From an uncultured bacterium (GTDB lineage Bacteria; Desulfobacterota; BSN033; UBA1163): a stretch of 64,000 bases of DNA. This document shows positions 1-64,000 of the stretch, piece by piece. Numbering within the stretch: position 1 is the stretch's first letter; every line of letters starts with the position of its first letter. A program made the position numbers and the translations under genes. The stretch is from the NCBI GenBank assembly GCA_938002255.1, contig CALLAL010000016.1, forward strand, positions 1 to 64,000, read 5' to 3'. The notes below the pieces were generated by a model. It searched no databases. It was given only the letters and a program-made list of their open reading frames with translations, and had not been told where the DNA came from.

Positions 1-938
1 CAAAGGATCATCCTTTGCGACGGATCAAGGTGATGGCCGATCAGGAACTGAGAAGGCTCTCGAGGGTTTTTGATGAGATGTATTCCCACACTGGACGTCC
101 TTCGATACCTCCGGAGCGGGTCTTGAAGTCTCTGATTCTGATGGCTCTTTATTCGGTTCGGAGCGAGCGGCAGTTTTGTGAGCAATTGGACTACAATTTG
201 TTGTTTCGTTGGTTTTTGGAGATGAACATGATGCAGGAGAGTTTTGACCCTACGGTGTTTACGAAGAACTGGGAGCGATTGATGGAGCACGAAGTGGGGC
301 GGCGGTTTTTCGATGCGGTGGTTGGGCAGGCTCGTCAAGAGGGATTGATGAGTGATGATCACTTTTGGAGATGTGGGCAATCCGACGGTGGATTTTCATG
401 GAGAGAAGCGGAGCAATCAGACGCATCAATCGACGACGGATCCGGAGAGTCGTTTGATGCGGAAAGGCAAAGGCAAGGAATCGAAACTCTGTTATGGGGC
501 TCACTTTTTGATGGAAAATCGCAATGGCCTTTTGGTGGACATCCAGATTATCCAGGCTACGGGCACAGCGGAGCGAGAAGCGGCCGAAGTGATGTTGGGA
601 TTCGTCCTCGGACGTTGGGAGCGGATAAGGGGTATGACACGAAGGGTTTTGTGTCGATGCTTCGGAGTAGAAAGATTACGCCTCACGTGGTTCAGAATAC
701 GGAGCGGCGAGGGGGATCGGCTATTGATGGTTGGACGACTCGTCACGGGGGTTATGGGGTGAGCCAGAGGATTCGGAAGCGGGTTGAAGAGATTGGAGGC
801 TGGATCAAGGTTATTGGAGGGTTTCGGAGGACACGGTTTAAGGGGGAGCTCCGGACGCAACTGGCAGGATGGTTTGTGGGGGCAGCGTATAACTTGCTTC
901 GAATGGCGAAGGTGTTGCCACAGATGGAGGCAGGATGA
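1..938 (+). pseudogene. IS5-family transposase, degraded and cut by the window edge
   Basis: This is a DDE transposase of the IS4/IS5 superfamily broken into three pieces. Frame 3 carries the N-terminal DUF772-like part up to LMSDDHF (about base 360). Frame 1 then continues with the typical central block (VDFHGEKRSNQTHQSTTDPE, then the MENRNGL and TAEREAA stretches) to about base 600. Frame 3 resumes with GADKGYDT and the C-terminal RKRVEEIGGW block, which carries the usual last acidic residue. The segment that normally follows the N-terminal part, containing the first catalytic Asp (the DGTLIEAW-like stretch), is missing at the first junction. The reading frame is already open at base 3 (KDHPLRR), so the start lies outside the window. 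The enzyme should be inactive. The family call is firm; the exact indels need an alignment. Confidence 0.85.
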
Positions 939-952
939 AGGAGTTTGGGCGA

Positions 953-976
953 GGAAGCCCGTTTTGGGCTTTTTCT
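953..976 (+). terminator. Terminator-like hairpin after the transposase remnant
   Basis: AAGCCC at 955-960 pairs with GGGCTT at 966-971 across a GTTTT loop, and a short T-run follows. The stem is short, so this is a weak call. It could equally be part of the IS end. Confidence 0.35.
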
Positions 977-1110
977 CGGTACGATTTAACAGTTGGGTTT
1001 GCAATTCTAAGCTCAAAATAGTCTTCATCGAGTCAATGCTTTTTTAAAAAATAGGGTTTTTTCAGCAAACTGCTAGTCTTTGAAAATCAATTATTAAAAG
1101 GAGAATACCA

Positions 1111-1752
1111 ATGCAACGAAAAGCATTAAGAGGGACCTGTGCACTTTGTAAATCAGCCTTTAGCAAATCGGCCATGACGAGACATCTGCAGTCGTGTATG
1201 GGGAAAAGTCAAATTGATGAGAAGTCTACGAAAGGATCATCCTCTTTACTAAAATTCTTTCATCTCATTGTAGAAGGAAAATTTTTGCCAGAATACTGGA
1301 TGCATCTAAAAGTATCAAGTCATGCACGGTTCGAGGATTTGGACTCTTTTCTAAGAGAGATTTGGCTTGAATGTTGCGGTCATATAAGCGCTTTTCGCAT
1401 CGGTAGGGAGGAGATAAAAAAGAGCCAGAAACTTGAGTATGTTTTGCATCCTGGGATGCGATTAAACTATGAATATGATTTTGGCAGCACCACAGAGCTT
1501 GTAGTAAAAGTTGTTTCCGAGTTTAGGAGCAATATAAAAGCGAGTGAGGTGGAAATCCTTGCAAGGAACGACTCCCCTCAGATTCAGTGCTCCCATTGCG
1601 ACCGTCTGGCCACACTCATCTGCACGGAATGTATGTATGAAGATGCAGGATGGCTTTGTGATGACTGCGCTGAGGACCACCCATGCGACAAAGAGATGAT
1701 GCTTCCTGTCGTTAATTCCCCTCGAACTGGGGTATGCGCCTATTCAGGATAA
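1111..1752 (+). CDS. PRiA4_ORF3-like protein with zinc-binding ends (213 aa)
   Basis: The central part (about residues 45-135) resembles the plasmid pRiA4b ORF-3 family: a W-x-H-LKV strand, a DLDSFLREIWLECCGH helix and the YDFGSTTEL block typical of this fold. On each side sit likely zinc sites. An N-terminal CALC...H...C finger lies at residues 11-29, and a C-terminal cluster of CSHC, CTEC, CDDC and a final H-P-C lies at about 160-192. The start has a good AGGAG ribosome site. The molecular function of the family is unknown; members are often found near mobile DNA, which fits the adjacent transposase remnant. It has no visible operon partner. Family assignment is likely; any function would be a guess. 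Confidence 0.75.
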   Translation: MQRKALRGTCALCKSAFSKSAMTRHLQSCMGKSQIDEKSTKGSSSLLKFFHLIVEGKFLPEYWMHLKVSSHARFEDLDSFLREIWLECCGHISAFRIGREEIKKSQKLEYVLHPGMRLNYEYDFGSTTELVVKVVSEFRSNIKASEVEILARNDSPQIQCSHCDRLATLICTECMYEDAGWLCDDCAEDHPCDKEMMLPVVNSPRTGVCAYSG

Positions 1753-2073
1753 GCCTCTGAGTTAGACATACGTCATTGAGTATTTGTAAGTAGAGGTGAA
1801 TTCTCATGTAAGCACACTCTATTCCCTGAAATAAATAGGGTATCATCCACAAAATATTGGCTCATTTCTAATCCTATGAGATATGTTCGTATGGTGCGCA
1901 GTTTTTTATTTAAGAGATAACCCAATGATGGAAGGAGGGAACAGCATAAGCTGTTGACAATAGAAAAGATGTTCATTTAAGCCTTTCCCTAATGAAAAAA
2001 ATCGGGGAGGGTTCCACATTATAGGTTAATCCTCATAGTTCGGGAGGTAGCCGGTTCATTCTCCGATATCCCA
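1753..2073. other. Intergenic stretch with no recognised feature
   Basis: This 321-bp stretch separates the PRiA4-like gene from the converging ybeY gene. I see no convincing RNA, repeat or terminator. The only open frame is a 67-codon minus-strand one without a credible ribosome site or family resemblance. Confidence 0.5.
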
Positions 2074-2523
2074 TCATTCCAATATTCCAGCTTTTATCAT
2101 TTGAAAGAGTTCTTTCTGTTTCATGGCCATCTCCCTTGCCTCTTTTTTCCCTCTTTCATGTTCGTAGCCGATCAGGTGGAGGATGCCATGGATGAGGAGG
2201 AGGATGAGCATCTCCATCTCACTGAGATCAGAACTTTTTGACTGGCGCTTGGCTGTTTCAATAGAGATGACCAGATCGCCGAGGAGGTGGGGATGAAGGG
2301 ATGAGAATTCTCCCTCTCTCATGGAGAAGGCAAGGACATTGGTGGGTTTGTCCCTGCCAAGAAAGCGACGGTTCAATTCCTGCATTTCATTGTCGTCCAC
2401 TAACATGAGGCTCAATTCCGCCTCAGGAAGTCCCAAGTTGCCCAAAACCTTTCGGACCACCCTTCTTATCTCTCTTAAGTCTAAAGGGATAAGTTTTTGC
2501 CGATTTTGAATCCAGATCTTCAT
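2074..2523 (-). CDS. ybeY: Endoribonuclease YbeY (rRNA maturation factor)
   Basis: YbeY is a zinc-dependent single-strand RNase for 16S rRNA 3' processing and ribosome quality control. The diagnostic HGxLHLxGYxHE motif (three metal-binding histidines) lies at residues 112-123, preceded by the NxxFLGRDKPTNVLAF block. The length of 149 residues is normal. It is the last gene of the phoH-pgpH-ybeY run on the minus strand, an order that is widespread in bacteria. The ATG at 2523 lies 101 bp inside the upstream gene, so the two may be translationally coupled. Confidence 0.96.
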   Translation of the reverse strand: MKIWIQNRQKLIPLDLREIRRVVRKVLGNLGLPEAELSLMLVDDNEMQELNRRFLGRDKPTNVLAFSMREGEFSSLHPHLLGDLVISIETAKRQSKSSDLSEMEMLILLLIHGILHLIGYEHERGKKEAREMAMKQKELFQMIKAGILE

Positions 2524-4780
2524 GGTTCTTCTTTTTATTGATCTCCATTGATGGATAAAGAGGGTAATTCACCCGCTGGTGAAAATATGCAGTAAGCGTA
2601 CGACTGAAGCTCTCTTCAATCTTTTGAAGATCCTTCAACGTCAATTCACATTCCTCCAGTTGACCATCGAGAAAAATATTATTAATGATTCGCTGCACCA
2701 ACCCTTTGATCCTCGAAGGAGTTGGTTCGGTGAGAGTCCGTGTGGCTGCCTCTACGGCATCTGCCAGCATGACAATGCCCGCCTCTTTGGTCTGAGGTTT
2801 GGGACCGGGATAGCGGAAATCCTTTTCATCAATTGGGTCCATTCCCGGGTCTTCTTTTTCTTTGGCTTTTTGATAGAAAAAGGAGATCAAACTGGTTCCA
2901 TGATGTTGTTGGATGATCTGGACGATTCGTTCTCCGAGATGATTTTCTTGAGCCAGCTCCACGCCATCCTTCACATGGGAGGCGAGAATCAGGCTCGACA
3001 TCGTAGGGGTAAGATGGTCATGTCTATTTTCCATGCCCCCTGCGTTCTCAATAAAATAGAGAGGTTTTTTCAACTTTCCAATATCATGGTAATAGGCACT
3101 TACCCTTGCCAGTAAGGGATTGGCTGCAATTGATTTTGCTCCTCCCTCAACAAGGCTTCCAACAATGATGCTATGGTGATAGGTTCCTGGTGCTTGCACC
3201 ATCAGGTCTTTTAGAAGGGGTTGATCAAGATTGGCCAGTTCAAGAAGCTTAATATCGGTGGTGTAGTCGAAGAGGCTTTCAATCACGGGGGCCATTCCAA
3301 GAACCATGACTGAAGCAAGAATTCCACCTAAAAACCCCATGATGACGTCAGCGAAGAGGGTCATCTTTAAAAAAGTTCCGCTCATTAAATTATAGGAAAG
3401 GATCATCAGAACATTGACCAATCCGACAGCCACTCCTGCCTTCATCACAATCGATCGCTGTTCGCAACGAGCCACTTTATGAGCTCCGATAAGACTCCCG
3501 ATGAAGCTAAAAACGAAGAGGAAAAGCTGATTTCCCATCAGAGAAGCTGCAAAATAGCTTGCGAGAGCGGCGAAGATGATGGCGACTTCCGAGTTGATTA
3601 CGATTCGAACCAACATGGCCCCTACCGCTATGGGAAAGAGGTAGGTATAGGATGAGGAAGGAATGGTGAACAATTCTCCCCCCAGTATATCGGTGACCAG
3701 ATGAAAGATTTTAAGAATGCCCAATACAACAACCAGGAGACTGCAAAAGAAGAGAAGGTCTCGGGTGGAGAGAGCAATTTTTCGAATATTTTTGGTTGAG
3801 AATTCATACAGACTTGCTAAAAAGAGAAACGTTAAGACAGCAAGACCGATCAGCATGGAAAGGATGTGACGTCTATCCTGAGCCTGTTTTAATGCATCGA
3901 TCTTAAGCAGATGTTCTTCTCCAACCCGCTCTCCTGCCCTTAAGATGGTTTCTCCCCGTTTGATTTGAAAGTAAACAGGATTCACCCTGGCTCTGGCTTC
4001 CGCCTTTCTGGCTTCGGTCTCATCTTTATTGAAGGTTAGGTTAGGTCTCAAGGACTGTTCTGATAACTTCAAAATGAGAGCAGATATGTCCCTGCTCAGG
4101 TCAGGAGAGATATGTTCCAGGTCTGTTCGGAGTCGCAATTTGGCTTCTCTTAAATCGAGGAAGTGAAAAGGGGGGGTATCCTTTTTTTCCTCCCGGGTCT
4201 GGATGTTTCGAAGGGTAATTCCCTTAAGTGCCTCTGGCTCTAACAAGTCCTTATCATTGATGATTCCACGCCTTAGAAGAGGAGTGATCAGTCGGAGAGA
4301 TAGATCACCCATTGTCGGGTTAAATTTTTCCTTCTCTAAGACCTGCCATTCCCTTTGCGAGAGGATGAAACGAAAGGAGGATTCCCACTCCGCCTTGCTA
4401 ATTGGTTGGGGGGATTGCGAAAAAGCTTTCCGGAACCGGTTTCCAGCCTCGATCAGAACCTCTGGGTCATAGTCATAGACGGGGAAGATTGATCTCTCTG
4501 CTTCGATTCGTTTTTCTTGGGTGGCTCTCTGATCTTCTATCAGTAAGTCTTGGGTGGATTTGATTTCTTTGGTTGCAATGTCGCCAAGGTTATATTTCTT
4601 GAGGGGCAACTGGAAAGAGGGAGAAAGAAGGAAGGTCAGGCAGAGAGCCGTCCCGATCCCGATAGACCACTTTTGAAGATTAGAATGTTTAATCTTTCCT
4701 AACCACGAATTTGCGGCATATCCATTGATGAGTTTATGTATGGAAAGGCGGCGAGGAAAATTTTTAAGCGATATTTTCAT
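2423..4780 (-). CDS. pgpH: 7TM-HD family membrane phosphodiesterase (PgpH-like)
   Basis: This 785-residue membrane protein has an N-terminal anchor at about 40-58, an extracytoplasmic 7TMR-HDED-type domain to about 305, a bundle of about seven membrane helices at 310-490, and a cytoplasmic HD domain with [11 protein letters not shown] at 563-573. The family includes PgpH of Listeria, which hydrolyses cyclic di-AMP; activity here is inferred from family membership. The start ATG overlaps the stop of phoH by 4 bp (ATGA). The C-terminal tail after the HD domain (about residues 745-785) is basic and poorly conserved, and it overlaps ybeY by 101 bp, which is longer than usual for adjacent genes. 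Confidence 0.92.
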
Positions 4781-5811
4781 GATATTTTCTCAGACGATGG
4801 CGAAGGTTTAAAACGCTGACGCCTCTCCTCTGCCCTTTCATAGGCTTTGATAATTTCCTGGACAAGGGGATGTCTCACAACATCCCTGTCCGTAAAGTAG
4901 ACAAATTCAATTCCTTCGATTCCCTTGAGAATTCCTTGAATCTCAATCAGACCCGAGACCTTATTCTCTGGTAAGTCCACTTGTGTGATGTCCCCTGTGA
5001 TCACGGATTTTGAGCTAAAACCCAATCGTGTTAAGAACATTTTCATCTGTTCCGGTCCTGTATTCTGGGCTTCGTCGAGAATGACGAAGGAGTCGTTAAG
5101 GGTTCTTCCACGCATAAAGGCCAGTGGAGCCACCTCAATCACTCCCCTTTCGATCAGTCTCGATGCCCGTTCAAAATCCATCATGTCATGAAGGGCGTCA
5201 TAAAGAGGGCGCAGATAAGGGTTCACCTTTTCAACCATATTCCCTGGAAGGAACCCCAGTTTTTCACCTGCTTCCACAGCCGGGCGGGTCAGAACAATCC
5301 TTTCTACCTCCTGTTTCATCAGCGAAGCGACCGCCATCGCCATGGCCAAGTAGGTCTTTCCCGTACCGGCAGGACCAATTCCGATGACCAAATCGTATTT
5401 CCGGATGGCATCGATATACCGCTTCTGGGCAATGCTTTTCGGCGTAATGACTCTTTTTCTGGAAGAGATGTAAACGGTATCGAGAAAGATGTCTTCAAGG
5501 TTGACCGATTGGTCATCAGAAAGTATACGAATCGCATAATCAATATCGGTGGGAAAGAGAGGGTACCCCTTTTTTAAAAGGCCATAAAGATCATTGAGAG
5601 CTCGTTTGGCGAGGTCGACGTCCAGTTGATCCCCCTGGACGGTTAAGGTATTTCCCTTGGCGCTGATTCTCACCCCGATTGTCTTGGCGATGCGCTTGAG
5701 ATTTTCATTATGGACGCCGAAAAGAATATTAGCCAATTGAAGGTCATCAAAGGCAATCTTTTCGGCGGTATCGTTCCGAATAGTCTCGTCAATTACCTGT
5801 GATTCTTTCAA
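4777..5811 (-). CDS. phoH: PhoH-family ATPase
   Basis: A cytoplasmic P-loop ATPase of the PhoH/YbeZ family, usually linked to YbeY and RNA metabolism. Walker A is GPAGTGKT at residues 146-153 and Walker B with the sensor is [10 protein letters not shown] at 241-250. The N-terminal 80 residues resemble the KH-like RNA-binding module of the family. Length (344 aa) is normal. The reading frame opens with TTG at 5811 (LKESQVIDE read as Met); no ATG with a better ribosome site is present upstream. It is the first gene of a run of overlapping genes leading to ybeY. Confidence 0.95.
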
Positions 5812-5875
5812 TGAGGAATCATCACCTCAACTTATTTAATCATATCACCTTCTGAAGGGGATTGCAACTTTGCCA

Positions 5876-6101
5876 GTAACCCGTCAGTGATGGGGTGTGT
5901 TCGGTTTAAAAGGGTTGGAACGTTCCCCCTCCAAAACCTTGAAGAGCGGTTATAAAAGGTTATCCTCATCGAAGCCCTCATGCCCTTTGAATCGGATTTT
6001 TTTAAATCAGATTGGGTCGTTTTGACGAACAGAGGTTTCGCTACAAGGTTTTTCCGAAGCAACCTCCCAACCCTTTTTTATTTCTTTAACTGAGGGATTA
6101 C
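5876..6101 (+). mobile_element. MITE-like element, copy 1 (226 bp) with 8-bp target duplication
   Basis: The element starts GTAACCCGTCAGTGA and ends with a sequence whose reverse complement is GTAATCCCTCAGTTA (12 of 15 identical), giving terminal inverted repeats. It is flanked by the exact direct repeat CTTTGCCA at 5868-5875 and 6102-6109. It is closely similar along its length to copies at 6971 and 15585. Inside are the palindrome GGAACGTTCC, an AACCTT/AAGGTT hairpin and an AGGTT...AACCT hairpin near the right end. It codes for nothing convincing. It lies 2 bp beyond the sirtuin stop codon and between the divergent-looking ends of phoH and the sirtuin. GTAA ends with 8-bp duplications are typical of IS66-family transposition; that link is an inference. 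Confidence 0.9.
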
Positions 6102-6111
6102 CTTTGCCAAT

Positions 6112-6864
6112 TTATCTTTGCCGTTTCACTTCTTCGACGATGGCGGGAATGATCTTTCCAGCCGACCCGGAGATGAGATAGTCCGAAACATGGCCTGTGA
6201 GGGGGGTGGGTTCCATATTGATCTCGATGACCGTTGCTCCTGCCTCTTTAGCCATGATGGGGATGGATGCAGCTGGATAGACCACTGCAGATGTCCCGAC
6301 CACCAACACGAGCTGGCAGGATCTGGATTCTCTGAAAGAGGTGGCTTGCGCTCCAGGGGGAATGGGTTCCCCAAAAAAGACGACATCAGGCTTGAGCAGA
6401 GAAGAACAATGAGGACAACGGGCAGGAAGGTCCTCGATTTGTAGGAGGGTGCCATCGGTCGTTGTCCCACACTTTAAGCAGGAAAGGGTTCGATGGCTTC
6501 CGTGAAATTCGATCACATTCTTGCTTCCAGCCGCCTGGTGAAGTCCGTCCACATTCTGTGTTATGATGGTTGAGAGGAGTCCCATCCGCTCCAATTCTGC
6601 CAATCCCAGATGGGCAGGGTTTGGTTTTGCGGTCATCACCAAGGTGAACATGTCCTTCAACATCAACCAGACTTTTTCTGGATTTGCATAGAAAGCGTGG
6701 ATGTGAGCATACTCTTCCGGATCAAATTTCTCCCAGAGGCCTCCTGCACTTCTAAAGTCTGGAATGCCACTTTCCACAGAAATGCCGGCACCGGTAAAAG
6801 CAATTGTTTTTTTCGATGTGAGGAGATCTCGAGCTGCTCTCTCAATCAGTTTTTGGTTCATCAT
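6112..6864 (-). CDS. Sirtuin, NAD-dependent protein deacylase
   Basis: A Sir2 protein of 250 residues that removes acyl groups from lysines using NAD. Visible motifs are the Rossmann GAG at 25-27, PDFRS at 35-39, TQNVDGLH at 102-109, catalytic His121 in the FHG block, and zinc ligands Cys129, Cys132, Cys150 and Cys153. The Tyr-x-x-Arg pair that marks succinyl/malonyl-specific class III sirtuins is not apparent in the WEKF...EKVW region, so simple deacetylase activity is more likely. In anaerobic benzoate degraders, lysine acylation controls CoA-ligase activity, so the sirtuin could balance the two GNAT acetyltransferases found in this window; this is inference. Confidence 0.93.
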   Translation of the reverse strand: MMNQKLIERAARDLLTSKKTIAFTGAGISVESGIPDFRSAGGLWEKFDPEEYAHIHAFYANPEKVWLMLKDMFTLVMTAKPNPAHLGLAELERMGLLSTIITQNVDGLHQAAGSKNVIEFHGSHRTLSCLKCGTTTDGTLLQIEDLPARCPHCSSLLKPDVVFFGEPIPPGAQATSFRESRSCQLVLVVGTSAVVYPAASIPIMAKEAGATVIEINMEPTPLTGHVSDYLISGSAGKIIPAIVEEVKRQR

Positions 6865-6970
6865 TTACAGAACGCTCCCTTCTTAGCTGTGTTTTGAGGT
6901 TTGGGGCCTCCATTTGTGCCTCATCTTAGCAGGGGAACATGGAGGTGTCAATGGGATCACAACAACCAAT

Positions 6971-7194
6971 GTAATGCCTCAGTGATGTGGTGTGTTCGGT
7001 TTAAAAGGGTTGGAACGTTCCCCCCCAAAACTTTGAATAGCGGTTATCAAAGGTTACCCTCATCGGGGCCCTCAGGCCCTTTGAATCGGATTTTTTGAAT
7101 CAGATTGGGTCGTTTTGACGAACAGAGGTTTCGCTTCAAGGTTTTTCCGAAAGAACCTCCCACCCCTTTTTTATTTCTTTAATTGAGGGGTTAC
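6971..7194 (+). mobile_element. MITE-like element, copy 2 (224 bp)
   Basis: Same repeat as at 5876, in the same orientation. The left end GTAATGCCTCAGTGA and the reverse complement of the right end GTAACCCCTCAATTA match at 11 of 15 positions. I see no matching 8-bp target duplication (left flank CAACCAAT, right flank TCTGTTCA), so this is probably an older insertion or one that has recombined. It lies upstream of the aor operon, with 19 bp between its end and the candidate promoter. Confidence 0.87.
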
Positions 7195-7213
7195 TCTGTT
7201 CATCACTTTCTTG

Positions 7214-7242
7214 TTGAGTTTAGATATTTTTTTTGGTAAGAT
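7214..7242 (+). promoter_or_regulatory. Candidate promoter of the aor operon
   Basis: TTGAGT at 7214-7219 and TAAGAT at 7237-7242 are separated by 17 bp. Each hexamer matches the sigma-70 consensus at four of six positions. The A/T-rich spacer and the position 65 bp before the ferredoxin gene support the call, but it is only moderate. Confidence 0.4.
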
Positions 7243-7307
7243 GAAACGCATCAGGAGCAAATCTTCTATTCAAACCAATTTCATAAGGATGGAAAGGAGG
7301 GATAGAA

Positions 7308-7790
7308 ATGATTAAAAAGATTTCGGTTTATCCGGAGAAGTGTACAGCCTGCCGGCTGTGCGAGTTAGCCTGTTCTTTCAAGAAGATTGGAGAATTTAAT
7401 CCGGTTGCTTCACGGGTGAGGGTTTCGATGTTTGGAGAAGATGCTTTTTACACCCCGATTATCTGTACGCAATGCGATGAAGCGTGGTGTATGAAAGCCT
7501 GTCCCAGTGGTGCGATTACCCGTGACGCTGGGGCCCGAGTCGTGAAAGTCAATCGAGAAAGATGCGTGGGATGCAGGATGTGTACCCTTGCCTGTCCATT
7601 TGGAACCATCACCTATTATGCGCCTGAAGGAAAGGCGATCAAATGTGATGAGTGTGATGGTCAGCCCGAGTGCGTCCTTTTCTGTCCGACCGGAGCCTTA
7701 AAATATGAGGAAGAATCCACTCCAACGAGATTAAAAAGGATGGAAACCGCAAGAAAACTCGAATCTTCCTCAAAGGAGGTGCAGCCATGA
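7308..7790 (+). CDS. aorA: Polyferredoxin subunit of aldehyde oxidoreductase (AorA-like)
   Basis: A 160-residue soluble protein with four Cys clusters ([49 protein letters not shown]), enough for four [4Fe-4S] centres. It should carry electrons between the tungsten subunit and the FAD subunit encoded next. The stop overlaps the AOR start by 4 bp (ATGA), indicating translational coupling. The set ferredoxin-AOR-FAD protein matches the AorABC aldehyde oxidoreductase described from Aromatoleum, in which the small FeS subunit forms an electron wire. Start chosen for the GGAGGG ribosome site just upstream. Confidence 0.85.
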
Positions 7791-9589
7791 AGGGATGGGT
7801 TGGAAAAATTTTGAGAGTAGATCTCACCAAAGGTGAGTGGAAAGTCGAGGAGCTTGACCGAAATTTAGCTCAACAGTTTATTGGGGGAAGAGGACTCGGC
7901 TCCAAGATCCTTTTCGATGAGATTGATCCGAGGATCGATCCATTCAGCCCAGACAATAAGTTGATCATGGCGACGGGCCCCTTAACCGGCACCAGCGCAT
8001 CCGCTGCCGGACGCTACATGGCTATTACCAAATCTCCCCTTACAGGAACCATTGCATGTTCGAACTCAGGGGGCCATTTCGGAGCCGAACTAAAATTCGC
8101 AGGGTTCGATCTGCTAATCATTGAAGGAAAAGCCAAGGAACCGGTTTATCTCTATGTAGAGGACGGGAGAGTGGAGATCAGGGAGGCAAAGCATCTCTGG
8201 GGAAAAACGACCCATGAAGCTACAGATCAAATCTTAAGCGAAACCGACATAGATGCACGAGTAGCCTGCATCGGTCCTGCCGGGGAGAAACTGGTGAGGT
8301 TTGCCTGTATCATCAATGACAAGCATCGGGCAGCGGGCCGTTCTGGCGTCGGAGCAGTAATGGGCTCTAAGTATCTGAAAGCGGTAGCCGTCAGAGGGAC
8401 GGGAAGTGTGGGGATTGCAAACAAGGAAGCCTTCCGAAAAGCCACGCTGGATGGTTTTCAAAAAGTCAAAGCCAATCCAGTGACCTCCACAGGATTACCT
8501 ACCTATGGAACAGCGGTGCTCGTAAATGTGATTAATCAACACGGACTCTTTCCCACCAGGAATTTTCAGGAGGGTGTCTTTGAAGGGGCCGAGAAGATCA
8601 GTGGGGAGAGTATGGCTGAGCAGATTCTGATTCGAAACCGAGCCTGTTTTGCATGTCCTATTGCTTGCGGGCGGGTTACAAAAACATCCAACCCGAAGTA
8701 TGCGTATTCGGGAGAAGGACCCGAATATGAATCGGACTGGTCTTTAGGGGCCTGTTGTGGTGTGGACCAGATTGATGCCATAGGAAGAGCAAACTATTTA
8801 TGCGATACCCTGGGGATGGACCCCATCTCTGCAGGAGTCACCATTGCCTGTAGCATGGAACTTTTCCAAAGAGGCATTCTCACCTCCAAGGAGGTAGGAC
8901 GTTCCCTCAACTTCGGAGATGCGGATGCCATGGTGGAGATGGTGAAAGCCACAGGCTATCGAGAAGGGTTTGGAGATGCCCTTGCAGAAGGGTCTTATCG
9001 TCTTGCGGAGCGGTATGGTCATCCAGAGTATTCGATGAGTGTGAAGAAACAGGAGTTTCCAGCATATGATGGTCGTGGAGCTCAGGGCATGGGATTACAA
9101 TATGCCACATCAAACCGTGGAGCCTGTCACGTCAGAGGCTATATGATCTCTCCTGAAATTTTAGGTGCTCCTCAAAAACTGGATCCTTTTGAAACAGAAG
9201 AAAAGGCAGGCTGGACCAAGGCGTTTCAGGATACGACTGCCATCGTTGACTCTTCTGGAATCTGCCTCTTTAACACCTTCGCCATTGGTACTCCAGAGAT
9301 TCTGGAATATTTGAAGGCGGCCACCGGTTTGGAGATGAGCCTTGAAGATTTAATGAAAGCAGGAGAAAGGATATGGAATCTGGAAAGGCTCTTCAACCTG
9401 AAGGCCGGCATCACGGGGAAAGAGGATCGTTTACCGGATCGAATTGTTAAAGAACCCATGCCAGAGGGTCCGGCAAAGGGGAAAGTAGTAGAATTGGATA
9501 AGATGCTTCCTGAATACTATGAACTCAGAGGGTGGGACAGGGATGGCGTTCCAACGAAAGAGAGATTGAAGACGTTAGGATTGGAATAA
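7787..9589 (+). CDS. aorB: Tungsten aldehyde:ferredoxin oxidoreductase catalytic subunit (AorB-like)
   Basis: A 600-residue member of the AOR family, which oxidises aldehydes to acids at a tungsto-bispterin centre. Visible are the N-terminal [13 protein letters not shown] block, the pterin-binding [15 protein letters not shown] stretch at about 183-197, and the [4Fe-4S] ligands in CFACPIAC at about 287-294 with a later Cys in SSGICLF near 492. Length is typical. With the preceding polyferredoxin and the following FAD protein it resembles NAD-reducing AorABC of aromatic degraders, which act on benzaldehyde-type and other aldehydes. The true substrate cannot be read from the sequence. A strong hairpin-T stretch follows the stop codon. 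Confidence 0.93.
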
Positions 9590-9594
9590 AAACT

Positions 9595-9638
9595 CCCCCC
9601 AGCCTTTCCCATCCAGAGGGAAGGTTGGGGGGTTTTTT
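9595..9638 (+). terminator. Strong hairpin-T terminator between aorB and the FAD-subunit gene
   Basis: CCCCCCAGCCTTTCCC at 9595-9610 pairs with GGGAAGGTTGGGGGG at 9618-9632 around a 7-nt loop, followed by six T at 9633-9638. The next gene's first possible ATG is at 9639, immediately after the T-run. It may act as a partial terminator that lowers expression of the FAD subunit. Confidence 0.85.
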
Positions 9639-10922
9639 ATGAGGCCAACCATGTTGCTAAAAAGGAAGAAGAGGATTGTGATCATCGGCAATAGCGCCGC
9701 TGGTCTTTCTGCACTGGAAGCCTTAAGAAAAAGGGATTCCCTTTCGAAGGTGACTCTGATCGACCAAGAACCCTATCCTGCCTATTCACGGGTCATTACC
9801 CCTTATTTCATTATGGGGGGGATCAAAGGGGAAGAAGGCCTTTTTTTGAGAGATAAAGGCTATTATCAACGCATGGACATTAAAATGCGTTTTGGAACAG
9901 AGGTTTTAGGGATTGACACCCGCTTGAGAGAGGTTCTATTAGAAGGGGGGAAGAAAGAGGTCTTTGACCTCCTGATGATTGCCACCGGAAGCTCTCCCGT
10001 CAGGCCCAGAATACGCGGATTGAAAAACGATGAGATGGGGGTGTTGAGAAACCTTGATCATGCCAGACAGTTAAAGGATCTCAAACCAAAGGTGAGTAAA
10101 GTTTTATTTTTGGGAGGAGGTTTGGTTTCTCTCCAAACCTTACAAGCTCTCTATCAAAAGGGAGGCCACTATACGATTGTGGCTAAGTCAAATCATCTCC
10201 TTTCTCAGACCCTTGACCAGGAAGCCTCAGAGCTTGTGGAGCAACATTTGGAAAGGATGGGAATTCGCATTTTGAAAGGTAGGGATCTGGTTCAAGTAAA
10301 GAAAAAAAGAGATAAGAAGATCGCCATCCTGGATGATGGCGAAGAGATAGATGTTGATTTTGTTTTCATCGGGAAAGGTGTCCAGCCTAATATCGGTTTT
10401 TTAAGAAGGAGTGGCATCAAACTGAAGCGGGGAGTCTTGGTCAACCAACAATTGGAAACCAACATCGAGGGGATTTATGCTGCTGGAGATGTTGCTGAAG
10501 CCCCCGATTTTTTCTCTGGAGAAAAAGTGAATTATGGACTTTGGCCTTCAGCAGTGGAACAGGGAGAGATTGCTGGAAAGAATATGGCGGGTTTAAAAGA
10601 GGTTTATCCAGGAAATCTTAAAATGAATGTCACCCGAGTGTTTGCCATGCCGATCGTTTCTATTGGGGACACGGGTTCAAAGAGGGTCATTGAAGTTCTG
10701 GTGAAGAAAGATGAGGCAAGGAAAATCTATAGGAAAATTTGTTTGAATGGTCAGGGAGTCGTTGTAGGTGCAATTCTCATCAATCAGGTGGAAGACCTCG
10801 GAGTTCTTCATGGTCTGATCCAGGAGAGAAAAAGCGGGGAGTTTTTAAGATCGAAAGATCTATGGAAATCCCCTGTCAGCTACGGATTTCTTTTAAAAAA
10901 TATCCTTCAGGGGAAGATATAA
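9639..10922 (+). CDS. aorC: FAD-dependent NAD(P)H oxidoreductase subunit (AorC-like)
   Basis: A 427-residue pyridine-nucleotide:disulfide-type flavoprotein of the NirB N-terminal/rubredoxin-reductase class. It has an FAD-binding Rossmann fold near the start (IVIIGNSAAGLSALEAL, about 12-28), an NAD-binding fold (VLFLGGGLVSLQTL, about 151-164), and the GIYAAGDVAEA motif at about 280-290. Beside aorAB it would pass electrons to or from NAD. The start could be ATG 9639 or ATG 9651; the former touches the terminator T-run and the only purine-rich stretch upstream is the hairpin arm itself. It may also serve other ferredoxin partners. Confidence 0.85.
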   Translation: MRPTMLLKRKKRIVIIGNSAAGLSALEALRKRDSLSKVTLIDQEPYPAYSRVITPYFIMGGIKGEEGLFLRDKGYYQRMDIKMRFGTEVLGIDTRLREVLLEGGKKEVFDLLMIATGSSPVRPRIRGLKNDEMGVLRNLDHARQLKDLKPKVSKVLFLGGGLVSLQTLQALYQKGGHYTIVAKSNHLLSQTLDQEASELVEQHLERMGIRILKGRDLVQVKKKRDKKIAILDDGEEIDVDFVFIGKGVQPNIGFLRRSGIKLKRGVLVNQQLETNIEGIYAAGDVAEAPDFFSGEKVNYGLWPSAVEQGEIAGKNMAGLKEVYPGNLKMNVTRVFAMPIVSIGDTGSKRVIEVLVKKDEARKIYRKICLNGQGVVVGAILINQVEDLGVLHGLIQERKSGEFLRSKDLWKSPVSYGFLLKNILQGKI

Positions 10923-10973
10923 CGTTGGACAAAAAGAATGGTTACGAATCAATAAAAATACAACAAGGGGGGA

Positions 10974-11636
10974 ATGAACATGAGGATGAAAGATGTGATG
11001 ACCAGAAATCCGATCACCGTTAGCCCAGACACTTCGGTTTTGGAAGCTCAAAAGGTCATGAAGGAGAAAAAGATCAGGAGATTACCTGTCGTTGAAAAAG
11101 GCAAGCTGGTGGGGATTATTACAAAATATGATCTCCTGGAAGCTGCCCCTCCCAAGGGCACCTCAAGTCTCTTTGAGTTGACCGAGCTCTTATCTAAGAT
11201 GAGAGTAAAGGATGTGATGAAGAAAAATCCAATGACTGTCACACCCTTCACCCCCATCGAGGATGCTTTAAGGATCGGGCAAGACAAGAAGGTGGGTTCA
11301 TTCCCTGTGGTGGAACATGGCAAACTCGTGGGGATTGCCACAGAATCAGACATCGTACGGTTTCTCATCCGGACTTTAGGCATTGGCGAAGAAGGATCGA
11401 GAATCACAATTACAGGCCTGGGGGAGAGATTCGGGGAACTGGAAAATATCATTGCCGTAGCCAATCGTCATCGTGTGACCATCTTGAGTATGATTCTTGT
11501 GCCCAGGCATCAAAGGGGAGACTGGCTGCTGGCCCTCCGACTGGATACCAAAAATCCTAAATCAATTATTCAGAGCTTAAAGAAAGAAGGATTTAATGTC
11601 ACCTGGGCAGTGGCATCGATCAAAGAAGAATGGTAA
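10974..11636 (+). CDS. CBS-pair protein with C-terminal ACT-like domain
   Basis: A 220-residue cytoplasmic protein with two CBS motifs (about residues 5-58 and 75-130; each begins KDVM..NP.TV) followed by an ACT-like segment at about 140-212 (ITITGLGER...). CBS pairs bind adenine nucleotides and ACT domains bind small ligands such as amino acids, so a regulatory or sensory role is likely, with no catalytic motif visible. It lies 51 bp after the FAD subunit and before a nitroreductase, probably in the same transcript. Alternate start at ATG 10980. Confidence 0.88.
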   Translation: MNMRMKDVMTRNPITVSPDTSVLEAQKVMKEKKIRRLPVVEKGKLVGIITKYDLLEAAPPKGTSSLFELTELLSKMRVKDVMKKNPMTVTPFTPIEDALRIGQDKKVGSFPVVEHGKLVGIATESDIVRFLIRTLGIGEEGSRITITGLGERFGELENIIAVANRHRVTILSMILVPRHQRGDWLLALRLDTKNPKSIIQSLKKEGFNVTWAVASIKEEW

Positions 11637-11670
11637 TCTATCCACAGAAATAGACTGAGGAGAGAAGAAG

Positions 11671-12216
11671 ATGGAACTTGCAGAGGCGATTCGAGGACGA
11701 CGGAGCATCCGCAAATACAAACCCGATCCGGTTTCTGAAGAGACGTTGAAAACCATTCTGGAGGCCGTGAGATGGTCTCCCTCATGGGCCAATACCCAAT
11801 GCTGGGAAGTGATCGTGGTCAAAGATACGGAGATGAAGTCTAAGCTAGCGGAAACGCTTACCCAGACCAATCCTGCCCGCAATGCAATGACCGAAGCCCC
11901 TCTGATCCTGGTCCTTTGCGGAAAAAAAGGGGTTTCTGGTTTTAAAAAAGGAGAGGCTGCAACCGTCAAAGGAGACTGGTTGATGTTTGACACTGGGATC
12001 GCTATGCAAAACCTCTGTTTAACGGCCCATGCCCTTGGGTTAGGGACCGTAATCATCGGATTATTCGATCATAAAAAGACAGAGGAAATTCTTGGTGTTC
12101 CTCCTGATCGGGAGGTCGTGGCGATGACCCCTCTGGGTTATCCTGTGGCTGAAAGTCCAACGCCAAAAAGAAAAGAAATATCAGAATTTGTGTATTACGA
12201 TAAATACGGCAAATAG
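11671..12216 (+). CDS. Nitroreductase-family flavoprotein
   Basis: A 181-residue FMN protein of the nitroreductase family, showing the N-terminal [15 protein letters not shown] signature, the [15 protein letters not shown] stretch, and the [11 protein letters not shown] region near the C-terminus. Family members transfer hydride from NAD(P)H to varied acceptors. Substrate is not predictable. A clear GGAGAGAAG ribosome site precedes the ATG. It lies 35 bp after the CBS-ACT gene and may be co-transcribed with it. Confidence 0.9.
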
Positions 12217-12266
12217 CAATTTAATCTACAAGATGGCTCGATCAATGGAGGAGGGTAAACGATAGG

Positions 12267-13472
12267 ATGATTCCTGACCAAATTCTTTATTCACTCGTCA
12301 TTCCAACGGAATCGAAACTGGTGATGGTCGTGATTGATGGGCTGGGGGGATTACCTGTTCGAGGAAGGACAGAGCTGGAAGCTGCAAAAACCCCCAACCT
12401 GGACCGACTTGCATCAAAATCGGCCTGCGGCTTGATTGATCCCATTGCGAATGGGATCACTCCGGGAAGTGGCCCTTCCCATCTCGCTCTCTTCGGGTAC
12501 GATCCATTGCAATACGAAATTGGAAGGGGAGTGATGGAAGCCCTTGGAATTGGTTTAAAACTGACCAAGGATGATCTGACGGCGAGGGGCAATTTTGCAA
12601 CAGTCGATAGGAACGGAATCATTGTAGACCGAAGGGCGGGGAGAATTGCGAGTGAGAAGAATAGAGAGATGTGTCAATTCCTGCAGGAGGAGATTAAAGA
12701 GATCAATGGAGTCCGAATCTCCATCTACCCCGGGAAAGAACACAGGTTTGTGGTCGTCTTTCAGGGGGAAGGATTAAGGGATGAGCTGACGGATGCTGAT
12801 CCTCAGAAGGAGGGGCAGAAAGCAAAGGGAACAGAATACCTGACTTCTGAGGCTCGAAGAACCGCTGAGATGGTTAATGAATATTTGAGACGGGTTACTT
12901 TAACGCTTCAACCTTTTTATCCTGCTAATACGATTCTTCTCAGAGGGTTTTCAAAGGTTCCAGATATTCCTTCCATGACTGAGCGGTTTAAATTGAAACC
13001 AGCCGCGATTGCAACTTATCCGATGTATAGAGGGTTGGCCACGCTGGTGGGGATGGAGGTTCTTGAGACAGGAGAGACGCTTCGCGAAGAAGTAGAAACC
13101 CTAAAGAACCATTTTCATGAGTATGATTTCTTTTATTTCCACTTTAAGAAAACAGATTCGGCTGGTGAAGATGGTAATTTTCAAAAAAAGGTTAAGGCTC
13201 TTGAAGAAATAGATCGGATTTTTCCATTTCTCCTTAAGCTCCGTCCTGATGTCCTGGTGGTGACGGGAGACCATTCCACTCCTTCACTTCTGAAAGCCCA
13301 TAGCTGGCATCCGAACCCCATCCTCCTCTATTCAAAATATGTCCGACCGGATGGGGTCCGTCGGTTTACAGAAAGATACTGTCAGCAGGGACAGCTGGGC
13401 AAGTTTTCCGCTGTTGAGGTCCTTCCTTTAATGTTAGCAAATGGCTTAAAGCTAAAGAAATTTGGAGCCTGA
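12267..13472 (+). CDS. apgM: 2,3-bisphosphoglycerate-independent phosphoglycerate mutase, archaeal type
   Basis: A 401-residue enzyme of the alkaline-phosphatase superfamily that interconverts 3- and 2-phosphoglycerate. The metal-binding start MVVIDGLGG, the TPNLDRLA block, GITPGSGPSHLALFGYDP with the catalytic Ser, the FYFHFKKTDSAGEDG motif and the late TGDHSTPS motif are all present. This ApgM class is common in archaea and in many anaerobic bacteria. It probably serves gluconeogenesis or glycolysis and has no obvious tie to the aromatic genes. Confidence 0.94.
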   Translation: MIPDQILYSLVIPTESKLVMVVIDGLGGLPVRGRTELEAAKTPNLDRLASKSACGLIDPIANGITPGSGPSHLALFGYDPLQYEIGRGVMEALGIGLKLTKDDLTARGNFATVDRNGIIVDRRAGRIASEKNREMCQFLQEEIKEINGVRISIYPGKEHRFVVVFQGEGLRDELTDADPQKEGQKAKGTEYLTSEARRTAEMVNEYLRRVTLTLQPFYPANTILLRGFSKVPDIPSMTERFKLKPAAIATYPMYRGLATLVGMEVLETGETLREEVETLKNHFHEYDFFYFHFKKTDSAGEDGNFQKKVKALEEIDRIFPFLLKLRPDVLVVTGDHSTPSLLKAHSWHPNPILLYSKYVRPDGVRRFTERYCQQGQLGKFSAVEVLPLMLANGLKLKKFGA

Positions 13473-13716
13473 ATTCGCCGAGCAACCAGAGTTTATTAAC
13501 ACAAAAAATTGAAACAAAGGGACATGGATGAACCGTTCGGAAACGATTCGAGGCGAACCTTCAGACTAATGGGCACTCCCATGGCTAACCCATACTGGGA
13601 TACACCCTTGGTGAAGTTCAGCCATTCCTTTAAGAAATCCGGTTAACCGCCATTCGAAGCGTTGGAGAGCGGTTGACCCATGGCCCTTTATCAACTGCAA
13701 GGATTAGTGCAGAGAG
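13473..13716 (+). other. Intergenic leader with possible structured RNA
   Basis: This 244-bp stretch holds three local hairpins. GGTTAACCGC at 13641-13650 pairs with GCGGTTGACC at 13669-13678 (ten pairs, one G-U). ATGGG at 13569-13573 pairs with CCCAT at 13578-13582. CCCA at 13589-13592 pairs with TGGG at 13596-13599. The stretch ends at the start of the radical SAM gene. I cannot match it to a known riboswitch. It could be a 5' leader or a small RNA. Confidence 0.35.
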
Positions 13717-14667
13717 ATGGAAGCCTATAAACATCTTTATGGTCCAGTTCCTTCGAGAAGGCTTGGATGGTCACTCGGCATTGACCTCGTTCCTCACAAG
13801 GTCTGCACATATAACTGCATTTATTGTCAGATTGGGAAGACAACAAATCAAACCCTTATCCGGGACGAATATGTTTCGGTGGATGAGGTTCTAAAGGAAA
13901 TAAAGAACTTCCTTAAAACGGAGAAGGTCCCTATCGATTATCTGTCTTTGGGAGGATCCGGTGAACCCACTCTCCATTCCAAGATAGGGACGATCATAGA
14001 GGGCATCAAAAGCATGACCTCGATCCCAGTGGCTGTGCTCACCAATGGAGCCCTTTTATATCAAGAAGAGGTGAGACGGGATTTGTTGAAGGCGGATGTG
14101 CTCCTTCCGTCTATGGACGCCGTCTCTCCTGAAGTTTTTGAAAAGATGAACAGGCCTTACCCCAACTTTTCGGTTGAGAGGATGATCGAAGGGTTAGTCC
14201 AGATGAGGAAAGTTTTCAGGGGAAAGATCTGGCTTGAAATCCTCTTCTTAAAAGGTATCAATGATTCACCAGAAGAACTCCATCGCATGAGAGAGGTGAT
14301 TGAAAGGATTCAACCCGACCTTGTTCATCTCAACACCGCAGTTCGACCTCCTTCTGAAAGCTGGGCCATACCATTGAATTTGAGAGAGATGGAGCAGATC
14401 CAAACCTTCTTCGGAGAGAAAGCCATCATCATTGCGGAGTTTGATCGTCAGCCCTTACCTGCTGCCGAGAGAGAGATCAGGGAAGAAATTTTAAGGATTC
14501 TTAAGCGACGACCTCTTTCCTTAATCGATCTCTCCAAAGGGATGAATCTCTCTCAGGATAAGTTGGAGAATCAACTCGCCCTTCTTCTCCAGGAGGGGAA
14601 AATCCACCTTCGTTCCTTTGAGGGATCTGTTTTTTATGAAATTGGAAAAGAGGTTCAGAACTCTTAA
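13717..14667 (+). CDS. Radical SAM protein, COG0731 type, with winged-helix tail
   Basis: A 316-residue radical SAM protein. It begins with the GPVPSRRLGWSLGIDL signature of COG0731-type proteins, followed by the cluster motif CTYNCIYC at about 32-39, the GGSGEPTLH glycine-rich motif, and NDSPEEL. The last 60 residues look like a winged helix (ILRILKRRPLSLIDLSKG...), which suggests nucleic-acid or self regulation. COG0731 is related to wyosine-base enzymes of archaea, but many bacterial members have unknown substrates. Ribosome site is weak (GCAGAGAG). It overlaps the next gene by 32 bp. Confidence 0.85.
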   Translation: MEAYKHLYGPVPSRRLGWSLGIDLVPHKVCTYNCIYCQIGKTTNQTLIRDEYVSVDEVLKEIKNFLKTEKVPIDYLSLGGSGEPTLHSKIGTIIEGIKSMTSIPVAVLTNGALLYQEEVRRDLLKADVLLPSMDAVSPEVFEKMNRPYPNFSVERMIEGLVQMRKVFRGKIWLEILFLKGINDSPEELHRMREVIERIQPDLVHLNTAVRPPSESWAIPLNLREMEQIQTFFGEKAIIIAEFDRQPLPAAEREIREEILRILKRRPLSLIDLSKGMNLSQDKLENQLALLLQEGKIHLRSFEGSVFYEIGKEVQNS

Positions 14668-15403
14668 CCCGGACAAAATCTATGAGTTTTCCTTCTTAAT
14701 GTTCTTTCTCATCCTGACGTGCCTTTTTATCGGGAAAGAGGCCTTACCTCAACAAAGAGACCGCACCGAACAGGAAAAGGCGATTGAGGAATATGAGAGA
14801 GAAAAGCTTGCCAAGTGGAAACGGCACATCGGCAAGCGATATCTTGTCGTCAAAACCATCCATCCGGTCGAATTTTTTCGAAGTCCAGAAGAGTTAGATC
14901 AAAAGTTCGTGGTTCAACAACAGAAAGAAGGCTTTCTTATCACAGAGATTGTCCAGAATCTCTCAGGTACGATGAATTTTTATCATGTTCTCTTCGATTC
15001 AGGGATGATGGGGTATTTGGGTGCGGATGGAAATTATCTTGAAGTTAAAACCCTTGATGGAAGCCTGATTCCTCTCACACCAAAGGACCATAAAAAAAAG
15101 GGAGCCTCCCGTTCGATGGAGTCGTCTCATAGGGCCATCGAATTGGTCAAAAGGCATCTCATCAAAATAGACCCGATGACTGGAGGAAACATTTCAGTCG
15201 AATCCCTGATGAAGGAAAAGGTAAAAAAGAACTCTAAGCTTAAATGGTGGTATGAAACCCGGGGGATTTCCTCTCATCAGGTGCGGGTGATTCAATGGTC
15301 AGAGGGTGAAGAGCGTTTTTATGTGATTCGTATCTGGAGCGTTGATCTTTTAACCCAACAGGTTTTAGCTGAAAATGAATCTGCTAAAAGACTGTTTCAA
15401 TGA
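14636..15403 (+). CDS. Membrane-anchored protein of unknown function (255 aa)
   Basis: I do not recognise a family. The N-terminus carries one hydrophobic segment (about residues 19-36), likely an uncleaved anchor or signal, followed by a charged coiled stretch (REQEK..EEYEREKLAKWKRHIGKRY) and an extracytoplasmic domain of alternating strands to the end. ATG 14636 with an upstream GAGGGA is preferred over the TTG at 14618. The gene overlaps the radical SAM gene by 32 bp, so coupling is likely. No lipobox or catalytic motif is visible. Confidence 0.7.
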   Translation: MKLEKRFRTLNPDKIYEFSFLMFFLILTCLFIGKEALPQQRDRTEQEKAIEEYEREKLAKWKRHIGKRYLVVKTIHPVEFFRSPEELDQKFVVQQQKEGFLITEIVQNLSGTMNFYHVLFDSGMMGYLGADGNYLEVKTLDGSLIPLTPKDHKKKGASRSMESSHRAIELVKRHLIKIDPMTGGNISVESLMKEKVKKNSKLKWWYETRGISSHQVRVIQWSEGEERFYVIRIWSVDLLTQQVLAENESAKRLFQ

Positions 15404-15584
15404 TCTTTAACGATTGGTTTTTTAAACTCCCATTAAGTTTTTATGAGATCGACGAAAGGGTTTTATCTCTTTTAACTTTCTATACCTTCAAGGACTGAAA
15501 GGCAGTCTGTTGGTAACAAAAAATCCGTGGAATCATTTTTTTAATCTGCGTCATCAAAGAGCCAAACATCGTTTTTAGGTATTC
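15404..15584. other. Spacer before the third MITE copy
   Basis: I see no gene here. It is A/T-rich sequence ending with the target duplication AGGTATTC at 15577-15584. Confidence 0.4.
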
Positions 15585-15811
15585 GTAACCCCACAGTGAT
15601 GGGGTGTTTTCGGTTTAAAAGGGTTGGAACGTTCCTCCTCCAAAACCTTGAATAGCGGTTATAAAAGGTTACCCTCATCGGGGCCCTCATGCCCTTTGAA
15701 TCGGTTTTTTTTGCATCAGATTTGGTTAGCTTTGACGAACAGAGGTTTCGCTTCAAGGTTTTTCCGAAGCAACCTCCCAACCCTTTTTTATTTCTTTAAC
15801 TGAGGGATTAC
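15585..15811 (+). mobile_element. MITE-like element, copy 3 (227 bp) with 8-bp target duplication
   Basis: The left end GTAACCCCACAGTGA and the reverse complement of the right end GTAATCCCTCAGTTA match at 12 of 15 positions. Exact flanking direct repeats AGGTATTC occur at 15577-15584 and 15812-15819. Orientation is the same as in the other two copies. The element ends 19 bp before a strong promoter, so it may influence expression of the molybdoenzyme operon. Confidence 0.9.
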
Positions 15812-15830
15812 AGGTATTCAGCTTTTTCTC

Positions 15831-15859
15831 TTGACAAGTTTATTGAGGTATTGTTATAT
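15831..15859 (+). promoter_or_regulatory. Promoter of the molybdoenzyme/ETF operon
   Basis: A perfect -35 TTGACA at 15831-15836, a 17-bp spacer and TTATAT at 15854-15859 form a convincing sigma-70 promoter. The leader to the start codon is about 130 nt and very A/T-rich. A second -35/-10 pair further down cannot be excluded. Confidence 0.65.
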
Positions 15860-15995
15860 AGAATTCCTGACAAGTGAAAATAGGTACAAAGTATTGTTAG
15901 TATAAAGAGAATTATGATTTATATCATTGACGTAAAAATATATTAAAAATCAAGTAGTTGAAATGTTTAGATCTTTATATTCAAGGTGAGGATAA

Positions 15996-18347
15996 ATGGG
16001 AGAAAAAAGGAGGATGGAGAATCATCTTGCGGGAAAAAAAGAGAAGGGCAAAACCTTTTTTGATTTGAGTCGAAGGAAATTCCTCAAATTAACAGCCATG
16101 GCTGGGCTTTCGGTCGGCGCCATGGGGATACAACAACCATCAAAAGCATCACCGTCTCAATCATCCACAGGTTTTGGAAATAAAGCAAAGGGAAAATGGA
16201 TCCCGACTTCCTGTCTTAATTGTACCGCTCGGTGCGGGATTATGGTAAAGGTTGTAAATGGGAATGCCATTCAGATTAAAGGAAATCGGTCTTCCCTCAT
16301 TTCAGAAGGACAGATTTGTCCTCGAGGACATATTGGCCTCCAGGTTTTATATGATCCTGAAAGAATTCTTTCACCCTTAAAGAGAACACAAACGAAAAAG
16401 GGGAAAGGAATTTCTCCTCAATGGCAGCCCATTACATGGGATCAAGCCCTTGAAGAGATCACAAAGAAGCTCCGATCGTTACAGGAAAGCCAAAAACCAC
16501 ATCACCTGCTGATCTTTTCCGGACTGAATTCGAGAAGCCATGAGGACCTGCTTTTTCGGTTTGCAGAGGCTTTCGGGACTCCAAACCTTGTTTCAGGAGA
16601 GGGTTTAGAGCTTGAATCGGAAAAGGCAGGAATCTGGATGGCTGATGGTCATTTTGATCTCTGTGCCTATGATCTGGATCAGACCAACTACATCCTTTCC
16701 TTTGGGGCTGATCTGATTGAATCGTCCCCACCCGTTGCTCGCTGGCTCAGAAAATGGGGGAGATTAAGACGGGAAAAGCCTATACGCACTAAAATCGTTG
16801 AGATTCAACCCCGCTTTTCTCTGACGGCAGCAAAGTCTGATGAATGGATTCCCATCAAAGCAGGGACTGATGCTGCCCTGGCCATGGCGATTGCTCATGT
16901 TATCATTCAGGAGGGTCTTTTCGATCAGAAATTCATCAGAGAATGGACCCATGGGTTTGAAGCCTACCGGCAAATCGTCTTAAGAGATTATGCTCCTGAG
17001 AAGGTTTCGAAACTAACCGGGATTCCTTCTGAGACGATCATAAGAGTTGCAGAAGAGTTTGGTCGCACCCGTCCTGCCCTTGCCATTTCTGGTAAAGGGG
17101 CCACTGCCTGGCCAGGAGGGTCCTTTACCAGTTACGCCATCCATTGCTTAAATGCCCTGGTTGGAAGCATCGATGCCCCTGGAGGCCTTCTCTATGAGGA
17201 ACCGCCGGCATATAGGCCCTTTCCTAATCTCCCTCGTGATGAAGTCGCCAAACGAGGGCTGGAACAACCTCCCCTTGATCTTCATGGCACGGAAAACTTC
17301 TTAGCGGCACGGATAGTGACCAATCAGGTTCCAAAATCCATTCTCGAAGGAAAACCTTATCCCATTGAGATGGCGATCGGATTTAACAGCAATTTGAATA
17401 TGGTTGCTCCGGGGTGCAAGCAGTGGGAAGAGGCCCTCCAGAAAATTCCTTTCTATGTTCATGTGGCGCCGTTTATCAGTGAAATGGCGGAGTATGCTGA
17501 CCTTGTCCTCCCAGCAACCACATTTTTAGAAGAGTGGGGATACGATCATTCCACTCCAGGAGCTGGTTTTGTTGAGGTGAGGCTTAAACAACCCGTTGTC
17601 AAACCAATGGGAAATTCAAAACCAATTGGAGACATCCTTTTCCATTTGGTAGAAAAGTTGCCTGGAGGAGTAAGAAGCGCGTTTAAGGATATTGGGGAAT
17701 CGACTGCAGGTTTTGTGCGATATAGGACTTCATCTCTGGTTCCATGGGAAGAGTTCTTAAAAAGTGGGGTCTGGAGAGGACCGGATTATCAATATGGGAA
17801 ATATGCTCGAATCTTCCAAACTCCCTCAAGAAAATTTGAGTTTGTTTCAGGTAATCTTCGTGTTCTCCAGATGAAGAAAGGTCGAAACACGGGAGAGGAG
17901 AAAATTGCTCCTCATTACTCTGAAGTGAAATGGGCTGGAGACGAAGGACAATATCCCTTGCTTCTATTCCCTTATCAGCCACTCCTCACCTTTGGGAATG
18001 GGAGCCAAAACTATCCCTGGGCCCAAGAGATTTTTTTACCGATGCAGGGGGTAGGTTGGGTTAGTCCTGCTGAGATCAACCCTGAAACCGCAAAAAGTCT
18101 TAAAGTGAAGGACCGGGATGAAGTCTGGATTGAATCTCCTTTTGGTAAAATCAAAACCTATGTGAAGGTTTCAGAAGGGATCCAACCTGGGATGGTCTGT
18201 ATTCCTTGGGGTCAGGGACATACGTCTTATGGAAAATGGCAGAAAGGGATCGGATGTAATCCCAATGAGGTCATGGGAATTGATTTTGATTCTATCAGTG
18301 GGCAATCCGCTTTTTTTAACACGAGGGTTAAAGTTTACAAAGCCTAA
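15996..18347 (+). CDS. Tat-exported molybdopterin oxidoreductase catalytic subunit (Psr/Phs type)
   Basis: A 783-residue DMSO-reductase-family enzyme with a twin-arginine signal (SRRKFLK at 25-31, then a hydrophobic run), so it should act outside the membrane. The [4Fe-4S] ligands are CLNCTARC near 72-79 and GQICPRG near 107. A C-terminal Mo-bis-MGD domain is present (ESPFGKIKTYVKVSEGIQPG). The following FeS and NrfD subunits give the order of polysulfide, thiosulfate and related membrane reductases. No Cys or Sec stands at the SGEGLE position where a metal ligand might be expected, so the substrate is uncertain. Good ribosome site (AAGGTGAGG). Confidence 0.88.
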   Translation: MGEKRRMENHLAGKKEKGKTFFDLSRRKFLKLTAMAGLSVGAMGIQQPSKASPSQSSTGFGNKAKGKWIPTSCLNCTARCGIMVKVVNGNAIQIKGNRSSLISEGQICPRGHIGLQVLYDPERILSPLKRTQTKKGKGISPQWQPITWDQALEEITKKLRSLQESQKPHHLLIFSGLNSRSHEDLLFRFAEAFGTPNLVSGEGLELESEKAGIWMADGHFDLCAYDLDQTNYILSFGADLIESSPPVARWLRKWGRLRREKPIRTKIVEIQPRFSLTAAKSDEWIPIKAGTDAALAMAIAHVIIQEGLFDQKFIREWTHGFEAYRQIVLRDYAPEKVSKLTGIPSETIIRVAEEFGRTRPALAISGKGATAWPGGSFTSYAIHCLNALVGSIDAPGGLLYEEPPAYRPFPNLPRDEVAKRGLEQPPLDLHGTENFLAARIVTNQVPKSILEGKPYPIEMAIGFNSNLNMVAPGCKQWEEALQKIPFYVHVAPFISEMAEYADLVLPATTFLEEWGYDHSTPGAGFVEVRLKQPVVKPMGNSKPIGDILFHLVEKLPGGVRSAFKDIGESTAGFVRYRTSSLVPWEEFLKSGVWRGPDYQYGKYARIFQTPSRKFEFVSGNLRVLQMKKGRNTGEEKIAPHYSEVKWAGDEGQYPLLLFPYQPLLTFGNGSQNYPWAQEIFLPMQGVGWVSPAEINPETAKSLKVKDRDEVWIESPFGKIKTYVKVSEGIQPGMVCIPWGQGHTSYGKWQKGIGCNPNEVMGIDFDSISGQSAFFNTRVKVYKA

Positions 18348-18419
18348 ATCGTCCGGAGTTCGGACTCAGCAGTTTGAAGTGAAAACAATTCGTTCATCAT
18401 CGCAGATAAGAGGAAGACA

Positions 18420-19109
18420 ATGGCCAAATGGGGTATGGTAATTGATCTCGATAAGTGTGTGGGATGTCAGGCATGTCTGGTTGCCTGTAAGGAAGAGAAT
18501 AACGTCCCCCACGGATCTCCGGAGGAACAAAAATCGAGGAGGGATATCTTCTGGCACAAGATGATAGCGGTGACCAGCGGAAAATATCCCCATGTTCGGG
18601 TAGAGGTGATCCCCATGCCCTGTATGCAATGCGATCACCCACCCTGTGTGACGGTCTGTCCAGCAAAAGCCACCTTCAAACGAGAAGATGGGATCGTTGT
18701 CCAGTATTTTAGAAGATGCATCGGCTGTAAATATTGTATGGTCGCCTGCCCTTACGGTGCGAGGAGCTTTAATTATAAAGTTCAGGAAACCAAACCCTAC
18801 CACCGTCAGGATGATCCTCCAGATCGGAAATCCTGGGAGCCATGGCCATTTCCTACGAGGACACAGGGGGTGGTGGAGAAATGCACTTTCTGTTTCCACC
18901 GGATCGATCAGGGGCTTAAAGAGGGTAAGAAAATCGGAATAGAGGTTGTGCCGGCTTGTGTAGAATCCTGCCCGTCACAGGCGAGGATCTTTGGAGACTT
19001 AGAGGATCCTCAAAGTCCGGTGTCTCGCATTCTGGCATCCCGAGCCTCTTTCCGATTGAGGGAAGATCTCCACACGCTACCGAAAGTCATCTATCTCTCT
19101 CGTTCATAG
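18420..19109 (+). CDS. Four-cluster ferredoxin subunit of the membrane molybdoenzyme (PsrB/NrfC type)
   Basis: A 229-residue electron-transfer subunit with four Cys groups: CVGCQACLVAC, CMQCDHPPCVTVC, CIGCKYCMVAC, and a final CTFCFHR...C...C set. This is the usual DmsB/PsrB/NrfC arrangement that wires the Mo centre to the membrane anchor. It sits 72 bp after the catalytic gene. It has no Tat signal of its own, so it is expected to travel with its partner. Strong AGAGGAAG ribosome site. Confidence 0.92.
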   Translation: MAKWGMVIDLDKCVGCQACLVACKEENNVPHGSPEEQKSRRDIFWHKMIAVTSGKYPHVRVEVIPMPCMQCDHPPCVTVCPAKATFKREDGIVVQYFRRCIGCKYCMVACPYGARSFNYKVQETKPYHRQDDPPDRKSWEPWPFPTRTQGVVEKCTFCFHRIDQGLKEGKKIGIEVVPACVESCPSQARIFGDLEDPQSPVSRILASRASFRLREDLHTLPKVIYLSRS

Positions 19110-19185
19110 AAGGGGGATTGGAGTATGGAGTGACTCCGATCCAAGTCATGAAACGTAAAGTGATCAAGAGGTGAAGGACCAACAG

Positions 19186-20397
19186 ATGGAACGGAACTAT
19201 TCAACGATCGAAGGAACTTCAAAAGGGTACAAGATCTTAGTCATTTTATTAGCCATAATGGTTGGGGTCTTCATTGTCAGTTTCCTTGTAGCCTATCTTA
19301 AAGGTCAACAGGTTTGGGGGGTCAGTAACATCATCCCATGGGGACAGCTCATCACGTTTTACATTTTTTTTATAGGACTGAGCGCAGGGGCTATTATCAT
19401 TTCCTCCCTCAGTTATGTGTTCAAAAAGGAAATCTATGAACCCATCGGTCGGATGGCGGTCTTTATGGGAATCCTGCTCATGGTCGGTGCCATGTTCTTT
19501 GTGATGGTGGATTTGGGAAGGCCTGAGAAGGCATGGCGGCTCTTCATGTATTTTTATCTTAATAATATGACCTCCCTGTTTGCCATCAACTCGATTTTCT
19601 ATACAGGATACATCACGCTCATGTTGATCTATCTCTGGCTGATTTTTGAAGGAAAGAAACGGTTGGCTACCATCATCGGCACCATCGATGTCCTCTGGGC
19701 TGTTGCCGTTCATATGGGAACCGGGGCGATCTTCGGGTTGATTGGAAACAGGGAAATTTACTTCTCTCCCATCAAGCCCTTTGAGTTCTTGACCGCTGCT
19801 CTCACCTCGGGAACGTCATTAATCATCCTGACGGCTGTTGTCACTTTCAAACTCACCCGAAGAACGCTTCAGGACGAGTTAATCTTTTCGCTCGGAAGGC
19901 TTCTAACTGGCATCATCATTATTCTCCTGGTCATGGTCTTTACGGATAAATTGACCCATCTCTATTTCCCCAATCGAGAGGCTACTCTCTATCTCTTCAC
20001 AGGAGATTACTGGTGGATTTTCTGGGTCTTTCAAATAGGTATGGGAATTGTTTTCCCTCTGGTCCTTCTTATCCATCCCAAGACGAAAAAGTCGCTTCAG
20101 GGTGTGGTCATTGCAGCCGCATCCGTTGTCTTGGGAGTTTTTGGGGAGAGGGCTGCCCTGGTGATTCCGGGCACTGCCCATCCACAACCGTTTTTCCCGG
20201 GACGAATTGAAGGACCATGGGGAGAACCGGGGATTTTTCCGATTACCCCTTGGGAAACTCTTCTCAGTTTGAGCATCGTTTCGATTGTCGTGCTACTGTT
20301 CGTTCTTGGCCTTAGATATCTCGAGATTCTGCCTGCACGGACCAATGCCTCTCTTGCGGCAACTGCTGAGACAGCGGCTCAAACGGGAAGTTCTTAG
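19186..20397 (+). CDS. NrfD/PsrC-type membrane anchor, menaquinone-interacting
   Basis: A 403-residue polytopic protein with about ten hydrophobic segments. It has the NrfD-family features of an early PWG-LITFYIFFIGLSAGA helix and the later HPQPFFPGRIEGPWG loop. It should bind quinone and pass electrons through the FeS subunit to the catalytic subunit. I prefer ATG 19186, preceded by AAGGA, over the in-frame GTG at 19171. The preceding FeS gene is only 76 bp upstream. Confidence 0.9.
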   Translation: MERNYSTIEGTSKGYKILVILLAIMVGVFIVSFLVAYLKGQQVWGVSNIIPWGQLITFYIFFIGLSAGAIIISSLSYVFKKEIYEPIGRMAVFMGILLMVGAMFFVMVDLGRPEKAWRLFMYFYLNNMTSLFAINSIFYTGYITLMLIYLWLIFEGKKRLATIIGTIDVLWAVAVHMGTGAIFGLIGNREIYFSPIKPFEFLTAALTSGTSLIILTAVVTFKLTRRTLQDELIFSLGRLLTGIIIILLVMVFTDKLTHLYFPNREATLYLFTGDYWWIFWVFQIGMGIVFPLVLLIHPKTKKSLQGVVIAAASVVLGVFGERAALVIPGTAHPQPFFPGRIEGPWGEPGIFPITPWETLLSLSIVSIVVLLFVLGLRYLEILPARTNASLAATAETAAQTGSS

Positions 20398-20489
20398 GGA
20401 AGGAGATTCAACCCAAATCATAGAGGGATGGGTTTAAAGAATTTGGTTTGGAGTGACATCAGCTGAGATAGCAACATGGAGGAGAGACA

Positions 20490-20699
20490 GTGAGACCGAT
20501 TGCCATTCTTATTGAAGTCTTAATTTTAACAGGGGTAATCTATTGCCTCTTTCTGGCAGTCCGGTTGACGTTTTTAGATGTAGGATTTCGTCCCAAATAT
20601 GATCGATTTGTGAAATGGGCTTTCGGGGTTGTGGGGATTGTGCTGACGGCATTTTTTATTGCCCATCTAACCCTGTTTTATCCAAAATTGTTGCCTTGA
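20490..20699 (+). CDS. Small two-helix membrane protein (69 aa)
   Basis: A hydrophobic protein with two predicted membrane helices (about residues 4-26 and 43-65) joined by a short basic loop (DVGFRPKYDRFVKW). The GTG start has a strong GGAGGAGAG ribosome site. I do not recognise a family. Its place between the NrfD anchor and the ETF:quinone-oxidoreductase-like gene suggests it is an accessory subunit of one of these membrane complexes. Confidence 0.72.
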   Translation: MRPIAILIEVLILTGVIYCLFLAVRLTFLDVGFRPKYDRFVKWAFGVVGIVLTAFFIAHLTLFYPKLLP

Positions 20700-20789
20700 G
20701 GGATTTCTAAACCCTTTAGGAATTACAACAGATTAGAATCAACTTTTTAAATCATTTGTTTCAATAATTTTTTCGTTCGAGGGATTAAC

Positions 20790-22838
20790 GTGAATCCAAT
20801 TTATCAGAATTTTTGGGAAAGACAGAATGCTTATCTCTTAAATGTAATTTACCCGGTCAGCATGGGTTCCCTCCTCCTTCTGATCGGATTGGCCGTCCTT
20901 TTTGTCTATACATTCCGGCAACAACACCGTCGGTTATGGCGTCTTGGAAAGGAGGAGGATTGCTCCGACCGGATCCCTGAGCGCCTGAAGACCTTTTTCT
21001 CTGTCGCTTTTGGTCATGCCCGTTTCTGGAGAGAAGGATACCCTGGGATGATGCATTTTTTGATCTTCTGGGGAACGCTCCTTCTATTTTTAGGCAAGGG
21101 CATTCGGATCTTCTCTCCGTTAACCGGATTGACCGCTCCACCTCATAGCCTTTACCTCTTTGCGTCATCTATTGCTGAGATTGGAGGAGGTTTGATGCTC
21201 ATCGGTGGAGTGATGGCTGTGATTCGGCGATTTATCCTTAAACCTCCAAGGCTCGATTCAAAACCTGACGACCGCCTAAAATATCTCTGGGCTTTTGTCC
21301 TTCTTTTGACGGGGTACTTGGTGAAAAGTTATCGATTCGCTTTAGGTGGAGGAAGTTTACCACCAGATGCCTTCCTATGGGCTCCAATCAGTTCCACTCT
21401 TTCTCGGATGATGCTCATCCTTCCTTCGGAGCCCTTAAACGAACTTCTCGTCTGGCATCGTATCCTGATTCATGCCATTCCTGCGATTGCCTTCTTTGGC
21501 TATATTGTGATGAGTCGTTCCTCCCTTGAGCATATCTATCTCTCTGCCCTCAATGTTTTTTATCGATCTCTGAAACCAAAGGGAGCCATTCGTCCAATCC
21601 CCAATTTCGAGGAAGCGGAAACCTATGGAGTAACGGAGATCAAAGAATTTACCTGGAAGCAACTTCTGGACCTCGAGGCTTGCACTCGGTGTGGACGATG
21701 TCAGGATAACTGCCCGGCCCATCTGAGCGAGAAACCCCTCAATCCCAAAAAAGTGATTCAGGACCTCAAGGCCCATCTCCTCACCCAGGGAGGAACCCTT
21801 CTCCCTGTAGAGGAGCCGACCGAGAAATCTGAACCAACGCCCTTGGTGGGGGAGGTGATCTCTGAGGACACCCTGTGGTCATGCACGGCCTGTTTAAATT
21901 GTTATGAACAGTGCCCTGTCTTCATTTCCGGTTTTGATAAGATTATTGACATGAGGCGAAGCGTTGTTTTGATGGAAAGCCGATTTCCCAACGAACTGAA
22001 AGAAGTCTTTCGAGCCATGGAAAGGAAGAGCAATCCCTGGGGCGTAGAGAAAAACCAGAGAGCCGATTGGGCACAAACCCTTGGGGTGAAGACGCTGGCG
22101 GAGAATCCGGATGTGGAATGGCTCTATTTTCCGGGTTGTTTCAAAGGGTTTGATGACCGAAATAAGAAGGTCGCCATGGCTGTCGTTAAGATCCTTCAAC
22201 GGACGGGAACATCTTTTGGTATTCTGGGCCCTGAGGAAGGGTGCTGTGGAGATCCGGCTCGAAGAATGGGCCACGAATATATTTACTCCATGCTTGTTGA
22301 AAAGAACATCGAGACCTTTGAAAAGTATAAGATTAAGAAGATTCTTACCACCTGTCCCCATTGCTATAATACATTAAAGAACGAGTATTCCCAATTCGGG
22401 GGAAACTACGAAGTGATCCATCAAACGGAGTTTTTAAAATCCTTACTGGAGCAGAAGAAGATCACCCTGAAGAATGGAACGCCTCTCACGGTTACCTATC
22501 ACGATTCGTGTTACCTGGGCCGTTATAATCAGATCTATCAGCCTCAGAGGGATATCCTCAAAGCGATCCCAGGTGTAACCCTCAAAGAGATGGAACGATC
22601 CTTTGAAAAGAGCTTTTGCTGTGGGGGAGGGGGAGGTCGAATGTGGATGGAGGAACATCAGGGGAAACGGATTAATGAAATGCGTGCAGATCAAGCCCTT
22701 GCCCTCGATCCGAATGTGATTGCCACCGCTTGTCCTTATTGTCTCACGATGCTTGAAGATGGCCTTAAGGCACGGGGTAAAGAAGAGTCAGTGAAAGTTT
22801 ATGACCTTGCAGAGCTGCTGGAAAAGTCAATGGGGTGA
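20790..22838 (+). CDS. Membrane FeS oxidoreductase, likely ETF:(methyl)menaquinone oxidoreductase
   Basis: A 682-residue fusion. The N-terminal 250 residues hold about five membrane helices of the nitrate-reductase-gamma/cytochrome-b type. Next comes an HdrC-like 2[4Fe-4S] segment (CTRCGRCQDNC near 290, CTACLNCYEQC near 368) and an HdrD-like C-terminus with two CCG domains (EEGCCGDP, CPHC, DSCYLG, CCGGGGGRMW, CPYC). Proteins of this layout beside ETF genes are the EMO type shown in syntrophic fatty-acid oxidisers to move electrons from ETF to (methyl)menaquinone. ETF beta and alpha follow directly. GTG start with GAGGG upstream. Confidence 0.88.
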   Translation: MNPIYQNFWERQNAYLLNVIYPVSMGSLLLLIGLAVLFVYTFRQQHRRLWRLGKEEDCSDRIPERLKTFFSVAFGHARFWREGYPGMMHFLIFWGTLLLFLGKGIRIFSPLTGLTAPPHSLYLFASSIAEIGGGLMLIGGVMAVIRRFILKPPRLDSKPDDRLKYLWAFVLLLTGYLVKSYRFALGGGSLPPDAFLWAPISSTLSRMMLILPSEPLNELLVWHRILIHAIPAIAFFGYIVMSRSSLEHIYLSALNVFYRSLKPKGAIRPIPNFEEAETYGVTEIKEFTWKQLLDLEACTRCGRCQDNCPAHLSEKPLNPKKVIQDLKAHLLTQGGTLLPVEEPTEKSEPTPLVGEVISEDTLWSCTACLNCYEQCPVFISGFDKIIDMRRSVVLMESRFPNELKEVFRAMERKSNPWGVEKNQRADWAQTLGVKTLAENPDVEWLYFPGCFKGFDDRNKKVAMAVVKILQRTGTSFGILGPEEGCCGDPARRMGHEYIYSMLVEKNIETFEKYKIKKILTTCPHCYNTLKNEYSQFGGNYEVIHQTEFLKSLLEQKKITLKNGTPLTVTYHDSCYLGRYNQIYQPQRDILKAIPGVTLKEMERSFEKSFCCGGGGGRMWMEEHQGKRINEMRADQALALDPNVIATACPYCLTMLEDGLKARGKEESVKVYDLAELLEKSMG

Positions 22839-22890
22839 TCCCTTCGATGGATTCCAGTCAGGTGAATTTAAGTGTGATAAGGAGGGTACT

Positions 22891-23691
22891 GTGAAAATTG
22901 TTGTTTGCATCAAACAGGTTCCAGATACTGAGGCAGAGGTCAAATGGGATATTCCCAAGGGGACGTTGAAGCGAGATGGCATGAACCCCATCACCAATCC
23001 TTTTGATGAGTTTGCCTTGGAAGAGGCTTTACTTACAAGGGAGAAGTATGATGGAGAGATCGTTGCCATAACCATGGGGCCCGAAAAAGCCAGCGACGTT
23101 CTGCGAAACGCCTTGGCCCTCACCGTTAACTCGGTCTATCGATGCACGGATGAAGCCTTCGCAGGGTCAGATACCTATGCCACCGCTTCTGTTCTTGCCG
23201 CTGCTATCAAGAAGATCGGCGATGTGGACATCGTTTTTTGTGGAAAGCAGTCCACAGATGGGAACACGGGAGTGGTCGCTGCAGAATTAGCTACCCTTCT
23301 TGGTTGGAGTCCTCTTACCTATGTTTCAAAAGTCCGGCAGATCGATGCGGCAAGTAAGAAGATCGTTGTGGAGAGGGCGGTGGAAGGAGGGACCGAAGTG
23401 GTAGAAGCCAAGCTTCCCGCGGTCGTCTCTGTCATTAAAGGCATCAACGAGCCACGGCTTCCGAATCTCATCGGCATTAAGAAGGCTGCCAAGGTGGAGA
23501 TTCCTCAATGGAATGCGGCTGACCTGAATCTGGATAAAAGTAAGGTAGGATCGGCTGCAGCTTCTACTAAAGTGGTGGAGATTGCCGTCCCGCCTCCCCG
23601 TGGAGCTGGAGAGATTCTGAAAGGAGAAATCGACGAGATCGTCAACATTGCCACGGACCGCTTGATCGATTTAAAGGTGATTAAATCATAA
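22891..23691 (+). CDS. etfB: Electron transfer flavoprotein beta subunit
   Basis: A 266-residue ETF beta (FixA) protein starting MKIVVCIKQVPDTEAEVKW. It shows the NPFDEFALEEAL segment and the AMP/FAD-binding CGKQSTDGNTG..AAELATLL region. The true start is GTG 22891, preceded by AAGGAGGG; an upstream in-frame start would overlap the membrane oxidoreductase gene and lacks homology. It should carry electrons from acyl-CoA dehydrogenases to the membrane oxidoreductase. Whether this pair is bifurcating or not cannot be told by eye. Confidence 0.94.
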   Translation: MKIVVCIKQVPDTEAEVKWDIPKGTLKRDGMNPITNPFDEFALEEALLTREKYDGEIVAITMGPEKASDVLRNALALTVNSVYRCTDEAFAGSDTYATASVLAAAIKKIGDVDIVFCGKQSTDGNTGVVAAELATLLGWSPLTYVSKVRQIDAASKKIVVERAVEGGTEVVEAKLPAVVSVIKGINEPRLPNLIGIKKAAKVEIPQWNAADLNLDKSKVGSAAASTKVVEIAVPPPRGAGEILKGEIDEIVNIATDRLIDLKVIKS

Positions 23692-23706
23692 GAAGGAGAG
23701 AGAATC

Positions 23707-24693
23707 ATGGCAAACGATGTATGGGTTTATATCGAACATAAAGAAGGCGCAACCACTCCCATGTCCTATGAATTACTGGGCATTGGACGAACGCTGGCCA
23801 CCGAACTTGGTTCGAATGTGAATGCCTTTATCATTGGAGAACAGATTGAACAGGCCGCTCATGAAGCCATTCAGTATGGCGCATCCAAGGTCTTTGCAGT
23901 GGAAGGCCCCCTGTTTAAAGCCTTCAATGGGGAGGCTTATGCGAAGGCATCCCATTTTCTGCTCAGCAAGTATCAACCAGAGATCGTTCTTTTCAGAGCT
24001 ACCACTCAAGGTACGGATGTAGCCGCAGCCAGTGCAGCCCATCTCGGATTTGGACTCTGTACGGACAGCATTGGCCTCAGGGTCGAGGGAGGACAGATTA
24101 AGATGACCCGGGCTGCTTTTGGAGGAAACTATACGGTTACGGTCGTCAATGAGAAAGCCAAACCCCAGATCGCAACCATTCGGCCCAAGGCCTTTCCCAT
24201 GCCTGAAAAAGATGACTCCCGAAAAGGCGATATCGTCAAAGAACCCTTTACGCTTGGAGAGTCGGAACTGCATACTAAATTTCTCGAGTTCATTCAATCT
24301 CAGGTGACAATCAATCTCGTTGAAGCGGATATTATCGTCTCTGGGGGCAGGGGGACAGGAGGACCTGAAGGGTTCAAACTGCTTAAAGAGCTCGCCGATT
24401 TACTGGGTGGGGCTCTGGGGGCCTCTCGGGCAGCGGTGGACTCTGGGTGGGTTCCTTATGAACATCAGGTGGGACAGACAGGAAAGACCGTAAAACCCAA
24501 AATCTATATTGCTTGTGGAATTTCAGGGGCCATCCAACACCTGGCAGGAATGAAGACATCGGACTGTATCGTAGCCATCAACAAGGATCCCGAAGCCCCG
24601 ATCTTTAAGAGTGCCACCATCGGTATTGTAGGTGACTACAAAGTGATCGTTCCTAAACTCCTTGAGACGTTTAAGAAGAAGTTGAACAAATAG
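23707..24693 (+). CDS. etfA: Electron transfer flavoprotein alpha subunit
   Basis: A 328-residue ETF alpha (FixB) subunit. The C-terminal FAD domain is typical: [37 protein letters not shown], then [15 protein letters not shown] and the [13 protein letters not shown] and NKDPEAPIF motifs. It lies 15 bp after etfB with an AAGGAGAG ribosome site. A strong terminator follows, so this is the end of the operon that begins with the molybdoenzyme. Confidence 0.95.
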
Positions 24694-24717
24694 CATGACA
24701 GGACCTAAAAAGGAAAA

Positions 24718-24742
24718 GGGGGGCTACGGGCCCCCCTTTTTT
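24718..24742 (+). terminator. Terminator after etfBA
   Basis: GGGGGGC at 24718-24724 pairs with GCCCCCC at 24730-24736 around a 5-nt loop, followed by six T. A-rich sequence upstream could extend the stem. Confidence 0.88.
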
Positions 24743-24759
24743 GTTGGTCGTTTTTTCTC

Positions 24760-24812
24760 TTGACAACCTTTCGGCAATCCTTTATAGATATATTGTAGTT
24801 AAAAAATAACTA
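24760..24812 (+). promoter_or_regulatory. Promoter and candidate operator before the DUF2080/GNAT pair
   Basis: TTGACA at 24760-24765 and TATAGA at 24783-24788 with 17 bp between form a strong promoter. Just downstream, TAGTTA at 24796-24801 and TAACTA at 24807-24812 form an inverted repeat with a 5-bp A spacer, at about the transcription start. This is a plausible binding site for a repressor. Confidence 0.6.
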
Positions 24813-24854
24813 ATTTGTAATTAATTTGTGACAAACCCCTTTTCCTTGGACCCA

Positions 24855-25049
24855 ATGGCACGAAAGAAAAAAGTCAATCCGAACCACCCCGTTTCGGTCG
24901 AAGAGCCTCCCATAGGCAGAAAGGCTAAATTTGAAGTCTATGGCGAGGAGATGATCGAAAAAGAGGTGAAGCAGAGTGGCAATAGCGGAAGGGTTTATCT
25001 TCCCCCCGAATGGGTTGGAAAGCATGTTAAGATCATCCGGATCGAATAA
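24855..25049 (+). CDS. DUF2080-like small AbrB-type protein
   Basis: A short protein of 64 residues (73 if GTG 24828 is the start). Its C-terminal half, KEVKQSGNSGRVYLPPEWVG followed by KHVKIIRIE, matches the DUF2080 pattern of small proteins described as transposon-encoded and resembling AbrB/SpoVT swapped-hairpin DNA-binding domains. ATG 24855 has only a weak ribosome site. The gene overlaps the following acetyltransferase by 26 bp. It may be a DNA-binding regulator of this locus or a passenger of a former mobile element. Confidence 0.7.
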   Translation: MARKKKVNPNHPVSVEEPPIGRKAKFEVYGEEMIEKEVKQSGNSGRVYLPPEWVGKHVKIIRIE

Positions 25050-25527
25050 ACCTCCTGAGGTTTCAGGCCTTAAGCTGAGGAAGTTGACGGCGAAGGATAT
25101 TCCCCAGATTATTGCCATCCACAGTGCCATCAATAAGAAGAAGGCCCACCGAAGATGGATTCAGAAGATGGTGAAGGATCATCTTCGAAAGCAGGAGGGA
25201 ATCGGTTATGTAGCAGAAAAAGACGGAGGAGTCGTCGGGTTTATTATCGGGGAAACCAAAGGGGAAGGATTCGGTCTGGAGAAGAGCGGTTGGCTGGAAG
25301 TGGTCATGGTCCATCCCAGGCATATGGGAATGGGAATTGGCCATGCCATGGCTCATAAACTCTTCCAGGAGTTTGTAAAAAGGGGAATACGCGATGTCCA
25401 TACTTCTGTCTTATGGGATGCCGTGGACATGCTTTCTTTCTTCAAATCGCTCGGGTTTGACCGATCCCCTTTTATTAATCTCATCAAACAATTGGGACAA
25501 GATGGGGAAAGGGAATTTTCCCCTTGA
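25024..25527 (+). CDS. GNAT-family N-acetyltransferase upstream of bamB
   Basis: A 167-residue GNAT enzyme. The acetyl-CoA-binding region shows VMVHPRHMGMGIGHAMAHKLFQEF (motif A, R/Q-x-x-G-x-G/A variant) and a C-terminal FFKSLGF motif; an earlier VGFIIGETKG strand is typical. I prefer ATG 25024, inside the end of the DUF2080 gene, because homology begins at LKLRKLTAKDIPQI. It ends where the bamB promoter begins. GNATs next to benzoyl-CoA genes may modify lysines of pathway enzymes; that role is inferred from other benzoate degraders. Confidence 0.85.
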   Translation: MLRSSGSNKPPEVSGLKLRKLTAKDIPQIIAIHSAINKKKAHRRWIQKMVKDHLRKQEGIGYVAEKDGGVVGFIIGETKGEGFGLEKSGWLEVVMVHPRHMGMGIGHAMAHKLFQEFVKRGIRDVHTSVLWDAVDMLSFFKSLGFDRSPFINLIKQLGQDGEREFSP

Positions 25528-25579
25528 CTTAGGGGTGTGAGGTTGTTATAAAAATCGCTATGTGAAAAGAAGAACATAG
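25524..25579 (+). promoter_or_regulatory. Promoter and inverted repeat of the bamBCDEF operon
   Basis: TTGACT at 25524-25529 and TATAAA at 25547-25552 with a 17-bp spacer form a strong promoter. Just after it, CTATGT at 25558-25563 and ACATAG at 25574-25579 form an inverted repeat with a 10-bp centre, a possible operator at or just past the start site. Confidence 0.6.
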
Positions 25580-25612
25580 TTCAATGTTATGACGTATTAA
25601 GAGGGGTTCAAT

Positions 25613-27568
25613 ATGAGATATGCAGAGGTTGGATATAACTTAGAAATTGATCTATCCCGCGGGAATATCGAGCGCGTTGAGACTGATCCAAAACTGACGG
25701 AACTCCACCTTGGCGGGCTTGGAACCAACGCCAAGATATTATGGGATCGGGTTCCGCCTGAAACCGACCCTTTTTCTCCTGATAATCTTCTGATCTTTGG
25801 AGCGGGTCTTTTTTGCGGGACACCAGCCGTCGGCGCAAATAGAACGATTGTGACCACCTATTCACCCCAAACTTTATTGATGGGCTATTCAATGATGGGC
25901 GGGTTTTTCGCACCAGAATTGAAGTATGCTGGGTATGATAAGATCATCTTTCGCGGCAAATCTCCAAGCCTCATCTATGTCTATATTCACAATGATAAAG
26001 TAGAAATAAGAGATGCCTCTCATTTACGTGGAAAGGGGGCAGTAGAAACGTCAGAAATTATCAAAAAGGAGGTAAAGGATCGAAACGTTCAGGTTTCAGC
26101 CATTGGGTTAGCCGGTGAGAATAGAGTTTATATGGCTTCCATCGAGCAAGGCCGATCCAGTGCCAGTCGTTTGGGTTTAGGTGCTGTGATGGGAGACAAG
26201 GGGATTAAGGCGATTGCTGTTCGCGGAACGAAGAAAGATATCTATCTTGCCCGCCCCGCTGAATTTTTAGATCTTTGTAATCAAGTCCTTGAATATATTA
26301 AATATCGAGCCGAAAACCCGATTAAGAATGTCGAACCTATTTTCCAAGGTCTCGGGACGCCGCAAGAGATGAAGATCATCGATGAGAAATGGCATACCAC
26401 CGGTTTCATGTGGGGCAATGCCCGGACTCGGAGAAAAGATTTCTGGACTAAAGAGGTGGAAGAGAAGTGGAGGGAGGTACAGGAGAATGTTCGGAAACGG
26501 CTTATCAGTTGCTACAACTGTCCGATGAAATGCGGTGCCATTATTTCTGTTCCAGGCCTCTCAACTTATATGATGAAATGCTACTCCAAATTGACCTATA
26601 CCATGGCTGCTTATTCAGACCTCGATTTTGGGTTTAAGATCGCTCAACGTGCTACGGAGTATGGAGTGGATGGATTTTCTACTCCCCAGACCATGGCGTT
26701 TGCCATTGAGCTTTATGAAGCCGGAATCCTGACGGATCAGGATATGGCGGGTATGCCTGCGGATACCGAGGGGAGATTTTACTGGTTATTAGATCGAATT
26801 GTTCGGCGGGAAGGGATTGGTGACATTCTGGCAGACGGTACCTATTGGGCGGCGAAAAAGATTGGCAAGGGTGCAGAGGTCTATGCTCACAATACCATCA
26901 AAAAGCACGAGCAATTACCTCTCAAGCTTGGCATGCTCAATCCGGTTTATTTTCTCATGTACTGTACGGGCGAAAAGATCAACATCACTCAGATTGAAGG
27001 TCAATTTCCTCAGGAACCCTTTCCGCTTCGGGAAATGCGGGAAGAGTTTGTCAAGGATTGGATCCAAGTTCCTGACGATCGGTTCAAGCAATATTTCCTC
27101 GATTGGGAACCCCGTGGAGAAAAATCGAATCCCTATTATCCCACTGTCGATATGGCGGTCGATATTGTCGATTGGCAGGAGAAGATGCACTACATCGATG
27201 ATGCCCTGGGCATTTGTGCAGGCCTTTCGTCCTTTCCATTAAAACCTCCCTACCATATCCACAATTACCCCTTATTTATCTCAGCGGCCTTGGGCATTGA
27301 TCTGGATGAAGAGGGTTTAACCCGTATCTATCAGAGGAATCGAAACCTGATCCGGGGGATCAATGTAAGAAGAGGACTGAGACGAGCTGATGAAAAACCA
27401 CCTGAAGACCATTGGAAAAAACGATTTCCGGAACTTGAAGAGAAACTCCTGGATGCCTATTACCAGTTTAAAGGATGGAATCGTGACGGGATACCGACGC
27501 AAGAAACGTTAGAGCAATTGGATTTGGGATATATTGCCGAAGACTTAAAACAGAGAGGGATCATTTAA
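25613..27568 (+). CDS. bamB: Class II benzoyl-CoA reductase, tungsten active-site subunit BamB
   Basis: A 651-residue AOR-family protein that, unlike the other two AOR proteins here, has BamB hallmarks: the start MRYAEVGYNLEIDLSRG, the EKWHT..MWGNARTRRKDFW segment at about 259-282, and the C-terminal WKKRFPELEEKLLDAYY stretch. [4Fe-4S] ligands are CYNCPMKC at about 300-307 and a later Cys in ALGICAGLSSFP. BamB reduces benzoyl-CoA to cyclohexa-1,5-diene-1-carboxyl-CoA at a tungsto-bispterin centre without ATP, as established for Geobacter metallireducens BamBC. First gene of bamBCDEF, 1 bp before bamC. Confidence 0.93.
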   Translation: MRYAEVGYNLEIDLSRGNIERVETDPKLTELHLGGLGTNAKILWDRVPPETDPFSPDNLLIFGAGLFCGTPAVGANRTIVTTYSPQTLLMGYSMMGGFFAPELKYAGYDKIIFRGKSPSLIYVYIHNDKVEIRDASHLRGKGAVETSEIIKKEVKDRNVQVSAIGLAGENRVYMASIEQGRSSASRLGLGAVMGDKGIKAIAVRGTKKDIYLARPAEFLDLCNQVLEYIKYRAENPIKNVEPIFQGLGTPQEMKIIDEKWHTTGFMWGNARTRRKDFWTKEVEEKWREVQENVRKRLISCYNCPMKCGAIISVPGLSTYMMKCYSKLTYTMAAYSDLDFGFKIAQRATEYGVDGFSTPQTMAFAIELYEAGILTDQDMAGMPADTEGRFYWLLDRIVRREGIGDILADGTYWAAKKIGKGAEVYAHNTIKKHEQLPLKLGMLNPVYFLMYCTGEKINITQIEGQFPQEPFPLREMREEFVKDWIQVPDDRFKQYFLDWEPRGEKSNPYYPTVDMAVDIVDWQEKMHYIDDALGICAGLSSFPLKPPYHIHNYPLFISAALGIDLDEEGLTRIYQRNRNLIRGINVRRGLRRADEKPPEDHWKKRFPELEEKLLDAYYQFKGWNRDGIPTQETLEQLDLGYIAEDLKQRGII

Positions 27569-27569
27569 T

Positions 27570-28109
27570 ATGGCTAAAGTGAAGAAAAAAGTTAAAGTCA
27601 TCAAGATCGATCTGGATAAATGCAACGGCTGTCGTGCTTGCGAGATGATCTGTTCGGCTTTTCATGCCTCCCCTAAATATGCCAGCAACAATCCTGCGAG
27701 GTCGCGAATTCAGGTGATCCATGATCCACTGCGGGATGTCTATCTTCCTGTTTATGCTGGAGAATACACGGCTGCCGAATGTATGGGGCGAGATAAATAT
27801 GTAATTGACGGGAAAGAATATAGCGAATGTGATTTCTGCAGGGCTTCTTGTCCTTCCAGAGGTGCCTTCAAAGATCCTGATTCCGGCCTGCCTCTTAAGT
27901 GTGATATGTGCGAAGATGATCCTCAGCAGGAAAAACCTCTGTGTGTTCAGTGGTGTATCAATGAGGCGTTGACTTATGAGGAAAAGGAGGAAGAAGTCGA
28001 AGAGGAAGTCAAACCTGAGGATGTCGAGATTGGCTTGAAGGCAATGATCGATAAATACGGCAAGGAAAAAGTTATTGATACCATGGCCCGGATGTCTAAA
28101 AAGGCCTAA
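27570..28109 (+). CDS. bamC: Benzoyl-CoA reductase FeS subunit BamC
   Basis: A 179-residue polyferredoxin with Cys groups CNGCRACEMIC, CDFCRASC and CDMCEDDPQQEKPLCVQWC plus a nearby AAEC. It is the electron-carrying partner of BamB and begins 1 bp after the bamB stop. The last 60 residues are strongly charged (EEKEEEVEEEVKPED) and helical, unlike ordinary ferredoxins; such a tail fits BamC proteins, which connect to BamD-F. Confidence 0.9.
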   Translation: MAKVKKKVKVIKIDLDKCNGCRACEMICSAFHASPKYASNNPARSRIQVIHDPLRDVYLPVYAGEYTAAECMGRDKYVIDGKEYSECDFCRASCPSRGAFKDPDSGLPLKCDMCEDDPQQEKPLCVQWCINEALTYEEKEEEVEEEVKPEDVEIGLKAMIDKYGKEKVIDTMARMSKKA

Positions 28110-28138
28110 AGGTTCTTGGTGAAAGAAGAGGATGGAGG

Positions 28139-29299
28139 ATGGTGGAAACGATACCTTTATCTCCCTTTAAGATCGTGGTTGAAGGCATTCAGGAGGCTGG
28201 TGGGGAGGCTTTCCGATTCTGTTATCAATGCGGGACGTGTGAAACGGTTTGTCCCTGGAATCGGGTGAGGAAATTTTTTGTCCGCCGAATGATTCATGAA
28301 GCCCAATTAGGCGTTGTTCCATTCGAAGCCGAAGATCTCTGGCTTTGTGTAACCTGCCGTCAGTGTGTTGAACGTTGTCCCAGGGGGGTAGAAATCATCG
28401 ATGTCATGCGGGCGATGCGGAGGCTTTTGGTGCCTGATGGTGTGGTACCTGCAAGTATTCCAAACCTGCGTGGCATTATGACCAGCCTGGCCAGTGTGGG
28501 AAACCCATGGGGACAGGACCCACAAGACCGCCCCAATTGGGCAAAAGGATTGGAGGTCAAAGAGTTTACCGAAGGTATGGAATATCTTTACTTCCCCTGC
28601 TGTTATCCCAGTTACGAACCGAGGTTGAAAAAGGTATCCTTCGCGACCGCCAAACTCCTTAATCAAGCCGGAGTAGATTACGGAATCCTCGGTTCAAAAG
28701 AAAATTGTTGTGGCGAGAGTGTCCGCAAAGCTGGAAATGAGACGTTATTCAAAAACCTGGCCAAAGGAAACATCAAAACCTATATTGACCATGGGGTGAA
28801 GAAGATCTTAGTCTCTTCTCCACACTGTTTTCACACCTTCAAAAACGAATATCCTGAATTCAAAGTCCAGTTTGAGGTGACCCACCTTTCACAGTTTTTA
28901 TTTCACCTTCTCAAGGAAGGAAAGCTTTCAATCACAAAGGCATTTCCCAAAAGGGTCACCTATCATGATCCCTGTTATTTGGGCCGTCACAATGGAATCT
29001 TTGATGAACCCCGCGAGGTTTTGAGAAGGATTCCAGGTCTTGAACTGGTTGAAATGGCAGATAACCGTGAGAAAAGCCTCTGTTGCGGAATGGGGGGAGG
29101 TAGGATTTGGATGGAGACGGCCAAAAATGAGAGGTTCTCTGTTCTAAGATTAGAACAGGCGATTGCCGTGGGAGCTGAGGTTCTGGTCACGGCATGCCCC
29201 TATTGCATCAGCCAGTTTGAGGACAGCCGATTAATCCTCAAAAATAGTGAAGCCATCCGGATTATGGATATTACAGAGGTTCTGGAGGAAGTGATTTAA
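28139..29299 (+). CDS. bamD: HdrCB-like FeS subunit BamD
   Basis: A 386-residue fusion of HdrC-like and HdrB/D-like parts. Two [4Fe-4S] motifs (CYQCGTCETVC near 25-35, CVTCRQCVERC near 69-79) precede two CCG domains (FPCCYPSYEPR, SKENCCGES, SPHCFHTF, DPCYLGRHN, LCCGMGGGRIW, CPYC). These carry the non-cubane clusters in heterodisulfide reductase. BamD is proposed to be part of the flavin-based electron-bifurcating module that drives benzoyl-CoA reduction. No membrane helix is present, unlike the two EMO-like proteins in the window, whose C-terminal parts are otherwise similar. Start codon is ATG with GAGGATGGAGG upstream. Confidence 0.9.
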   Translation: MVETIPLSPFKIVVEGIQEAGGEAFRFCYQCGTCETVCPWNRVRKFFVRRMIHEAQLGVVPFEAEDLWLCVTCRQCVERCPRGVEIIDVMRAMRRLLVPDGVVPASIPNLRGIMTSLASVGNPWGQDPQDRPNWAKGLEVKEFTEGMEYLYFPCCYPSYEPRLKKVSFATAKLLNQAGVDYGILGSKENCCGESVRKAGNETLFKNLAKGNIKTYIDHGVKKILVSSPHCFHTFKNEYPEFKVQFEVTHLSQFLFHLLKEGKLSITKAFPKRVTYHDPCYLGRHNGIFDEPREVLRRIPGLELVEMADNREKSLCCGMGGGRIWMETAKNERFSVLRLEQAIAVGAEVLVTACPYCISQFEDSRLILKNSEAIRIMDITEVLEEVI

Positions 29300-29365
29300 C
29301 CCTCTTCCCCTTATCGCAGAGGAGGGGATCTGGGGTTCAAATATTCAAGATGAGGACTTATAGAA

Positions 29366-32300
29366 GTGGACAAAGAACAGATCGAACAATTTCTTAAAAG
29401 TTTAGCCACCCGGAATTACGGTGATGTGATGATCGTGGGTGGGGGGATCAGTGGCGTACAAGCCGCACTCGACCTCGGCAATGCCGGCTTCAAGGTTTAT
29501 CTGGTGGATGAAAGTCCCTCCATTGGCGGGAAGATGGCCCAGTTGGACAAGACCTTTCCGACCAACGAGTGCTCCATCTGAATTCTGTCGCCTAAACTGG
29601 TCGAGGTCGGCCGGCATCCCAACATCGAAGTGCTAAGCTATACTGAAATAGATCGGGTCGAAGGTGAGGCAGGAGACTTTAATGTCACCTTACAGAAAAA
29701 GACCCGGTATGTGATCGAAAGCCAATGCACGGGTTGCAATACATGTGTGGAGTACTGCCCTGTGAAGGTTCCGGATGTCTTTAATCAGGAGATTTCCAAA
29801 AATAAAGCCATTCACATCTACTTTGCGCAAGCCATTCCCCTGATCACTTATATTGATGAAAACTGTCTCTATCTAAAAGAGAAGAAATGCCGGATCTGTG
29901 AGGCTGTGTGCGAAAAAAAGGCTATCGATTTTTCACAAAAGCCAGAAAAGGTAGAGATCAAAGTCGGAGCTATTCTGCTTGCTCCTGGCTTTGAACCTTT
30001 TGATCCAAGGGTGAGGGATATTTATGGCTACAGGAAGATGGCCAATGTCGTCACCAGTATGGACTACGAGAGGCTGTTAAGTTCTACCGGTCCTTATGAG
30101 GGTGAAATTCGACGGAATTCTGACCTGAAACACCCCCACAAAGTTGCCTGGATTCAGTGTGTGGGCTCAAGACAAGTGATTCCAGGTGGGAAAAGCTACT
30201 GTTCAGCCGTGTGCTGCACGTACACTCAGAAGCAGGTGATCTTAACAAAAGATCATGATCCTGAAGCGGAATGTACGGTTTTCCATAATGATATTCGATC
30301 CTATGGAAAAGATTTTGAGCGTTTCTTTCAAAGGACGGAAAAACTTAGAGGGGTTCGGTTTATCAGAAGCTATCCCACGGTAGTTCGAGAGGTTCCTGAG
30401 ACAAAGAATGTCATCCTTCGATATACCCTTCCAGAAGAGGGGGTCAAAGAGGAAGAGTTTGACATGGTGGTTTTGTCGGTGGGCTTAAATCCACCGACCA
30501 GTGGAAACAAGTTAGCCCAACAGTTGGGCATTGAACTCAATTCCCATGGATTTTGCAAAACCCATCCTTCTAATCCGATTCAGACTAATCGTCCTGGAAT
30601 CTTTGTCAGTGGCGCTTTTCAGGGGCCGATGGATATTCCAGAAGCCGTCTTTACGGCCAATGGGGCGAGTTCCCAGTGTGGGGAGTTCCTCGATTACCGG
30701 CGAGGAAAGCTCACTACGGAAAGGATTTATCCGCCTGAAAGAGACGTTTCTCAGGAGGAATTGAGGATCGGCGTCTTTGTCTGTCATTGTGGAGCCAATA
30801 TTGGAAGGGTCGTTGATGTTCCTTCGGTCGTTGAATATAGCTCCAAATTACCCCATGTCGTTCACGCACAAGAACAACTGTTTTCCTGCTCAACGGAATC
30901 AACGAACCAAATCATGCAGGTGATCAGAGAAAAAAACCTGAATCGAGTGGTCGTGGCGGCTTGCACACCCAAGACGCATGAACCTACCTTCCGTTATTCG
31001 CTTCGAGAAGGAGGGATCAATCAATACTTTCTGGATATGGCCAATATCCGGGAGCATTGTTCCTGGGTTCACTCCCGAGAGAAGGAGGAATCGACACAGA
31101 AAGCCAAAGAGCTTGTCCGAATGTCCCTGGCACGGACTTGCCATCTGGAGCCTTTACAGGATTTTGATCTCCCCGTCCATAAAGCAGCGCTAGTGGTAGG
31201 AGGGGGAATCGCCGGTATGACCTGCGCTCTCTCCATAGCTAACCAGGGACATGAAGTCCATCTAATCGAGAAAAGCTCAGATCTGGGAGGTATGGCTCGG
31301 CGAATCCATGAGACCCTTGAAGGAATGGATGTTCAGGCGTTCTTAAACGACCTGATCCAGAAGGTTTATCAACATCCTTTGATCCGTGTTTATACGAATA
31401 CCGCGATTACAGAAGCCACGGGTTATGTTGGAAATTTCCTTACCCGGATAACTTCTGACCGGGGAAAGTCTGAGATCCAGCACGGTGCTACCGTCATTGC
31501 GATTGGAGCGGAGGTTTATCAACCCAAAGAATACCTCTACGGAGAGGATGAAAGGGTTATGACCAGCCTGGAGCTGGAGGAGAAGATCTACCAAGGAAAC
31601 GAAGATATTCTGCAGGCAGAGAGCCTTGTCATGATCCAGTGCGTTGGCTGCCGAAATGAAGAGAGAAATTATTGCTCCCGAATCTGTTGCAGCGAGTCGA
31701 TCAAAAATGCACTGAAATTAAAAACATTAAACCCTAAAATGGACATCACCATTCTGTTCAGAGATATGAGAACTTATGGGTTTAAAGAGGATTATTACAG
31801 AGAGGCAGCCAATCGAGGGGTCAAGTTTATCCGTTATGAACCTCAAGATCCCCCTCAAGTCCTCGCAGGGGAGTCAGAAGAGGGGCGGCCGGTTTTGAAA
31901 GTCAACACCATGGACTACCTTTTAGGGAATAGAATCGAGATGGATGCCGATTTCGTTGCTCTTGCGGCTGCTACCCTTCCACCGGCAGAAGCGAAGGAAG
32001 TTTCACAGTTATTTAAAGTGGGTTTAGGACCTGATGGCTTTTTCCAGGAGGCTCATGTCAAATTGAGGCCAGTTGAATTTGGAACAGATGGCGTCTATCT
32101 TTGCGGCACCTCCCACTATCCTAAACTCATTTCTGAGGCCATCAGCCAAGCCTACGGCGCAGCTGGGCGTGCGTTAACTTTACTCTCCCATGATACAGTT
32201 GTTGCTTCGGGTTCCATTTGCGTCGTTGAAGAGAAGAGATGCATCGGTTGTGGTGCCTGTGTGGAAGCCTGTACGTATGGAGCCATTGAACTTTATGAAA

Positions 32301-32449
32301 CCCGGCAGGGGAAAAAAGCAAAGATGAATCCGATTCTCTGTAAGGGAGATGGCGTCTGTAACACGAAGTGTCCAACTGGAGCCATTCAGTTGAAACATTA
32401 TACCGATGAACAGTTGATTGCTGAAATTGATTCTATCGCTGAGGGTTAA
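29366..32449 (+). CDS. bamE: HdrA-like flavoprotein BamE with a selenocysteine codon
   Basis: A 1027-residue protein if the in-frame TGA at 29579-29581 is read as selenocysteine. Upstream, the frame ends NECSI; downstream it continues ILSPKLVEVGRHPN without a gap, exactly where HdrA proteins read DCSxCILSPKLVEVGRHPNI, so Sec replaces Cys. Domain order: an FAD fold (VMIVGGGISG) with the Sec motif, a ferredoxin-like segment (CTGCNTCVEYC near 110-120, CRICEAVC), a full HdrA unit starting IGVFVCHCGANIG near 470, a second FAD fold (AALVVGGGIAGMT), and a C-terminal 2[4Fe-4S] ferredoxin (CIGCGACVEAC...CNTKC). BamE is expected to bind FAD and bifurcate electrons. Start is GTG with GAGG ten bases upstream. 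The alternative is a true stop and a second start at 29630, which would remove the FAD site. Confidence 0.9.
29579..29614 (+). promoter_or_regulatory. UGA selenocysteine codon and SECIS-like hairpin in bamE
   Basis: TGA at 29579-29581 is followed 15 nt later by a 7-bp stem, CTGGTCG at 29597-29603 with CGGCCGG at 29608-29614 (two G-U pairs), closing the tetraloop AGGT at 29604-29607. An apical GGU-containing loop at this distance is what bacterial SelB recognises, for example in E. coli fdhF. Recognition here is inferred. Confidence 0.75.
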
Positions 32450-32609
32450 AGAGAGAGACAAGGAAAAAGAAACCATTGGGGATGGATCAAAGAAAGAAAC
32501 GGGACGATTCATGATTCAACTCTGAAAGTTCATCCTTCTGCTCCCGGCGATGGTTGGTTTGGCCCTCAATGGCCATTTGATTCGTTTCTCATTAAGGAGT
32601 CGAGAAAAA

Positions 32610-33452
32610 ATGAGTGCCCTTCAAAAGTTTAAGCCAAGGATCATCAGCTTCGTATGCAACTGGTGAGGGTACGGGGCTGCGGACCTGGCTGGAGTTTCCA
32701 GACTTCAATACTCGAACGAAATTAGAATTATACGCATGATGTGTACCGGGAGGGTAGATTTTACCTTCATCTTTCGTTCCTTCGCAAAACGAGCGGATGG
32801 CGTTTTTATCGCCGGTTGCCGCCTGGATGAATGTAAATATATTACCCATGGTAACTACCACACCCTGAATACGGTGCTTCTCACCAAAAGGCTGATGGAA
32901 TACTTTGGATTGAATCCAGATCGATTGAGAATCGAATTTATGTCCTCTGCTGAAGGAGGACGTTTTGCAGAAACCGTGAATGATTTTGTGAAACAGGTGA
33001 GATCGATCGGGCCCCTGGGAAAGAGTGAGGGGTTAGACGAAGGGGAATTGACTTCCAAACTGAATCAGGTAACGACTCTAATTCCTTATATCAAGATTGC
33101 CAAAAAGGATAAACTTTCCTCTCAGCTCAAAAACCCTGACTTGTGGGACCAGCTCTTTACACGAGAGGAGATCGATGCGTTATTTCGTGAATTGCCTTCC
33201 TACTATATTGATCCTGAAAAGTGTCAAGCCTGCATGACTTGCGCCAGAAGGTGCCCTGTCGAGGCGATTTCAGGCGGGAAGAATCTGATCCATATCGTCG
33301 ATCAGGAGAAGTGTATTAAATGCGGGACCTGTTTGGAGGTCTGTCCTCCTAAATTCAGTGCCGTAACGAAGCTCATTGGACAACCTGTTCCTCCCCCTGT
33401 GCCGGAGGAAAAGAGGACCATTGTCAGAAAGGGGAAGGGAAAAGAGAGTTAA
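32610..33452 (+). CDS. bamF: MvhD-like subunit BamF with a selenocysteine codon
   Basis: A 280-residue protein if TGA at 32664-32666 is read as selenocysteine. The frame runs from ATG 32610 (AAGGAG upstream) through FVCNW, then Sec, then GYGAADLAGVSRLQY, exactly the CNWCxYxxADLAG motif of MvhD/hydrogenase delta subunits with Sec for Cys. The MCTGRVD motif and a GCRLDECKY block follow, then a C-terminal 2[4Fe-4S] ferredoxin (CQACMTCARRC, CIKCGTCLEVC). MvhD proteins bind a [2Fe-2S] centre and pass electrons to HdrA. BamF with Sec is known from Geobacter and Desulfococcus benzoate degraders. Without readthrough the N-terminal cluster motif would be lost. Confidence 0.92.
32664..32701 (+). promoter_or_regulatory. 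UGA selenocysteine codon and SECIS-like hairpin in bamF
   Basis: After TGA at 32664-32666 the stem CTGGA at 32689-32693 pairs with TCCAG at 32697-32701 around the loop GTT. The stem is short, begins 22 nt after the codon and has an apical GU, in keeping with bacterial SECIS elements; flanking bases may extend it. A structure prediction would settle the exact fold. Confidence 0.6.
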
Positions 33453-33517
33453 AGGGATTGGGAAACCTTTAAGGCTAAGCCTCTTCAGATCAATGGGTTG
33501 GGAAGGGAGATTGATTT

Positions 33518-35539
33518 TTGGCGACGCGTGAAGTTTTCTGGAATATCTCATACCCTTATGTCATGTACCTATTGGCAGCCCTGGGGGTTGCCTACTGGAT
33601 CTATAGCCTCTATCAGCGCTATCAGCTCTGGCGTATCGGGAGGCCTGATGAATGCACCCAAGAGATAGGCAAAAGGATCCGAGTCTTCATCCAAACCCTC
33701 CTCACAGAGATCCTGACTCACCGTAAATTCCTTCGCGATCCGTTTCCAGGAATCATGCATTTTCTGATCTTCTGGGGTTGGATCATTCTTCTTTTGGCTT
33801 CCGCTGTGGATGCCTTTACTTATTATGCCAATTTGCATCTTGTTGGCACGCCCTACCTCTGGTTCTCCCTGATTGTCGATATCGGTGGCTTACTGGTCAT
33901 TATCGGAATGCTCATGGCAGTCCTCCGCCGTTATATTTTAAAACCCGAGCGATTGAATTCCGTGTTTGATGATGGGATTATCACCGCACTGATTCTAATT
34001 ATCCTTGTTACAGGCTATATGGTAGAAGGGTTGAGGCAAGCGGCCACCGAATTGAAGACTCACCCTGAATGGGCTTTATGGTCTCCTGGAGGGTTTGTTT
34101 TCGCAAAAGCGTTTGAAGGAATGGACGAGGAAAGCCTTCGGTTCTGGCATCAATGGCTCTGGTGGTTTCATGCCCTCATGACGATTGGCGGCTTTGTGTA
34201 TGTTGGACTCGTTTTTTCTAAATTCCAACATATCCTGGTATCCCCATTGAACATTTTTTTTCGCAACTTGGGCCCTGTAGGCGTTCCTGCTCCCATTGAT
34301 ATTGAGAAAGCTGAAACCCTTGGCGTAGGCGAGATCAAAGATTTCACCTGGAAACAGCTCCTCGATCTGGACGCCTGTACCAACTGTGGTCGCTGTCAGG
34401 ATGCCTGCCCGGCATGGGCAACGGGGAAACCCCTCTCACCCAGAAAAGTGATTCAGGATCTCAAGGTTCACATGGTCAAAGCCAATAAAAAACAGACACA
34501 TTCCTCTGAAAGCGTTCCCACTCTTGTGGGCGAAGCTCCCACCGAAGAAGAGATCTGGGCCTGTACGACCTGTGCGGCCTGTCAGGAAACCTGTCCGGTT
34601 TACGTGGAGCATCTTGTAAAGATTATCGATCTTAGAAGGAATCTGGTTCTGGCACATAGCAAAATGCCAGAGACAGCCCAACTCATGCTTCGAAATATGC
34701 AGTCCCGAGGACATCCTTGGGCTGGAATCCAATCGTTAAGATTGAGGGGAGATTGGACCAGTGAGATAGAGGTTAAAGTCCTCTCGGAAGGGGATCGCGT
34801 TAAAACCCTTTTTTGGGTGGGTTGCACCGGAGCCTTGGCCGAGCGTAATGTGAAAGCCACGCTTTCCATGGCAAAGGTTTTGAAAGCCGTTGGAATTGAT
34901 TTCGGAGTCTTAGGGGAGGCGGAAACCTGCTGCGGTGATCCCGCTCGGAGAGCAGGGTACGAATTTCAATTTCAAATTAGTGCAGAGCAAAACATTGAGA
35001 CCTTCAAAAACCATCAGATCCAAGAAATCATTACAATGTGCCCTCACTGTTACCATACGCTCAAAAATGAATATCCCAAGTATGGCGGTGCGTTTAAAGT
35101 GATTCATTATACTCAATTCCTTTATGATTTGATCCAGCAAAAGAAATTGAACTTATCCCATGCCTTAGCTTTGAACCTAACCTATCAAGACCCCTGCTAT
35201 TTAGGGCGTTATAATCATCTCTATCAGGAACCACGCCAGGTTCTGCAAGCCCTTCCCCAGATTCGACTGAAAGAGATGGAGCGCTCACGCAACAGAAGCT
35301 TTTGTTGCGGAGGAGGCGGCGGGCATATGTGGATTGAAGAGCAGCCAGGTACGACCAAGATCAACCAAATGCGTCTGGAGGATGTCCTCAAAACAGGAGC
35401 AGACACAGTGGTGACGGCCTGTCCTTATTGTTTACAGATGTTTGAGGAGAGCATAGAACATAAAGGGATGAAAGAGACCTTGAAGGCAAAAGATTTGGTG
35501 GAACTCGTTGAAGAAGCAATGGAAGCCACGCGCACATAA
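33518..35539 (+). CDS. Second membrane FeS oxidoreductase (EMO-like) of the bam cluster
   Basis: A 673-residue paralogue of the protein at 20790, with the same order: about five N-terminal membrane helices, HdrC-like motifs (CTNCGRCQDAC near 286, CTTCAACQETC near 357), and HdrD-like CCG domains (AETCCGDP, CPHCYHTLKNEY, DPCYLGRYNH, CCGGGGGHMW, CPYC). It likely transfers electrons between the downstream ETF and menaquinone. It starts with TTG 33518, about 65 bp after bamF, with GGAAGGGAG upstream. In Geobacter the bam cluster continues with bamGHI; here this module stands in that place. Confidence 0.87.
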   Translation: MATREVFWNISYPYVMYLLAALGVAYWIYSLYQRYQLWRIGRPDECTQEIGKRIRVFIQTLLTEILTHRKFLRDPFPGIMHFLIFWGWIILLLASAVDAFTYYANLHLVGTPYLWFSLIVDIGGLLVIIGMLMAVLRRYILKPERLNSVFDDGIITALILIILVTGYMVEGLRQAATELKTHPEWALWSPGGFVFAKAFEGMDEESLRFWHQWLWWFHALMTIGGFVYVGLVFSKFQHILVSPLNIFFRNLGPVGVPAPIDIEKAETLGVGEIKDFTWKQLLDLDACTNCGRCQDACPAWATGKPLSPRKVIQDLKVHMVKANKKQTHSSESVPTLVGEAPTEEEIWACTTCAACQETCPVYVEHLVKIIDLRRNLVLAHSKMPETAQLMLRNMQSRGHPWAGIQSLRLRGDWTSEIEVKVLSEGDRVKTLFWVGCTGALAERNVKATLSMAKVLKAVGIDFGVLGEAETCCGDPARRAGYEFQFQISAEQNIETFKNHQIQEIITMCPHCYHTLKNEYPKYGGAFKVIHYTQFLYDLIQQKKLNLSHALALNLTYQDPCYLGRYNHLYQEPRQVLQALPQIRLKEMERSRNRSFCCGGGGGHMWIEEQPGTTKINQMRLEDVLKTGADTVVTACPYCLQMFEESIEHKGMKETLKAKDLVELVEEAMEATRT

Positions 35540-35626
35540 CGATGAACATTAAACGACCAACAGGGAAGAGTAAACCGGTCATTTGGTCTGGTCCATCATC
35601 CATCGTTCTTAGGAGAGGAGTTGAAG

Positions 35627-36421
35627 ATGAATACGATTGTCTGTGTCAAACAAGTTCCTGATCCAGAAATTCCCCCCGCTAAATTTAAGATTGATCCCGA
35701 AACCAAAAAGGTGGTTCCTCCTCCGGGCGTACCGCCTGTTATCAGTGTCTATGATGAGAGGGCCGTAGAGGCTGCCCTGCGCCTTAAGGATAAACACAAA
35801 GGGAAAATCACCGTGATCAGCGTGGGAGCCGGGAAAGTATCTGATGTGGTTCGTCATGCACTCTCGATGGGAGCGGATGAAGGTTTTGTGATCGAAGATG
35901 GGGCCTTTGAAAACTTGGATAGTTTTGGGACAGCCACTGTCCTTAGCAAAGCCATCCAAAAAATTGGCGGGTATGATTTGATTTTATGCGGTCGTCAGGC
36001 TGCCGATTGGGGAGCGGGTCAGGTGGGGTCCATCCTTGCTGAAATTCTTGGTATTCCGGTGGTGACCTTTGCCTGTGGTATAGAGGCAGTAGATAAAAAA
36101 CTGAGGGTCAGGCGGGTGGTGAAGGATGGCTTTGAAATTCTGGAAACGCCAATGCCAAGTTTGGTGACCGTGAGCAGTGAAATTGGATTGCCGCGCCTTC
36201 CAGCCGGGATGAGCTTGATGCTGGCTCGGAAGAAGCAGATTCCTGTCTGGAAACCACAGGATATTGGTCTTGATCTTTCGGACCTGGACAAAGAAAAGGC
36301 CCACACAGAAATTATTGGTCTCTCGATTCCAACCCGAAAGAAGGAGTGTGAGATCATCACAGGGACGACCCCCGCAGAGGCTGCCATCCAATTAGCTGAA
36401 AAATTGAGTCAGTTGTTCTAA
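35627..36421 (+). CDS. etfB: Electron transfer flavoprotein beta subunit, bam-linked
   Basis: A 264-residue ETF beta. It carries the MNTIVCVKQVPDPEI start, the VISVYDERAVEAAL segment and CGRQAADWGAGQVGSILAE. ATG 35627 follows AGGAGAGG at good spacing; a TTG two codons earlier is less likely. It differs clearly from the etfB at 22891 (for example NPFDEFALEEAL becomes SVYDERAVEAAL), so the pairs are not a recent duplication. It probably serves a different acyl-CoA dehydrogenase or a different quinone partner. Confidence 0.93.
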   Translation: MNTIVCVKQVPDPEIPPAKFKIDPETKKVVPPPGVPPVISVYDERAVEAALRLKDKHKGKITVISVGAGKVSDVVRHALSMGADEGFVIEDGAFENLDSFGTATVLSKAIQKIGGYDLILCGRQAADWGAGQVGSILAEILGIPVVTFACGIEAVDKKLRVRRVVKDGFEILETPMPSLVTVSSEIGLPRLPAGMSLMLARKKQIPVWKPQDIGLDLSDLDKEKAHTEIIGLSIPTRKKECEIITGTTPAEAAIQLAEKLSQLF

Positions 36422-36516
36422 TGGAGGGACCTTCATTCAAAAGGTTTTGGAGATGCATCAAATGTGGGAAGGCCAACCAGCCATCCCGATGATCGAATTA
36501 AAGGAGGGGCGATTCA

Positions 36517-37518
36517 ATGGACGGTTATCAAGGGGTATTGGTTTGCGGTGAATTAGCTGAGGGGAAACTGGCGCCTATTACAATAGAACTCCTCGGAATA
36601 GGTAGAAAGCTTGCCGATGAATTGGGGGAAAAGGTAAGCCTCCTTTTAATGGGAAACCCGATTGGACATCTGGGGCAGGAGGCAATTGCCTACGGTGCGG
36701 ATCAGGTCTTTGTGGCGGAAGATCCTCTCTTGGAGGTCTATAATTCTGATGCATACACCTACCTTATGGCTGACCTTTGTCGCAAAATAAATCCCTCCAT
36801 TGTGCTTTTTGGTCATACGGATATGGGGTGTGATTTGGCACCTCGGCTCAATGGACGATTGGGGGGAGGACTCACTATGGACTGCCTCACTTTATCCATT
36901 GACCCGACCACAAAACGACTCATCTCAACCCGTCCAGTTTTTGGGGGTAATGCCCATGCTACTCTAATGTCCAAGTCAGCAAGACCTCAAATGGCGACCT
37001 TAAGGCAGAAGATTGTTGCACCCGCAGAAAGAAATGACTCCCGAAAGGGGGAGATCATTCCTGTGGAAGGAAAGATCGACCCTTCAATCATTAAGATGAA
37101 GGTTGTTGAGCGCCTCAAAGAAGAAGTAGAAGGAGTAAAGCTGGAAGATGCTGAAGTGATTGTGAGTGGTGGACGAGGAATCGGGAGTGCTCAAAATTTT
37201 AAGATGTTACGGGAATTGGCAGATCTTTTAGGAGGGGCTATAGGGGCCACACGGCCTGCCTGTGACGAAGGATGGGTTCCGGCCTCGCTCCAGATTGGAC
37301 AGAGTGGAAAAGTGGTCAGTCCCAAACTCTATATTGCTGTGGCTCTTTCCGGAGCGATGTCACATATCTCCGGTTGCTTAGGCTCCAAGGTGATCGTTGG
37401 AATTAATAAGGATCCCGAAGCCAATATTTTTAACGTAGCTCGCTACGGGATTGTTGCTGATTATAAGGAAGTGTTACCAGCATTGATTTCAAAACTGAAG
37501 GAACGATTGTCAAAGTAA
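36517..37518 (+). CDS. etfA: Electron transfer flavoprotein alpha subunit, bam-linked
   Basis: A 333-residue ETF alpha with the C-terminal FAD domain intact (SGGRGIGSAQNFKMLRELAD, GGAIGATRPACDEGW, IGQSGKVVSPKLYIA, SGAMSHISG, NKDPEANIF). It has a strong AAAGGAGGGG ribosome site and ends the forward operon. The next genes face it from the minus strand. Confidence 0.94.
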   Translation: MDGYQGVLVCGELAEGKLAPITIELLGIGRKLADELGEKVSLLLMGNPIGHLGQEAIAYGADQVFVAEDPLLEVYNSDAYTYLMADLCRKINPSIVLFGHTDMGCDLAPRLNGRLGGGLTMDCLTLSIDPTTKRLISTRPVFGGNAHATLMSKSARPQMATLRQKIVAPAERNDSRKGEIIPVEGKIDPSIIKMKVVERLKEEVEGVKLEDAEVIVSGGRGIGSAQNFKMLRELADLLGGAIGATRPACDEGWVPASLQIGQSGKVVSPKLYIAVALSGAMSHISGCLGSKVIVGINKDPEANIFNVARYGIVADYKEVLPALISKLKERLSK

Positions 37519-37590
37519 CTTGAAGGCAAGGGTTTTTCAGAAAAGGGGTTTCTTTGGAATGCCCTTTAGGAATCAGAAGGATTGATCCGC

Positions 37591-37869
37591 CTAAAATTCG
37601 GATATTATCTTTTGAACCTTTTTAAAGAGGGAATCATCAATATTTCCTTTTCTCCATTCCCAACTTGCTTCAATTTCAGGCCGTAACAATTCGATCTCCT
37701 TTTTTTTCTCCTTTTTAGTGAGCACAAAGATATAGGAAAAATCCAATTTTCTCATCCCGTCAATCGCGACTTCCGTGTCCATTTCCCGCAGAAGCCGTTC
37801 CACGAGACGTTTGACCTCTCCTTTATCGTCAAAGATGCTCAACCCTTCTATCGGATGGAAAGCCGACAT
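37591..37869 (-). CDS. Small hypothetical protein (92 aa) at the end of the thiolase operon
   Basis: I do not recognise this protein. It is charged and helical, with a KKEKKKEIELLRPEIE stretch and no membrane segment, zinc site or nucleotide motif. It lies 33 bp after the DUF35 gene on the same strand, so it may be part of that operon. The ribosome site is poor, so the start is uncertain, but the codon pattern looks like a real gene. Confidence 0.5.
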   Translation of the reverse strand: MSAFHPIEGLSIFDDKGEVKRLVERLLREMDTEVAIDGMRKLDFSYIFVLTKKEKKKEIELLRPEIEASWEWRKGNIDDSLFKKVQKIISEF

Positions 37870-37902
37870 GGTTATCTTGCTGGAGGAGTCACCCTTTTTG
37901 AA

Positions 37903-38319
37903 TTAAGCCTTCAGGATTTCAAATGAAATCTGACCATCGTCATATTTGATTGGTTGAACGGTGACGGCCATTCCCACCTTCACTTCTTCTGGTTTAAGGA
38001 TCTTGGAGAGGCGGGCAAATAATTTCAGGCCGTCTCCGAAGTCCACGACCCCCATGGTATACGGTGGATCTGCTTCAAATCCTAAGGGGGCGTAATAAGC
38101 GGTGGTAAACGTCTCGAGTTTTCCCCGCTCAGGCATATCGAACCAATCCATATTTTTTGAGAAACACTTCGCACAATCGGCTCTTGGTGGAAAGTATTTC
38201 GCACGGCAATCCTTGCAAACGGTTCCTTTAATTTTTCCTTCCGTCAGAAAATCAACAAACTTAGCCGTCTTGGTGATAGCGGTAAAGCTTTTTCTTCCAA
38301 ATTTTTCGAACCCCATCAT
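37903..38319 (-). CDS. Zn-ribbon/OB-fold (DUF35) partner of thiolase
   Basis: A 138-residue DUF35 protein. An N-terminal zinc ribbon (CKDC...CAKC, about residues 36-54) is followed by an OB-fold domain ending in SFEILKA. Such proteins bind and assist a thiolase encoded next door, as with BbsA/BbsB of benzylsuccinate oxidation and the archaeal HMG-CoA synthase/thiolase complexes. It lies 86 bp after the thiolase gene. Confidence 0.9.
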   Translation of the reverse strand: MMGFEKFGRKSFTAITKTAKFVDFLTEGKIKGTVCKDCRAKYFPPRADCAKCFSKNMDWFDMPERGKLETFTTAYYAPLGFEADPPYTMGVVDFGDGLKLFARLSKILKPEEVKVGMAVTVQPIKYDDGQISFEILKA

Positions 38320-38405
38320 TTCCTCCCCAGATGATCATCCCTTAGAAATGAAGGAAGATCCATCTTGATAGACCTTGATTTACCCGAATGTTGTAACTGA
38401 CGGGT

Positions 38406-39590
38406 TTAGTCTCTGCCGAGGATGGTGACATTCCCATAAAGTCCAACGCCCCCAATATTGTGAACCAAGCCAATGTCCGGTTCCCCTGCTACCTGCATGG
38501 CTCCAGCTTCCCCGCGGAGCTGGAGAACGATGGTCCGGATCTGCGAGCCACCAGTAGCTCCAATAGGATGGCCCTTAGATAATAGTCCACCATCCACATT
38601 CACAGGGATCCTTCCCTCTTTGTAGGTTGCTTTTTCACGAATGAGTTGTTTACCTTCCCCTGTGGATGCAAACCCCAGTCCTTCATAAGCCATAATCTCG
38701 GCAATGGTAAAGCAGTCGTGGACTTCAGCCACTTTGACCTCTTTCGCCGTAACGCCTGCCATCTTATAGGCCTGGGCTGCTGCTGCGTAACCCACACTGA
38801 GTCCTTTGGTAAAGTCCGGTCTGGCCGCCATGTTGACTGCCTCGGAGGCTGCTCCTATGCCGATGACCCATACCGGTTTCTTTGAGAAGGCTTTTGCTTT
38901 TTCAGCATTGGCAAGGATGATACACGAGCTTCCATCCGCATTCGCACAACAATCCCCGACACGCAGAGGCCAAGCCACTGGGCCTGCCATTTTCGCTTCG
39001 GGGTCTCCTTGTTTAAAATCCTCTGGCTTAACCGGTTTCCTGTAGACCGCCCTGTCATTAATGACTCCATAGGTGGAAGATTTGATCCGAACATTCATCA
39101 GGTCGTCATGGGTCAGGCCATGTTTAGCCATATAGGCTTGGGCATAAAGTGCATAGTAAGCGGGCATCATCGTGCCAAAAGGGGCTTCCCACTGGATGTC
39201 TGCCCCGCGTCCCATTCTTTCTTGAGATTCAGCCGATGTGATTTCGGACATCTTCTGAAATCCAAGAACGACCACAACATCATGGAGGCCGGATTTGATC
39301 ATTCCATAGGCGACTCGAATGCCCGTGCTACTTGAGGAGCAGACCGTTTCCACATAGAGAGTAGGTTGAGGAATGAGCCCAAGATATTCGGCAAGCACCC
39401 CAGCAGGAGACCGCTGTTTATCATATTCCGGCGCTGAACAGAAGATGGAAGCATCCACTTCCTTCTGAGTAAGGCCAGCATCCTGCATGGCTTCCCTGAA
39501 GGCCTCAAAGGCCAATTCTCGGATTGATCCTTCATAACCTCTTACAAAGGAGCTTTGGCCAACTCCAATAATCGCAACCTCTTTCTTCAT
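38406..39590 (-). CDS. Thiolase-family acyl-CoA acyltransferase (SCP2 type)
   Basis: A 394-residue thiolase of the lipid-transfer/SCP2 branch. The nucleophilic Cys84 lies in VETVCSSSSTGI, with VAEVHDCFTIAE and SKGHPIGATGGSQI supplying the catalytic His and Cys region. Paired with a DUF35 protein, it probably cleaves a 3-ketoacyl-CoA in ring-derived beta-oxidation (for example of 3-oxopimelyl-CoA), but the substrate is inferred. It has a GAGGGGGATC ribosome site. Confidence 0.9.
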   Translation of the reverse strand: MKKEVAIIGVGQSSFVRGYEGSIRELAFEAFREAMQDAGLTQKEVDASIFCSAPEYDKQRSPAGVLAEYLGLIPQPTLYVETVCSSSSTGIRVAYGMIKSGLHDVVVVLGFQKMSEITSAESQERMGRGADIQWEAPFGTMMPAYYALYAQAYMAKHGLTHDDLMNVRIKSSTYGVINDRAVYRKPVKPEDFKQGDPEAKMAGPVAWPLRVGDCCANADGSSCIILANAEKAKAFSKKPVWVIGIGAASEAVNMAARPDFTKGLSVGYAAAAQAYKMAGVTAKEVKVAEVHDCFTIAEIMAYEGLGFASTGEGKQLIREKATYKEGRIPVNVDGGLLSKGHPIGATGGSQIRTIVLQLRGEAGAMQVAGEPDIGLVHNIGGVGLYGNVTILGRD

Positions 39591-39638
39591 TCAAGATCCC
39601 CCTCTCGTTTTTAGTGGATAACAAGCATAAATGAGAAA

Positions 39639-40709
39639 TCATTTTTTTTCAAGTGCCTTTTGAAGAAACAAGGATTTCTGGTAGGTGGCTACTGCTCGCT
39701 GATGGTCTTCCAGTTCAGTAGAAAAATGGTGGGATCCATCGTTTTTTGAAACAAAATAGAGATACGGTACAGAAGCCGGATGGAGGGCAGCCCATATCGA
39801 TTCCCTTCCAGGATTGCAGATGGGGGTTGGAGGAAGCCCCACATAAAGATAGGTATTATAGGGTGTAGGGGTAAGGAGATGTTCTTTGGTCAGGTTCCCA
39901 TCGAAGGGGCTAATCCCATAAATCACGGTGGGGTCGCTCTGGAGAGGCATCTTTTTTTTGAGGCGGTTATGAAAGACCCCTGAAATAATCGGTCTTTCCT
40001 CAGGCAGGGAAGATTCTTTTTCGATCATGGAGGCCAGAATGACGACCTCCATAGGCGAGAGGCCAAGATGGGAGGCTTTTTCGATGAAGTCTTGGTTAAA
40101 AATTTTAATAAATTGGTTGACCATGGCCCGGATTACTTCTTCAGGTTCCATCTCTTTAATAAAGTGGTAGGTATTGGGGAAGAGAAAACCTTCAAGCATC
40201 GGCCCATTTCGATTTTTCAACCATTCTAAAGTTTTCTTAGAATGAAAGAAAGGAAGGTTAAGAGATGCTATGAAATCCGGAGAGGAAGCCTTTTGAAGAA
40301 AAGCATTTTTCTCCAGGATGCTTAGATCTTCGAGGAGTTGTCCTATTTCGGAAAGAGTCAGTCCTTCTGGAATTGTAACGAGATGTCGTTTGACCTGGCC
40401 TTGCACCAGAATCTTAAGGACCTCAAGAGGACGCATTTTTGTGTGAAAGACATATTCCCCTGCCTTCATCTCTCCTTTCTTTCCCAGGAGTGTGGTCATG
40501 GCCATAAAGAATTCTTTATTTCTTATAATACCCTCTTGCTCAAGCATGGTAGAGATCTTTCGGAGGGACCACCCTCTTTTAACCGTGACCATCTTCTCAG
40601 CATGAGGTGCAAAGGATGGGATGAAAAGAAGCCAGGCCAAACAGGCGACAAGCAAGAAAAGGGCAGAAAGAAGGGGAAGAAGGGGCTTATGCCGACGAAG
40701 AAGAGACAT
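39639..40709 (-). CDS. mltG: Endolytic murein transglycosylase MltG
   Basis: A 356-residue inner-membrane enzyme that ends glycan-strand synthesis in peptidoglycan. One N-terminal helix (about 11-33) is followed by a LysM-like segment and the YceG domain, with the catalytic Glu in LASMIEKESSLPEERP and the typical end ALHPASVPYLYFVSKNDGSHHFS. It overlaps ruvX by 23 bp, a common gene pair. Confidence 0.95.
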   Translation of the reverse strand: MSLLRRHKPLLPLLSALFLLVACLAWLLFIPSFAPHAEKMVTVKRGWSLRKISTMLEQEGIIRNKEFFMAMTTLLGKKGEMKAGEYVFHTKMRPLEVLKILVQGQVKRHLVTIPEGLTLSEIGQLLEDLSILEKNAFLQKASSPDFIASLNLPFFHSKKTLEWLKNRNGPMLEGFLFPNTYHFIKEMEPEEVIRAMVNQFIKIFNQDFIEKASHLGLSPMEVVILASMIEKESSLPEERPIISGVFHNRLKKKMPLQSDPTVIYGISPFDGNLTKEHLLTPTPYNTYLYVGLPPTPICNPGRESIWAALHPASVPYLYFVSKNDGSHHFSTELEDHQRAVATYQKSLFLQKALEKK

Positions 40710-41163
40710 CTTTCCGGCTCCAGAATTGTTGGAGGTACCCCTGAAGAATGAGAACAGCAGCCAATTGGTCGATCACTCCCTTTCTCTTTTTTCGGGAAAG
40801 ATCGGCTTTAATCAAGGTTTTTGAGGCCTCCACGGTGGAGAGTCTTTCGTCCCAAGTTTCTATGGGGAGTGACACTTCATTCCTTAGATTTTCAATCCAG
40901 TCTAAGACAATCTCTGCCTGTTTTCCAAGACTTCCATTCATATTTTTAGGAAGCCCTATGACAATTCTTTCAATTTTAAACTGGGAGATGATTGACTGAA
41001 GTTCCATGAGATCCTCTTTCATGCTCTTTCGGCGCATCGTCTTTAAGCCCTGCGCTGTCATTCCCAGTTCATCGCTGATCGCTACCCCAATCGTTTTAAA
41101 CCCGACATCGAGACCCATGAATCGCATAGACTTTTTATCGCCCATTTCATCATTTATTGTCAA
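40687..41163 (-). CDS. ruvX: Putative pre-16S rRNA nuclease / Holliday junction resolvase-like YqgF
   Basis: An RNase H-fold protein of the YqgF family. The metal-binding motif MGLDVGFKTIGVAIS, IERIVIGLPKNMNGS, WDERLSTVEA and the late DQLAAVLILQGYL are present. The frame opens with TTG 41163, which follows AAGGA; an ATG at 41145 or 41127 (MRFMGLDVG) may be the true start and would give a more usual N-terminus. Confidence 0.93.
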   Translation of the reverse strand: MTINDEMGDKKSMRFMGLDVGFKTIGVAISDELGMTAQGLKTMRRKSMKEDLMELQSIISQFKIERIVIGLPKNMNGSLGKQAEIVLDWIENLRNEVSLPIETWDERLSTVEASKTLIKADLSRKKRKGVIDQLAAVLILQGYLQQFWSRKDVSSSSA

Positions 41164-41240
41164 TAGGTCCTTTTTTTTGAATTTTTAAAAATCACATAAT
41201 TTCCTTAACACATTGTAATTATTAAGAAAATAAAATTTTC

Positions 41241-41269
41241 TTGACAATCAATCAGGTGTTTGTTATAAA
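41241..41269 (+). promoter_or_regulatory. Promoter of the acyl-CoA dehydrogenase/benzoyl-CoA beta-oxidation operon
   Basis: TTGACA at 41241-41246 and TATAAA at 41264-41269 with a 17-bp spacer, 36 bp before the start codon, make a near-consensus promoter in a strongly A/T-rich region. Confidence 0.75.
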
Positions 41270-41304
41270 TTGCACAATCTAAAAAAAGAGAGGGGGCATA
41301 ATCT

Positions 41305-42450
41305 ATGGATTTTTCATTGTCAGAAGAACAAATAGCCATGAGAGATATGGCCAAAAACTTTGCCGAAAAGAAGATTGCTCCAACGATGGAGGAGGACGAG
41401 AAAGAGCATCGCTTCCGCAAAGAGATCGTCAAAGAAATGGCCAAATTAGGTTTTTTTGGTTGTATTGCACCCGAGAAGTACGGTGGAAATGAGACAGGAT
41501 ATCTTGCGGCTTGCGTCATGACTGAGGAGATCGCAAGGATTTCTCCCTCCTGGGGATTGCCCTTCAATCTCCAAATGAATTCGATCCAGTCGGTCCTTCT
41601 CAATTTTGGAACAGAAGAACAGAGAGAACGATGGATCCCGAAATTGATCAATGCAGATTTACTCGGGTGTTTTGCCATCACAGAGCCCAATACAGGATCA
41701 GATGTAGCTTCGATGAAGTCGACGGCTGTGGAGACAGAGGATGGTTTTATTCTAAACGGGACCAAGATGTGGATTTCTGGAGTTCCTGTGGCTGACCTCG
41801 GGATCGTTTACGTTTATACGGACAAAGCGGCCAAACATCGTGGCATGTCTGCTTTTATCGTGGATATGCATGCGCCAGGAGTTACGCAGAAGGCGATAGA
41901 AACAAAATTAGGTCTTTTCTGTGCACCGACCGGAGAGATCGTTTTTGAAGATGTCAAAGTGCCCAAAGACTGTCTGGTCGGCCAGAAGGGAGATGGATTT
42001 AAAATTTGTATGTCCATGCTCGACAATACGCGACTTTCCTCTGCCGCACGAGCCGTTGGGGTTGCAAGAGCATGTTTGGAACATTCGGTTCGTTATGCCA
42101 ACGAGCGAGAACAGTTTGGGCAGCCCATTGCTAATTTTCAGATGATCCAGGAGCAGATTGCAGAGATGTATGTCGAGGAGCAGGCTGCACGACTGCTGGT
42201 TTATCGTGCCGCAGCAAACAGGGATCTGGGACAGAGGAATACCATAGAGGTCTCCTGCGCAAAATACTTTGCTGCAGAAGTGGCGGTGAGAGCGGCGAAC
42301 CAGGCCGTAAAGATTTTTGGATCATACGGGTTCTCGAGTGAATATCCTGTCGAACGATTTTACCGCGATGCCAAGTCCTATCAGATCGTCGAGGGGACAT
42401 CGAATATTCAAAAAATGATCATTGCACGAAATGTATTAGGACTCAAATAA
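41305..42450 (+). CDS. Acyl-CoA dehydrogenase, possibly glutaryl-CoA dehydrogenase
   Basis: A 381-residue FAD enzyme of the acyl-CoA dehydrogenase family that passes electrons to ETF. The CFAITEPNTGSDVASMKSTA flavin motif, the R-x-x-E/Q-x-F-G-Q stretch (YANEREQFGQPI) and the catalytic Glu near 363 in VEGTSNIQ are present. Glutaryl-CoA would arise from the benzoyl-CoA pathway, and a separate biotin carrier protein follows; a non-decarboxylating glutaryl-CoA dehydrogenase as in Desulfococcus and Syntrophus is plausible. A six-carbon cyclic acyl-CoA substrate is also possible. Confidence 0.9.
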   Translation: MDFSLSEEQIAMRDMAKNFAEKKIAPTMEEDEKEHRFRKEIVKEMAKLGFFGCIAPEKYGGNETGYLAACVMTEEIARISPSWGLPFNLQMNSIQSVLLNFGTEEQRERWIPKLINADLLGCFAITEPNTGSDVASMKSTAVETEDGFILNGTKMWISGVPVADLGIVYVYTDKAAKHRGMSAFIVDMHAPGVTQKAIETKLGLFCAPTGEIVFEDVKVPKDCLVGQKGDGFKICMSMLDNTRLSSAARAVGVARACLEHSVRYANEREQFGQPIANFQMIQEQIAEMYVEEQAARLLVYRAAANRDLGQRNTIEVSCAKYFAAEVAVRAANQAVKIFGSYGFSSEYPVERFYRDAKSYQIVEGTSNIQKMIIARNVLGLK

Positions 42451-42481
42451 ATCATTCCGCGAGGTAGAGGAGGTTAGCATT

Positions 42482-42697
42482 ATGGCGACATCGGTTACTG
42501 TGCCAATGGTGGGTAAGATTGTTTCTGTTTCTGTGAAAGTGGGTGATCAGGTAAAAGAGGACGATCAGATTGCTGTTTTGGAAGCGATGAAAATGGAAAT
42601 GCCGATCGTGGCTCCGGTAACGGGTCAGGTGAAAGAGATTTGTGTCGCGGCCGGGCAAGAGGTGGAAGCCGAAGCGGTGATCGCAGTGATTGAGTGA
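42482..42697 (+). CDS. Biotinyl carrier protein (71 aa)
   Basis: A free biotin carrier domain with the biotinylated Lys37 in the classical EAMKMEM motif. The usual hammerhead strands (VTVPMVGKIVSV, VAPVTGQVKEI) make up the whole protein. It would carry carboxyl groups for an acyl-CoA decarboxylase or carboxylase, most simply a glutaconyl-CoA decarboxylase, whose other subunits are not in this window. Strong ribosome site (GAGGAGG). Confidence 0.93.
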   Translation: MATSVTVPMVGKIVSVSVKVGDQVKEDDQIAVLEAMKMEMPIVAPVTGQVKEICVAAGQEVEAEAVIAVIE

Positions 42698-42718
42698 GGG
42701 GAACGAATAGATTAAACC

Positions 42719-43174
42719 ATGGATGAAGCCTTTCTGTCCCAAGTTACCATACGGCCCATGAAGATCGAGGATGTAGAGACAATTGTCGAAATCGATCGCA
42801 AAGTGGTTGGAAAACCGAGGCCCGAGTACTGGAAAAAACTGATCACTGAACATCCACAGAATCCTTACGCTTCTTTGGTCGCTGAATTAAATGGAAAAGT
42901 GATCGGGTTTGTGGTCGGAGAGGTAAGTGGTTGGGAGTTTGGGGTCCCAGATAACATTGGCTGGCTAACCATTATTGGAGTGGACCCGGACTATCAGCAT
43001 CGAGGCGTAGCCAGGAAATTAAGTGAGGAATTCGTTAAGAATCTGAAAGCCATTGGAGTGAAAGTGATCTATACCCTGGTCAACTGGAACGAATGGGATC
43101 TCCTTAAGTTTTTCCGTGAAATGGGATTTACTCGAGGAGGCGATATGATTAATTTAGAATTAAAGATCGAATAG
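42719..43174 (+). CDS. GNAT-family N-acetyltransferase in the beta-oxidation operon
   Basis: A 151-residue RimI-like GNAT enzyme with the acetyl-CoA motif VDPDYQHRGVARKLSEEF (Q-x-x-G-x-A) and the C-terminal FFREMGF motif. It is 22 bp after the biotin carrier and 22 bp before an SDR, so it belongs to the catabolic operon. It resembles the GNAT at 25024 in both motifs and position beside benzoyl-CoA genes. A role in lysine acetylation of pathway enzymes is possible but unproven. Confidence 0.88.
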   Translation: MDEAFLSQVTIRPMKIEDVETIVEIDRKVVGKPRPEYWKKLITEHPQNPYASLVAELNGKVIGFVVGEVSGWEFGVPDNIGWLTIIGVDPDYQHRGVARKLSEEFVKNLKAIGVKVIYTLVNWNEWDLLKFFREMGFTRGGDMINLELKIE

Positions 43175-43195
43175 TAAAACCAAAGGAGAGAAGGT

Positions 43196-43951
43196 ATGGG
43201 TCGTCTGGAAGGGAAAGCCGCCGTTGTGACAGGGGGAGGAAGAGGAATTGGGAGAGCGGTCTGCCTTGCTTTTGCCAAGGAGGGCGCTGATGTGATCGTC
43301 AATTATGCCTCCCAGGATAAGCCCGCTCAGGAAGTTGTTGAATGGATAGGCAAGATGGGTCGAAAAGCCGTGGCTGTTAAAGGAAATGTGGCTATTAAAG
43401 CCGATGTGGAAAAAATTATTCATACTTGTGTGGATCATTTTGGGAAGATCGACATCTTGGTGAATAACGCGGGGGTGTCCAAACCCAGTATGCTCTACAA
43501 AATGACAGAGGAACAATGGGATGAGGTCATTGATATTCAGCTCAAAGGTCCATTTCTCTGCACCCAGGTGGCTTCCAAATTTATGATGGACCGAAAATAT
43601 GGGAGAATCATTAACGTGACTTCCTCAGCAGGATTATGGGGGACGAAGGGCCAGATCAATTATAGTGCCGCTAAAGGAGGGGTTGTCGCTCTTACAAAGT
43701 CAGCGGCTCGGGAATTGGCAGGGTATGGAATAACGGTCAATGTGATTCAGCCAGGATATGTGAGCACCGAAATGTTTGACAGGGTAAAATCAGACCCCAA
43801 GCTTTTGGAGATTTATACGGGTAGGATTTTGTTGGGTCGATTTGCTGAACCCGAAGAGGTTGCCCCGACCTTTGTTTTCCTTGCATCGGATGAAGCCAAC
43901 TACATCACCGGACAGCTCATCTGTGTGGACGGTGGACTTGGAATGACTTAG
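43196..43951 (+). CDS. Short-chain dehydrogenase/reductase (FabG-like), first copy
   Basis: A 251-residue NAD(P)-dependent SDR with the cofactor motif TGGGRGIGRAV, the NNAG motif, catalytic Tyr and Lys in YSAAKGG and the PGYVSTEM segment. In this operon it is likely a hydroxyacyl-CoA dehydrogenase of ring-derived beta-oxidation, but the exact substrate is not visible. AAAGGAGAGAAGG ribosome site. Confidence 0.92.
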   Translation: MGRLEGKAAVVTGGGRGIGRAVCLAFAKEGADVIVNYASQDKPAQEVVEWIGKMGRKAVAVKGNVAIKADVEKIIHTCVDHFGKIDILVNNAGVSKPSMLYKMTEEQWDEVIDIQLKGPFLCTQVASKFMMDRKYGRIINVTSSAGLWGTKGQINYSAAKGGVVALTKSAARELAGYGITVNVIQPGYVSTEMFDRVKSDPKLLEIYTGRILLGRFAEPEEVAPTFVFLASDEANYITGQLICVDGGLGMT

Positions 43952-44068
43952 TGGAGTGCGAATGGCAGATCGGGGATTGCAGAACGGACTTGAATAAAAA
44001 AGTCTGAAGAGGGAATTGTTAGTGTTCAGAAATCCTATGTTCAAAATAGAAAAAAGGGGGTGAAATAA

Positions 44069-45178
44069 ATGTCAGTTCCAGATAAGATTCAGACGTGGCA
44101 GATGGTCCAACCCACCTCGAAAGACAAGGACACAGGGGAGGTTAAACCGGGTAAGCTGGAGAAGACTTCAATCCCGGTCCCCGCTTTAGGACCGGATGAA
44201 GTTCTAGTGAAAGTCGCTGGTTGTGGGGTCTGTCATACAGACCTGGGCTATTTTTATGACGGCGTTCCTACGGTTCAGAAGCCACCGTTAACCCTTGGCC
44301 ATGAGATCAGTGGAACCGTAGTAGCCGGAGATGAGAAATGGATTGGAAAAGAGGTGATCATCCCTGCGGTCATGCCGTGCCGAAAATGCCTCCTCTGCAA
44401 GACCGGTAGGGGAAATCGATGCCTTGCCCAAAAGATGCCTGGAAACAGCCTGGGAATCTATGGGGGATTTTCAAGCCACATCCCTGTTCCCTCCATCGAC
44501 CTTTGTGAGGTAAGAAATCGGGGCAATATTCCTCTTGAGCATTTAGCAGTGGTTGCGGATGCAGCCACCACACCCTATCAGGCAGCCAAGAGGGCCGATC
44601 TTCAGCCAGGTGACAATGTGATCGTCATCGGAGTGACAGGAGGGGTCGGAGTCTATATGGCTCAGACCGCAAAAGCGCTTGGTGCCAAGACCGTCATCGG
44701 AATCGCAAGAAATCCTGCAAAACTCCAGCGGGCTTTAAAGTATGGAGCGGATTTTGTCATTAGTTCTCAGGACAAACAAATTAAAGACATTCGAAACGAG
44801 TTCCGTGAGATCTGCAAAAAGAATGGTCTCGAAGCTGGCTTTGGGTGGAAGATCTTTGAGGTAACCGGTACCAAAGCAGGGCAGGATATGGCTCTGGAAT
44901 TACTATCCTTTACTGGAAAACTGATCGTGGTTGGATTCGGGATGGCGAAGAACGAGTATATGATCTCGCGATTAATGGCTTTTGATGCCGAGATCATTGG
45001 AACATGGGGATGTTTGCCCGAGTATTATCCCATCGTCCTTGATATGGTTCTTTCCAAAAAGATTGACATCGGACCTTTTGTTGAGACTCGGCCGATGAGC
45101 CAGATCGCTTCAGTCTTTGATGAGGTCCACAAAGCCGGGTCTCCGGAGAAGAGGATCGTGTTGACTCCGGATTTTTAA
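44069..45178 (+). CDS. had: 6-hydroxycyclohex-1-ene-1-carbonyl-CoA dehydrogenase
   Basis: A 369-residue medium-chain zinc alcohol dehydrogenase. Cys52 and Cys55 in GCGVCHTDLGYFYDG and the structural-zinc set Cys104, Cys107, Cys110 and Cys118 are present, with the NAD motif GVTGGVGVYMAQ. It oxidises 6-hydroxycyclohex-1-ene-1-carbonyl-CoA to the 6-oxo compound in the benzoyl-CoA pathway. Direct neighbours oah and dch make the assignment strong; the Geobacter equivalent is BamQ. Ribosome site AAGGGGG. Confidence 0.93.
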   Translation: MSVPDKIQTWQMVQPTSKDKDTGEVKPGKLEKTSIPVPALGPDEVLVKVAGCGVCHTDLGYFYDGVPTVQKPPLTLGHEISGTVVAGDEKWIGKEVIIPAVMPCRKCLLCKTGRGNRCLAQKMPGNSLGIYGGFSSHIPVPSIDLCEVRNRGNIPLEHLAVVADAATTPYQAAKRADLQPGDNVIVIGVTGGVGVYMAQTAKALGAKTVIGIARNPAKLQRALKYGADFVISSQDKQIKDIRNEFREICKKNGLEAGFGWKIFEVTGTKAGQDMALELLSFTGKLIVVGFGMAKNEYMISRLMAFDAEIIGTWGCLPEYYPIVLDMVLSKKIDIGPFVETRPMSQIASVFDEVHKAGSPEKRIVLTPDF

Positions 45179-45239
45179 GTTTTCGATAAACCGGTTTGAT
45201 GAATTAAACCTTAAACAGAAAAAAGAAAGGAGGTATTTT

Positions 45240-46388
45240 ATGTCATTAGATTGGATGCCCAGGGAATATCAGATAAAGGATCACAGCCGATATGGCTCAG
45301 AGCACTGGGGAACAGAGCCCCCATGTACGGTCTATGAAAAGAAACCATTAAAAGATCCAAAAGGGAATGTGATCCCTGGACTTTACAATGCCTGGATCAG
45401 GCTGAACAATCCGGCCCAGTATAACTCATACACCACAGAGATGGTGAAAGGGGTGATTGCGGGTTTCGAGAATGCTTCGACCGATCGCTCCGTTGTAGCG
45501 GTTGTTTTCACCGGAACCGGTCCCTATGCCTTCTGTACCGGTGGAAACACTAAAGAGTACTCTGAATATTACAGCAAGCGACCTGAGGAGTATGGAGCCT
45601 ATATGGAGCTCTTCAACAACATGGTCGATTCCATCCTGATGTGTAAAAAGCCAGTCATCTGCAGGGTAAACGGCATGAGAGTGGCTGGTGGGCAGGAGAT
45701 TGGAACGGCCTGCGACCTGACCGTTGCCTCTGACCTTGCCATTTTAGGACAGGCAGGTCCCCGGCACGGCTCTGCTCCAGTGGGCGGCGCCTCTGACTTT
45801 CTCCCCTTCTTCCTCTCAATCGAGGATGCGATGTGGAGCTGCATTAGCTGTGAAATGTGGTCCGCCTATAAGATGTGGCGAAAAGGGCTTATTTCAAAAT
45901 GCGTCCCGGTTCTCAAAGATGAAAAGGGAAATTGGGTTCGAAATCCCCAGGTCATCACCGATACTTACGTGAAAGACGGCGAACTGGTCTACGGGGAGTT
46001 CAAGACCGGAGACGAATTTAAAAAGGCACGGGAATGGGTCAACAATAAACTGAAGAATAATGAATACGATTTCTCTCTTTTGGATGCAGAGGTGGAGCGA
46101 ATCTGCTGGACCTTTGCCAACCTCTTTCCGGGATGCTTGATGATGTCGATCGATGGAATTCGAAATAAGAAGAAATTCTTCTGGGATCAGATGAAGAACC
46201 CCAATCGCCACTGGTTAGCCGCCAACATGATGGGAGAGGCTTTCCTTGGGTTTGGGGCATTCAATACCAAGAAGATCACCGGACAGGATACCATCGACTT
46301 TATCAAATATCGTCAGAATATCGCAGAAGGCAAACTTATGGACGAGACCTTCTTCGAAGAAGTCCTGGGGAAACCCCAGAGCAAGTAA
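45240..46388 (+). CDS. bamA: 6-oxocyclohex-1-ene-1-carbonyl-CoA hydrolase (ring-opening, BamA)
   Basis: A 382-residue crotonase-family enzyme that adds water and opens the ring to 3-hydroxypimelyl-CoA. The BamA-typical stretches are present: GTGPYAFCTGGNTKEYSEYY, SILMCKKPVICRVNGMRVAGGQEIGT, and GQAGPRHGSAPVGGASDFLP. This gene is the widely used marker for anaerobic aromatic degradation (also called oah). AAGAAAGGAGG ribosome site. A strong terminator hairpin follows. Confidence 0.96.
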   Translation: MSLDWMPREYQIKDHSRYGSEHWGTEPPCTVYEKKPLKDPKGNVIPGLYNAWIRLNNPAQYNSYTTEMVKGVIAGFENASTDRSVVAVVFTGTGPYAFCTGGNTKEYSEYYSKRPEEYGAYMELFNNMVDSILMCKKPVICRVNGMRVAGGQEIGTACDLTVASDLAILGQAGPRHGSAPVGGASDFLPFFLSIEDAMWSCISCEMWSAYKMWRKGLISKCVPVLKDEKGNWVRNPQVITDTYVKDGELVYGEFKTGDEFKKAREWVNNKLKNNEYDFSLLDAEVERICWTFANLFPGCLMMSIDGIRNKKKFFWDQMKNPNRHWLAANMMGEAFLGFGAFNTKKITGQDTIDFIKYRQNIAEGKLMDETFFEEVLGKPQSK

Positions 46389-46411
46389 GGGGAATCGAAT
46401 GGGGATAGCTC

Positions 46412-46460
46412 ACACCCTTTGGGTTTGGTAGGACACGCCTTACCCAAAGGGTGTTTTTTT
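46412..46460 (+). terminator. Strong terminator between bamA and dch
   Basis: The 13-bp stem at 46412-46424 (ACACCCTTTGGGT) pairs perfectly with 46442-46454, around a 17-nt loop, and the T-run extends to 46460. It stands inside a gene run that otherwise looks like one operon. Confidence 0.88.
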
Positions 46461-46490
46461 AAGGGCATTTATTTTAGGGAGGTGTCAGCC

Positions 46491-47258
46491 ATGACATTTA
46501 AGCACATCCAGACTGAAATGAAGGAAGGCGTTGCCTTTATCACATTGAATCGCCCCCCCCTCAATTGGCTTAATCTTGAAATGATGGAGGAGATCAACGC
46601 CTACTTTGAAAGTTTGAAAAAAGAGACCACCCTCAAACTCCTTGTCATCCAGGCTGCGGGAAAGGCATTTTCTGTGGGGGTAGAGGTCGCAGATCATTTA
46701 GGAGATTTGGGCCCTAAAATGATTGAAACCTTCCATAGGATGTTCAAACAGATGGATGAGCTGGGAGTTCCCTCCATTGCTGCAGTCCAGGGGGCGGCTC
46801 TGGGTGGGGGATGCGAACTTGCCATCTACTGTGATATGGTCATTGCCACTGAAAAGGCAAAGTTTGGACAGCCTGAGATTCAGGTAGGTGTTTTTCCTCC
46901 CATAGCCGCGTTGATCTTTCCGAGGATGATTGGACGTAAAAAGGCTATGGAATTGATCCTTGCCGGTGAAACGATTACCAGTCAGGAAGCTCTGTCCATT
47001 GGATTGATCAACAAGGTCGTTTCTGAAGCTTCGTTCCAGGAGGAGTTGAACGCTTTTTTGGGAAAATTTAAAAAGCTGAGCGGAGTGGTGCTTCGATTAA
47101 CCAAAAAGGCGACCCTTGCTGGTCTAAATGATGATATGCTTCAAGGTTTGAAAGCAATTGAGGAAGTTTACCTCGATCAACTCATGAAAACAGAAGATGC
47201 CACGGAAGGCCTCAAAGCCTTCCTCGAAAAAAGGACACCGGCTTGGAAAGATAGATAA
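46491..47258 (+). CDS. dch: Cyclohexa-1,5-diene-1-carbonyl-CoA hydratase
   Basis: A 255-residue crotonase-family enzyme of the usual Dch length. The oxyanion-hole motifs KAFSVGVEVADHL and QGAALGGGCELAIYCD and the GQPEIQVGVFPP stretch are present. It hydrates the dienoyl-CoA made by benzoyl-CoA reductase. The ATG at 46491 with AGGGAGG upstream is the right start; a longer in-frame start at 46419 lies inside the terminator. Geobacter equivalent: BamR. Confidence 0.93.
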   Translation: MTFKHIQTEMKEGVAFITLNRPPLNWLNLEMMEEINAYFESLKKETTLKLLVIQAAGKAFSVGVEVADHLGDLGPKMIETFHRMFKQMDELGVPSIAAVQGAALGGGCELAIYCDMVIATEKAKFGQPEIQVGVFPPIAALIFPRMIGRKKAMELILAGETITSQEALSIGLINKVVSEASFQEELNAFLGKFKKLSGVVLRLTKKATLAGLNDDMLQGLKAIEEVYLDQLMKTEDATEGLKAFLEKRTPAWKDR

Positions 47259-47284
47259 AGATAGATAATGATAAGATTAAGAAG

Positions 47285-48025
47285 ATGAGACTTAAAAACA
47301 AAAAAGCGATGGTCACAGGAGCAGGGCAGGGGATTGGGAAAGCGATTGCCTTAAAAATGGCTCAGGAAGGAGCTGATGTGGTCGTCGCCGAAAGGAATCG
47401 AGAGACCGGCATTCAGACCCAGAAGGAAATCGAAGCATTGGGAAGGAGAAGCCTCTCTTTTGCCGTGGATGTCGCAGACCGTCACCAGGTCGATCAGATG
47501 GTAGCGGAGGTCGTGGCTACCTTCGAGCAGATTGACATCTTGGTCAATAATGCCGGTTTCGATCGTCCGGGAAGCCTCTTAAAAACCAAAGAGGAAGATT
47601 GGAACGCAGTCTTCGGGGTTCACCTCACAGGGACGTTCAATTGTATCCAGGCAGTGGCCCCCTACATGATTGAAAAGCGATATGGCAAGATTATCAATCT
47701 CTCCTCGGTATGGGGGAAAAGAGGGGCGGTTTCAGAGATCAGTTACAGCACTGCCAAAGCCGGTATTCTTGGTTTAACCAAGAGTGTGGCGAGAGAATTG
47801 GGCAGGTATGAAATCAATGTGAATGTGGTTTTGCCCGGTTTTATTTTAACCCCCACCGTGTCTCAGATGGCAGAGAAGTATCAAAGGCTCATCATCGAAC
47901 AAACCCCTTTTAGAAGACCAGGTAAGCCAGAAGAAGTCGCCAATGTCGTTGCCTTCTTGGCCTCTGATGAGGCAAGCTTTATGACCGGTGCAGAGGTCGA
48001 AGTCACAGGCGGATGGAATATGTGA
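47285..48025 (+). CDS. Short-chain dehydrogenase/reductase, second copy
   Basis: A 246-residue SDR with the cofactor motif TGAGQGIGKAI, NNAG, catalytic YSTAKAG and a PGFILTPT segment. It lies 26 bp after dch. It differs from the SDR at 43196 throughout, so the two are ancient paralogues, perhaps acting on different hydroxyacyl-CoA compounds. The ribosome site is weak (AAGAAG). Confidence 0.9.
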   Translation: MRLKNKKAMVTGAGQGIGKAIALKMAQEGADVVVAERNRETGIQTQKEIEALGRRSLSFAVDVADRHQVDQMVAEVVATFEQIDILVNNAGFDRPGSLLKTKEEDWNAVFGVHLTGTFNCIQAVAPYMIEKRYGKIINLSSVWGKRGAVSEISYSTAKAGILGLTKSVARELGRYEINVNVVLPGFILTPTVSQMAEKYQRLIIEQTPFRRPGKPEEVANVVAFLASDEASFMTGAEVEVTGGWNM

Positions 48026-48094
48026 GACAATCCCAGGGTATCTTAATCCGCTGGTCACCTTGAAACTCTCCCCCTGATGTGACATCTTATCATT

Positions 48095-49444
48095 GTGATC
48101 CTGATGACCCACCATTCTGGCGAATCCCATGGAATTCTTGGAGCTCAATTGGCTGCAAGCTTTTTCCAAAAAAGACTTTCGCTCCCTTCCAAGGTAATTG
48201 GCGTTGAAAGAAATTTTTCTAAAGAAAAGCTCCTTCAATACTTAAAAGACTATTACCAGGGCAAAGAAAGCATCATTGCCTTTTCGCACCTCTGTGGAAG
48301 GCGAGATTTGATCGAATTGATGAAGGAGTTAAAAGGAAAAGGGTTTATAACGCTTCTGGGAGGGCCGCAGGCTAAACAGGATTACGAAGGAGAGCCAGAA
48401 ACTGATCTTTATCCACATCGGTTCAAAGGATTGAAATCGATCCTCGACATCACCTATCAAGGTCCTGTGGATGGGTTTTGCACGGAAGATTTTCTAAAGA
48501 GAGGGGTTCTTATCGAACATCCATGGACTCAGGATTTATTTGTCGAAGTCGATTGGTCAAATCTATACACCTTTTCTGATTGTCTCAAAAAAACAGAGGT
48601 TCGTATCGGCCAGGTCCTGCAGGCCATAGGATGTCCATATAGCGGTACACAACAGACGGTCAGCCTTCCCCCACCGGTGAGTCTTCCGAAGAGAGAAATC
48701 GGGGAAGTCGAGGTCAGGAGTGATGGGTGCATCTTCTGCGATGTTTCCAGAGATAAAGGATTCCAAGGGGTGTTAAAGCCACATGAGGTTATTCGGCAGA
48801 TCGAGCGATTACCAGAGTTCGAGGGGAGTAAAATCCCCTTTGAACTGATTGATGAGTATCCTCTTCGTTCTCTTGGGAACGTGTTAGATGAGGTGGCCCA
48901 TTGCCACATCAAACTCTCTCAAATCAACCTGGTCTGCCGGGTGGATGATATTAATCGCCATAGCGCTGTTCTCCAGGAAATCCTTTTTAGAGCAAAAGAG
49001 CAGGGGATCAAGATCATGTTTGCCTCTATCGGCTTTGAATCGTTTTCAGACCGGCTATTACAATATTTTTGCAAAGGCATTACCCTAAGCGATAGTGTTC
49101 AGTGCGTGGAAACCCTCCGTCGTCTTAAAAATCGATTCGGAAACCATCTTCTTTACCGGAGGGATGAAGGAGCCCATCATGGATTTATTCGGCCCACGCC
49201 CTGGGATGATGGGGAAACGATGCGGGAGATGGACAAACATATCTTTCTCTATCGGCTTTTCGAAGATATTCTTCCAAACCACAGTACCCCTCTCATCATC
49301 CATCATGCTTCTTTTCTCGGAGATTGGATTCGGGAGATCGAATCAAAGACCAACATTACCTTTGGACGGGAGGGAACTTGGATCGAATGGTGGAATCCGT
49401 CTTCCGATGGATCAACCTCTCCCCGAGTTGAAAGTTCACAATAG
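48095..49444 (+). CDS. Radical-SAM/B12-like protein lacking the usual cluster motif
   Basis: I do not recognise a named family. The 449-residue protein resembles a cobalamin-binding/radical SAM methyltransferase-type layout. An N-terminal Rossmann-like half has HSGESHG, SIIAFSHLCGRRDL and LLGGPQA. A middle part has GCPYSGTQQ then SDGCIFCDVSRDKGF, where a radical SAM CxxxCxxC would be expected; only CxxC is present. The C-terminal half has barrel-like strands (INLVCRVDDIN, IMFASIGFESFSDRLLQYF). It starts with GTG at 48095. It stands 70 bp after the SDR and its stop codon overlaps an operator. Function is unknown. Confidence 0.6.
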   Translation: MILMTHHSGESHGILGAQLAASFFQKRLSLPSKVIGVERNFSKEKLLQYLKDYYQGKESIIAFSHLCGRRDLIELMKELKGKGFITLLGGPQAKQDYEGEPETDLYPHRFKGLKSILDITYQGPVDGFCTEDFLKRGVLIEHPWTQDLFVEVDWSNLYTFSDCLKKTEVRIGQVLQAIGCPYSGTQQTVSLPPPVSLPKREIGEVEVRSDGCIFCDVSRDKGFQGVLKPHEVIRQIERLPEFEGSKIPFELIDEYPLRSLGNVLDEVAHCHIKLSQINLVCRVDDINRHSAVLQEILFRAKEQGIKIMFASIGFESFSDRLLQYFCKGITLSDSVQCVETLRRLKNRFGNHLLYRRDEGAHHGFIRPTPWDDGETMREMDKHIFLYRLFEDILPNHSTPLIIHHASFLGDWIREIESKTNITFGREGTWIEWWNPSSDGSTSPRVESSQ

Positions 49445-49450
49445 TGAACT
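49433..49450 (+). promoter_or_regulatory. Palindromic operator 1, likely IclR site
   Basis: AGTTCACAATAGTGAACT is a perfect 7-bp arm palindrome with a 4-bp centre. It overlaps the stop codon of the upstream gene and lies 28 bp before the -35 box of the AOR promoter. It is the exact reverse complement of operator 2 at 49543. Confidence 0.75.
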
Positions 49451-49478
49451 CCTTTGGGGTTGCGTTAAAAAATAATGC

Positions 49479-49507
49479 TTGACAAAAAATTAGTATTAGT
49501 TTAATAA
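49479..49507 (+). promoter_or_regulatory. Promoter of the zinc-ribbon/AOR/ferredoxin operon
   Basis: TTGACA at 49479-49484 and TAATAA at 49502-49507 with a 17-bp spacer. The promoter lies between two copies of the same palindrome. The next gene starts at 49633 after a leader of about 120 nt. Confidence 0.75.
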
Positions 49508-49542
49508 TCAATTAAAGTTCTGTTTTGAAAAGGGGATGAGTC

Positions 49543-49560
49543 AGTTCACTATTGTGAACT
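49543..49560 (+). promoter_or_regulatory. Palindromic operator 2, likely IclR site
   Basis: AGTTCACTATTGTGAACT, a perfect palindrome with arms identical to operator 1, lies about 30 bp downstream of the predicted transcription start. Two sites flanking one promoter suggest repression by DNA looping or a block to elongation. Confidence 0.75.
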
Positions 49561-49632
49561 CCCATCCATGGCAGGACTAAACAGATCTGCCTTTTGACCT
49601 ATTAGCATTTATAATCAGGAAAGGGGGTTCTT

Positions 49633-49899
49633 ATGGGAATTGAAAATGAAGGACTTTCAACTGCTGAGAGCTTGCGTAAAACGCGAACCTACGGACAGGT
49701 AAGATGCCACAACCCGAGTTGTATGGGAAGGCTTCAACCCGAACGCGGAGCCAAACAGGTAAAATGTCCTGTCTGTGGGTGTGAGTTCCGCGTGGCTTGG
49801 GTCAAGGAAGGGTTCCCCCGGATCAGGGGGCCCGTATGGGACGTAAACAAACGGATTGCAGAAGAGGCATTCGAACGAAAAATGAAGGAGGAAAAATAA
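49633..49899 (+). CDS. Small zinc-ribbon protein (88 aa) before the AOR
   Basis: A short protein with a zinc ribbon, CHNPSC and CPVC at about residues 26-50, flanked by basic stretches and a C-terminal charged helix. It has an AAAGGGGG ribosome site and ends 1 bp before the AOR gene, so it is coupled to it. I do not recognise a named family. It could help assemble or regulate the AOR complex, or bind nucleic acid. Confidence 0.75.
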   Translation: MGIENEGLSTAESLRKTRTYGQVRCHNPSCMGRLQPERGAKQVKCPVCGCEFRVAWVKEGFPRIRGPVWDVNKRIAEEAFERKMKEEK

Positions 49900-49900
49900 G

Positions 49901-51841
49901 ATGGCTTTAGATCGAAAAATCGCCTATATCGATCTCTCCACCGGCAAGATAGAGATCAAACCGATTCCAATCGACATACGAAGAAAATTCCTTGGAGGTC
50001 GGGGATTGGATGCTTACCTGCTTTACAACCACACGGAGAAAGGCATTGATCCTTTAGGACCCAAAAACACCATCATGGTCAGTGGAGGACTTTTGACTGC
50101 TACTCTGGCTTCTGCGACTGCCAGAACCCATGTGATGGCGAAATCTCCTCTGGGAGGCATGGTTGGAAGCTGTAACATGGGAGGGTTCTTTGCACCTGAA
50201 CTGGCCTGGGCAGGTTTTCATCATCTCGTCATCAAAGGAAAAGCGGATAAGCCGGTTTATCTCTGGATTCATAATGGAAAGATTGAGATCCGAGATGCCA
50301 AAAATCTCTGGGGCAAGACCGTGACCGACACCCAGTGGGCTATTCGAGAAGAATTAGGGGATGATGATATCAAGAGTCTGGTCATTGGCCCGGCCGGAGA
50401 GAATCTGGTCCGATTTGCAAACGTGATGACCGGCATCAAGAATTCAGGAGGGAGAACGGGGATGGGCGCGGTGATGGGCTCAAAGAATCTGAAGGCCATT
50501 GCCGCTCGAGGAACGATGGACATTAAGATCGCTTATCCAAGAGAAGCCCTTGAATATAACAAACGTTTTATCGATCAGATCACAAGCGCTAAAGTGAATC
50601 AGACTCAGGGAACCCTCGGTACGCCTTTTATTTGGGGAGCCACCAACTCCTGGGGGGGGATTCGATGCAGAAATTTTCAATACAACCAGCAACTCTATTG
50701 TGATGATATTGAACCCGAAGCCATTGATGAAGCCTGTACGGAGACAATAGGTCCTTATCACATGACAGGATGCTTCGGTTGCCAGGTTCATTGCCGAGCT
50801 AAATATAAGATCCCAACCGGTCCTTACGCTGGGGTTTATGATGAAGGTCCGGAATATACCTCGCAAGGAGCCTTCTGCGGGGAACCGGATTGCCGAAGCC
50901 TTGAGACCCTTTTGGTGGGAAACCACCTGGTCAATCAATTTGGGATGGACAATCTCGAGACCGGAAGTCTGATCGCCTGGGCTATGGAGCTTTACGAACT
51001 GGGAATTCTCACCGACAAGGAGACCGACGGGTTGGATTTACGGTTTGGCAATGATGAAGCCCTCTTGGAGATGGTGAAGAGGATTTGTTTCAGGAAAGGG
51101 TGGTTGGGTGATACCTTAGCAGAAGGAGGTCTCATTGCTTCAGAAAGGATTGGAAAGAACTCCTTTGACTATCTGATCCAGGTGAAAGGGGTGAGTAACC
51201 TCCATTCAGACGAAAGAGCTACGCCTGCCCTTGCTCTGAATATCGCTACCGCATCCCGTGGTTCTGACCACCTGAGAAGCCGACCCGCGATTGATCTTTA
51301 TCATTTGCCCGTGGAGGTAATGAGAAAAATCTATAGCAGTCCGGTTCCTTATGACGGACCCTTAAGCTCCGAACATACCGAATATATTGGAAAGCCGTGG
51401 CAGGTGTTCTGGCATGAGAACTGTTATATGGCGGTGGACTGCTTGGGCATCTGTAAGTATCACACGACCTTCTTGGGAGCGACCCTTCCCAATTTTGAAG
51501 ATTGGTCAAAGGTAATTTACCTCAATACGGGGTTGGAGTTTACCCCGAGAGAGATCTGGGACATAGCCGAGCGGTGTAATATGATTGAGAGGCTCTTTAA
51601 CCTGCGTGAAGGGTTGAAGAGAGAGGATCCTTATCGAGGGGATCTCCTCAATCACCGTTATTTTGATGAACCGACCCGAAGAGGGGCACCCGATGTGGTC
51701 GGTCGGGTCATCGATCGGGAAAAGTTCAGAAAGATGGTGGATGAATTTTATGAATACAAAGGACTTGACAAAGAAGGAATCCCAAAGCCTGAAACGCTCA
51801 AGAGACTCGGTTTAGACAAAGAACCTTCACACTTACTTTAA
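49901..51841 (+). CDS. Tungsten aldehyde:ferredoxin-oxidoreductase-family enzyme (third AOR)
   Basis: A 646-residue AOR-family enzyme. GGRGLDAYLLYNH starts the pterin domain, GGRTGMGAVMGSKNLKA is the pterin-binding motif, and [4Fe-4S] ligands are CFGCQVHC at about 291-298 with another Cys in LGICKYH. It lacks BamB signatures, so it is not a second benzoyl-CoA reductase, and is probably an aldehyde or related oxidoreductase. It sits between a zinc-ribbon gene and a polyferredoxin gene, in an operon with likely IclR sites, and faces an operon with an NrfD anchor, a ferredoxin and sulfur-carrier genes. Confidence 0.93.
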   Translation: MALDRKIAYIDLSTGKIEIKPIPIDIRRKFLGGRGLDAYLLYNHTEKGIDPLGPKNTIMVSGGLLTATLASATARTHVMAKSPLGGMVGSCNMGGFFAPELAWAGFHHLVIKGKADKPVYLWIHNGKIEIRDAKNLWGKTVTDTQWAIREELGDDDIKSLVIGPAGENLVRFANVMTGIKNSGGRTGMGAVMGSKNLKAIAARGTMDIKIAYPREALEYNKRFIDQITSAKVNQTQGTLGTPFIWGATNSWGGIRCRNFQYNQQLYCDDIEPEAIDEACTETIGPYHMTGCFGCQVHCRAKYKIPTGPYAGVYDEGPEYTSQGAFCGEPDCRSLETLLVGNHLVNQFGMDNLETGSLIAWAMELYELGILTDKETDGLDLRFGNDEALLEMVKRICFRKGWLGDTLAEGGLIASERIGKNSFDYLIQVKGVSNLHSDERATPALALNIATASRGSDHLRSRPAIDLYHLPVEVMRKIYSSPVPYDGPLSSEHTEYIGKPWQVFWHENCYMAVDCLGICKYHTTFLGATLPNFEDWSKVIYLNTGLEFTPREIWDIAERCNMIERLFNLREGLKREDPYRGDLLNHRYFDEPTRRGAPDVVGRVIDREKFRKMVDEFYEYKGLDKEGIPKPETLKRLGLDKEPSHLL

Positions 51842-51909
51842 ATCATAATCTCTCCCTCCCCCCTTGAGGGGAAGGGTGAGGGAGGGGGTAACGAAAGGAG
51901 AAATTTCTG

Positions 51910-52419
51910 ATGGAACCCATGGGTAAAGTGCTTGCAATCACTCCAGAAAAATGTACCGGCTGCAGGCTTTGTGAGTTGGTCTGCTCGGTCTTTCATGACG
52001 GGGTTTCCAATGCTGCCCGCAGTCGCATTAAAGTCGTAAAATGGGAATCGGAAGGGATCTATGTCCCGATGTCCTGTCAGCAATGCCAGGATGCTCCGTG
52101 TATGATCGTTTGTCCTGTGAAAGCGATTTCTCGGGATGAGGCCCTGAATCGGGTGATGGTGAATCATGATATCTGTATTGGCTGCCGCTCCTGCGTGGCG
52201 GTCTGTCCTTTTGGTGCCATGGGGTTTAATGTCATCGATCGGAAAAATTTTAAGTGCGACCTCTGTGATGGAGATCCACAGTGTGTTCGTTTCTGCGAAG
52301 TGAAGGCAGTGGATTATGTGGATGCAAATCAGGTGAGCCTCGCCAAAAAGAAGGCGGCTGCCGAAAAAATTACTGCCGCTCAGAGACAGGCTGTTGCCTT
52401 AGCCAGCGAATCCCACTAA
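51910..52419 (+). CDS. Polyferredoxin partner of the third AOR
   Basis: A 169-residue protein with four Cys clusters: CTGCRLCELVC, CQQCQDAPCMIVC, CIGCRSCVAVC and CDLCDGDPQCVRFC, followed by a charged Ala/Lys-rich helix. It is similar to the ferredoxin at 53587 on the other strand, sharing RSRIKVVKWES and the YVDANQ...AKKK tail. It probably accepts electrons from the AOR. AAAGGAGA ribosome site; a strong terminator follows. Confidence 0.9.
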   Translation: MEPMGKVLAITPEKCTGCRLCELVCSVFHDGVSNAARSRIKVVKWESEGIYVPMSCQQCQDAPCMIVCPVKAISRDEALNRVMVNHDICIGCRSCVAVCPFGAMGFNVIDRKNFKCDLCDGDPQCVRFCEVKAVDYVDANQVSLAKKKAAAEKITAAQRQAVALASESH

Positions 52420-52456
52420 ACTAAAAGGATTGACAAACCTTCAAGATATGCATTTT

Positions 52457-52494
52457 AAAAGGGCTAACTCCCGGGAGGGGGTTAGCCCTTTTTT
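52457..52494. terminator. Bidirectional terminator between converging operons
   Basis: GGGCTAAC at 52461-52468 pairs with GTTAGCCC at 52481-52488, with a C/G-rich loop that can extend the stem. There are A's on the left and T's on the right, so it can stop transcripts from both directions. Confidence 0.9.
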
Positions 52495-52766
52495 CATCCG
52501 CCAGCGAGCATGAGGATCAGGTGAATTTCATCGCCGTCCTTAACAGGTTTCACCAGTTCGTTGGGATGGGCACTGGCGTGGTTAAGGTAAACCTCAACCA
52601 CGTTATGGAGTTTATCTTTTTTCGCAAAAAGGGCCTTTTCCATCCCTGGAAATTGTTGAACAAGATGATTTAAGCATTCTCCAACCGTATTTCCTTCCAC
52701 AAGAACGATCTCCTGGCCGTCCGTAAAGCGACGATGGGTCGCATGGATATGCACTTTCACCGGCAT
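52494..52766 (-). CDS. MoaD/ThiS-type ubiquitin-like sulfur carrier
   Basis: A 90-residue beta-grasp protein ending in the LMLAGG tail, whose C-terminal Gly-Gly would be adenylated and thiocarboxylated by the E1-like enzyme encoded next. It is either MoaD for tungsto/molybdopterin synthesis or a dedicated sulfur carrier. Ribosome site AAAGGA. It sits 21 bp after the E1-like gene. Confidence 0.9.
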   Translation of the reverse strand: MPVKVHIHATHRRFTDGQEIVLVEGNTVGECLNHLVQQFPGMEKALFAKKDKLHNVVEVYLNHASAHPNELVKPVKDGDEIHLILMLAGG

Positions 52767-52787
52767 TGTTCGATCCTTTCTATTCTA

Positions 52788-53549
52788 TCACTCAAGAGAT
52801 TCACATGCGGTTGAAGCAACAGGTATTCCGCAGTGATCACACTCTGGATTACGATAAACTGTAAATTCAGTGAAAAGAGCATCTCGTCCATCATAGAGGA
52901 GTAACCGATTGGTAAGCAGTCTTCCGATTCCCAAAAAATACTTAATGACCTCCGTGGCCTGAACACAACCGATGATAGCGGGGGTCACTCCAAGGACAGG
53001 AATTTTCTCCTCTGGGATTGACCCTCGATAGATACATCTCAGACAAGCTGTCTTTCCTGGCAGGATGGTCATCACCCGACCTTCAAACCCCTGCACTGCT
53101 CCATGGAAAAAGGGGATGTTTTTTTGGATGGCACAACGATTGAGAAGATAGCGGGTGGGCAAATTGTCCATGGCATCCACGATCGCATGGCATCCTTCTA
53201 CCAGAAGGGAGACATTGGATTCGGATAGGGTTTGATCAATCGTTTCGATCTCGATACTCTGATTCAATTTTTTTAATTTCTCCCGGGCGGAATCAACCTT
53301 TTTCCTTCCGATATCTTCTTCCCAATGGAGGACCTGGCGGTTCAGGTTGCTGAGAGAAACCGAATCATGGTCCACTAATCGAATTCGTCCGATTCCTGCT
53401 GCTGTAAGGTAGAGAGCTATTGAAGAGCCAAGCCCACCGACCCCTGCGATCAATACTCGAGAACGTTTAAGCTTTTCCTGGCCCTCAAGCCCGATCTCCG
53501 GGATCATGATCTGACGGTCGTATCTTTCCTTTTCCTTAGACGTCAGCAC
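52788..53549 (-). CDS. E1-like adenylyltransferase (MoeB/ThiF family)
   Basis: A 253-residue ThiF/MoeB/HesA protein. The nucleotide motif is GVGGLGSSIALYL near 36-48, followed by LVDHDSVSLSNLNRQVLH, DAMDNLPTRYLLN and two zinc CxxC pairs (CLRC and CDHC). It activates the C-terminal Gly of the MoaD-like protein next to it. AOR enzymes need tungstopterin, so these two genes may supply cofactor for the locus. GTG start; weak ribosome site. Confidence 0.92.
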   Translation of the reverse strand: MLTSKEKERYDRQIMIPEIGLEGQEKLKRSRVLIAGVGGLGSSIALYLTAAGIGRIRLVDHDSVSLSNLNRQVLHWEEDIGRKKVDSAREKLKKLNQSIEIETIDQTLSESNVSLLVEGCHAIVDAMDNLPTRYLLNRCAIQKNIPFFHGAVQGFEGRVMTILPGKTACLRCIYRGSIPEEKIPVLGVTPAIIGCVQATEVIKYFLGIGRLLTNRLLLYDGRDALFTEFTVYRNPECDHCGIPVASTACESLE

Positions 53550-53586
53550 GTCTTGTGTTATCTCCCTCTCCCTTTTAAAATTCCGG

Positions 53587-54075
53587 TTATCCTCTTGCCT
53601 GTTTTAAAAGGTCTGCTAATTTATGAGCCGCTTCTTTCTTTTTAGCCATGTTGGCCTGGTCTGCATCCACGTAGGAAATGGCTTTGACATGGCAGAAGGT
53701 GGCGCACTGCGGGTCACCGTCGCAATAGTCACATTTTACGGTCACCCGTTCTTGGTGATCAAAGAAGGGTTGTCCGAACGGACAGGCCACAATACAGGTT
53801 CGGCAACCGATGCAGAGATTTTTATTAATGACTACCCGATTGTCTTTTTCAGGTTCCCTGTGGCAAGCTTTGGTGGGGCAGACCTCCACACAGTAAGCCA
53901 CCTCGCAGTGGTTACAGGTCATGGGAAGGTAAATTCCTACAGATTCCCATTTTACCACTTTGACCCTGGAACGGCTCGGGTTGCTTGCTCCCGTATGATA
54001 GACCGAGCAAACCAATTCACATTGACGGCATCCTGTACATTTTCGTTGATCCACGACCAGGACTTTATGACCCAT
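53587..54075 (-). CDS. Polyferredoxin next to NrfD
   Basis: A 162-residue ferredoxin with four Cys groups (CTGCRQCELVC, CNHCEVAYCVEVC, CIGCRTCIVAC, CDYCDGDPQCATFC). It is a close relative of the plus-strand ferredoxin at 51910. It starts 17 bp after the NrfD gene (ATG with CGGAGG) and would bridge soluble electron carriers and the membrane anchor. Confidence 0.92.
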   Translation of the reverse strand: MGHKVLVVDQRKCTGCRQCELVCSVYHTGASNPSRSRVKVVKWESVGIYLPMTCNHCEVAYCVEVCPTKACHREPEKDNRVVINKNLCIGCRTCIVACPFGQPFFDHQERVTVKCDYCDGDPQCATFCHVKAISYVDADQANMAKKKEAAHKLADLLKQARG

Positions 54076-54092
54076 GTCGACCTCCGTCCATT

Positions 54093-55103
54093 TTAGAAAC
54101 TCTTAGGGGCCGTTTTCAAGCCATATTGAAATTCAACTAAACGCTGCATCGGAATTTGATCTTTAATACCGGCCTGAAGCAGACCCAGCCTGAGAAAAAA
54201 TCCACCTGTCAAGAGGGAAAGTCCAGCCACCCCTAATAGAAGAGGACTCTGATAATATTTTGAGATCCACTCAAGAACAAGTGGAAAGAGGAAGCCGAGA
54301 ACGATAATGCCTTGCCAAAAGATGTATCGTAATTTTCCTGAAATCAGAAGTCGCACCGATTCTTTTCCCTGTTCTGAGGATCGATATCTCCCCCATAGAA
54401 AGATATACAGAATCACTCCTTCGATAATGATCAAAACCTGTTCCATGACCAATAATCCCTGAATCGCTGGGCTGTCATAAGAGAGGAGGCCTGTTCCAAG
54501 GGTCGATAAAAGGATGGACATAGAACCGGTTGAAAGCGCTGAAGCCAGAAAAAGGATTGGGAGGAAAGGGGTATTCCATAAGGGAACAGATTTCGTCGCT
54601 TTTAAGAGAATACCGGTATAAAGGGCCGTTGCAAAAGCAAACACGAAGGCGATAAACTCTACGAAGAACCATACAGAGGATTCAGGCCGAAGCCATTGGA
54701 AGGGAAAAATTGACTTGGCAAACACCAAAAGTCCCAAGACGATAAAGACCGAAAGGATGATAAAGCCCCGAGCCACCCAAGATGTCCGTGGGTTGAGACA
54801 AGCGTACATGAACCGCCACTTGATTCCCAGGTCCAGGATCAGAAAAGGTGCGCCGATGGAAACCATGATGGGGCCCCAAAGAAGTGGGGCTTTGGAGAGA
54901 TAAAAATGGATTCCGAAAAGATCAAAACCAAACGTGGGCAATAGATTGAAAGGGACTCCTATCCAGAGAAGGAGAATCCCGATAACGTAAGAGCCTGCGC
55001 CCATCCCCGCTAAGTAGAGATAGATAGCAATGATTTCCCCCCATTCCTTTTGAGGAGAGCACACCTTTCTTGGGAAGATCGACGGGGCTGTGGGGGTGTT
55101 CAT
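54093..55103 (-). CDS. NrfD-type membrane anchor of the AOR locus
   Basis: A 336-residue polytopic membrane protein with about nine or ten hydrophobic segments. The start WGEIIAIYLYLAGMGAGSYVIGILLLW is the NrfD-family pattern. It should exchange electrons with menaquinone. It is the first gene of the minus operon, preceded by a degenerate palindrome. ATG with AGGAGAAAG ribosome site. Confidence 0.87.
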   Translation of the reverse strand: MNTPTAPSIFPRKVCSPQKEWGEIIAIYLYLAGMGAGSYVIGILLLWIGVPFNLLPTFGFDLFGIHFYLSKAPLLWGPIMVSIGAPFLILDLGIKWRFMYACLNPRTSWVARGFIILSVFIVLGLLVFAKSIFPFQWLRPESSVWFFVEFIAFVFAFATALYTGILLKATKSVPLWNTPFLPILFLASALSTGSMSILLSTLGTGLLSYDSPAIQGLLVMEQVLIIIEGVILYIFLWGRYRSSEQGKESVRLLISGKLRYIFWQGIIVLGFLFPLVLEWISKYYQSPLLLGVAGLSLLTGGFFLRLGLLQAGIKDQIPMQRLVEFQYGLKTAPKSF

Positions 55104-55126
55104 AATTCTTTCTCCTGATCCGAAGT

Positions 55127-55144
55127 AGTTCTTTCTGATGAACA
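55127..55144 (-). promoter_or_regulatory. Degenerate palindrome before the NrfD operon, possible IclR site
   Basis: AGTTCTTTCTGATGAACA keeps the spacing of the operators at 49433 and 49543 but loses two bases from one arm and changes three in all. It is placed 23 bp before the NrfD start codon. This is a weaker claim than the other sites. Confidence 0.4.
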
Positions 55145-55217
55145 GTCAAAACTAAATTTATCATAGCATATTCCGATACCTTGTCAAGATTTATTTGAGA
55201 AAATAATAAAATCCCTG

Positions 55218-55247
55218 TTGACAAAGGAAATGAAAATCTGATATCTA
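55218..55247 (+). promoter_or_regulatory. Candidate iclR promoter
   Basis: TTGACA at 55218-55223 is a perfect -35. A weak -10 such as TATCTA lies 18 bp further, just before the operator at 55257. Confidence 0.5.
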
Positions 55248-55256
55248 TAGTTGGTT

Positions 55257-55274
55257 AGTTCAATATGGTGAACG
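55257..55274 (+). promoter_or_regulatory. Palindromic operator adjoining the iclR start, likely autoregulation
   Basis: AGTTCAATATGGTGAACG matches the arms of the operators at 49433 and 49543 at 12 of 14 positions with the same 4-bp centre. It ends one base before the iclR ATG, so binding would block the start of its own gene. Confidence 0.7.
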
Positions 55275-55275
55275 C

Positions 55276-56058
55276 ATGAAAAAGACGTCGTACTCCGCCC
55301 CTTCTGTGAAAAAGGCTTTTAAGATTCTTCAGACCGTTGCCGATTCTCCATCCGGTCTGGGAGTGAGTGAACTGGCTAAACAATTAGGCATCGGGAAAAG
55401 CACGGTCCATGGCATTACAGCCTCGCTGGAAGAGATGGGTGTTCTGGTCCGGAATCCCATTGATAAGAGATATACTGTCGGATATACCCTTCTGGAATTG
55501 GGAAGGAAAACCTACGGACGAATTGAATGGCGGGAAGTTGCCAAAACCCCGATGAGGCGGTTTATGGAAAAAGTAGGAGAGACGATTTTTCTGGGAATCA
55601 TGAATGGAGATCACATCACGATCTTGGATGTTGTGGAATCCCCAAATGAGATGAAGATTACTTCTCCCCCAGGAACTCGTCTACCCTTGCTTGCAGGGGC
55701 AACAGGGAAAGCCTTTCTCAGCCTGCTCGATGAAAAGGTGGTCAAGGAAATTGTTCGAAGGGTTGGGCTGGTAAGATATACCTCAAAGTCAGTGACCGAC
55801 CCCAAAAAATTTTTAAGAGAGGTCCAGGAGACGAGAAAAAGGGGATATGCCATTGACGATGAGGAATATCTCCTTGGGGTAAGAGCCGTTGCGGCGCCCA
55901 TCCAGATCTCCTCTCACCCGCCCGTTGCCATCTGGGCTGTAGGATTTACTTCAAGCCTTAATGATCAGAAGATGGAAACAGCCATTTCAGAAATTCAACT
56001 GGTAGCCTACGAAATCAGCCGTGCCATCGAAGGATGGGTCACAAAAGGTATTATTTGA
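55276..56058 (+). CDS. IclR-family transcriptional regulator
   Basis: A 260-residue IclR protein. The winged helix-turn-helix covers about residues 10-65 (SVKKAFKILQTVADSPSGLGVSELAKQLG), and the effector domain covers about 80-255 with LPLLAGATGKAFLS. It likely binds the palindromes at its own start and around the AOR operon. The gene overlaps the converging dehydrogenase gene by 8 bp. IclR proteins often sense aromatic or organic acids; the ligand is unknown. Confidence 0.92.
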   Translation: MKKTSYSAPSVKKAFKILQTVADSPSGLGVSELAKQLGIGKSTVHGITASLEEMGVLVRNPIDKRYTVGYTLLELGRKTYGRIEWREVAKTPMRRFMEKVGETIFLGIMNGDHITILDVVESPNEMKITSPPGTRLPLLAGATGKAFLSLLDEKVVKEIVRRVGLVRYTSKSVTDPKKFLREVQETRKRGYAIDDEEYLLGVRAVAAPIQISSHPPVAIWAVGFTSSLNDQKMETAISEIQLVAYEISRAIEGWVTKGII

Positions 56059-57127
56059 AGGAACGAAGGATCCTCACCACATCATCCCCAACCTCATGGG
56101 TTTTCGAACGACCTCCAAGGTCCATGGTCCTCATTTTCTTTTCAGCCAAATTCTGTTTGACAGCCAAATAGAGAAGTGCCCCGGCTTCTGCTTCTCCCAA
56201 ATAATCCAGCATCATCTTAGCCGTCAAGATCGCTGCGATGGGGTTGGCAAGACCTTTTCCTGCAATATCGGGGGCAGAGCCATGGACAGGATCAAAAAAT
56301 CCAGGATAGGTTCTGTCCTGGGGATTGAAACTTGCTCCGGGTGCTAACCCCAATCCCCCTGTCACAGAAGCCGTGAGATCCGAGAGGATATCAGCGAAGA
56401 GATTGGAGGCAACAATCACATCATAGCCTTTTGGATTCCGGACCACATCCATACAGGCGGCATCAATCAGTTTGGATTCAGTCCGGATGTCGGGATATCG
56501 GGAGGAGATTTCTTTGAAGATTCTATCCCAGAGGACCATCCCATAGCGCTGGGCATTCGACTTGGTGATGGAGGTCACCTTTTTTCTTCCCTTCTCTCTT
56601 GCGAATTCAAAAGCAAAAGTGATGATCCTTTCGATTCCTTTTCTTGTGAATAGGGCACTTTGAATAGCCTGCTGATGTTCTCCAATCCCAACAATTCCGC
56701 CGATGTTTGAATACTCTCCTTCTGTATTTTCTCTGACGACGACGATATCGATTTCTCCTTCAGAGATGTGGGTCAAGGGAGATTCCACTCCAGGAAAGAG
56801 GTATACTGGACGGAGCCCCACGTAAAGGTCAAACTCAAATTTGATGGGAAGCAAAAGCCCATGAAGCGTGAGATCATCAGGAATTCTCGGATCTCCAACA
56901 GCTCCCAAATAGATGGCATCAAATTCTTTGAGGATGTCCAGTCCATTTTCAGGCATCATCTTTCCATGCTGGAGATAATAGTCGCTTCCCCAGGGAAAGT
57001 TTTGGAACTCAAATTGAAGACTTTCATAGATTTCTGAAAGGGCATGAAGACACTTTACCCCTTCGGAAACCACTTCTTTTCCAATTCCGTCCCCTGGAAT
57101 CACGGCAATCCGATATCGTTTATCCAT
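56051..57127 (-). CDS. Tartrate/D-malate dehydrogenase-like (isocitrate-isopropylmalate dehydrogenase family)
   Basis: A 358-residue NAD-dependent decarboxylating dehydrogenase. The first motif is IAVIPGDGIGKEVV, followed by WGSDYYLQHGKMMPENG, LRPVYLFPGVESPL, ENTEGEYSN, and the HGSAPDIAGKGLANPIA region. The WG-DYY--HG--MPE-G pattern is that of the TtuC/DmlA tartrate or D-malate group rather than LeuB. ATG 57127 is preferred over the upstream frame start since homology begins at RYRIAVIPGDG. It lies 5 bp after the transporter gene, suggesting that the imported acid is its substrate. Confidence 0.85.
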   Translation of the reverse strand: MDKRYRIAVIPGDGIGKEVVSEGVKCLHALSEIYESLQFEFQNFPWGSDYYLQHGKMMPENGLDILKEFDAIYLGAVGDPRIPDDLTLHGLLLPIKFEFDLYVGLRPVYLFPGVESPLTHISEGEIDIVVVRENTEGEYSNIGGIVGIGEHQQAIQSALFTRKGIERIITFAFEFAREKGRKKVTSITKSNAQRYGMVLWDRIFKEISSRYPDIRTESKLIDAACMDVVRNPKGYDVIVASNLFADILSDLTASVTGGLGLAPGASFNPQDRTYPGFFDPVHGSAPDIAGKGLANPIAAILTAKMMLDYLGEAEAGALLYLAVKQNLAEKKMRTMDLGGRSKTHEVGDDVVRILRSFK

Positions 57128-57132
57128 AGATT

Positions 57133-59079
57133 TTATGAACGTTTCCCTCGTTTCATCCATTGATAGATCGTGACGATGATCAACAAACCAAATCCGACAA
57201 GGTCTGTCTCCCACCCGGGTTTGATCAGAGCCAGGGCAGCTACCAGAAGAAGGACCCTTTCATAAAGACTGGCTCCCTTCAAGAACCATCCTTGAACGGC
57301 AGCAGATAAAGCCATTGTTCCCAATAAACCTGTCAAGACAGCAAAAGCAATTTCCATTGGGGTTCCAACGAGAACCATCGCAGGGCCATAAACAAACATA
57401 TAAGGAACGAGGTAACCTGCGATCGCAAATCTCATTCCTTCCCATCCAACATCCCATGTTCTTGCTCTGGCAATAGCTGCGGCTGCAAAGGAAGCCAGAG
57501 CCACAGGAGGAGTAAGGGCCGAGAGACAGGCAAAATAGAAGATAAAGAGATGGGCAGCGATCGGGGGGACATTGAATTGCCTTGTTAGAGCTGGAGCCAG
57601 AACCGAGGCGGAGATGGCGTAGGCCGCTGTGGTTGGCATTCCCATGCCGAGAACGACCGCAATGATCATAGAGAAAATGAGGGCAATGAAGAGGTTTCCT
57701 CCAGAATAGCTAAAGATGATCATAGCAAATTTCTGTCCCAATCCGGTCTGTGTTAGCACTCCGACGATGATCCCTGCTGCTGCACAGGTGGCTGCAATCT
57801 CAATGGCCCCACGGGCCCCCTTGGCAAGAGTTTCGACGATGTTTTTAAAGCCAAGTCGGCTTTCCTTCCTGATCCAGCTTACCAGGATTAAAGAGATGAT
57901 GGCATACATGGCTGACCGATAAGGAGAGTACATGAGGACCATCAGGGAAATACCAAGGACCACAAGGGGAACAAGAAGATAGCCTTTATCGAGCATCACG
58001 GTTCTGAACACGGGTAGCTCTTCCTTTTTCAGTCCCCATAAACTATTGGAAGCAGCATAAAAATCGATCATCCAGTAAGCGGCAAAATAGTAGAGAGCCG
58101 CAGGAATGACTGCTGCGAGCGCGACCTGTGCATAGGGAATTCCTAAGATCTCTGCCATCAAGAACGCGCCAGCACCCATAACGGGGGGTACAATTTGTCC
58201 GCCTGTCGAATTCATTGCTTCAATGGCACCTGCCACATGAGGTCTAAATCCAGCATTTTTCATCATCGGGATATTAAAAACACCGTCCACGACGACGTTT
58301 GCAACAGAAGAACCCGACGCCGTCCCAATGAAGGCACTTGAAACGATGGAGACCTTTCCCGGTCCTCCACGAAAGCGACCCGCGGCACATCGCGCTAAAT
58401 CGACAAAGAACTTTCCAGCACCGGAGACCTCAATAAAGGCACCAAATAACACAAAGAGAAAGATATAGTGTGCTGAAGCTAAGATGGGAAGGCTTAAGAT
58501 ACCATCCAAACTGAAGAGATACGTCATCATCCTTGGCCAGGAATATCCCCGATGATAGAAGAGGCCCGGCATATGATTTCCGAAATACCCGTAAAGGATG
58601 AAGAGAGCTGATAAAATGGCAAGAGGCCAGCCTGTTGCCCGCCTTGCCATTTCCCAGACAGCAATGACAAAAAGGGTAGAGAAGAAGAAATCCCACGCAT
58701 TAGGAACGACGCCCACGCGATAAATCCAGTCCTCAAAAACGATAAAAATATAGATAGCAGGCGCCACGATGAGCAGAATGAAGAAGTAATCGATGGGGTG
58801 GATTTTGTTACGAGGCGATTTCTTCCAGCCGGGGACTAAGGCGAAGACCAGAACCCCTGCAAAAACGACATGCATGGTCCGAAAATACCATGGATCAATG
58901 GCGCGGATGGTCAAGACATAGATATGGAAAAAAGACATAGCGAGGCCAATGACAAAGATTGCCTTAGAAAGGATTCCTGTGAGTTCTCTAACGCCTGAAA
59001 CCTCGATATCTTTGATATGCATCTCTTCGAGTTTCTTCTCGACCTCTTTGATGTCAACCACTTTCTCTTCATTCATCAT
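57133..59079 (-). CDS. TRAP transporter fused permease, TAXI type
   Basis: A 648-residue membrane protein combining the small (DctQ-like) and large (DctM-like) TRAP permease parts, with many helices and the GTASGSSVANVVVDGVFNIPMMKNAGFRP and GMGMPTTAAYAISA motifs typical of 4TM/12TM fused permeases. It uses the ion gradient to import an organic acid bound by the receptor encoded upstream. Ribosome site AAGGGGAG. Confidence 0.93.
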   Translation of the reverse strand: MMNEEKVVDIKEVEKKLEEMHIKDIEVSGVRELTGILSKAIFVIGLAMSFFHIYVLTIRAIDPWYFRTMHVVFAGVLVFALVPGWKKSPRNKIHPIDYFFILLIVAPAIYIFIVFEDWIYRVGVVPNAWDFFFSTLFVIAVWEMARRATGWPLAILSALFILYGYFGNHMPGLFYHRGYSWPRMMTYLFSLDGILSLPILASAHYIFLFVLFGAFIEVSGAGKFFVDLARCAAGRFRGGPGKVSIVSSAFIGTASGSSVANVVVDGVFNIPMMKNAGFRPHVAGAIEAMNSTGGQIVPPVMGAGAFLMAEILGIPYAQVALAAVIPAALYYFAAYWMIDFYAASNSLWGLKKEELPVFRTVMLDKGYLLVPLVVLGISLMVLMYSPYRSAMYAIISLILVSWIRKESRLGFKNIVETLAKGARGAIEIAATCAAAGIIVGVLTQTGLGQKFAMIIFSYSGGNLFIALIFSMIIAVVLGMGMPTTAAYAISASVLAPALTRQFNVPPIAAHLFIFYFACLSALTPPVALASFAAAAIARARTWDVGWEGMRFAIAGYLVPYMFVYGPAMVLVGTPMEIAFAVLTGLLGTMALSAAVQGWFLKGASLYERVLLLVAALALIKPGWETDLVGFGLLIIVTIYQWMKRGKRS

Positions 59080-59111
59080 GCTCTCCCCTTTAAGTCAAAG
59101 TTTCAGAGCCT

Positions 59112-59159
59112 AAAAATGTGCGGATGCCGGAGTTGATTCAGCCGTGCATCCGCACATTT
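59112..59159 (-). terminator. Long hairpin with T-run between receptor and permease genes
   Basis: AAATGTGCGGATGC at 59114-59127 pairs perfectly over 14 bp with GCATCCGCACATTT at 59146-59159 around an 18-nt loop. Read in the operon direction (minus strand) the stem is followed by five T. It may terminate part of the transcripts or protect the receptor mRNA. Confidence 0.75.
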
Positions 59160-59187
59160 CTCAAAAAATAATTTTGGTTCATCCGGT

Positions 59188-60171
59188 CTATTTGATAATT
59201 AATTTATCTGGAATCTTGATTCCTTTCTCACGATAGTATTTTACAGCACCGGGATGGAGAGGAGTGGGGCTATAGACAATGGGTTCGGGTTTGGTCTCTT
59301 TGGCCGAGGCATGGGTAGCAATCAGGATGTCCACATTTTCAAAGGTCTTCTTGACCACTTCATAAACAAAATCCTCTGGAAGATCCTTATGACAGATCAT
59401 GAAATTCCAGACGGTAATCGTTTCAACATCATAGTCTTTATTGCTTTTGTAATAGCCTTTGGGGATGACTCCCGGAGCAAAGAGGGGATACTTGGCAATG
59501 AATTTTTCTGCGTCGGCTTTTGGAATACCAATCACGTTGATTTCATGAGTCGTTTCAACCTCATTAATCAGTCCCCAGGGTAGTCCAACGGACTGGCCAT
59601 TGGCATCGAGCATTCCGTCTTTGAGCTGGGAGTTGAGGTCTGAAGATCCTGCATTGACAATTCGGCCGGGTTTTACCCCTGCGGCTTCAAGGATCTTAGG
59701 CCAATAGGTGGCTGGCGTTCCACCTACAGGACCCACGCCTACGCTCTTTCCATTCAGGTCGTGAATGGTTTTTATCCCGCTCTTCTTTAAGGCATACATC
59801 TGAAAATAGGTAGCGTACATGGGAAAGATGACCCTGGTGTTTTGATGTTTCTTTCCTTTCGCCCAACCTTCACCCGTCCATCCTTCCCAAACTGGAGCGG
59901 CTGTCACTCCTCCAAAATCCAACTGCTTAGCATCTACTAACTGAGTGTTGTGAACAGGGCCCCCAGTTGTTTCGACATTTCCTGGAACTCCTACCTTGTC
60001 GTGCAGGAGTTTTGCAAATCCTCCCATCCAAACAAAATAGACGCCTCCCACTGGAGCGGCTCCAATCGTTACCGATTTGGGCCATCCCGGTTTTGGCTGG
60101 GCCTGGCACAGCCCAAAGGCAAAGGTCAAGCTGATAAGAACAAGGCTTGCAAGAATCAATAGACGCTTCAT
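59188..60171 (-). CDS. TRAP transporter TAXI-family substrate-binding protein
   Basis: A 327-residue periplasmic receptor with an N-terminal signal peptide (MKRLLILASLVLISLTFAF to about 24). It has the TAXI features GAAPVGGVYFVWMGGFAKLL and VGPVGGTPATYWPKILEAAGVKP. The start is ATG 60171, preceded by AAAGGAGG; a longer frame start lacks a ribosome site. First gene of the TRAP operon. Confidence 0.94.
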   Translation of the reverse strand: MKRLLILASLVLISLTFAFGLCQAQPKPGWPKSVTIGAAPVGGVYFVWMGGFAKLLHDKVGVPGNVETTGGPVHNTQLVDAKQLDFGGVTAAPVWEGWTGEGWAKGKKHQNTRVIFPMYATYFQMYALKKSGIKTIHDLNGKSVGVGPVGGTPATYWPKILEAAGVKPGRIVNAGSSDLNSQLKDGMLDANGQSVGLPWGLINEVETTHEINVIGIPKADAEKFIAKYPLFAPGVIPKGYYKSNKDYDVETITVWNFMICHKDLPEDFVYEVVKKTFENVDILIATHASAKETKPEPIVYSPTPLHPGAVKYYREKGIKIPDKLIIK

Positions 60172-60206
60172 TTGAAAACCTCCTTTCTGAGTTTGGTTAC
60201 TCGTAT

Positions 60207-60235
60207 TTTTTATCATTTTGGTTTTTTGTTGTCAA
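60207..60235 (-). promoter_or_regulatory. Promoter of the TRAP operon
   Basis: On the minus strand TTGACA at 60235-60230 and TAAAAA at 60212-60207 are separated by 17 bp, upstream of the receptor start. The IclR-type palindrome was not seen here. Confidence 0.5.
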
Positions 60236-60341
60236 CAAAAAATTTCTTGAAAAACAACGGGGTTAGAGTTAGAAGAAAGCATGGAGATCATTTTCCATGA
60301 ATCAGAAAAAAATTCCAAAATAGAAGAAGGAGAAATGGGAG

Positions 60342-62408
60342 ATGGGCCAAACAGAATCAGGATGGATTACGACCGATTGCACCCTCTGTTATCACAGTTG
60401 TGGAATGGAAGTGTTCGTTGAAGAAGGGCGGATCAAAAAAGTAAGAGGTTTGAAAGATCACCCTTTGAATAGAGGCAGGCTCTGTCCCAAAGGGGCAAGG
60501 GTCATTGAGATGGTCTATCACCCCGACCGTCTCAAATATCCCTTGAAGAAGGTTAATGGCCAATGGCAGAGGATGACCTGGGACGATACCCTCTCTGAAA
60601 TATCGGATCACTTGCAACGGCTCAAAAAAGAATATGGTCCAGAGGTGCTCAGTATTTTTTCCGGTTCCATCGGAGTAGAAAATCTCGAAATGATGGAACT
60701 GGCCCAGAGGTTCAAAGGAGCTTTTGGCACTCCCAACTTTATATCGGTCGAGGGCATCTGCTATCGGATGCGAATCCGTGCAAGACAGATGACCTTTGGC
60801 AAATACCCGGTTGAAGAAACGAATACCAAACTCTATGTCCTATGGGGGCATAATCCGGAACAGTCTGACTTTCCTTTGTTTCTTAGCCTGAAGGAGAATT
60901 TGGCTAAAGGTTCTAAACTGGTGGTGATCGACCCAAAGAAGATTCCCCTGGCTCAGAAGGCAGACCTGTATCTCCCTATTCGTCCTGGAACTGATGGGGC
61001 TCTTGCTCTTGCACTAATCCATGTCATCATCAAGGAAAACCTCTATGACCGGGAATTCGTTGAGAAATGGACTTATGGATTTGATAAACTTGTTCCTCAT
61101 ATTGAACCCTACACACCGGAGTGGGCGGAGAAGATTACGTGGGTTAATGCTGAAGAAATTAGAAAGCTTGCCAGGATGTATGCGGAAGCTGAAAGCGCAA
61201 GCATCTTTCAAGGGACCAATACCCAGGACCAGACTGCTAATGGCACTCAAAATAGTCGGGCTTTTGCTATTTTACAAACCATGACGGGGAACATCAACAA
61301 CCCCGGAGGCTGGGTCATAGGCCCAAGACTGGCCATTACTGGGTTGGGACTCCCCACAGAAAAAAAACCCATAGGTGCCGAGAACTACGCTCTTTTCTAT
61401 GATTTTTGGGGGCGGAAGAGTCCCTATGGCCAGGTGGTCTGTTTTCCAGATCATGTGCCCGATGTTATTAAAGCCCTTATCGTGACCGGAGGAAATCCTG
61501 TTCTGAGTATGCCTGATTCACATGCTTTTAAAGAAGCGCTACAGAAGCTTGATCTCCTGGTTGTTCACGACCTTTTTATGACAGAAACCGCGGAACTTGC
61601 CCACTATGTTCTTCCCGCCTGCACCCATTTGGAGAAGAACGGTCTTGCCTATAGTTACAACGTGTGTCATGGGATTCCTTATTTGATGCTGAGGAAAAAA
61701 GCGATCGAGCCCCTTTACGAAAGTCGCTCAGAATTTCAGTTCTGGAAAGGATTAGCCAATCACATGGGACTGGGAGAGTTTTTTCCGTGGGAGACAGACG
61801 AGGAGATCGTGGAACTTGAGCTTCGGTCAACCGGTTTAAGTTACAACACCTTAAAAGAAGAGAAGGCTGCGGGAGCTTATTATGGAGAGAAACGGTATGG
61901 GATGGAAGAATATGATAGAAAAGGATTTCCAACTCCATCAAAGAAGATCGAGATCTATTCGGAAACCTTTGCGCAGGCAGGTTTTGACCCTCTTCCCACC
62001 TATCGTGAACCTGATCAGAGTCCCTTGAGGGATTCTGAACTATCTCAACAATATCCTCTTGTTTTAACAACCGGAGCGCGTATCCTTTACTACACCCATA
62101 GTCAGCACCGGAACATCAAGGGATTGAAGGAGAGGCACCCTGATCCCATCGCAGAGATTCATCCGAAAACCGCCGGCCAATATGGAATCCAGGACGGGAA
62201 TTGGATTCTGGTTGAATCAAACCGTGGGCAGATTAAAGTGAAAGCACGACTCACAGAGGCATTAAGGGAAGGGGTGGTGAGCATTCCCCACGGTTGGCCA
62301 GGAGAGGCCAATGTGAACCTTCTCACCGATGTACATTGTCGAGAGCCGATTATGGGGTATCCCCAGATGAAGTCGCAACTCTGCGCCATTCGAAAGGCAG
62401 AAGATTAA
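60342..62408 (+). CDS. Cytoplasmic molybdopterin oxidoreductase of the DMSO-reductase family
   Basis: A 688-residue enzyme with [4Fe-4S] ligands Cys13, Cys16, Cys20 and Cys48 (CTLCYHSC...RLCPKG), then the bis-MGD domains (YVLWGHNPEQSDFP, GTNTQDQTANGTQNSRAF, TGGNPVLSMPD). There is no Tat signal, so it acts in the cytoplasm. Length and layout fit formate-dehydrogenase-like or hydratase/transhydroxylase-like members. A Cys in VEGICYRM might be a metal ligand, but I cannot be sure. No FeS or membrane partner is beside it. Substrate unknown. Confidence 0.87.
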   Translation: MGQTESGWITTDCTLCYHSCGMEVFVEEGRIKKVRGLKDHPLNRGRLCPKGARVIEMVYHPDRLKYPLKKVNGQWQRMTWDDTLSEISDHLQRLKKEYGPEVLSIFSGSIGVENLEMMELAQRFKGAFGTPNFISVEGICYRMRIRARQMTFGKYPVEETNTKLYVLWGHNPEQSDFPLFLSLKENLAKGSKLVVIDPKKIPLAQKADLYLPIRPGTDGALALALIHVIIKENLYDREFVEKWTYGFDKLVPHIEPYTPEWAEKITWVNAEEIRKLARMYAEAESASIFQGTNTQDQTANGTQNSRAFAILQTMTGNINNPGGWVIGPRLAITGLGLPTEKKPIGAENYALFYDFWGRKSPYGQVVCFPDHVPDVIKALIVTGGNPVLSMPDSHAFKEALQKLDLLVVHDLFMTETAELAHYVLPACTHLEKNGLAYSYNVCHGIPYLMLRKKAIEPLYESRSEFQFWKGLANHMGLGEFFPWETDEEIVELELRSTGLSYNTLKEEKAAGAYYGEKRYGMEEYDRKGFPTPSKKIEIYSETFAQAGFDPLPTYREPDQSPLRDSELSQQYPLVLTTGARILYYTHSQHRNIKGLKERHPDPIAEIHPKTAGQYGIQDGNWILVESNRGQIKVKARLTEALREGVVSIPHGWPGEANVNLLTDVHCREPIMGYPQMKSQLCAIRKAED

Positions 62409-62415
62409 TGCAATG

Positions 62416-64000
62416 TTAATAGGTTTTTCCCTTCTTTTCCTGAAGTGCCTCCAACACCTTCTCTGGTGTGACCGGCAGACTCTTAAATCTTACACCTATC
62501 GCATCATAGATGGCATTGATAATGGCCGGGGCAGGAGCCAATTGAGTTCCTTCGCCAGATTCTTTTGCCCCAAATGGACCTTCTGGATCGTCCGTTTCAA
62601 CCTCAATCGATGTGATCGAAGGGATTTCCATGGCTGTGGGAAGTCCATAATCGAGGAAAGAGGGATTGATCACCTGTCCCTTCTCAATCAAAACATCTTC
62701 ATAAAGCGCCTGCCCCATTCCTCCGACCACTGAGCCATCCAGTTGACCCTCCACGAGCATGGGATTGATGGCCCTTCCACAATCATGGGCAGCTACCATC
62801 TTTAGGACTTTTACTTTACCTGTAGTCGTGTCTACCTCTACTTCTGCCGCCTGGGTCATAAAAGAGTAGGCAGGGGAGAAGTTTCCATCTTCTTTGAGAA
62901 GGGTTGTGGGTTCTTTCGCGGGAGGCATATAAGAACCTCTGCCAATGATGGGCATTGGTCGGTCAGAATATTGATAGACTTTGATGGCTTCTGAAAAACT
63001 CATTCCTTTTTCAGGCTGATCCTTCACATAGATTCGACGGTCTTTTACCTCAAGTTGGTGGATCTCTACTTCCAACTTTTCTGCCACGGCTTCCAAGAGT
63101 TTCTCTTTTGCGGATTGAGCTGCCATTTTGGCAGCATTGCCTGCGCGTAATGTCACGCCACTTCCAAAGGTGCCAGGATCGAGAGGTGTAATCTCCGTAT
63201 CGGCTGCTGTGATTCGAATATCCTCAAGAGGAACCCCCATCTCCTCTGCAACGATCTGGGAGATAACCGTCTCAGCCCCTTGTCCGATATCTGCAGCACC
63301 CGTAAGAAGGGTGATCGAAGCATCCCGCTCAATTTTGACTACAGCCCCAGAGGAGATATGACTCATATTACTAACACCGCTTGGGAAACTGGCACCCGCG
63401 AGACCGATTCCCCTTCCGAAGGGAAGTTTTCCTCTCTTCTCTTTCCAACCGATCGCTTCAGCGGCTTTGATCAGGGTATCGCTAAAGCCACAACTCTGAA
63501 CCAACAATTTTGCAGGGTGAGGTTCTCCAGCATGAAAGGCGTTTTTAAGCCGGAGCTCGAATGGATCGATCCCCATCTTTTCAGCAATGAGATCGAGCTG
63601 AGCCTCCACCGCAAACCGGACTTGGGGAATTCCATGGCCTCTCATGGCTCCTCCCACCGGTTTATTGGTGTAAACGTGACAACCCTCGAAAAGGAGATTT
63701 TCGATTCGATAAGGAAGCATGATGAAATAACAGGCGAGGGTGATCATGAGAGGAGCAGTGCTGTTATAGGCTCCTCCGTCCGCTATGGCTTTAAACTGCT
63801 GAACATGGATGGTTCCGTCTCTCTTCATTCCGGTTTTGAGGTGAATTTTAAACGGATGTCTCTGTCGGGTCGAGGTGAATATTTCCTCCCGTTCATAGAC
63901 GAATTTGACCGGTTTTTTGGTCTTGAGGGCGAAGAAGGCTGCACAGAAATCCTTCGCATAGAGATCGATCTTCTGACCAAACCCCCCTCCAACTTTTGGT
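62416..64000 (-). CDS. Xanthine-dehydrogenase-family molybdopterin-binding subunit, 5' end outside the window
   Basis: The open frame reaches the window edge (PKVGGGFGQKIDLYAKDF at the edge), so the first residues are missing and the Met at 63828 is internal. The 527 residues present include GGGFGQK, the TRQRHP block, RGHGIPQVRFAVEAQLDL, and the GAKESGEGTQLAPAPAI end with the catalytic Glu. It belongs to the hydroxylase group with FeS and FAD subunits, which may lie beyond the window. Possible substrates include purines, N-heterocycles or hydroxybenzoyl-CoA; no choice can be made. Confidence 0.88.
   Translation of the reverse strand, partial: PKVGGGFGQKIDLYAKDFCAAFFALKTKKPVKFVYEREEIFTSTRQRHPFKIHLKTGMKRDGTIHVQQFKAIADGGAYNSTAPLMITLACYFIMLPYRIENLLFEGCHVYTNKPVGGAMRGHGIPQVRFAVEAQLDLIAEKMGIDPFELRLKNAFHAGEPHPAKLLVQSCGFSDTLIKAAEAIGWKEKRGKLPFGRGIGLAGASFPSGVSNMSHISSGAVVKIERDASITLLTGAADIGQGAETVISQIVAEEMGVPLEDIRITAADTEITPLDPGTFGSGVTLRAGNAAKMAAQSAKEKLLEAVAEKLEVEIHQLEVKDRRIYVKDQPEKGMSFSEAIKVYQYSDRPMPIIGRGSYMPPAKEPTTLLKEDGNFSPAYSFMTQAAEVEVDTTTGKVKVLKMVAAHDCGRAINPMLVEGQLDGSVVGGMGQALYEDVLIEKGQVINPSFLDYGLPTAMEIPSITSIEVETDDPEGPFGAKESGEGTQLAPAPAIINAIYDAIGVRFKSLPVTPEKVLEALQEKKGKTY

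Follow-up and report, generated by a model that had tools for sequence, protein, structure and literature searches.

The bamF gene in a 64,000-nucleotide stretch of DNA from an uncultured bacterium of the Desulfobacterota (the window, in what follows) very probably encodes a selenoprotein in which selenocysteine (Sec) is delivered by SelB at the UGA codon starting at position 32664. The reading of this codon as Sec in place of a motif cysteine is supported by a conserved UGA for which Cys is the sole alternative, by a conserved hairpin with frozen codons, and by a complete Sec machinery. Judged by its PF02662 domain, the UGA site, the hairpin and the machinery, BamF would be a selenoprotein of the FlpD/MvhD/VhuD (CxxU) family. 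The neighbouring bamE also contains an in-frame UGA, and with two such codons, the anaerobic breakdown of aromatic compounds would depend directly on selenium in this lineage.

With the UGA read through, bamF extends over positions 32610..33452 on the + strand and gives a product of 280 residues (translation, Pfam search and match to MvhD). A Shine-Dalgarno-like AAGGAG (32594..32599, +) lies 10 bases upstream of ATG 32610, from which the frame runs for 18 codons (MSALQKFKPRIISFVCNW) to TGA 32664-32666 (+), the only in-frame UGA in the gene, and on through GYGAADLAGVSRLQY to TAA 33450-33452. The peptide flanking the TGA reads ...FVCNW before and GYGAADLAG after it, and the codon, as Sec-19, would occupy the second Cys position of a CxWC motif. 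The original prediction of this frame, of the TGA and of a CNWC-type motif was exact in its coordinates. Its mention of a second in-frame UGA does not apply to bamF itself and is correct only in the sense of the second UGA of the gene cluster, the other being that of bamE. As it had also claimed, plain gene calling starts at 32736 and loses the metal-binding motif: the sole bamF entry in the list of open reading frames is a shortened ORF at 32736..33452 (+), and automatic calling costs bamF its first 42 codons along with the cluster-binding motif.

In a Pfam search, residues 11-134 of the read-through BamF matched the FlpD/MvhD domain PF02662 with an E value of 3.7e-44 and a score of 150.1 bits, compared to a curated cut-off of 22.3. 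The closest solved relative by sequence was MvhD of the HdrABC-MvhAGD complex (5odc_D, E 1.6e-38), whose CNWCTYGGAD aligned to CNWUGYGAAD of BamF. A 2[4Fe-4S] ferredoxin domain was found in the C-terminal part, at about residues 198-247 (Pfam Fer4). When the window gene (32610-33452) was compared to loci L250-L294, two BamF architectures were seen, one with this C-terminal ferredoxin domain, as in the window, and one in which the match ends near residue 195 and which includes Geobacter-type loci. The genome to which the window belongs contains three FlpD genes, namely bamF, a UGA-type gene on contig C8 and a Cys-coded one on C37. The C8 gene (C8:96162-96530; about 10187 in L014) belongs to another FlpD subfamily and has its UGA in the equivalent place (FCCEY-U-AYNAADLAG), and the Cys-coded paralogue is located at C37:6395-6763.

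The order bamB-C-D-E-F is present in the window according to the ORF list, Pfam matches and orthologue alignment; the gene names were assigned on homology and gene order. All genes lie on the + strand. The active-site subunit BamB (25613..27568) is of the tungsten aldehyde:ferredoxin oxidoreductase type (Pfam AFOR_N/AFOR_C; named from homology and gene order), BamC (27570..28109) is a ferredoxin-like subunit with Fer4 matches, BamD (28139..29299) is HdrD/GlpC-like with two CCG domains in Pfam, and BamE (29366..32449; GTG start) is HdrA-like and has 1027 residues with its UGA read through (Pfam search and alignment). Directly 3' of bamF, a gene at 33518..35539 (+) encodes an Fe-S oxidoreductase with two CCG domains (Pfam) and, by eye, a hydrophobic N-terminus; ORFs that look EtfB/EtfA-like by eye follow at the place where Geobacter has bamGHI. 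The bam genes are flanked on both sides, at 20790-24693 and 33518-37518, by a CCG-like Fe-S protein with a hydrophobic N-terminus and an EtfB/EtfA-like pair, all these functions being judged by eye except for the Pfam assignment of 33518-35539.

A search of the phylum (395 genomes) with BamF gave 153 matches at E <= 1e-40, from which 60 loci were fetched and studied together with the window. A readable 75-base stretch was available for 59 sequences in the case of bamF and for 48 in the case of bamE; L091, with Ns at the site, and L129 (for full-length bamF) and L141, which start inside the gene, were left out of the counts. The bamF site was TGA in 56 of the 59 readable orthologues, TGC in two and TGT in one. 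One genome, G054, had been listed with two TGA codons, and its alignment over residues 1-278 of 280 has a UGA at position 19 only. The corresponding codon of bamE (29579..29581, +; Sec-72 in NECSI-U-ILSPK by orthologue alignment) was TGA in 40 of 48 readable orthologues and a Cys codon in the other eight. The same picture was obtained for a further sample from named genomes, the best 80 of 590 loci, in Desulfobacterota-type, Bacillota, Chloroflexi and other metagenome-assembled genomes. Taken together, the two overlapping samples amounted to 141 loci (61 + 80) and 128 distinct pairs, with bamE unreadable in 30 and bamF unreadable in one. Among the distinct BamF-like sequences of these overlapping samples, 111/122 had UGA, 11/122 had Cys and none had any other residue. 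Of the 65 distinct loci that carry bamB and could be read at both sites, 56 have UGA in bamE as well as in bamF, and the remaining nine comprise seven with a UGA bamF and a Cys bamE and two with Cys in both. Two selenoproteins in one complex, as had been proposed, would therefore correspond to the usual state of these loci.

Some further features of the alignments were noted. In L108 and L111 (genomes G368 and G045, family f26), bamE carries an extra in-frame UGA at query position 475 (FVCY-U-GANIG), where BamE of the window has Cys; by eye, a near-perfect hairpin follows this second UGA, and with the one in bamF, the Sec codons of this bam operon would number three. Also, a Cys occurs at +9 in 22/22 distinct Cys-type BamE sequences versus 0/76 of the UGA type, and at +1 in 11/11 Cys-type BamF sequences versus 0/111 of the UGA type. 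A general rule by which Sec forms lack such a neighbouring Cys (BamF +1, BamE +9) was considered and not adopted, as the BamE label changes only about three times on the tree (two of these on starred branches), too seldom to support a test, and as ordinary FlpD proteins keep the site Cys without a Cys at +1.

Both UGA codons are followed by bacterial SECIS-like hairpins, recognized from codon conservation and from stem counts across orthologues. The bamF hairpin (32686..32705, +) has the core CUGGA-GUU-UCCAG (32689-32701, +) with its loop 28-30 bases 3' of the UGA, the proper distance for a putative SECIS-like element, and relatives show core variants such as CGGGA-GUU-UCCCG or a G-U inner pair. 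The bamE hairpin, CUGGUCGAGGUCGGCCGG, lies at 29597..29614 (+). Positions with a conserved amino acid and at least four codons were ranked by codon fixation. Among 45 such positions in BamF (55 orthologues with UGA), the five highest ranks went to the codons at +8 to +12 relative to the UGA, with Ser TCC at 100%, Gly GGA at 96% and Val GTT at 96% in the hairpin compared to a gene median of 49%. Similarly, for BamE (42 sequences), the top five of 282 positions were offsets +6, +7, +9, +10 and +11, with a median of 45%. Were codon fixation independent of position, the five best positions would all land within the six eligible hairpin positions with a probability of 4.9e-6 for BamF and 4.2e-10 for BamE, values that ignore relatedness. 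In the bamF stem, 97.5% of cells are paired versus 25-48% with slid partners, and covariation is sparse, one of eight bamF stem pairs having changed on both sides (A1). All five fixed core pairs of bamF were present in 100/111 UGA sequences versus 0/11 Cys sequences, and all seven stem pairs of bamE in 76/76 versus 1/22. SECIS folding had been suggested as a check, and single-sequence folding of 50-base window segments gave nothing distinctive (z scores of -0.26 and -0.21 for bamF and +0.46 for bamE), the lowest-energy fold of one bamF segment being other than the conserved hairpin. The argument for SECIS elements is thus based on the conservation of codons and stems across orthologues and not on the folding energy of single sequences.

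The genome (G000) is a 3.27 Mb draft of 59 contigs and is 98.5% complete. A tRNA-Sec model search revealed a tRNA-Sec with anticodon UCA at C36:12941-13030; SelA is encoded at C36:15254-16630, and the SelD gene has an in-frame UGA of its own, as judged by eye from its ORFs and the surroundings of the UGA. Presence of SelB in the genome had been named as a check, and two full-length SelB proteins are encoded, at C49:6369-8258 and C36:23373-25256. SelB occurs in 353 of the 395 phylum genomes, and its presence was dropped as a discriminator, since the machinery is necessary for the Sec reading and discriminates little. Within a set of 64 genomes, chosen for having bamF or as close relatives (including G003, G006 and G015, which have no bamF orthologue or a weak match only), SelB was detected in 59 and tRNA-Sec in 58 at the thresholds used, and both were absent only in G252, which is 68% complete.

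Against this background, three other explanations of the TGA were weighed. The window stems from a draft genome of many contigs, and one might suspect a gene in decay or a sequencing error; the latter had been named, in combination with relatives that have a normal Cys codon, as the finding that would speak against Sec. However, the same codon is shared by nearly all readable orthologues, the three exceptions are TGC or TGT, and the hairpin codons are frozen, so that error, decay or chance can be excluded for practical purposes. That TGA is read genome-wide as Trp or another residue would explain a frame that is open when TGA is read through, but the residues aligned at the site are Cys, TGA terminates other ORFs of the window (for example 20790-22838), and a tRNA-Sec(UCA) and a SECIS-like hairpin exist; we give this reading practically no credence. 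A true stop with a short BamF translated from ATG 32736 (Met-43) would match the output of the ORF caller and is very improbable, as the family conserves residues on either side of the UGA and a good ribosome-binding site precedes 32610 while none is evident before 32736.

For Sec at UGA 32664, we propose that ribosomes would start at ATG 32610 and reach the UGA, where the bSECIS hairpin centred at 32695 would recruit SelB carrying Sec-tRNA-Sec(UCA), and Sec would enter at the second Cys position of CxWC in the FlpD/MvhD domain. A further Sec would enter the N-terminal part of BamE by means of the hairpin of its own gene; insertion of Sec at both UGA codons is predicted here from the sequences. 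The BamF domain would then pass electrons between BamE and the rest of the class II benzoyl-CoA reductase (BamBCDEF). As the [2Fe-2S] cluster of MvhD feeds electrons to HdrA (PMC6019823) and as BamE is HdrA-like, the Sec site of BamF likely has, by analogy, a role in a BamF-to-BamE electron step. Sec-19 may touch or even ligate the [2Fe-2S] cluster; which way electrons flow through BamF is an inference.

A Sec codon in bamF was reportedly described by Loeffler in 2011, and Huwiler is said to have found, in 2019, two Sec per megadalton Bam complex. When open-access full text was searched for BamE and BamF together with selenocysteine, one paper contained all three terms, and in it the last appeared only within a reference title. 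FlpD/MvhD/VhuD (CxxU) and HdrA (CxxU) appear as selenoprotein families in a listing within PMC13188914, where selenoprotein operons of the type frhA-frhD-hdrA are also noted in Deltaproteobacteria, and VhuD is treated in a section of PMC2933860. For Desulfobacterium autotrophicum, PMC2702500 mentions four MvhD and several Hdr proteins with Sec. Desulfococcus multivorans resembles the window in having a class II benzoyl-CoA reductase cluster and a UGA with a SECIS in both bamE and an mvhD, and an extract of PMC5109826 gives UGA for BamE, MvhD and HdrA; in that extract, however, the Bam protein named as containing Sec is BamE, not BamF, whereas the window has UGA in both. For Geotalea daltonii, an excerpt of a 2026 study describes BamF as the selenium-related subunit and reports an 11-fold increase of bamF1 by selenite (PMC13119186). 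Since FlpD/MvhD (CxxU) and a UGA in BamE have been published, Sec in BamF would belong to an already known kind of selenoprotein. The MvhD/VhuD/FrhD delta subunits share with BamF the family (PF02662), the CxxU position, the UGA and a SECIS-like element; unlike them, BamF is fused to the C-terminal 2[4Fe-4S] domain and is encoded in a bam cluster and not beside a hydrogenase. Geobacter-type Bam loci (Geomonas L292, Geobacter L281 and Geobacteraceae L285) have the same BamF UGA site and hairpin as the window, but they have a Cys codon in BamE, and their BamF match stops before the C-terminal ferredoxin domain.

Further genes in the same genome, which might provide Cys at this codon in place of Sec, add interest to the bamF UGA. 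Outside the window, the tRNA-Sec model detected a further tRNA (56.7 bits) at C36:25300-25389 with anticodon GCA, an 8-base-pair acceptor stem, G1:C72 and a U discriminator (U73) before CCA. This tRNA is followed directly by the second full-length selB, then by selD with its in-frame UGA and by yedF-like and cysteine-desulfurase-like genes. Marks of a selC* tRNA-Cys with selB* have been described from delta-proteobacteria in a part of PMC7609411, and the tRNA-Sec-like fold, U73, GCA anticodon and selB directly downstream in our genome correspond to them, so that C36:23373-25389 (L013 3325-5389) would qualify as a selC*/selB* cassette; it differs from the published ones in sitting with selD, yedF and yedE-like genes, and it may act on bamE and bamF. 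HgdB/BadG-like and YedE-like genes are located upstream of the cassette.

We therefore also considered a dual decoding of the same UGA, as Sec when selenium is available and otherwise as Cys by means of the selC* tRNA-Cys(GCA) and the second SelB. The cassette itself is consistent with this, as is a search of the genome in which one ordinary CysRS, and no second one, scored above the cut-off. A review excerpt (PMC11415595) relates that a GCA tRNA of selC* type in Desulfotomaculum nigrificans decodes UGA as Cys through SelB, and another (PMC9437257) that a tRNA type having its own CysRS has been posited to serve under selenium scarcity. Also, Cys-type MvhD/HdrA genes often adjoin selC* loci. 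However, a model built from seven selC* tRNAs matched only 39 of the 395 genomes at E <= 1e-9, and three members of the same genus (G007, G008 and G009) carry a UGA-bamF and one SelB each without a selC* match, which indicates that the codon can serve in the absence of the cassette. Dual decoding is possible, and we consider it less likely than not. We are somewhat more doubtful about its wider version, in which the UGA codons of both bamE and bamF would give Sec with selenium (tRNA-Sec/SelB) and Cys without it (selC*/second SelB), and the cassette would serve across the phylum as a low-selenium programme with Cys MvhD/HdrA in the same operons. If the two-way reading were true, one gene would give selenium and sulfur forms of the same electron-transfer subunits; action of selC*/selB* on these codons would amount to a natural, inducible Sec/Cys choice at a defined redox site, and such a choice would reveal the benefit of Sec in a complex that transfers electrons.

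The surroundings of selC* were compared by laying out the 39 loci, with the two weakest matches (G305 and G196) left out and G108 added by hand. An FlpD gene was found in the stretch of 16/39 selC* loci (G326, G203, G396, G343, G226, G098, G150, G390, G179, G227, G050, G360, G262, G122, G258 and G108), and its site was always a Cys codon where readable. In a control comparison that took only the 30 selC* loci with automatic flanks, FlpD was present within 1.5 kb in 8/30 of them versus 0/30 canonical tRNA-Sec and 0/30 canonical SelB loci. For the linkage of FlpD with selC*, Fisher's test gave p = 0.0046 when 30 control loci were used and 7.6e-5 with all 60, values uncorrected for relatedness, with at least five FlpD-bearing selC* genomes belonging to one family, f73. 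Inspection by eye revealed no leftover SECIS in the selC*-linked Cys-type FlpD genes, and a full-text search of the limited open-access literature found no paper linking mvhD with selB and tRNACys. In L325-L359, L210, L205, L208 and L204, cassettes are often close to Cys-type MvhD (FlpD)/HdrA genes, and in several cases the selC*/selB* and the Cys-type MvhD/HdrA genes form one same-strand run. The gene order was selC*-mvhD-selB* in several loci and selC*-selB*-hdrA-mvhD in G258.

Follow-up and report, generated by a model that had tools for sequence, protein, structure and literature searches.

A palindromic, putative IclR operator is shared by a tungsten-enzyme-like operon, a membrane redox operon and the regulator gene in sulfate-reducing and related anaerobes

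Here we report that one palindromic operator, recurring across many sulfate-reducing and related anaerobes, ties the gene of an IclR-family regulator to that of an unusual tungsten-enzyme-like protein of the AOR/WOR family. The window analysed, a stretch of 64,000 nucleotides (positions 1 to 64,000 of contig CALLAL010000016.1, assembly GCA_938002255.1, from an uncultured member of the Desulfobacterota), carries the palindrome at an operon for a zinc-ribbon-like protein, the large subunit and a ferredoxin (the enzyme operon), at an operon on the other strand for an NrfD-family protein, a second ferredoxin, an E1 enzyme and a sulfur carrier (the NrfD operon), and at iclR itself (Table 1). The operator is conserved, goes with the iclR orthologue and is present at all parts of the regulon, and the sequence comparisons make a regulatory link between palindrome, enzyme operon, NrfD operon and iclR well supported. 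The large subunit has an altered active site and its genes are linked to the benzoyl-CoA pathway; together with a defined regulon, these features indicate where its substrate might be sought.

Table 1. Genes, predicted promoters and operator sites of the locus (window coordinates)
Feature	Position	Strand	Description
Radical-SAM protein, upstream neighbour	48095..49444	+	449 aa; Pfam Radical_SAM at cut-off; no NCBIfam family
Operator O1	49433..49450	.	exact palindrome AGTTCACAATAGTGAACT; conserved in relatives
Predicted promoter, enzyme operon	49479..49508	+	sigma-70-like TTGACA-18-AATAAT
Operator O2	49543..49560	.	exact palindrome AGTTCACTATTGTGAACT, downstream of the promoter; conserved in relatives
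Zinc-ribbon-like protein	49633..49899	+	88 aa; no Pfam or NCBIfam family
AOR/WOR-family large subunit	49901..51841	+	646 aa; AFOR_N and AFOR_C domains (Pfam)
FdA, four-[4Fe-4S] ferredoxin, WorS-like	51910..52419	+	no Tat or TM signal
MoaD/SAMP1-like sulfur carrier	52494..52766	-	Gly-Gly end
ThiF/MoeB-like E1 enzyme	52788..53549	-	GVGGLG, two CxxC
FdB, four-[4Fe-4S] ferredoxin	53587..54075	-	58% identical to FdA
NrfD-family membrane protein	54093..55103	-	PF03916, 102 bits; 8 predicted TM segments (hydropathy)
Weaker operator O4	55127..55144	.	AGTTCTTTCTGATGAACA, GTTCTT..TGAACA type, just downstream of the NrfD promoter
Predicted NrfD promoter	55160..55187	-	TTGACA-16-TATGAT
iclR -35-like TTGACA	55218..55223	+	invariant in 12 aligned relatives
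Operator O3	55257..55274	.	AGTTCAATATGGTGAACG, two arm changes; position shared by most iclR orthologues
IclR-family regulator	55276..56058	+	260 aa; HTH_IclR and IclR_C domains

Results

Palindromes and promoters of the window

The initial annotation had reported two exact palindromes, one copy with two changes and one degenerate copy around these genes, with a promoter between the exact copies; all four palindromes are where it had placed them, and the predicted sigma-70-like promoter of the enzyme operon lies between O1 and O2. The stop codon of the radical-SAM gene (49442-49444) falls inside O1, and a radical-SAM protein of the same cluster is present in 25 AOR loci. The centre of O3 is 10 nt 5' of the iclR start and its last base is one base before the ATG at 55276, while O4 departs from the full 18-mer, AGTTCAC-N4-GTGAACT, by 4 changes and from the core, GTTCA-N6-TGAAC, by only 1. 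Both predicted promoters are conserved: at the enzyme operon, 8 aligned relatives retain CTTGACA and the greater part of the second hexamer, and at NrfD, 12 have an invariant TTGACAA and a nearly invariant TATGAT. Since most of the operator sites are downstream of predicted promoters and one is at the regulator's own start, repression together with autoregulation is the likeliest mode of IclR action.

A motif scan of the whole 3.27 Mb genome, as the initial annotation had proposed, found the exact 18-mer only at 49433 and 49543 and only three sites with two mismatches, that at 55257 included. The exact core occurs 6 times genome-wide, 3 of them within these 6 kb; the remaining three are surrounded by genes that, read by eye, have no obvious tie to the benzoyl-CoA pathway. 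In the window, 6 matches to the palindrome with up to 3 mismatches compare with 1.96 expected. The uniqueness in the genome, this excess and the comparative enrichment described below led us to reject a chance origin, and a terminator or RNA element was rejected because there is no terminator-like signal and no Rfam family at the palindromes. Looping set by helical phase was dropped as well, as the spacing of paired sites ranges from ~80 to 240 nt across loci.

Conservation of the operator at the enzyme operon and at iclR

One scan recovered 77 loci with the large subunit, and nearly all the complete ones have the order zinc-ribbon gene, large subunit, ferredoxin. In 60 of 72 loci the 400 nt upstream of the zinc-ribbon gene contain a core with at most 1 mismatch (backgrounds: 7.4% for 400-nt windows drawn at random from these loci, 1.4% for shuffled upstream regions), and 51 loci have at least two such sites; these are counts over loci, in which members of one family are related and so are not independent events. 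Across most loci the large subunit is 76-95% identical, and the operator is kept over much of that range. The site keeps its sequence but not its distance from the zinc-ribbon gene, which simple shared descent of the whole region would not explain. In a separate sample of the phylum, only 2 of the 12 new loci have the site immediately 5' of the zinc-ribbon gene; in several of the extra genomes an IclR profile search located the iclR orthologue further upstream, with other genes in between, and there the operator adjoins iclR.

Of 48 iclR orthologues, 38 have the core between -60 and +20 of the gene start (background 1.4%), and its distance upstream of that start peaks sharply at 6 and at 10 nt. 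The other 10 have no site near the start, and several Desulfotignum iclR genes lack one although the site is present at their AOR operons. Overall, the operator is present in 28 of the 29 genomes with an iclR orthologue (22 close and 7 divergent, presence assigned by hand) and in 4 of 10 without (Fisher p = 0.0004). Four draft genomes have operators and no detected iclR orthologue. Among 49 IclR sequences conservation is higher in the DNA-binding part than in the effector domain, the recognition-helix stretch KSTVHG being nearly invariant, and the site matches the published IclR group-1 motif, GKTYCRYW3-4RYGRAMC, apart from the outermost bases (PMC8222616).

The NrfD operon and its replacement in other lineages

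Of the 17 genomes in the window's family, 16 have an NrfD orthologue, as does one genome of the sister family; in most of them it shares a contig with the AOR operon. The two operons thus occur together in relatives, as a link between them had led the initial annotation to expect. All 17 orthologues have a site, nearly always of the weaker form GTTCTT..TGAACA or its reverse, just after the conserved promoter. In one genome (G002) NrfD has two sites even though neither iclR nor the zinc-ribbon gene is on its contig. The central claim of the initial annotation, a single palindrome connecting iclR with the AOR and NrfD operons, is therefore supported: the site follows the iclR orthologue and persists where the operons are unlinked.

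FdB lies 17 bases downstream of NrfD, so that an NrfD domain adjoins a four-cluster ferredoxin, as in NrfD/PsrC subunits. In other lineages a different membrane protein, under the same operator, stands between iclR and the zinc-ribbon gene. This TmcC-like anchor has four invariant histidines in its membrane part and two [4Fe-4S] motifs; its best family match is TmcC (133 bits, below the cut-off of 240), and the best structure match of its model (pLDDT 59) is NarI, with E above 0.1. Because two unrelated membrane electron modules, both of quinone type, share one operator, we argue for the quinone pool as the electron partner of the enzyme set.

The enzyme and its active site

Family searches uphold the gene calls of the initial annotation, with the reservation that "tungsten" and "AOR" are family names only. 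The large subunit is ~36% identical to the AOR of P. furiosus (PfAOR), its nearest solved structure, and in its orthologues the cysteines of cluster and cofactor, C288, C291, C295 and C494, are invariant. Aldehyde-oxidising AORs have in common the second-shell residues Thr243, Glu313, Tyr427 and His448 (PMC12096430, PMC13328260), of which Glu313 and Tyr427 have been proposed as acid-base or positioning residues (PMC12096430). In each of the 64 full-length orthologues positions 243/313/427/448 (PfAOR numbering) read Thr, Thr, Ser and His, that is, Glu313 is replaced by Thr and Tyr427 by Ser, and the window's canonical AOR (7787-9589) keeps Glu and Tyr at both. The same two positions are Thr and Lys in BamB and Val and Trp in YdhV, and His448, invariant in the orthologues, is absent from both of these proteins. 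Because two of the four residues are replaced in every full-length orthologue, "tungsten AOR" was an over-reading of the gene, and aldehyde activity should not be assumed from the family name.

The zinc-ribbon-like protein has the invariants C25, C30, C45, C48 and R65-G66-P67-V68-W69, and its structure model (pLDDT 74) has no confident match in the PDB. FdA has no Tat or TM signal, its first cluster motif starting at residue 15 with no hydrophobic stretch before it. In the published classification of WORs, the operon with WorL and FdA has the make-up of Class II (WorL with WorS and no WorN/A/B/C); Class V has a WorS with a Tat signal and/or TM part (PMC13328260), which FdA does not have, and the large subunit is 27% identical to YdhV (clade 41), from which a tree with long branches tentatively separates it. 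Class IV, the class II benzoyl-CoA reductases (clade 62), combines BamC-I with a BamB-like subunit; this unit has no Bam complex genes and its large subunit is ~30% identical to the window's BamB-like protein. The AOR tree sets the large-subunit group next to BamB, with long branches, and we do not rely on this placement. EutA (PF06277) is encoded near the AOR in 16 loci; a role with ethanolamine-derived acetaldehyde is unlikely, EutB being absent from 12 of the 14 genomes searched that have EutA-bearing loci.

Association with the benzoyl-CoA pathway

Upstream of these genes lie those for 6-hydroxycyclohexenecarbonyl-CoA dehydrogenase and 6-oxocyclohexenecarbonyl-CoA hydrolase, and because both exceed the NCBIfam cut-offs we take the setting to be that of the benzoyl-CoA pathway. 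A separate BamB-like locus is found in the window at 25613-37518. Of 395 genomes sampled from the phylum, 50 have the zinc-ribbon gene; counted over related genomes and uncorrected for kinship, the hydrolase occurs in 41 of the 50 carriers and in 63 of the 345 non-carriers, and outside the window's own class in 29/35 (83%) and 61/342 (18%), respectively. Of 18 families with the zinc-ribbon gene, 16 include a genome that also has the hydrolase. The window's canonical AOR served as a control: 63 genomes have a close match to it, 17 of them with the hydrolase, and outside the own class the hydrolase is in about 12 of 56 such genomes, no more than background (hand counts). The enzyme group occurs mostly in degraders of aromatic compounds, and its reaction most likely belongs to anaerobic aromatic metabolism.

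Discussion

We consider it probable that a redox module of three parts, in which electrons link a substrate and menaquinone, is under the control of a local repressor of the IclR family. The parts would be: (i) a WOR-family, probably tungsten, enzyme made of the zinc-ribbon protein, the large subunit and FdA; (ii) a dedicated ThiS/ThiF-type pair for maturation of the pterin cofactor; and (iii) a quinone-linked membrane module of FdB and NrfD. Repressing rather than activating, the regulator would occupy GTTCA-N6-TGAAC sites that flank the promoter of the enzyme operon, lie downstream of the NrfD promoter (the weaker site) and cover its own start, and would be released by a metabolite, probably one from anaerobic aromatic degradation. 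Electrons would then run, with complex formation, between the substrate of the enzyme and menaquinone via FdA, FdB and NrfD, a path whose course and direction we infer. Against the three-part model stands the restriction of NrfD, within the module, to the window's family and a single sister-family genome. More tentatively, the loci may represent a separate, highly conserved WOR subfamily whose changed active site serves an undescribed, non-aldehyde step of anaerobic aromatic degradation, with exchangeable membrane modules, NrfD in one lineage and the TmcC-like anchor in others, brought under one IclR operator and tying its electrons to quinone.

An ordinary aldehyde oxidoreductase, turning aromatic or aliphatic aldehydes into acids with NrfD merely replacing a soluble ferredoxin as the sink, seems to us unlikely. 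The protein is of the AOR family, keeps the W-pterin and cluster residues together with Thr243 and His448, and has PfAOR as its nearest solved structure, and AOR_Aa is such an enzyme used by aromatic degraders (PMC6365974); however, the exchange of Glu313 and Tyr427 is universal among the orthologues, the window's canonical AOR retains both residues, and the set tracks the benzoyl-CoA pathway, which the canonical AOR does not. We give still less credence to flow in the reverse direction, in which electrons of menaquinol or ferredoxin would pass through NrfD, FdB and FdA into a low-potential reduction, for instance of an aromatic acid or CoA ester, in the manner of BamB: menaquinol would be a poor electron donor here unless energy were supplied, BamB is without the His448 found in every full-length orthologue, and the window already has its separate BamB-like locus, although the Thr at the Glu313 position is shared with BamB, the tree, with its long branches, puts the group beside it, and the link to the benzoyl-CoA pathway is strong. 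That the palindrome is bound by another regulator or forms an RNA hairpin, with IclR a bystander, is very improbable, for although the radical-SAM gene ends inside O1, the site immediately precedes most iclR orthologues, goes with them from genome to genome, fits the group-1 consensus (PMC8222616) and has neither a terminator-like signal nor an Rfam family.

The module that we propose, with its IclR repressor, enters a field in which only 5 of 92 WOR clades had a known role in the 2026 classification (PMC13328260). An AOR with its own sulfur-carrier pair, which the initial annotation took to be new, had already been described, both as WorX (ThiS-like) and ThiF genes beside WORs (worX/thiF; PMC13328260) and as the MoaD-like aorD/aorE within AorABCDE (PMC6365974). 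Its view of the whole combination as undescribed survives in part: membrane-associated WORs are known as Class V (PMC13328260), whereas in the literature searched, with subscription journals mostly outside it, we came upon no WOR accompanied by an NrfD module, no IclR regulon that includes a WOR, and no WOR with NrfD and ferredoxin under an IclR operator.

The unit differs from each of the systems that it resembles: (i) It shares with Class II WORs (PMC13328260) the large subunit with a four-cluster ferredoxin and the nearby ThiS-like and ThiF-like genes, but has in addition the zinc-ribbon protein, the FdB/NrfD module, the IclR operators and an altered second shell. (ii) E. coli YdhYVWXUT (Class V, clade 41) is alike in outline, with a WOR, two ferredoxins and a membrane subunit, and YdhV is likewise without Glu313 and Tyr427; however, NrfD is found here instead of a YdhU-type cytochrome, and His448, lost in YdhV, is kept. 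(iii) AorABCDE of Aromatoleum and Moorella (Class III, PMC6365974) has the AOR family, a polyferredoxin and MoaD-like maturation genes in common with it, whereas here there is no FAD subunit but a membrane module instead, and second-shell residues are replaced. (iv) BamB has the same family, the same setting in aromatic degraders and the same Thr at the Glu313 position, but the Bam complex genes are missing from this unit and His448 is kept. (v) Among the Tmc/Hmc anchors (TmcC, HmcE), TmcC is matched by the protein that replaces NrfD in other lineages, which differs in its added ferredoxin and zinc-ribbon part. (vi) IclR group-1 regulons (PMC8222616) show the same form of motif and the same site at the regulator's own start, and while their tandem sites are 18-22 nt apart, the paired sites here are separated by ~80-240 nt.

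Genes beside the AOR loci

The EutA family proteins near the AOR loci are mostly orphans: such a protein lies close to the AOR set in 16 loci (L053 and 15 others), and EutB was not found in 12 of the 14 genomes searched, all with EutA-bearing AOR loci. The cluster of the window's radical-SAM protein is present at 25 AOR loci.

In the relative's locus L203, the operators (palindromes predicted to bind the IclR-family regulator) sit at the iclR end of the iclR-to-zinc-ribbon interval. The tartrate-dehydrogenase-like and transporter genes are retained beside iclR in several relatives, and no operator was found at them. In several relatives (L005, L011-L014, L067) amino-acid-biosynthesis-like genes, judged by eye to be ArgD-, kinase-, ArgC- and RimK-like, are located between FdA and MoaD, that is, between both operons.

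Features in the window and in loci of relatives
Feature	Location	Remarks
Canonical AOR-type large subunit	window 7787-9589	residues at the Glu313, Tyr427 and His448 positions (PfAOR second shell) retained
FAD oxidoreductase-like gene	window 9639-10922	next after the canonical large subunit
BamB-like large subunit, then Hdr-, FlpD- and ETF-like genes	window 25613-37518
Radical-SAM protein	window 48095-49444	no named NCBIfam family
Tartrate-dehydrogenase-like gene, TRAP/TAXI transporter	window 56051-60216	adjoin iclR
MetF-like and MetV-like (methylene-tetrahydrofolate reductase) genes, ferredoxin	L203:1312-4118	separate iclR from the zinc-ribbon gene
EutA family protein	L053:6457-7881	PF06277, 467 bits

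Unusual and additional large subunits

In CP070746.1, a single chromosome record, the large subunit occurs as two pieces lying far apart (L066 and L076; residues 1-502 and 416-646), reflecting either rearrangement or misassembly. Records labelled Aminicenantes, Fischerbacteria and Acidobacteria (L018, L041, L059) carry large subunits of 77-83% identity, through either transfer or binning error. Within the window, the BamB-like locus resembles a class II benzoyl-CoA reductase locus, for which it is a candidate.
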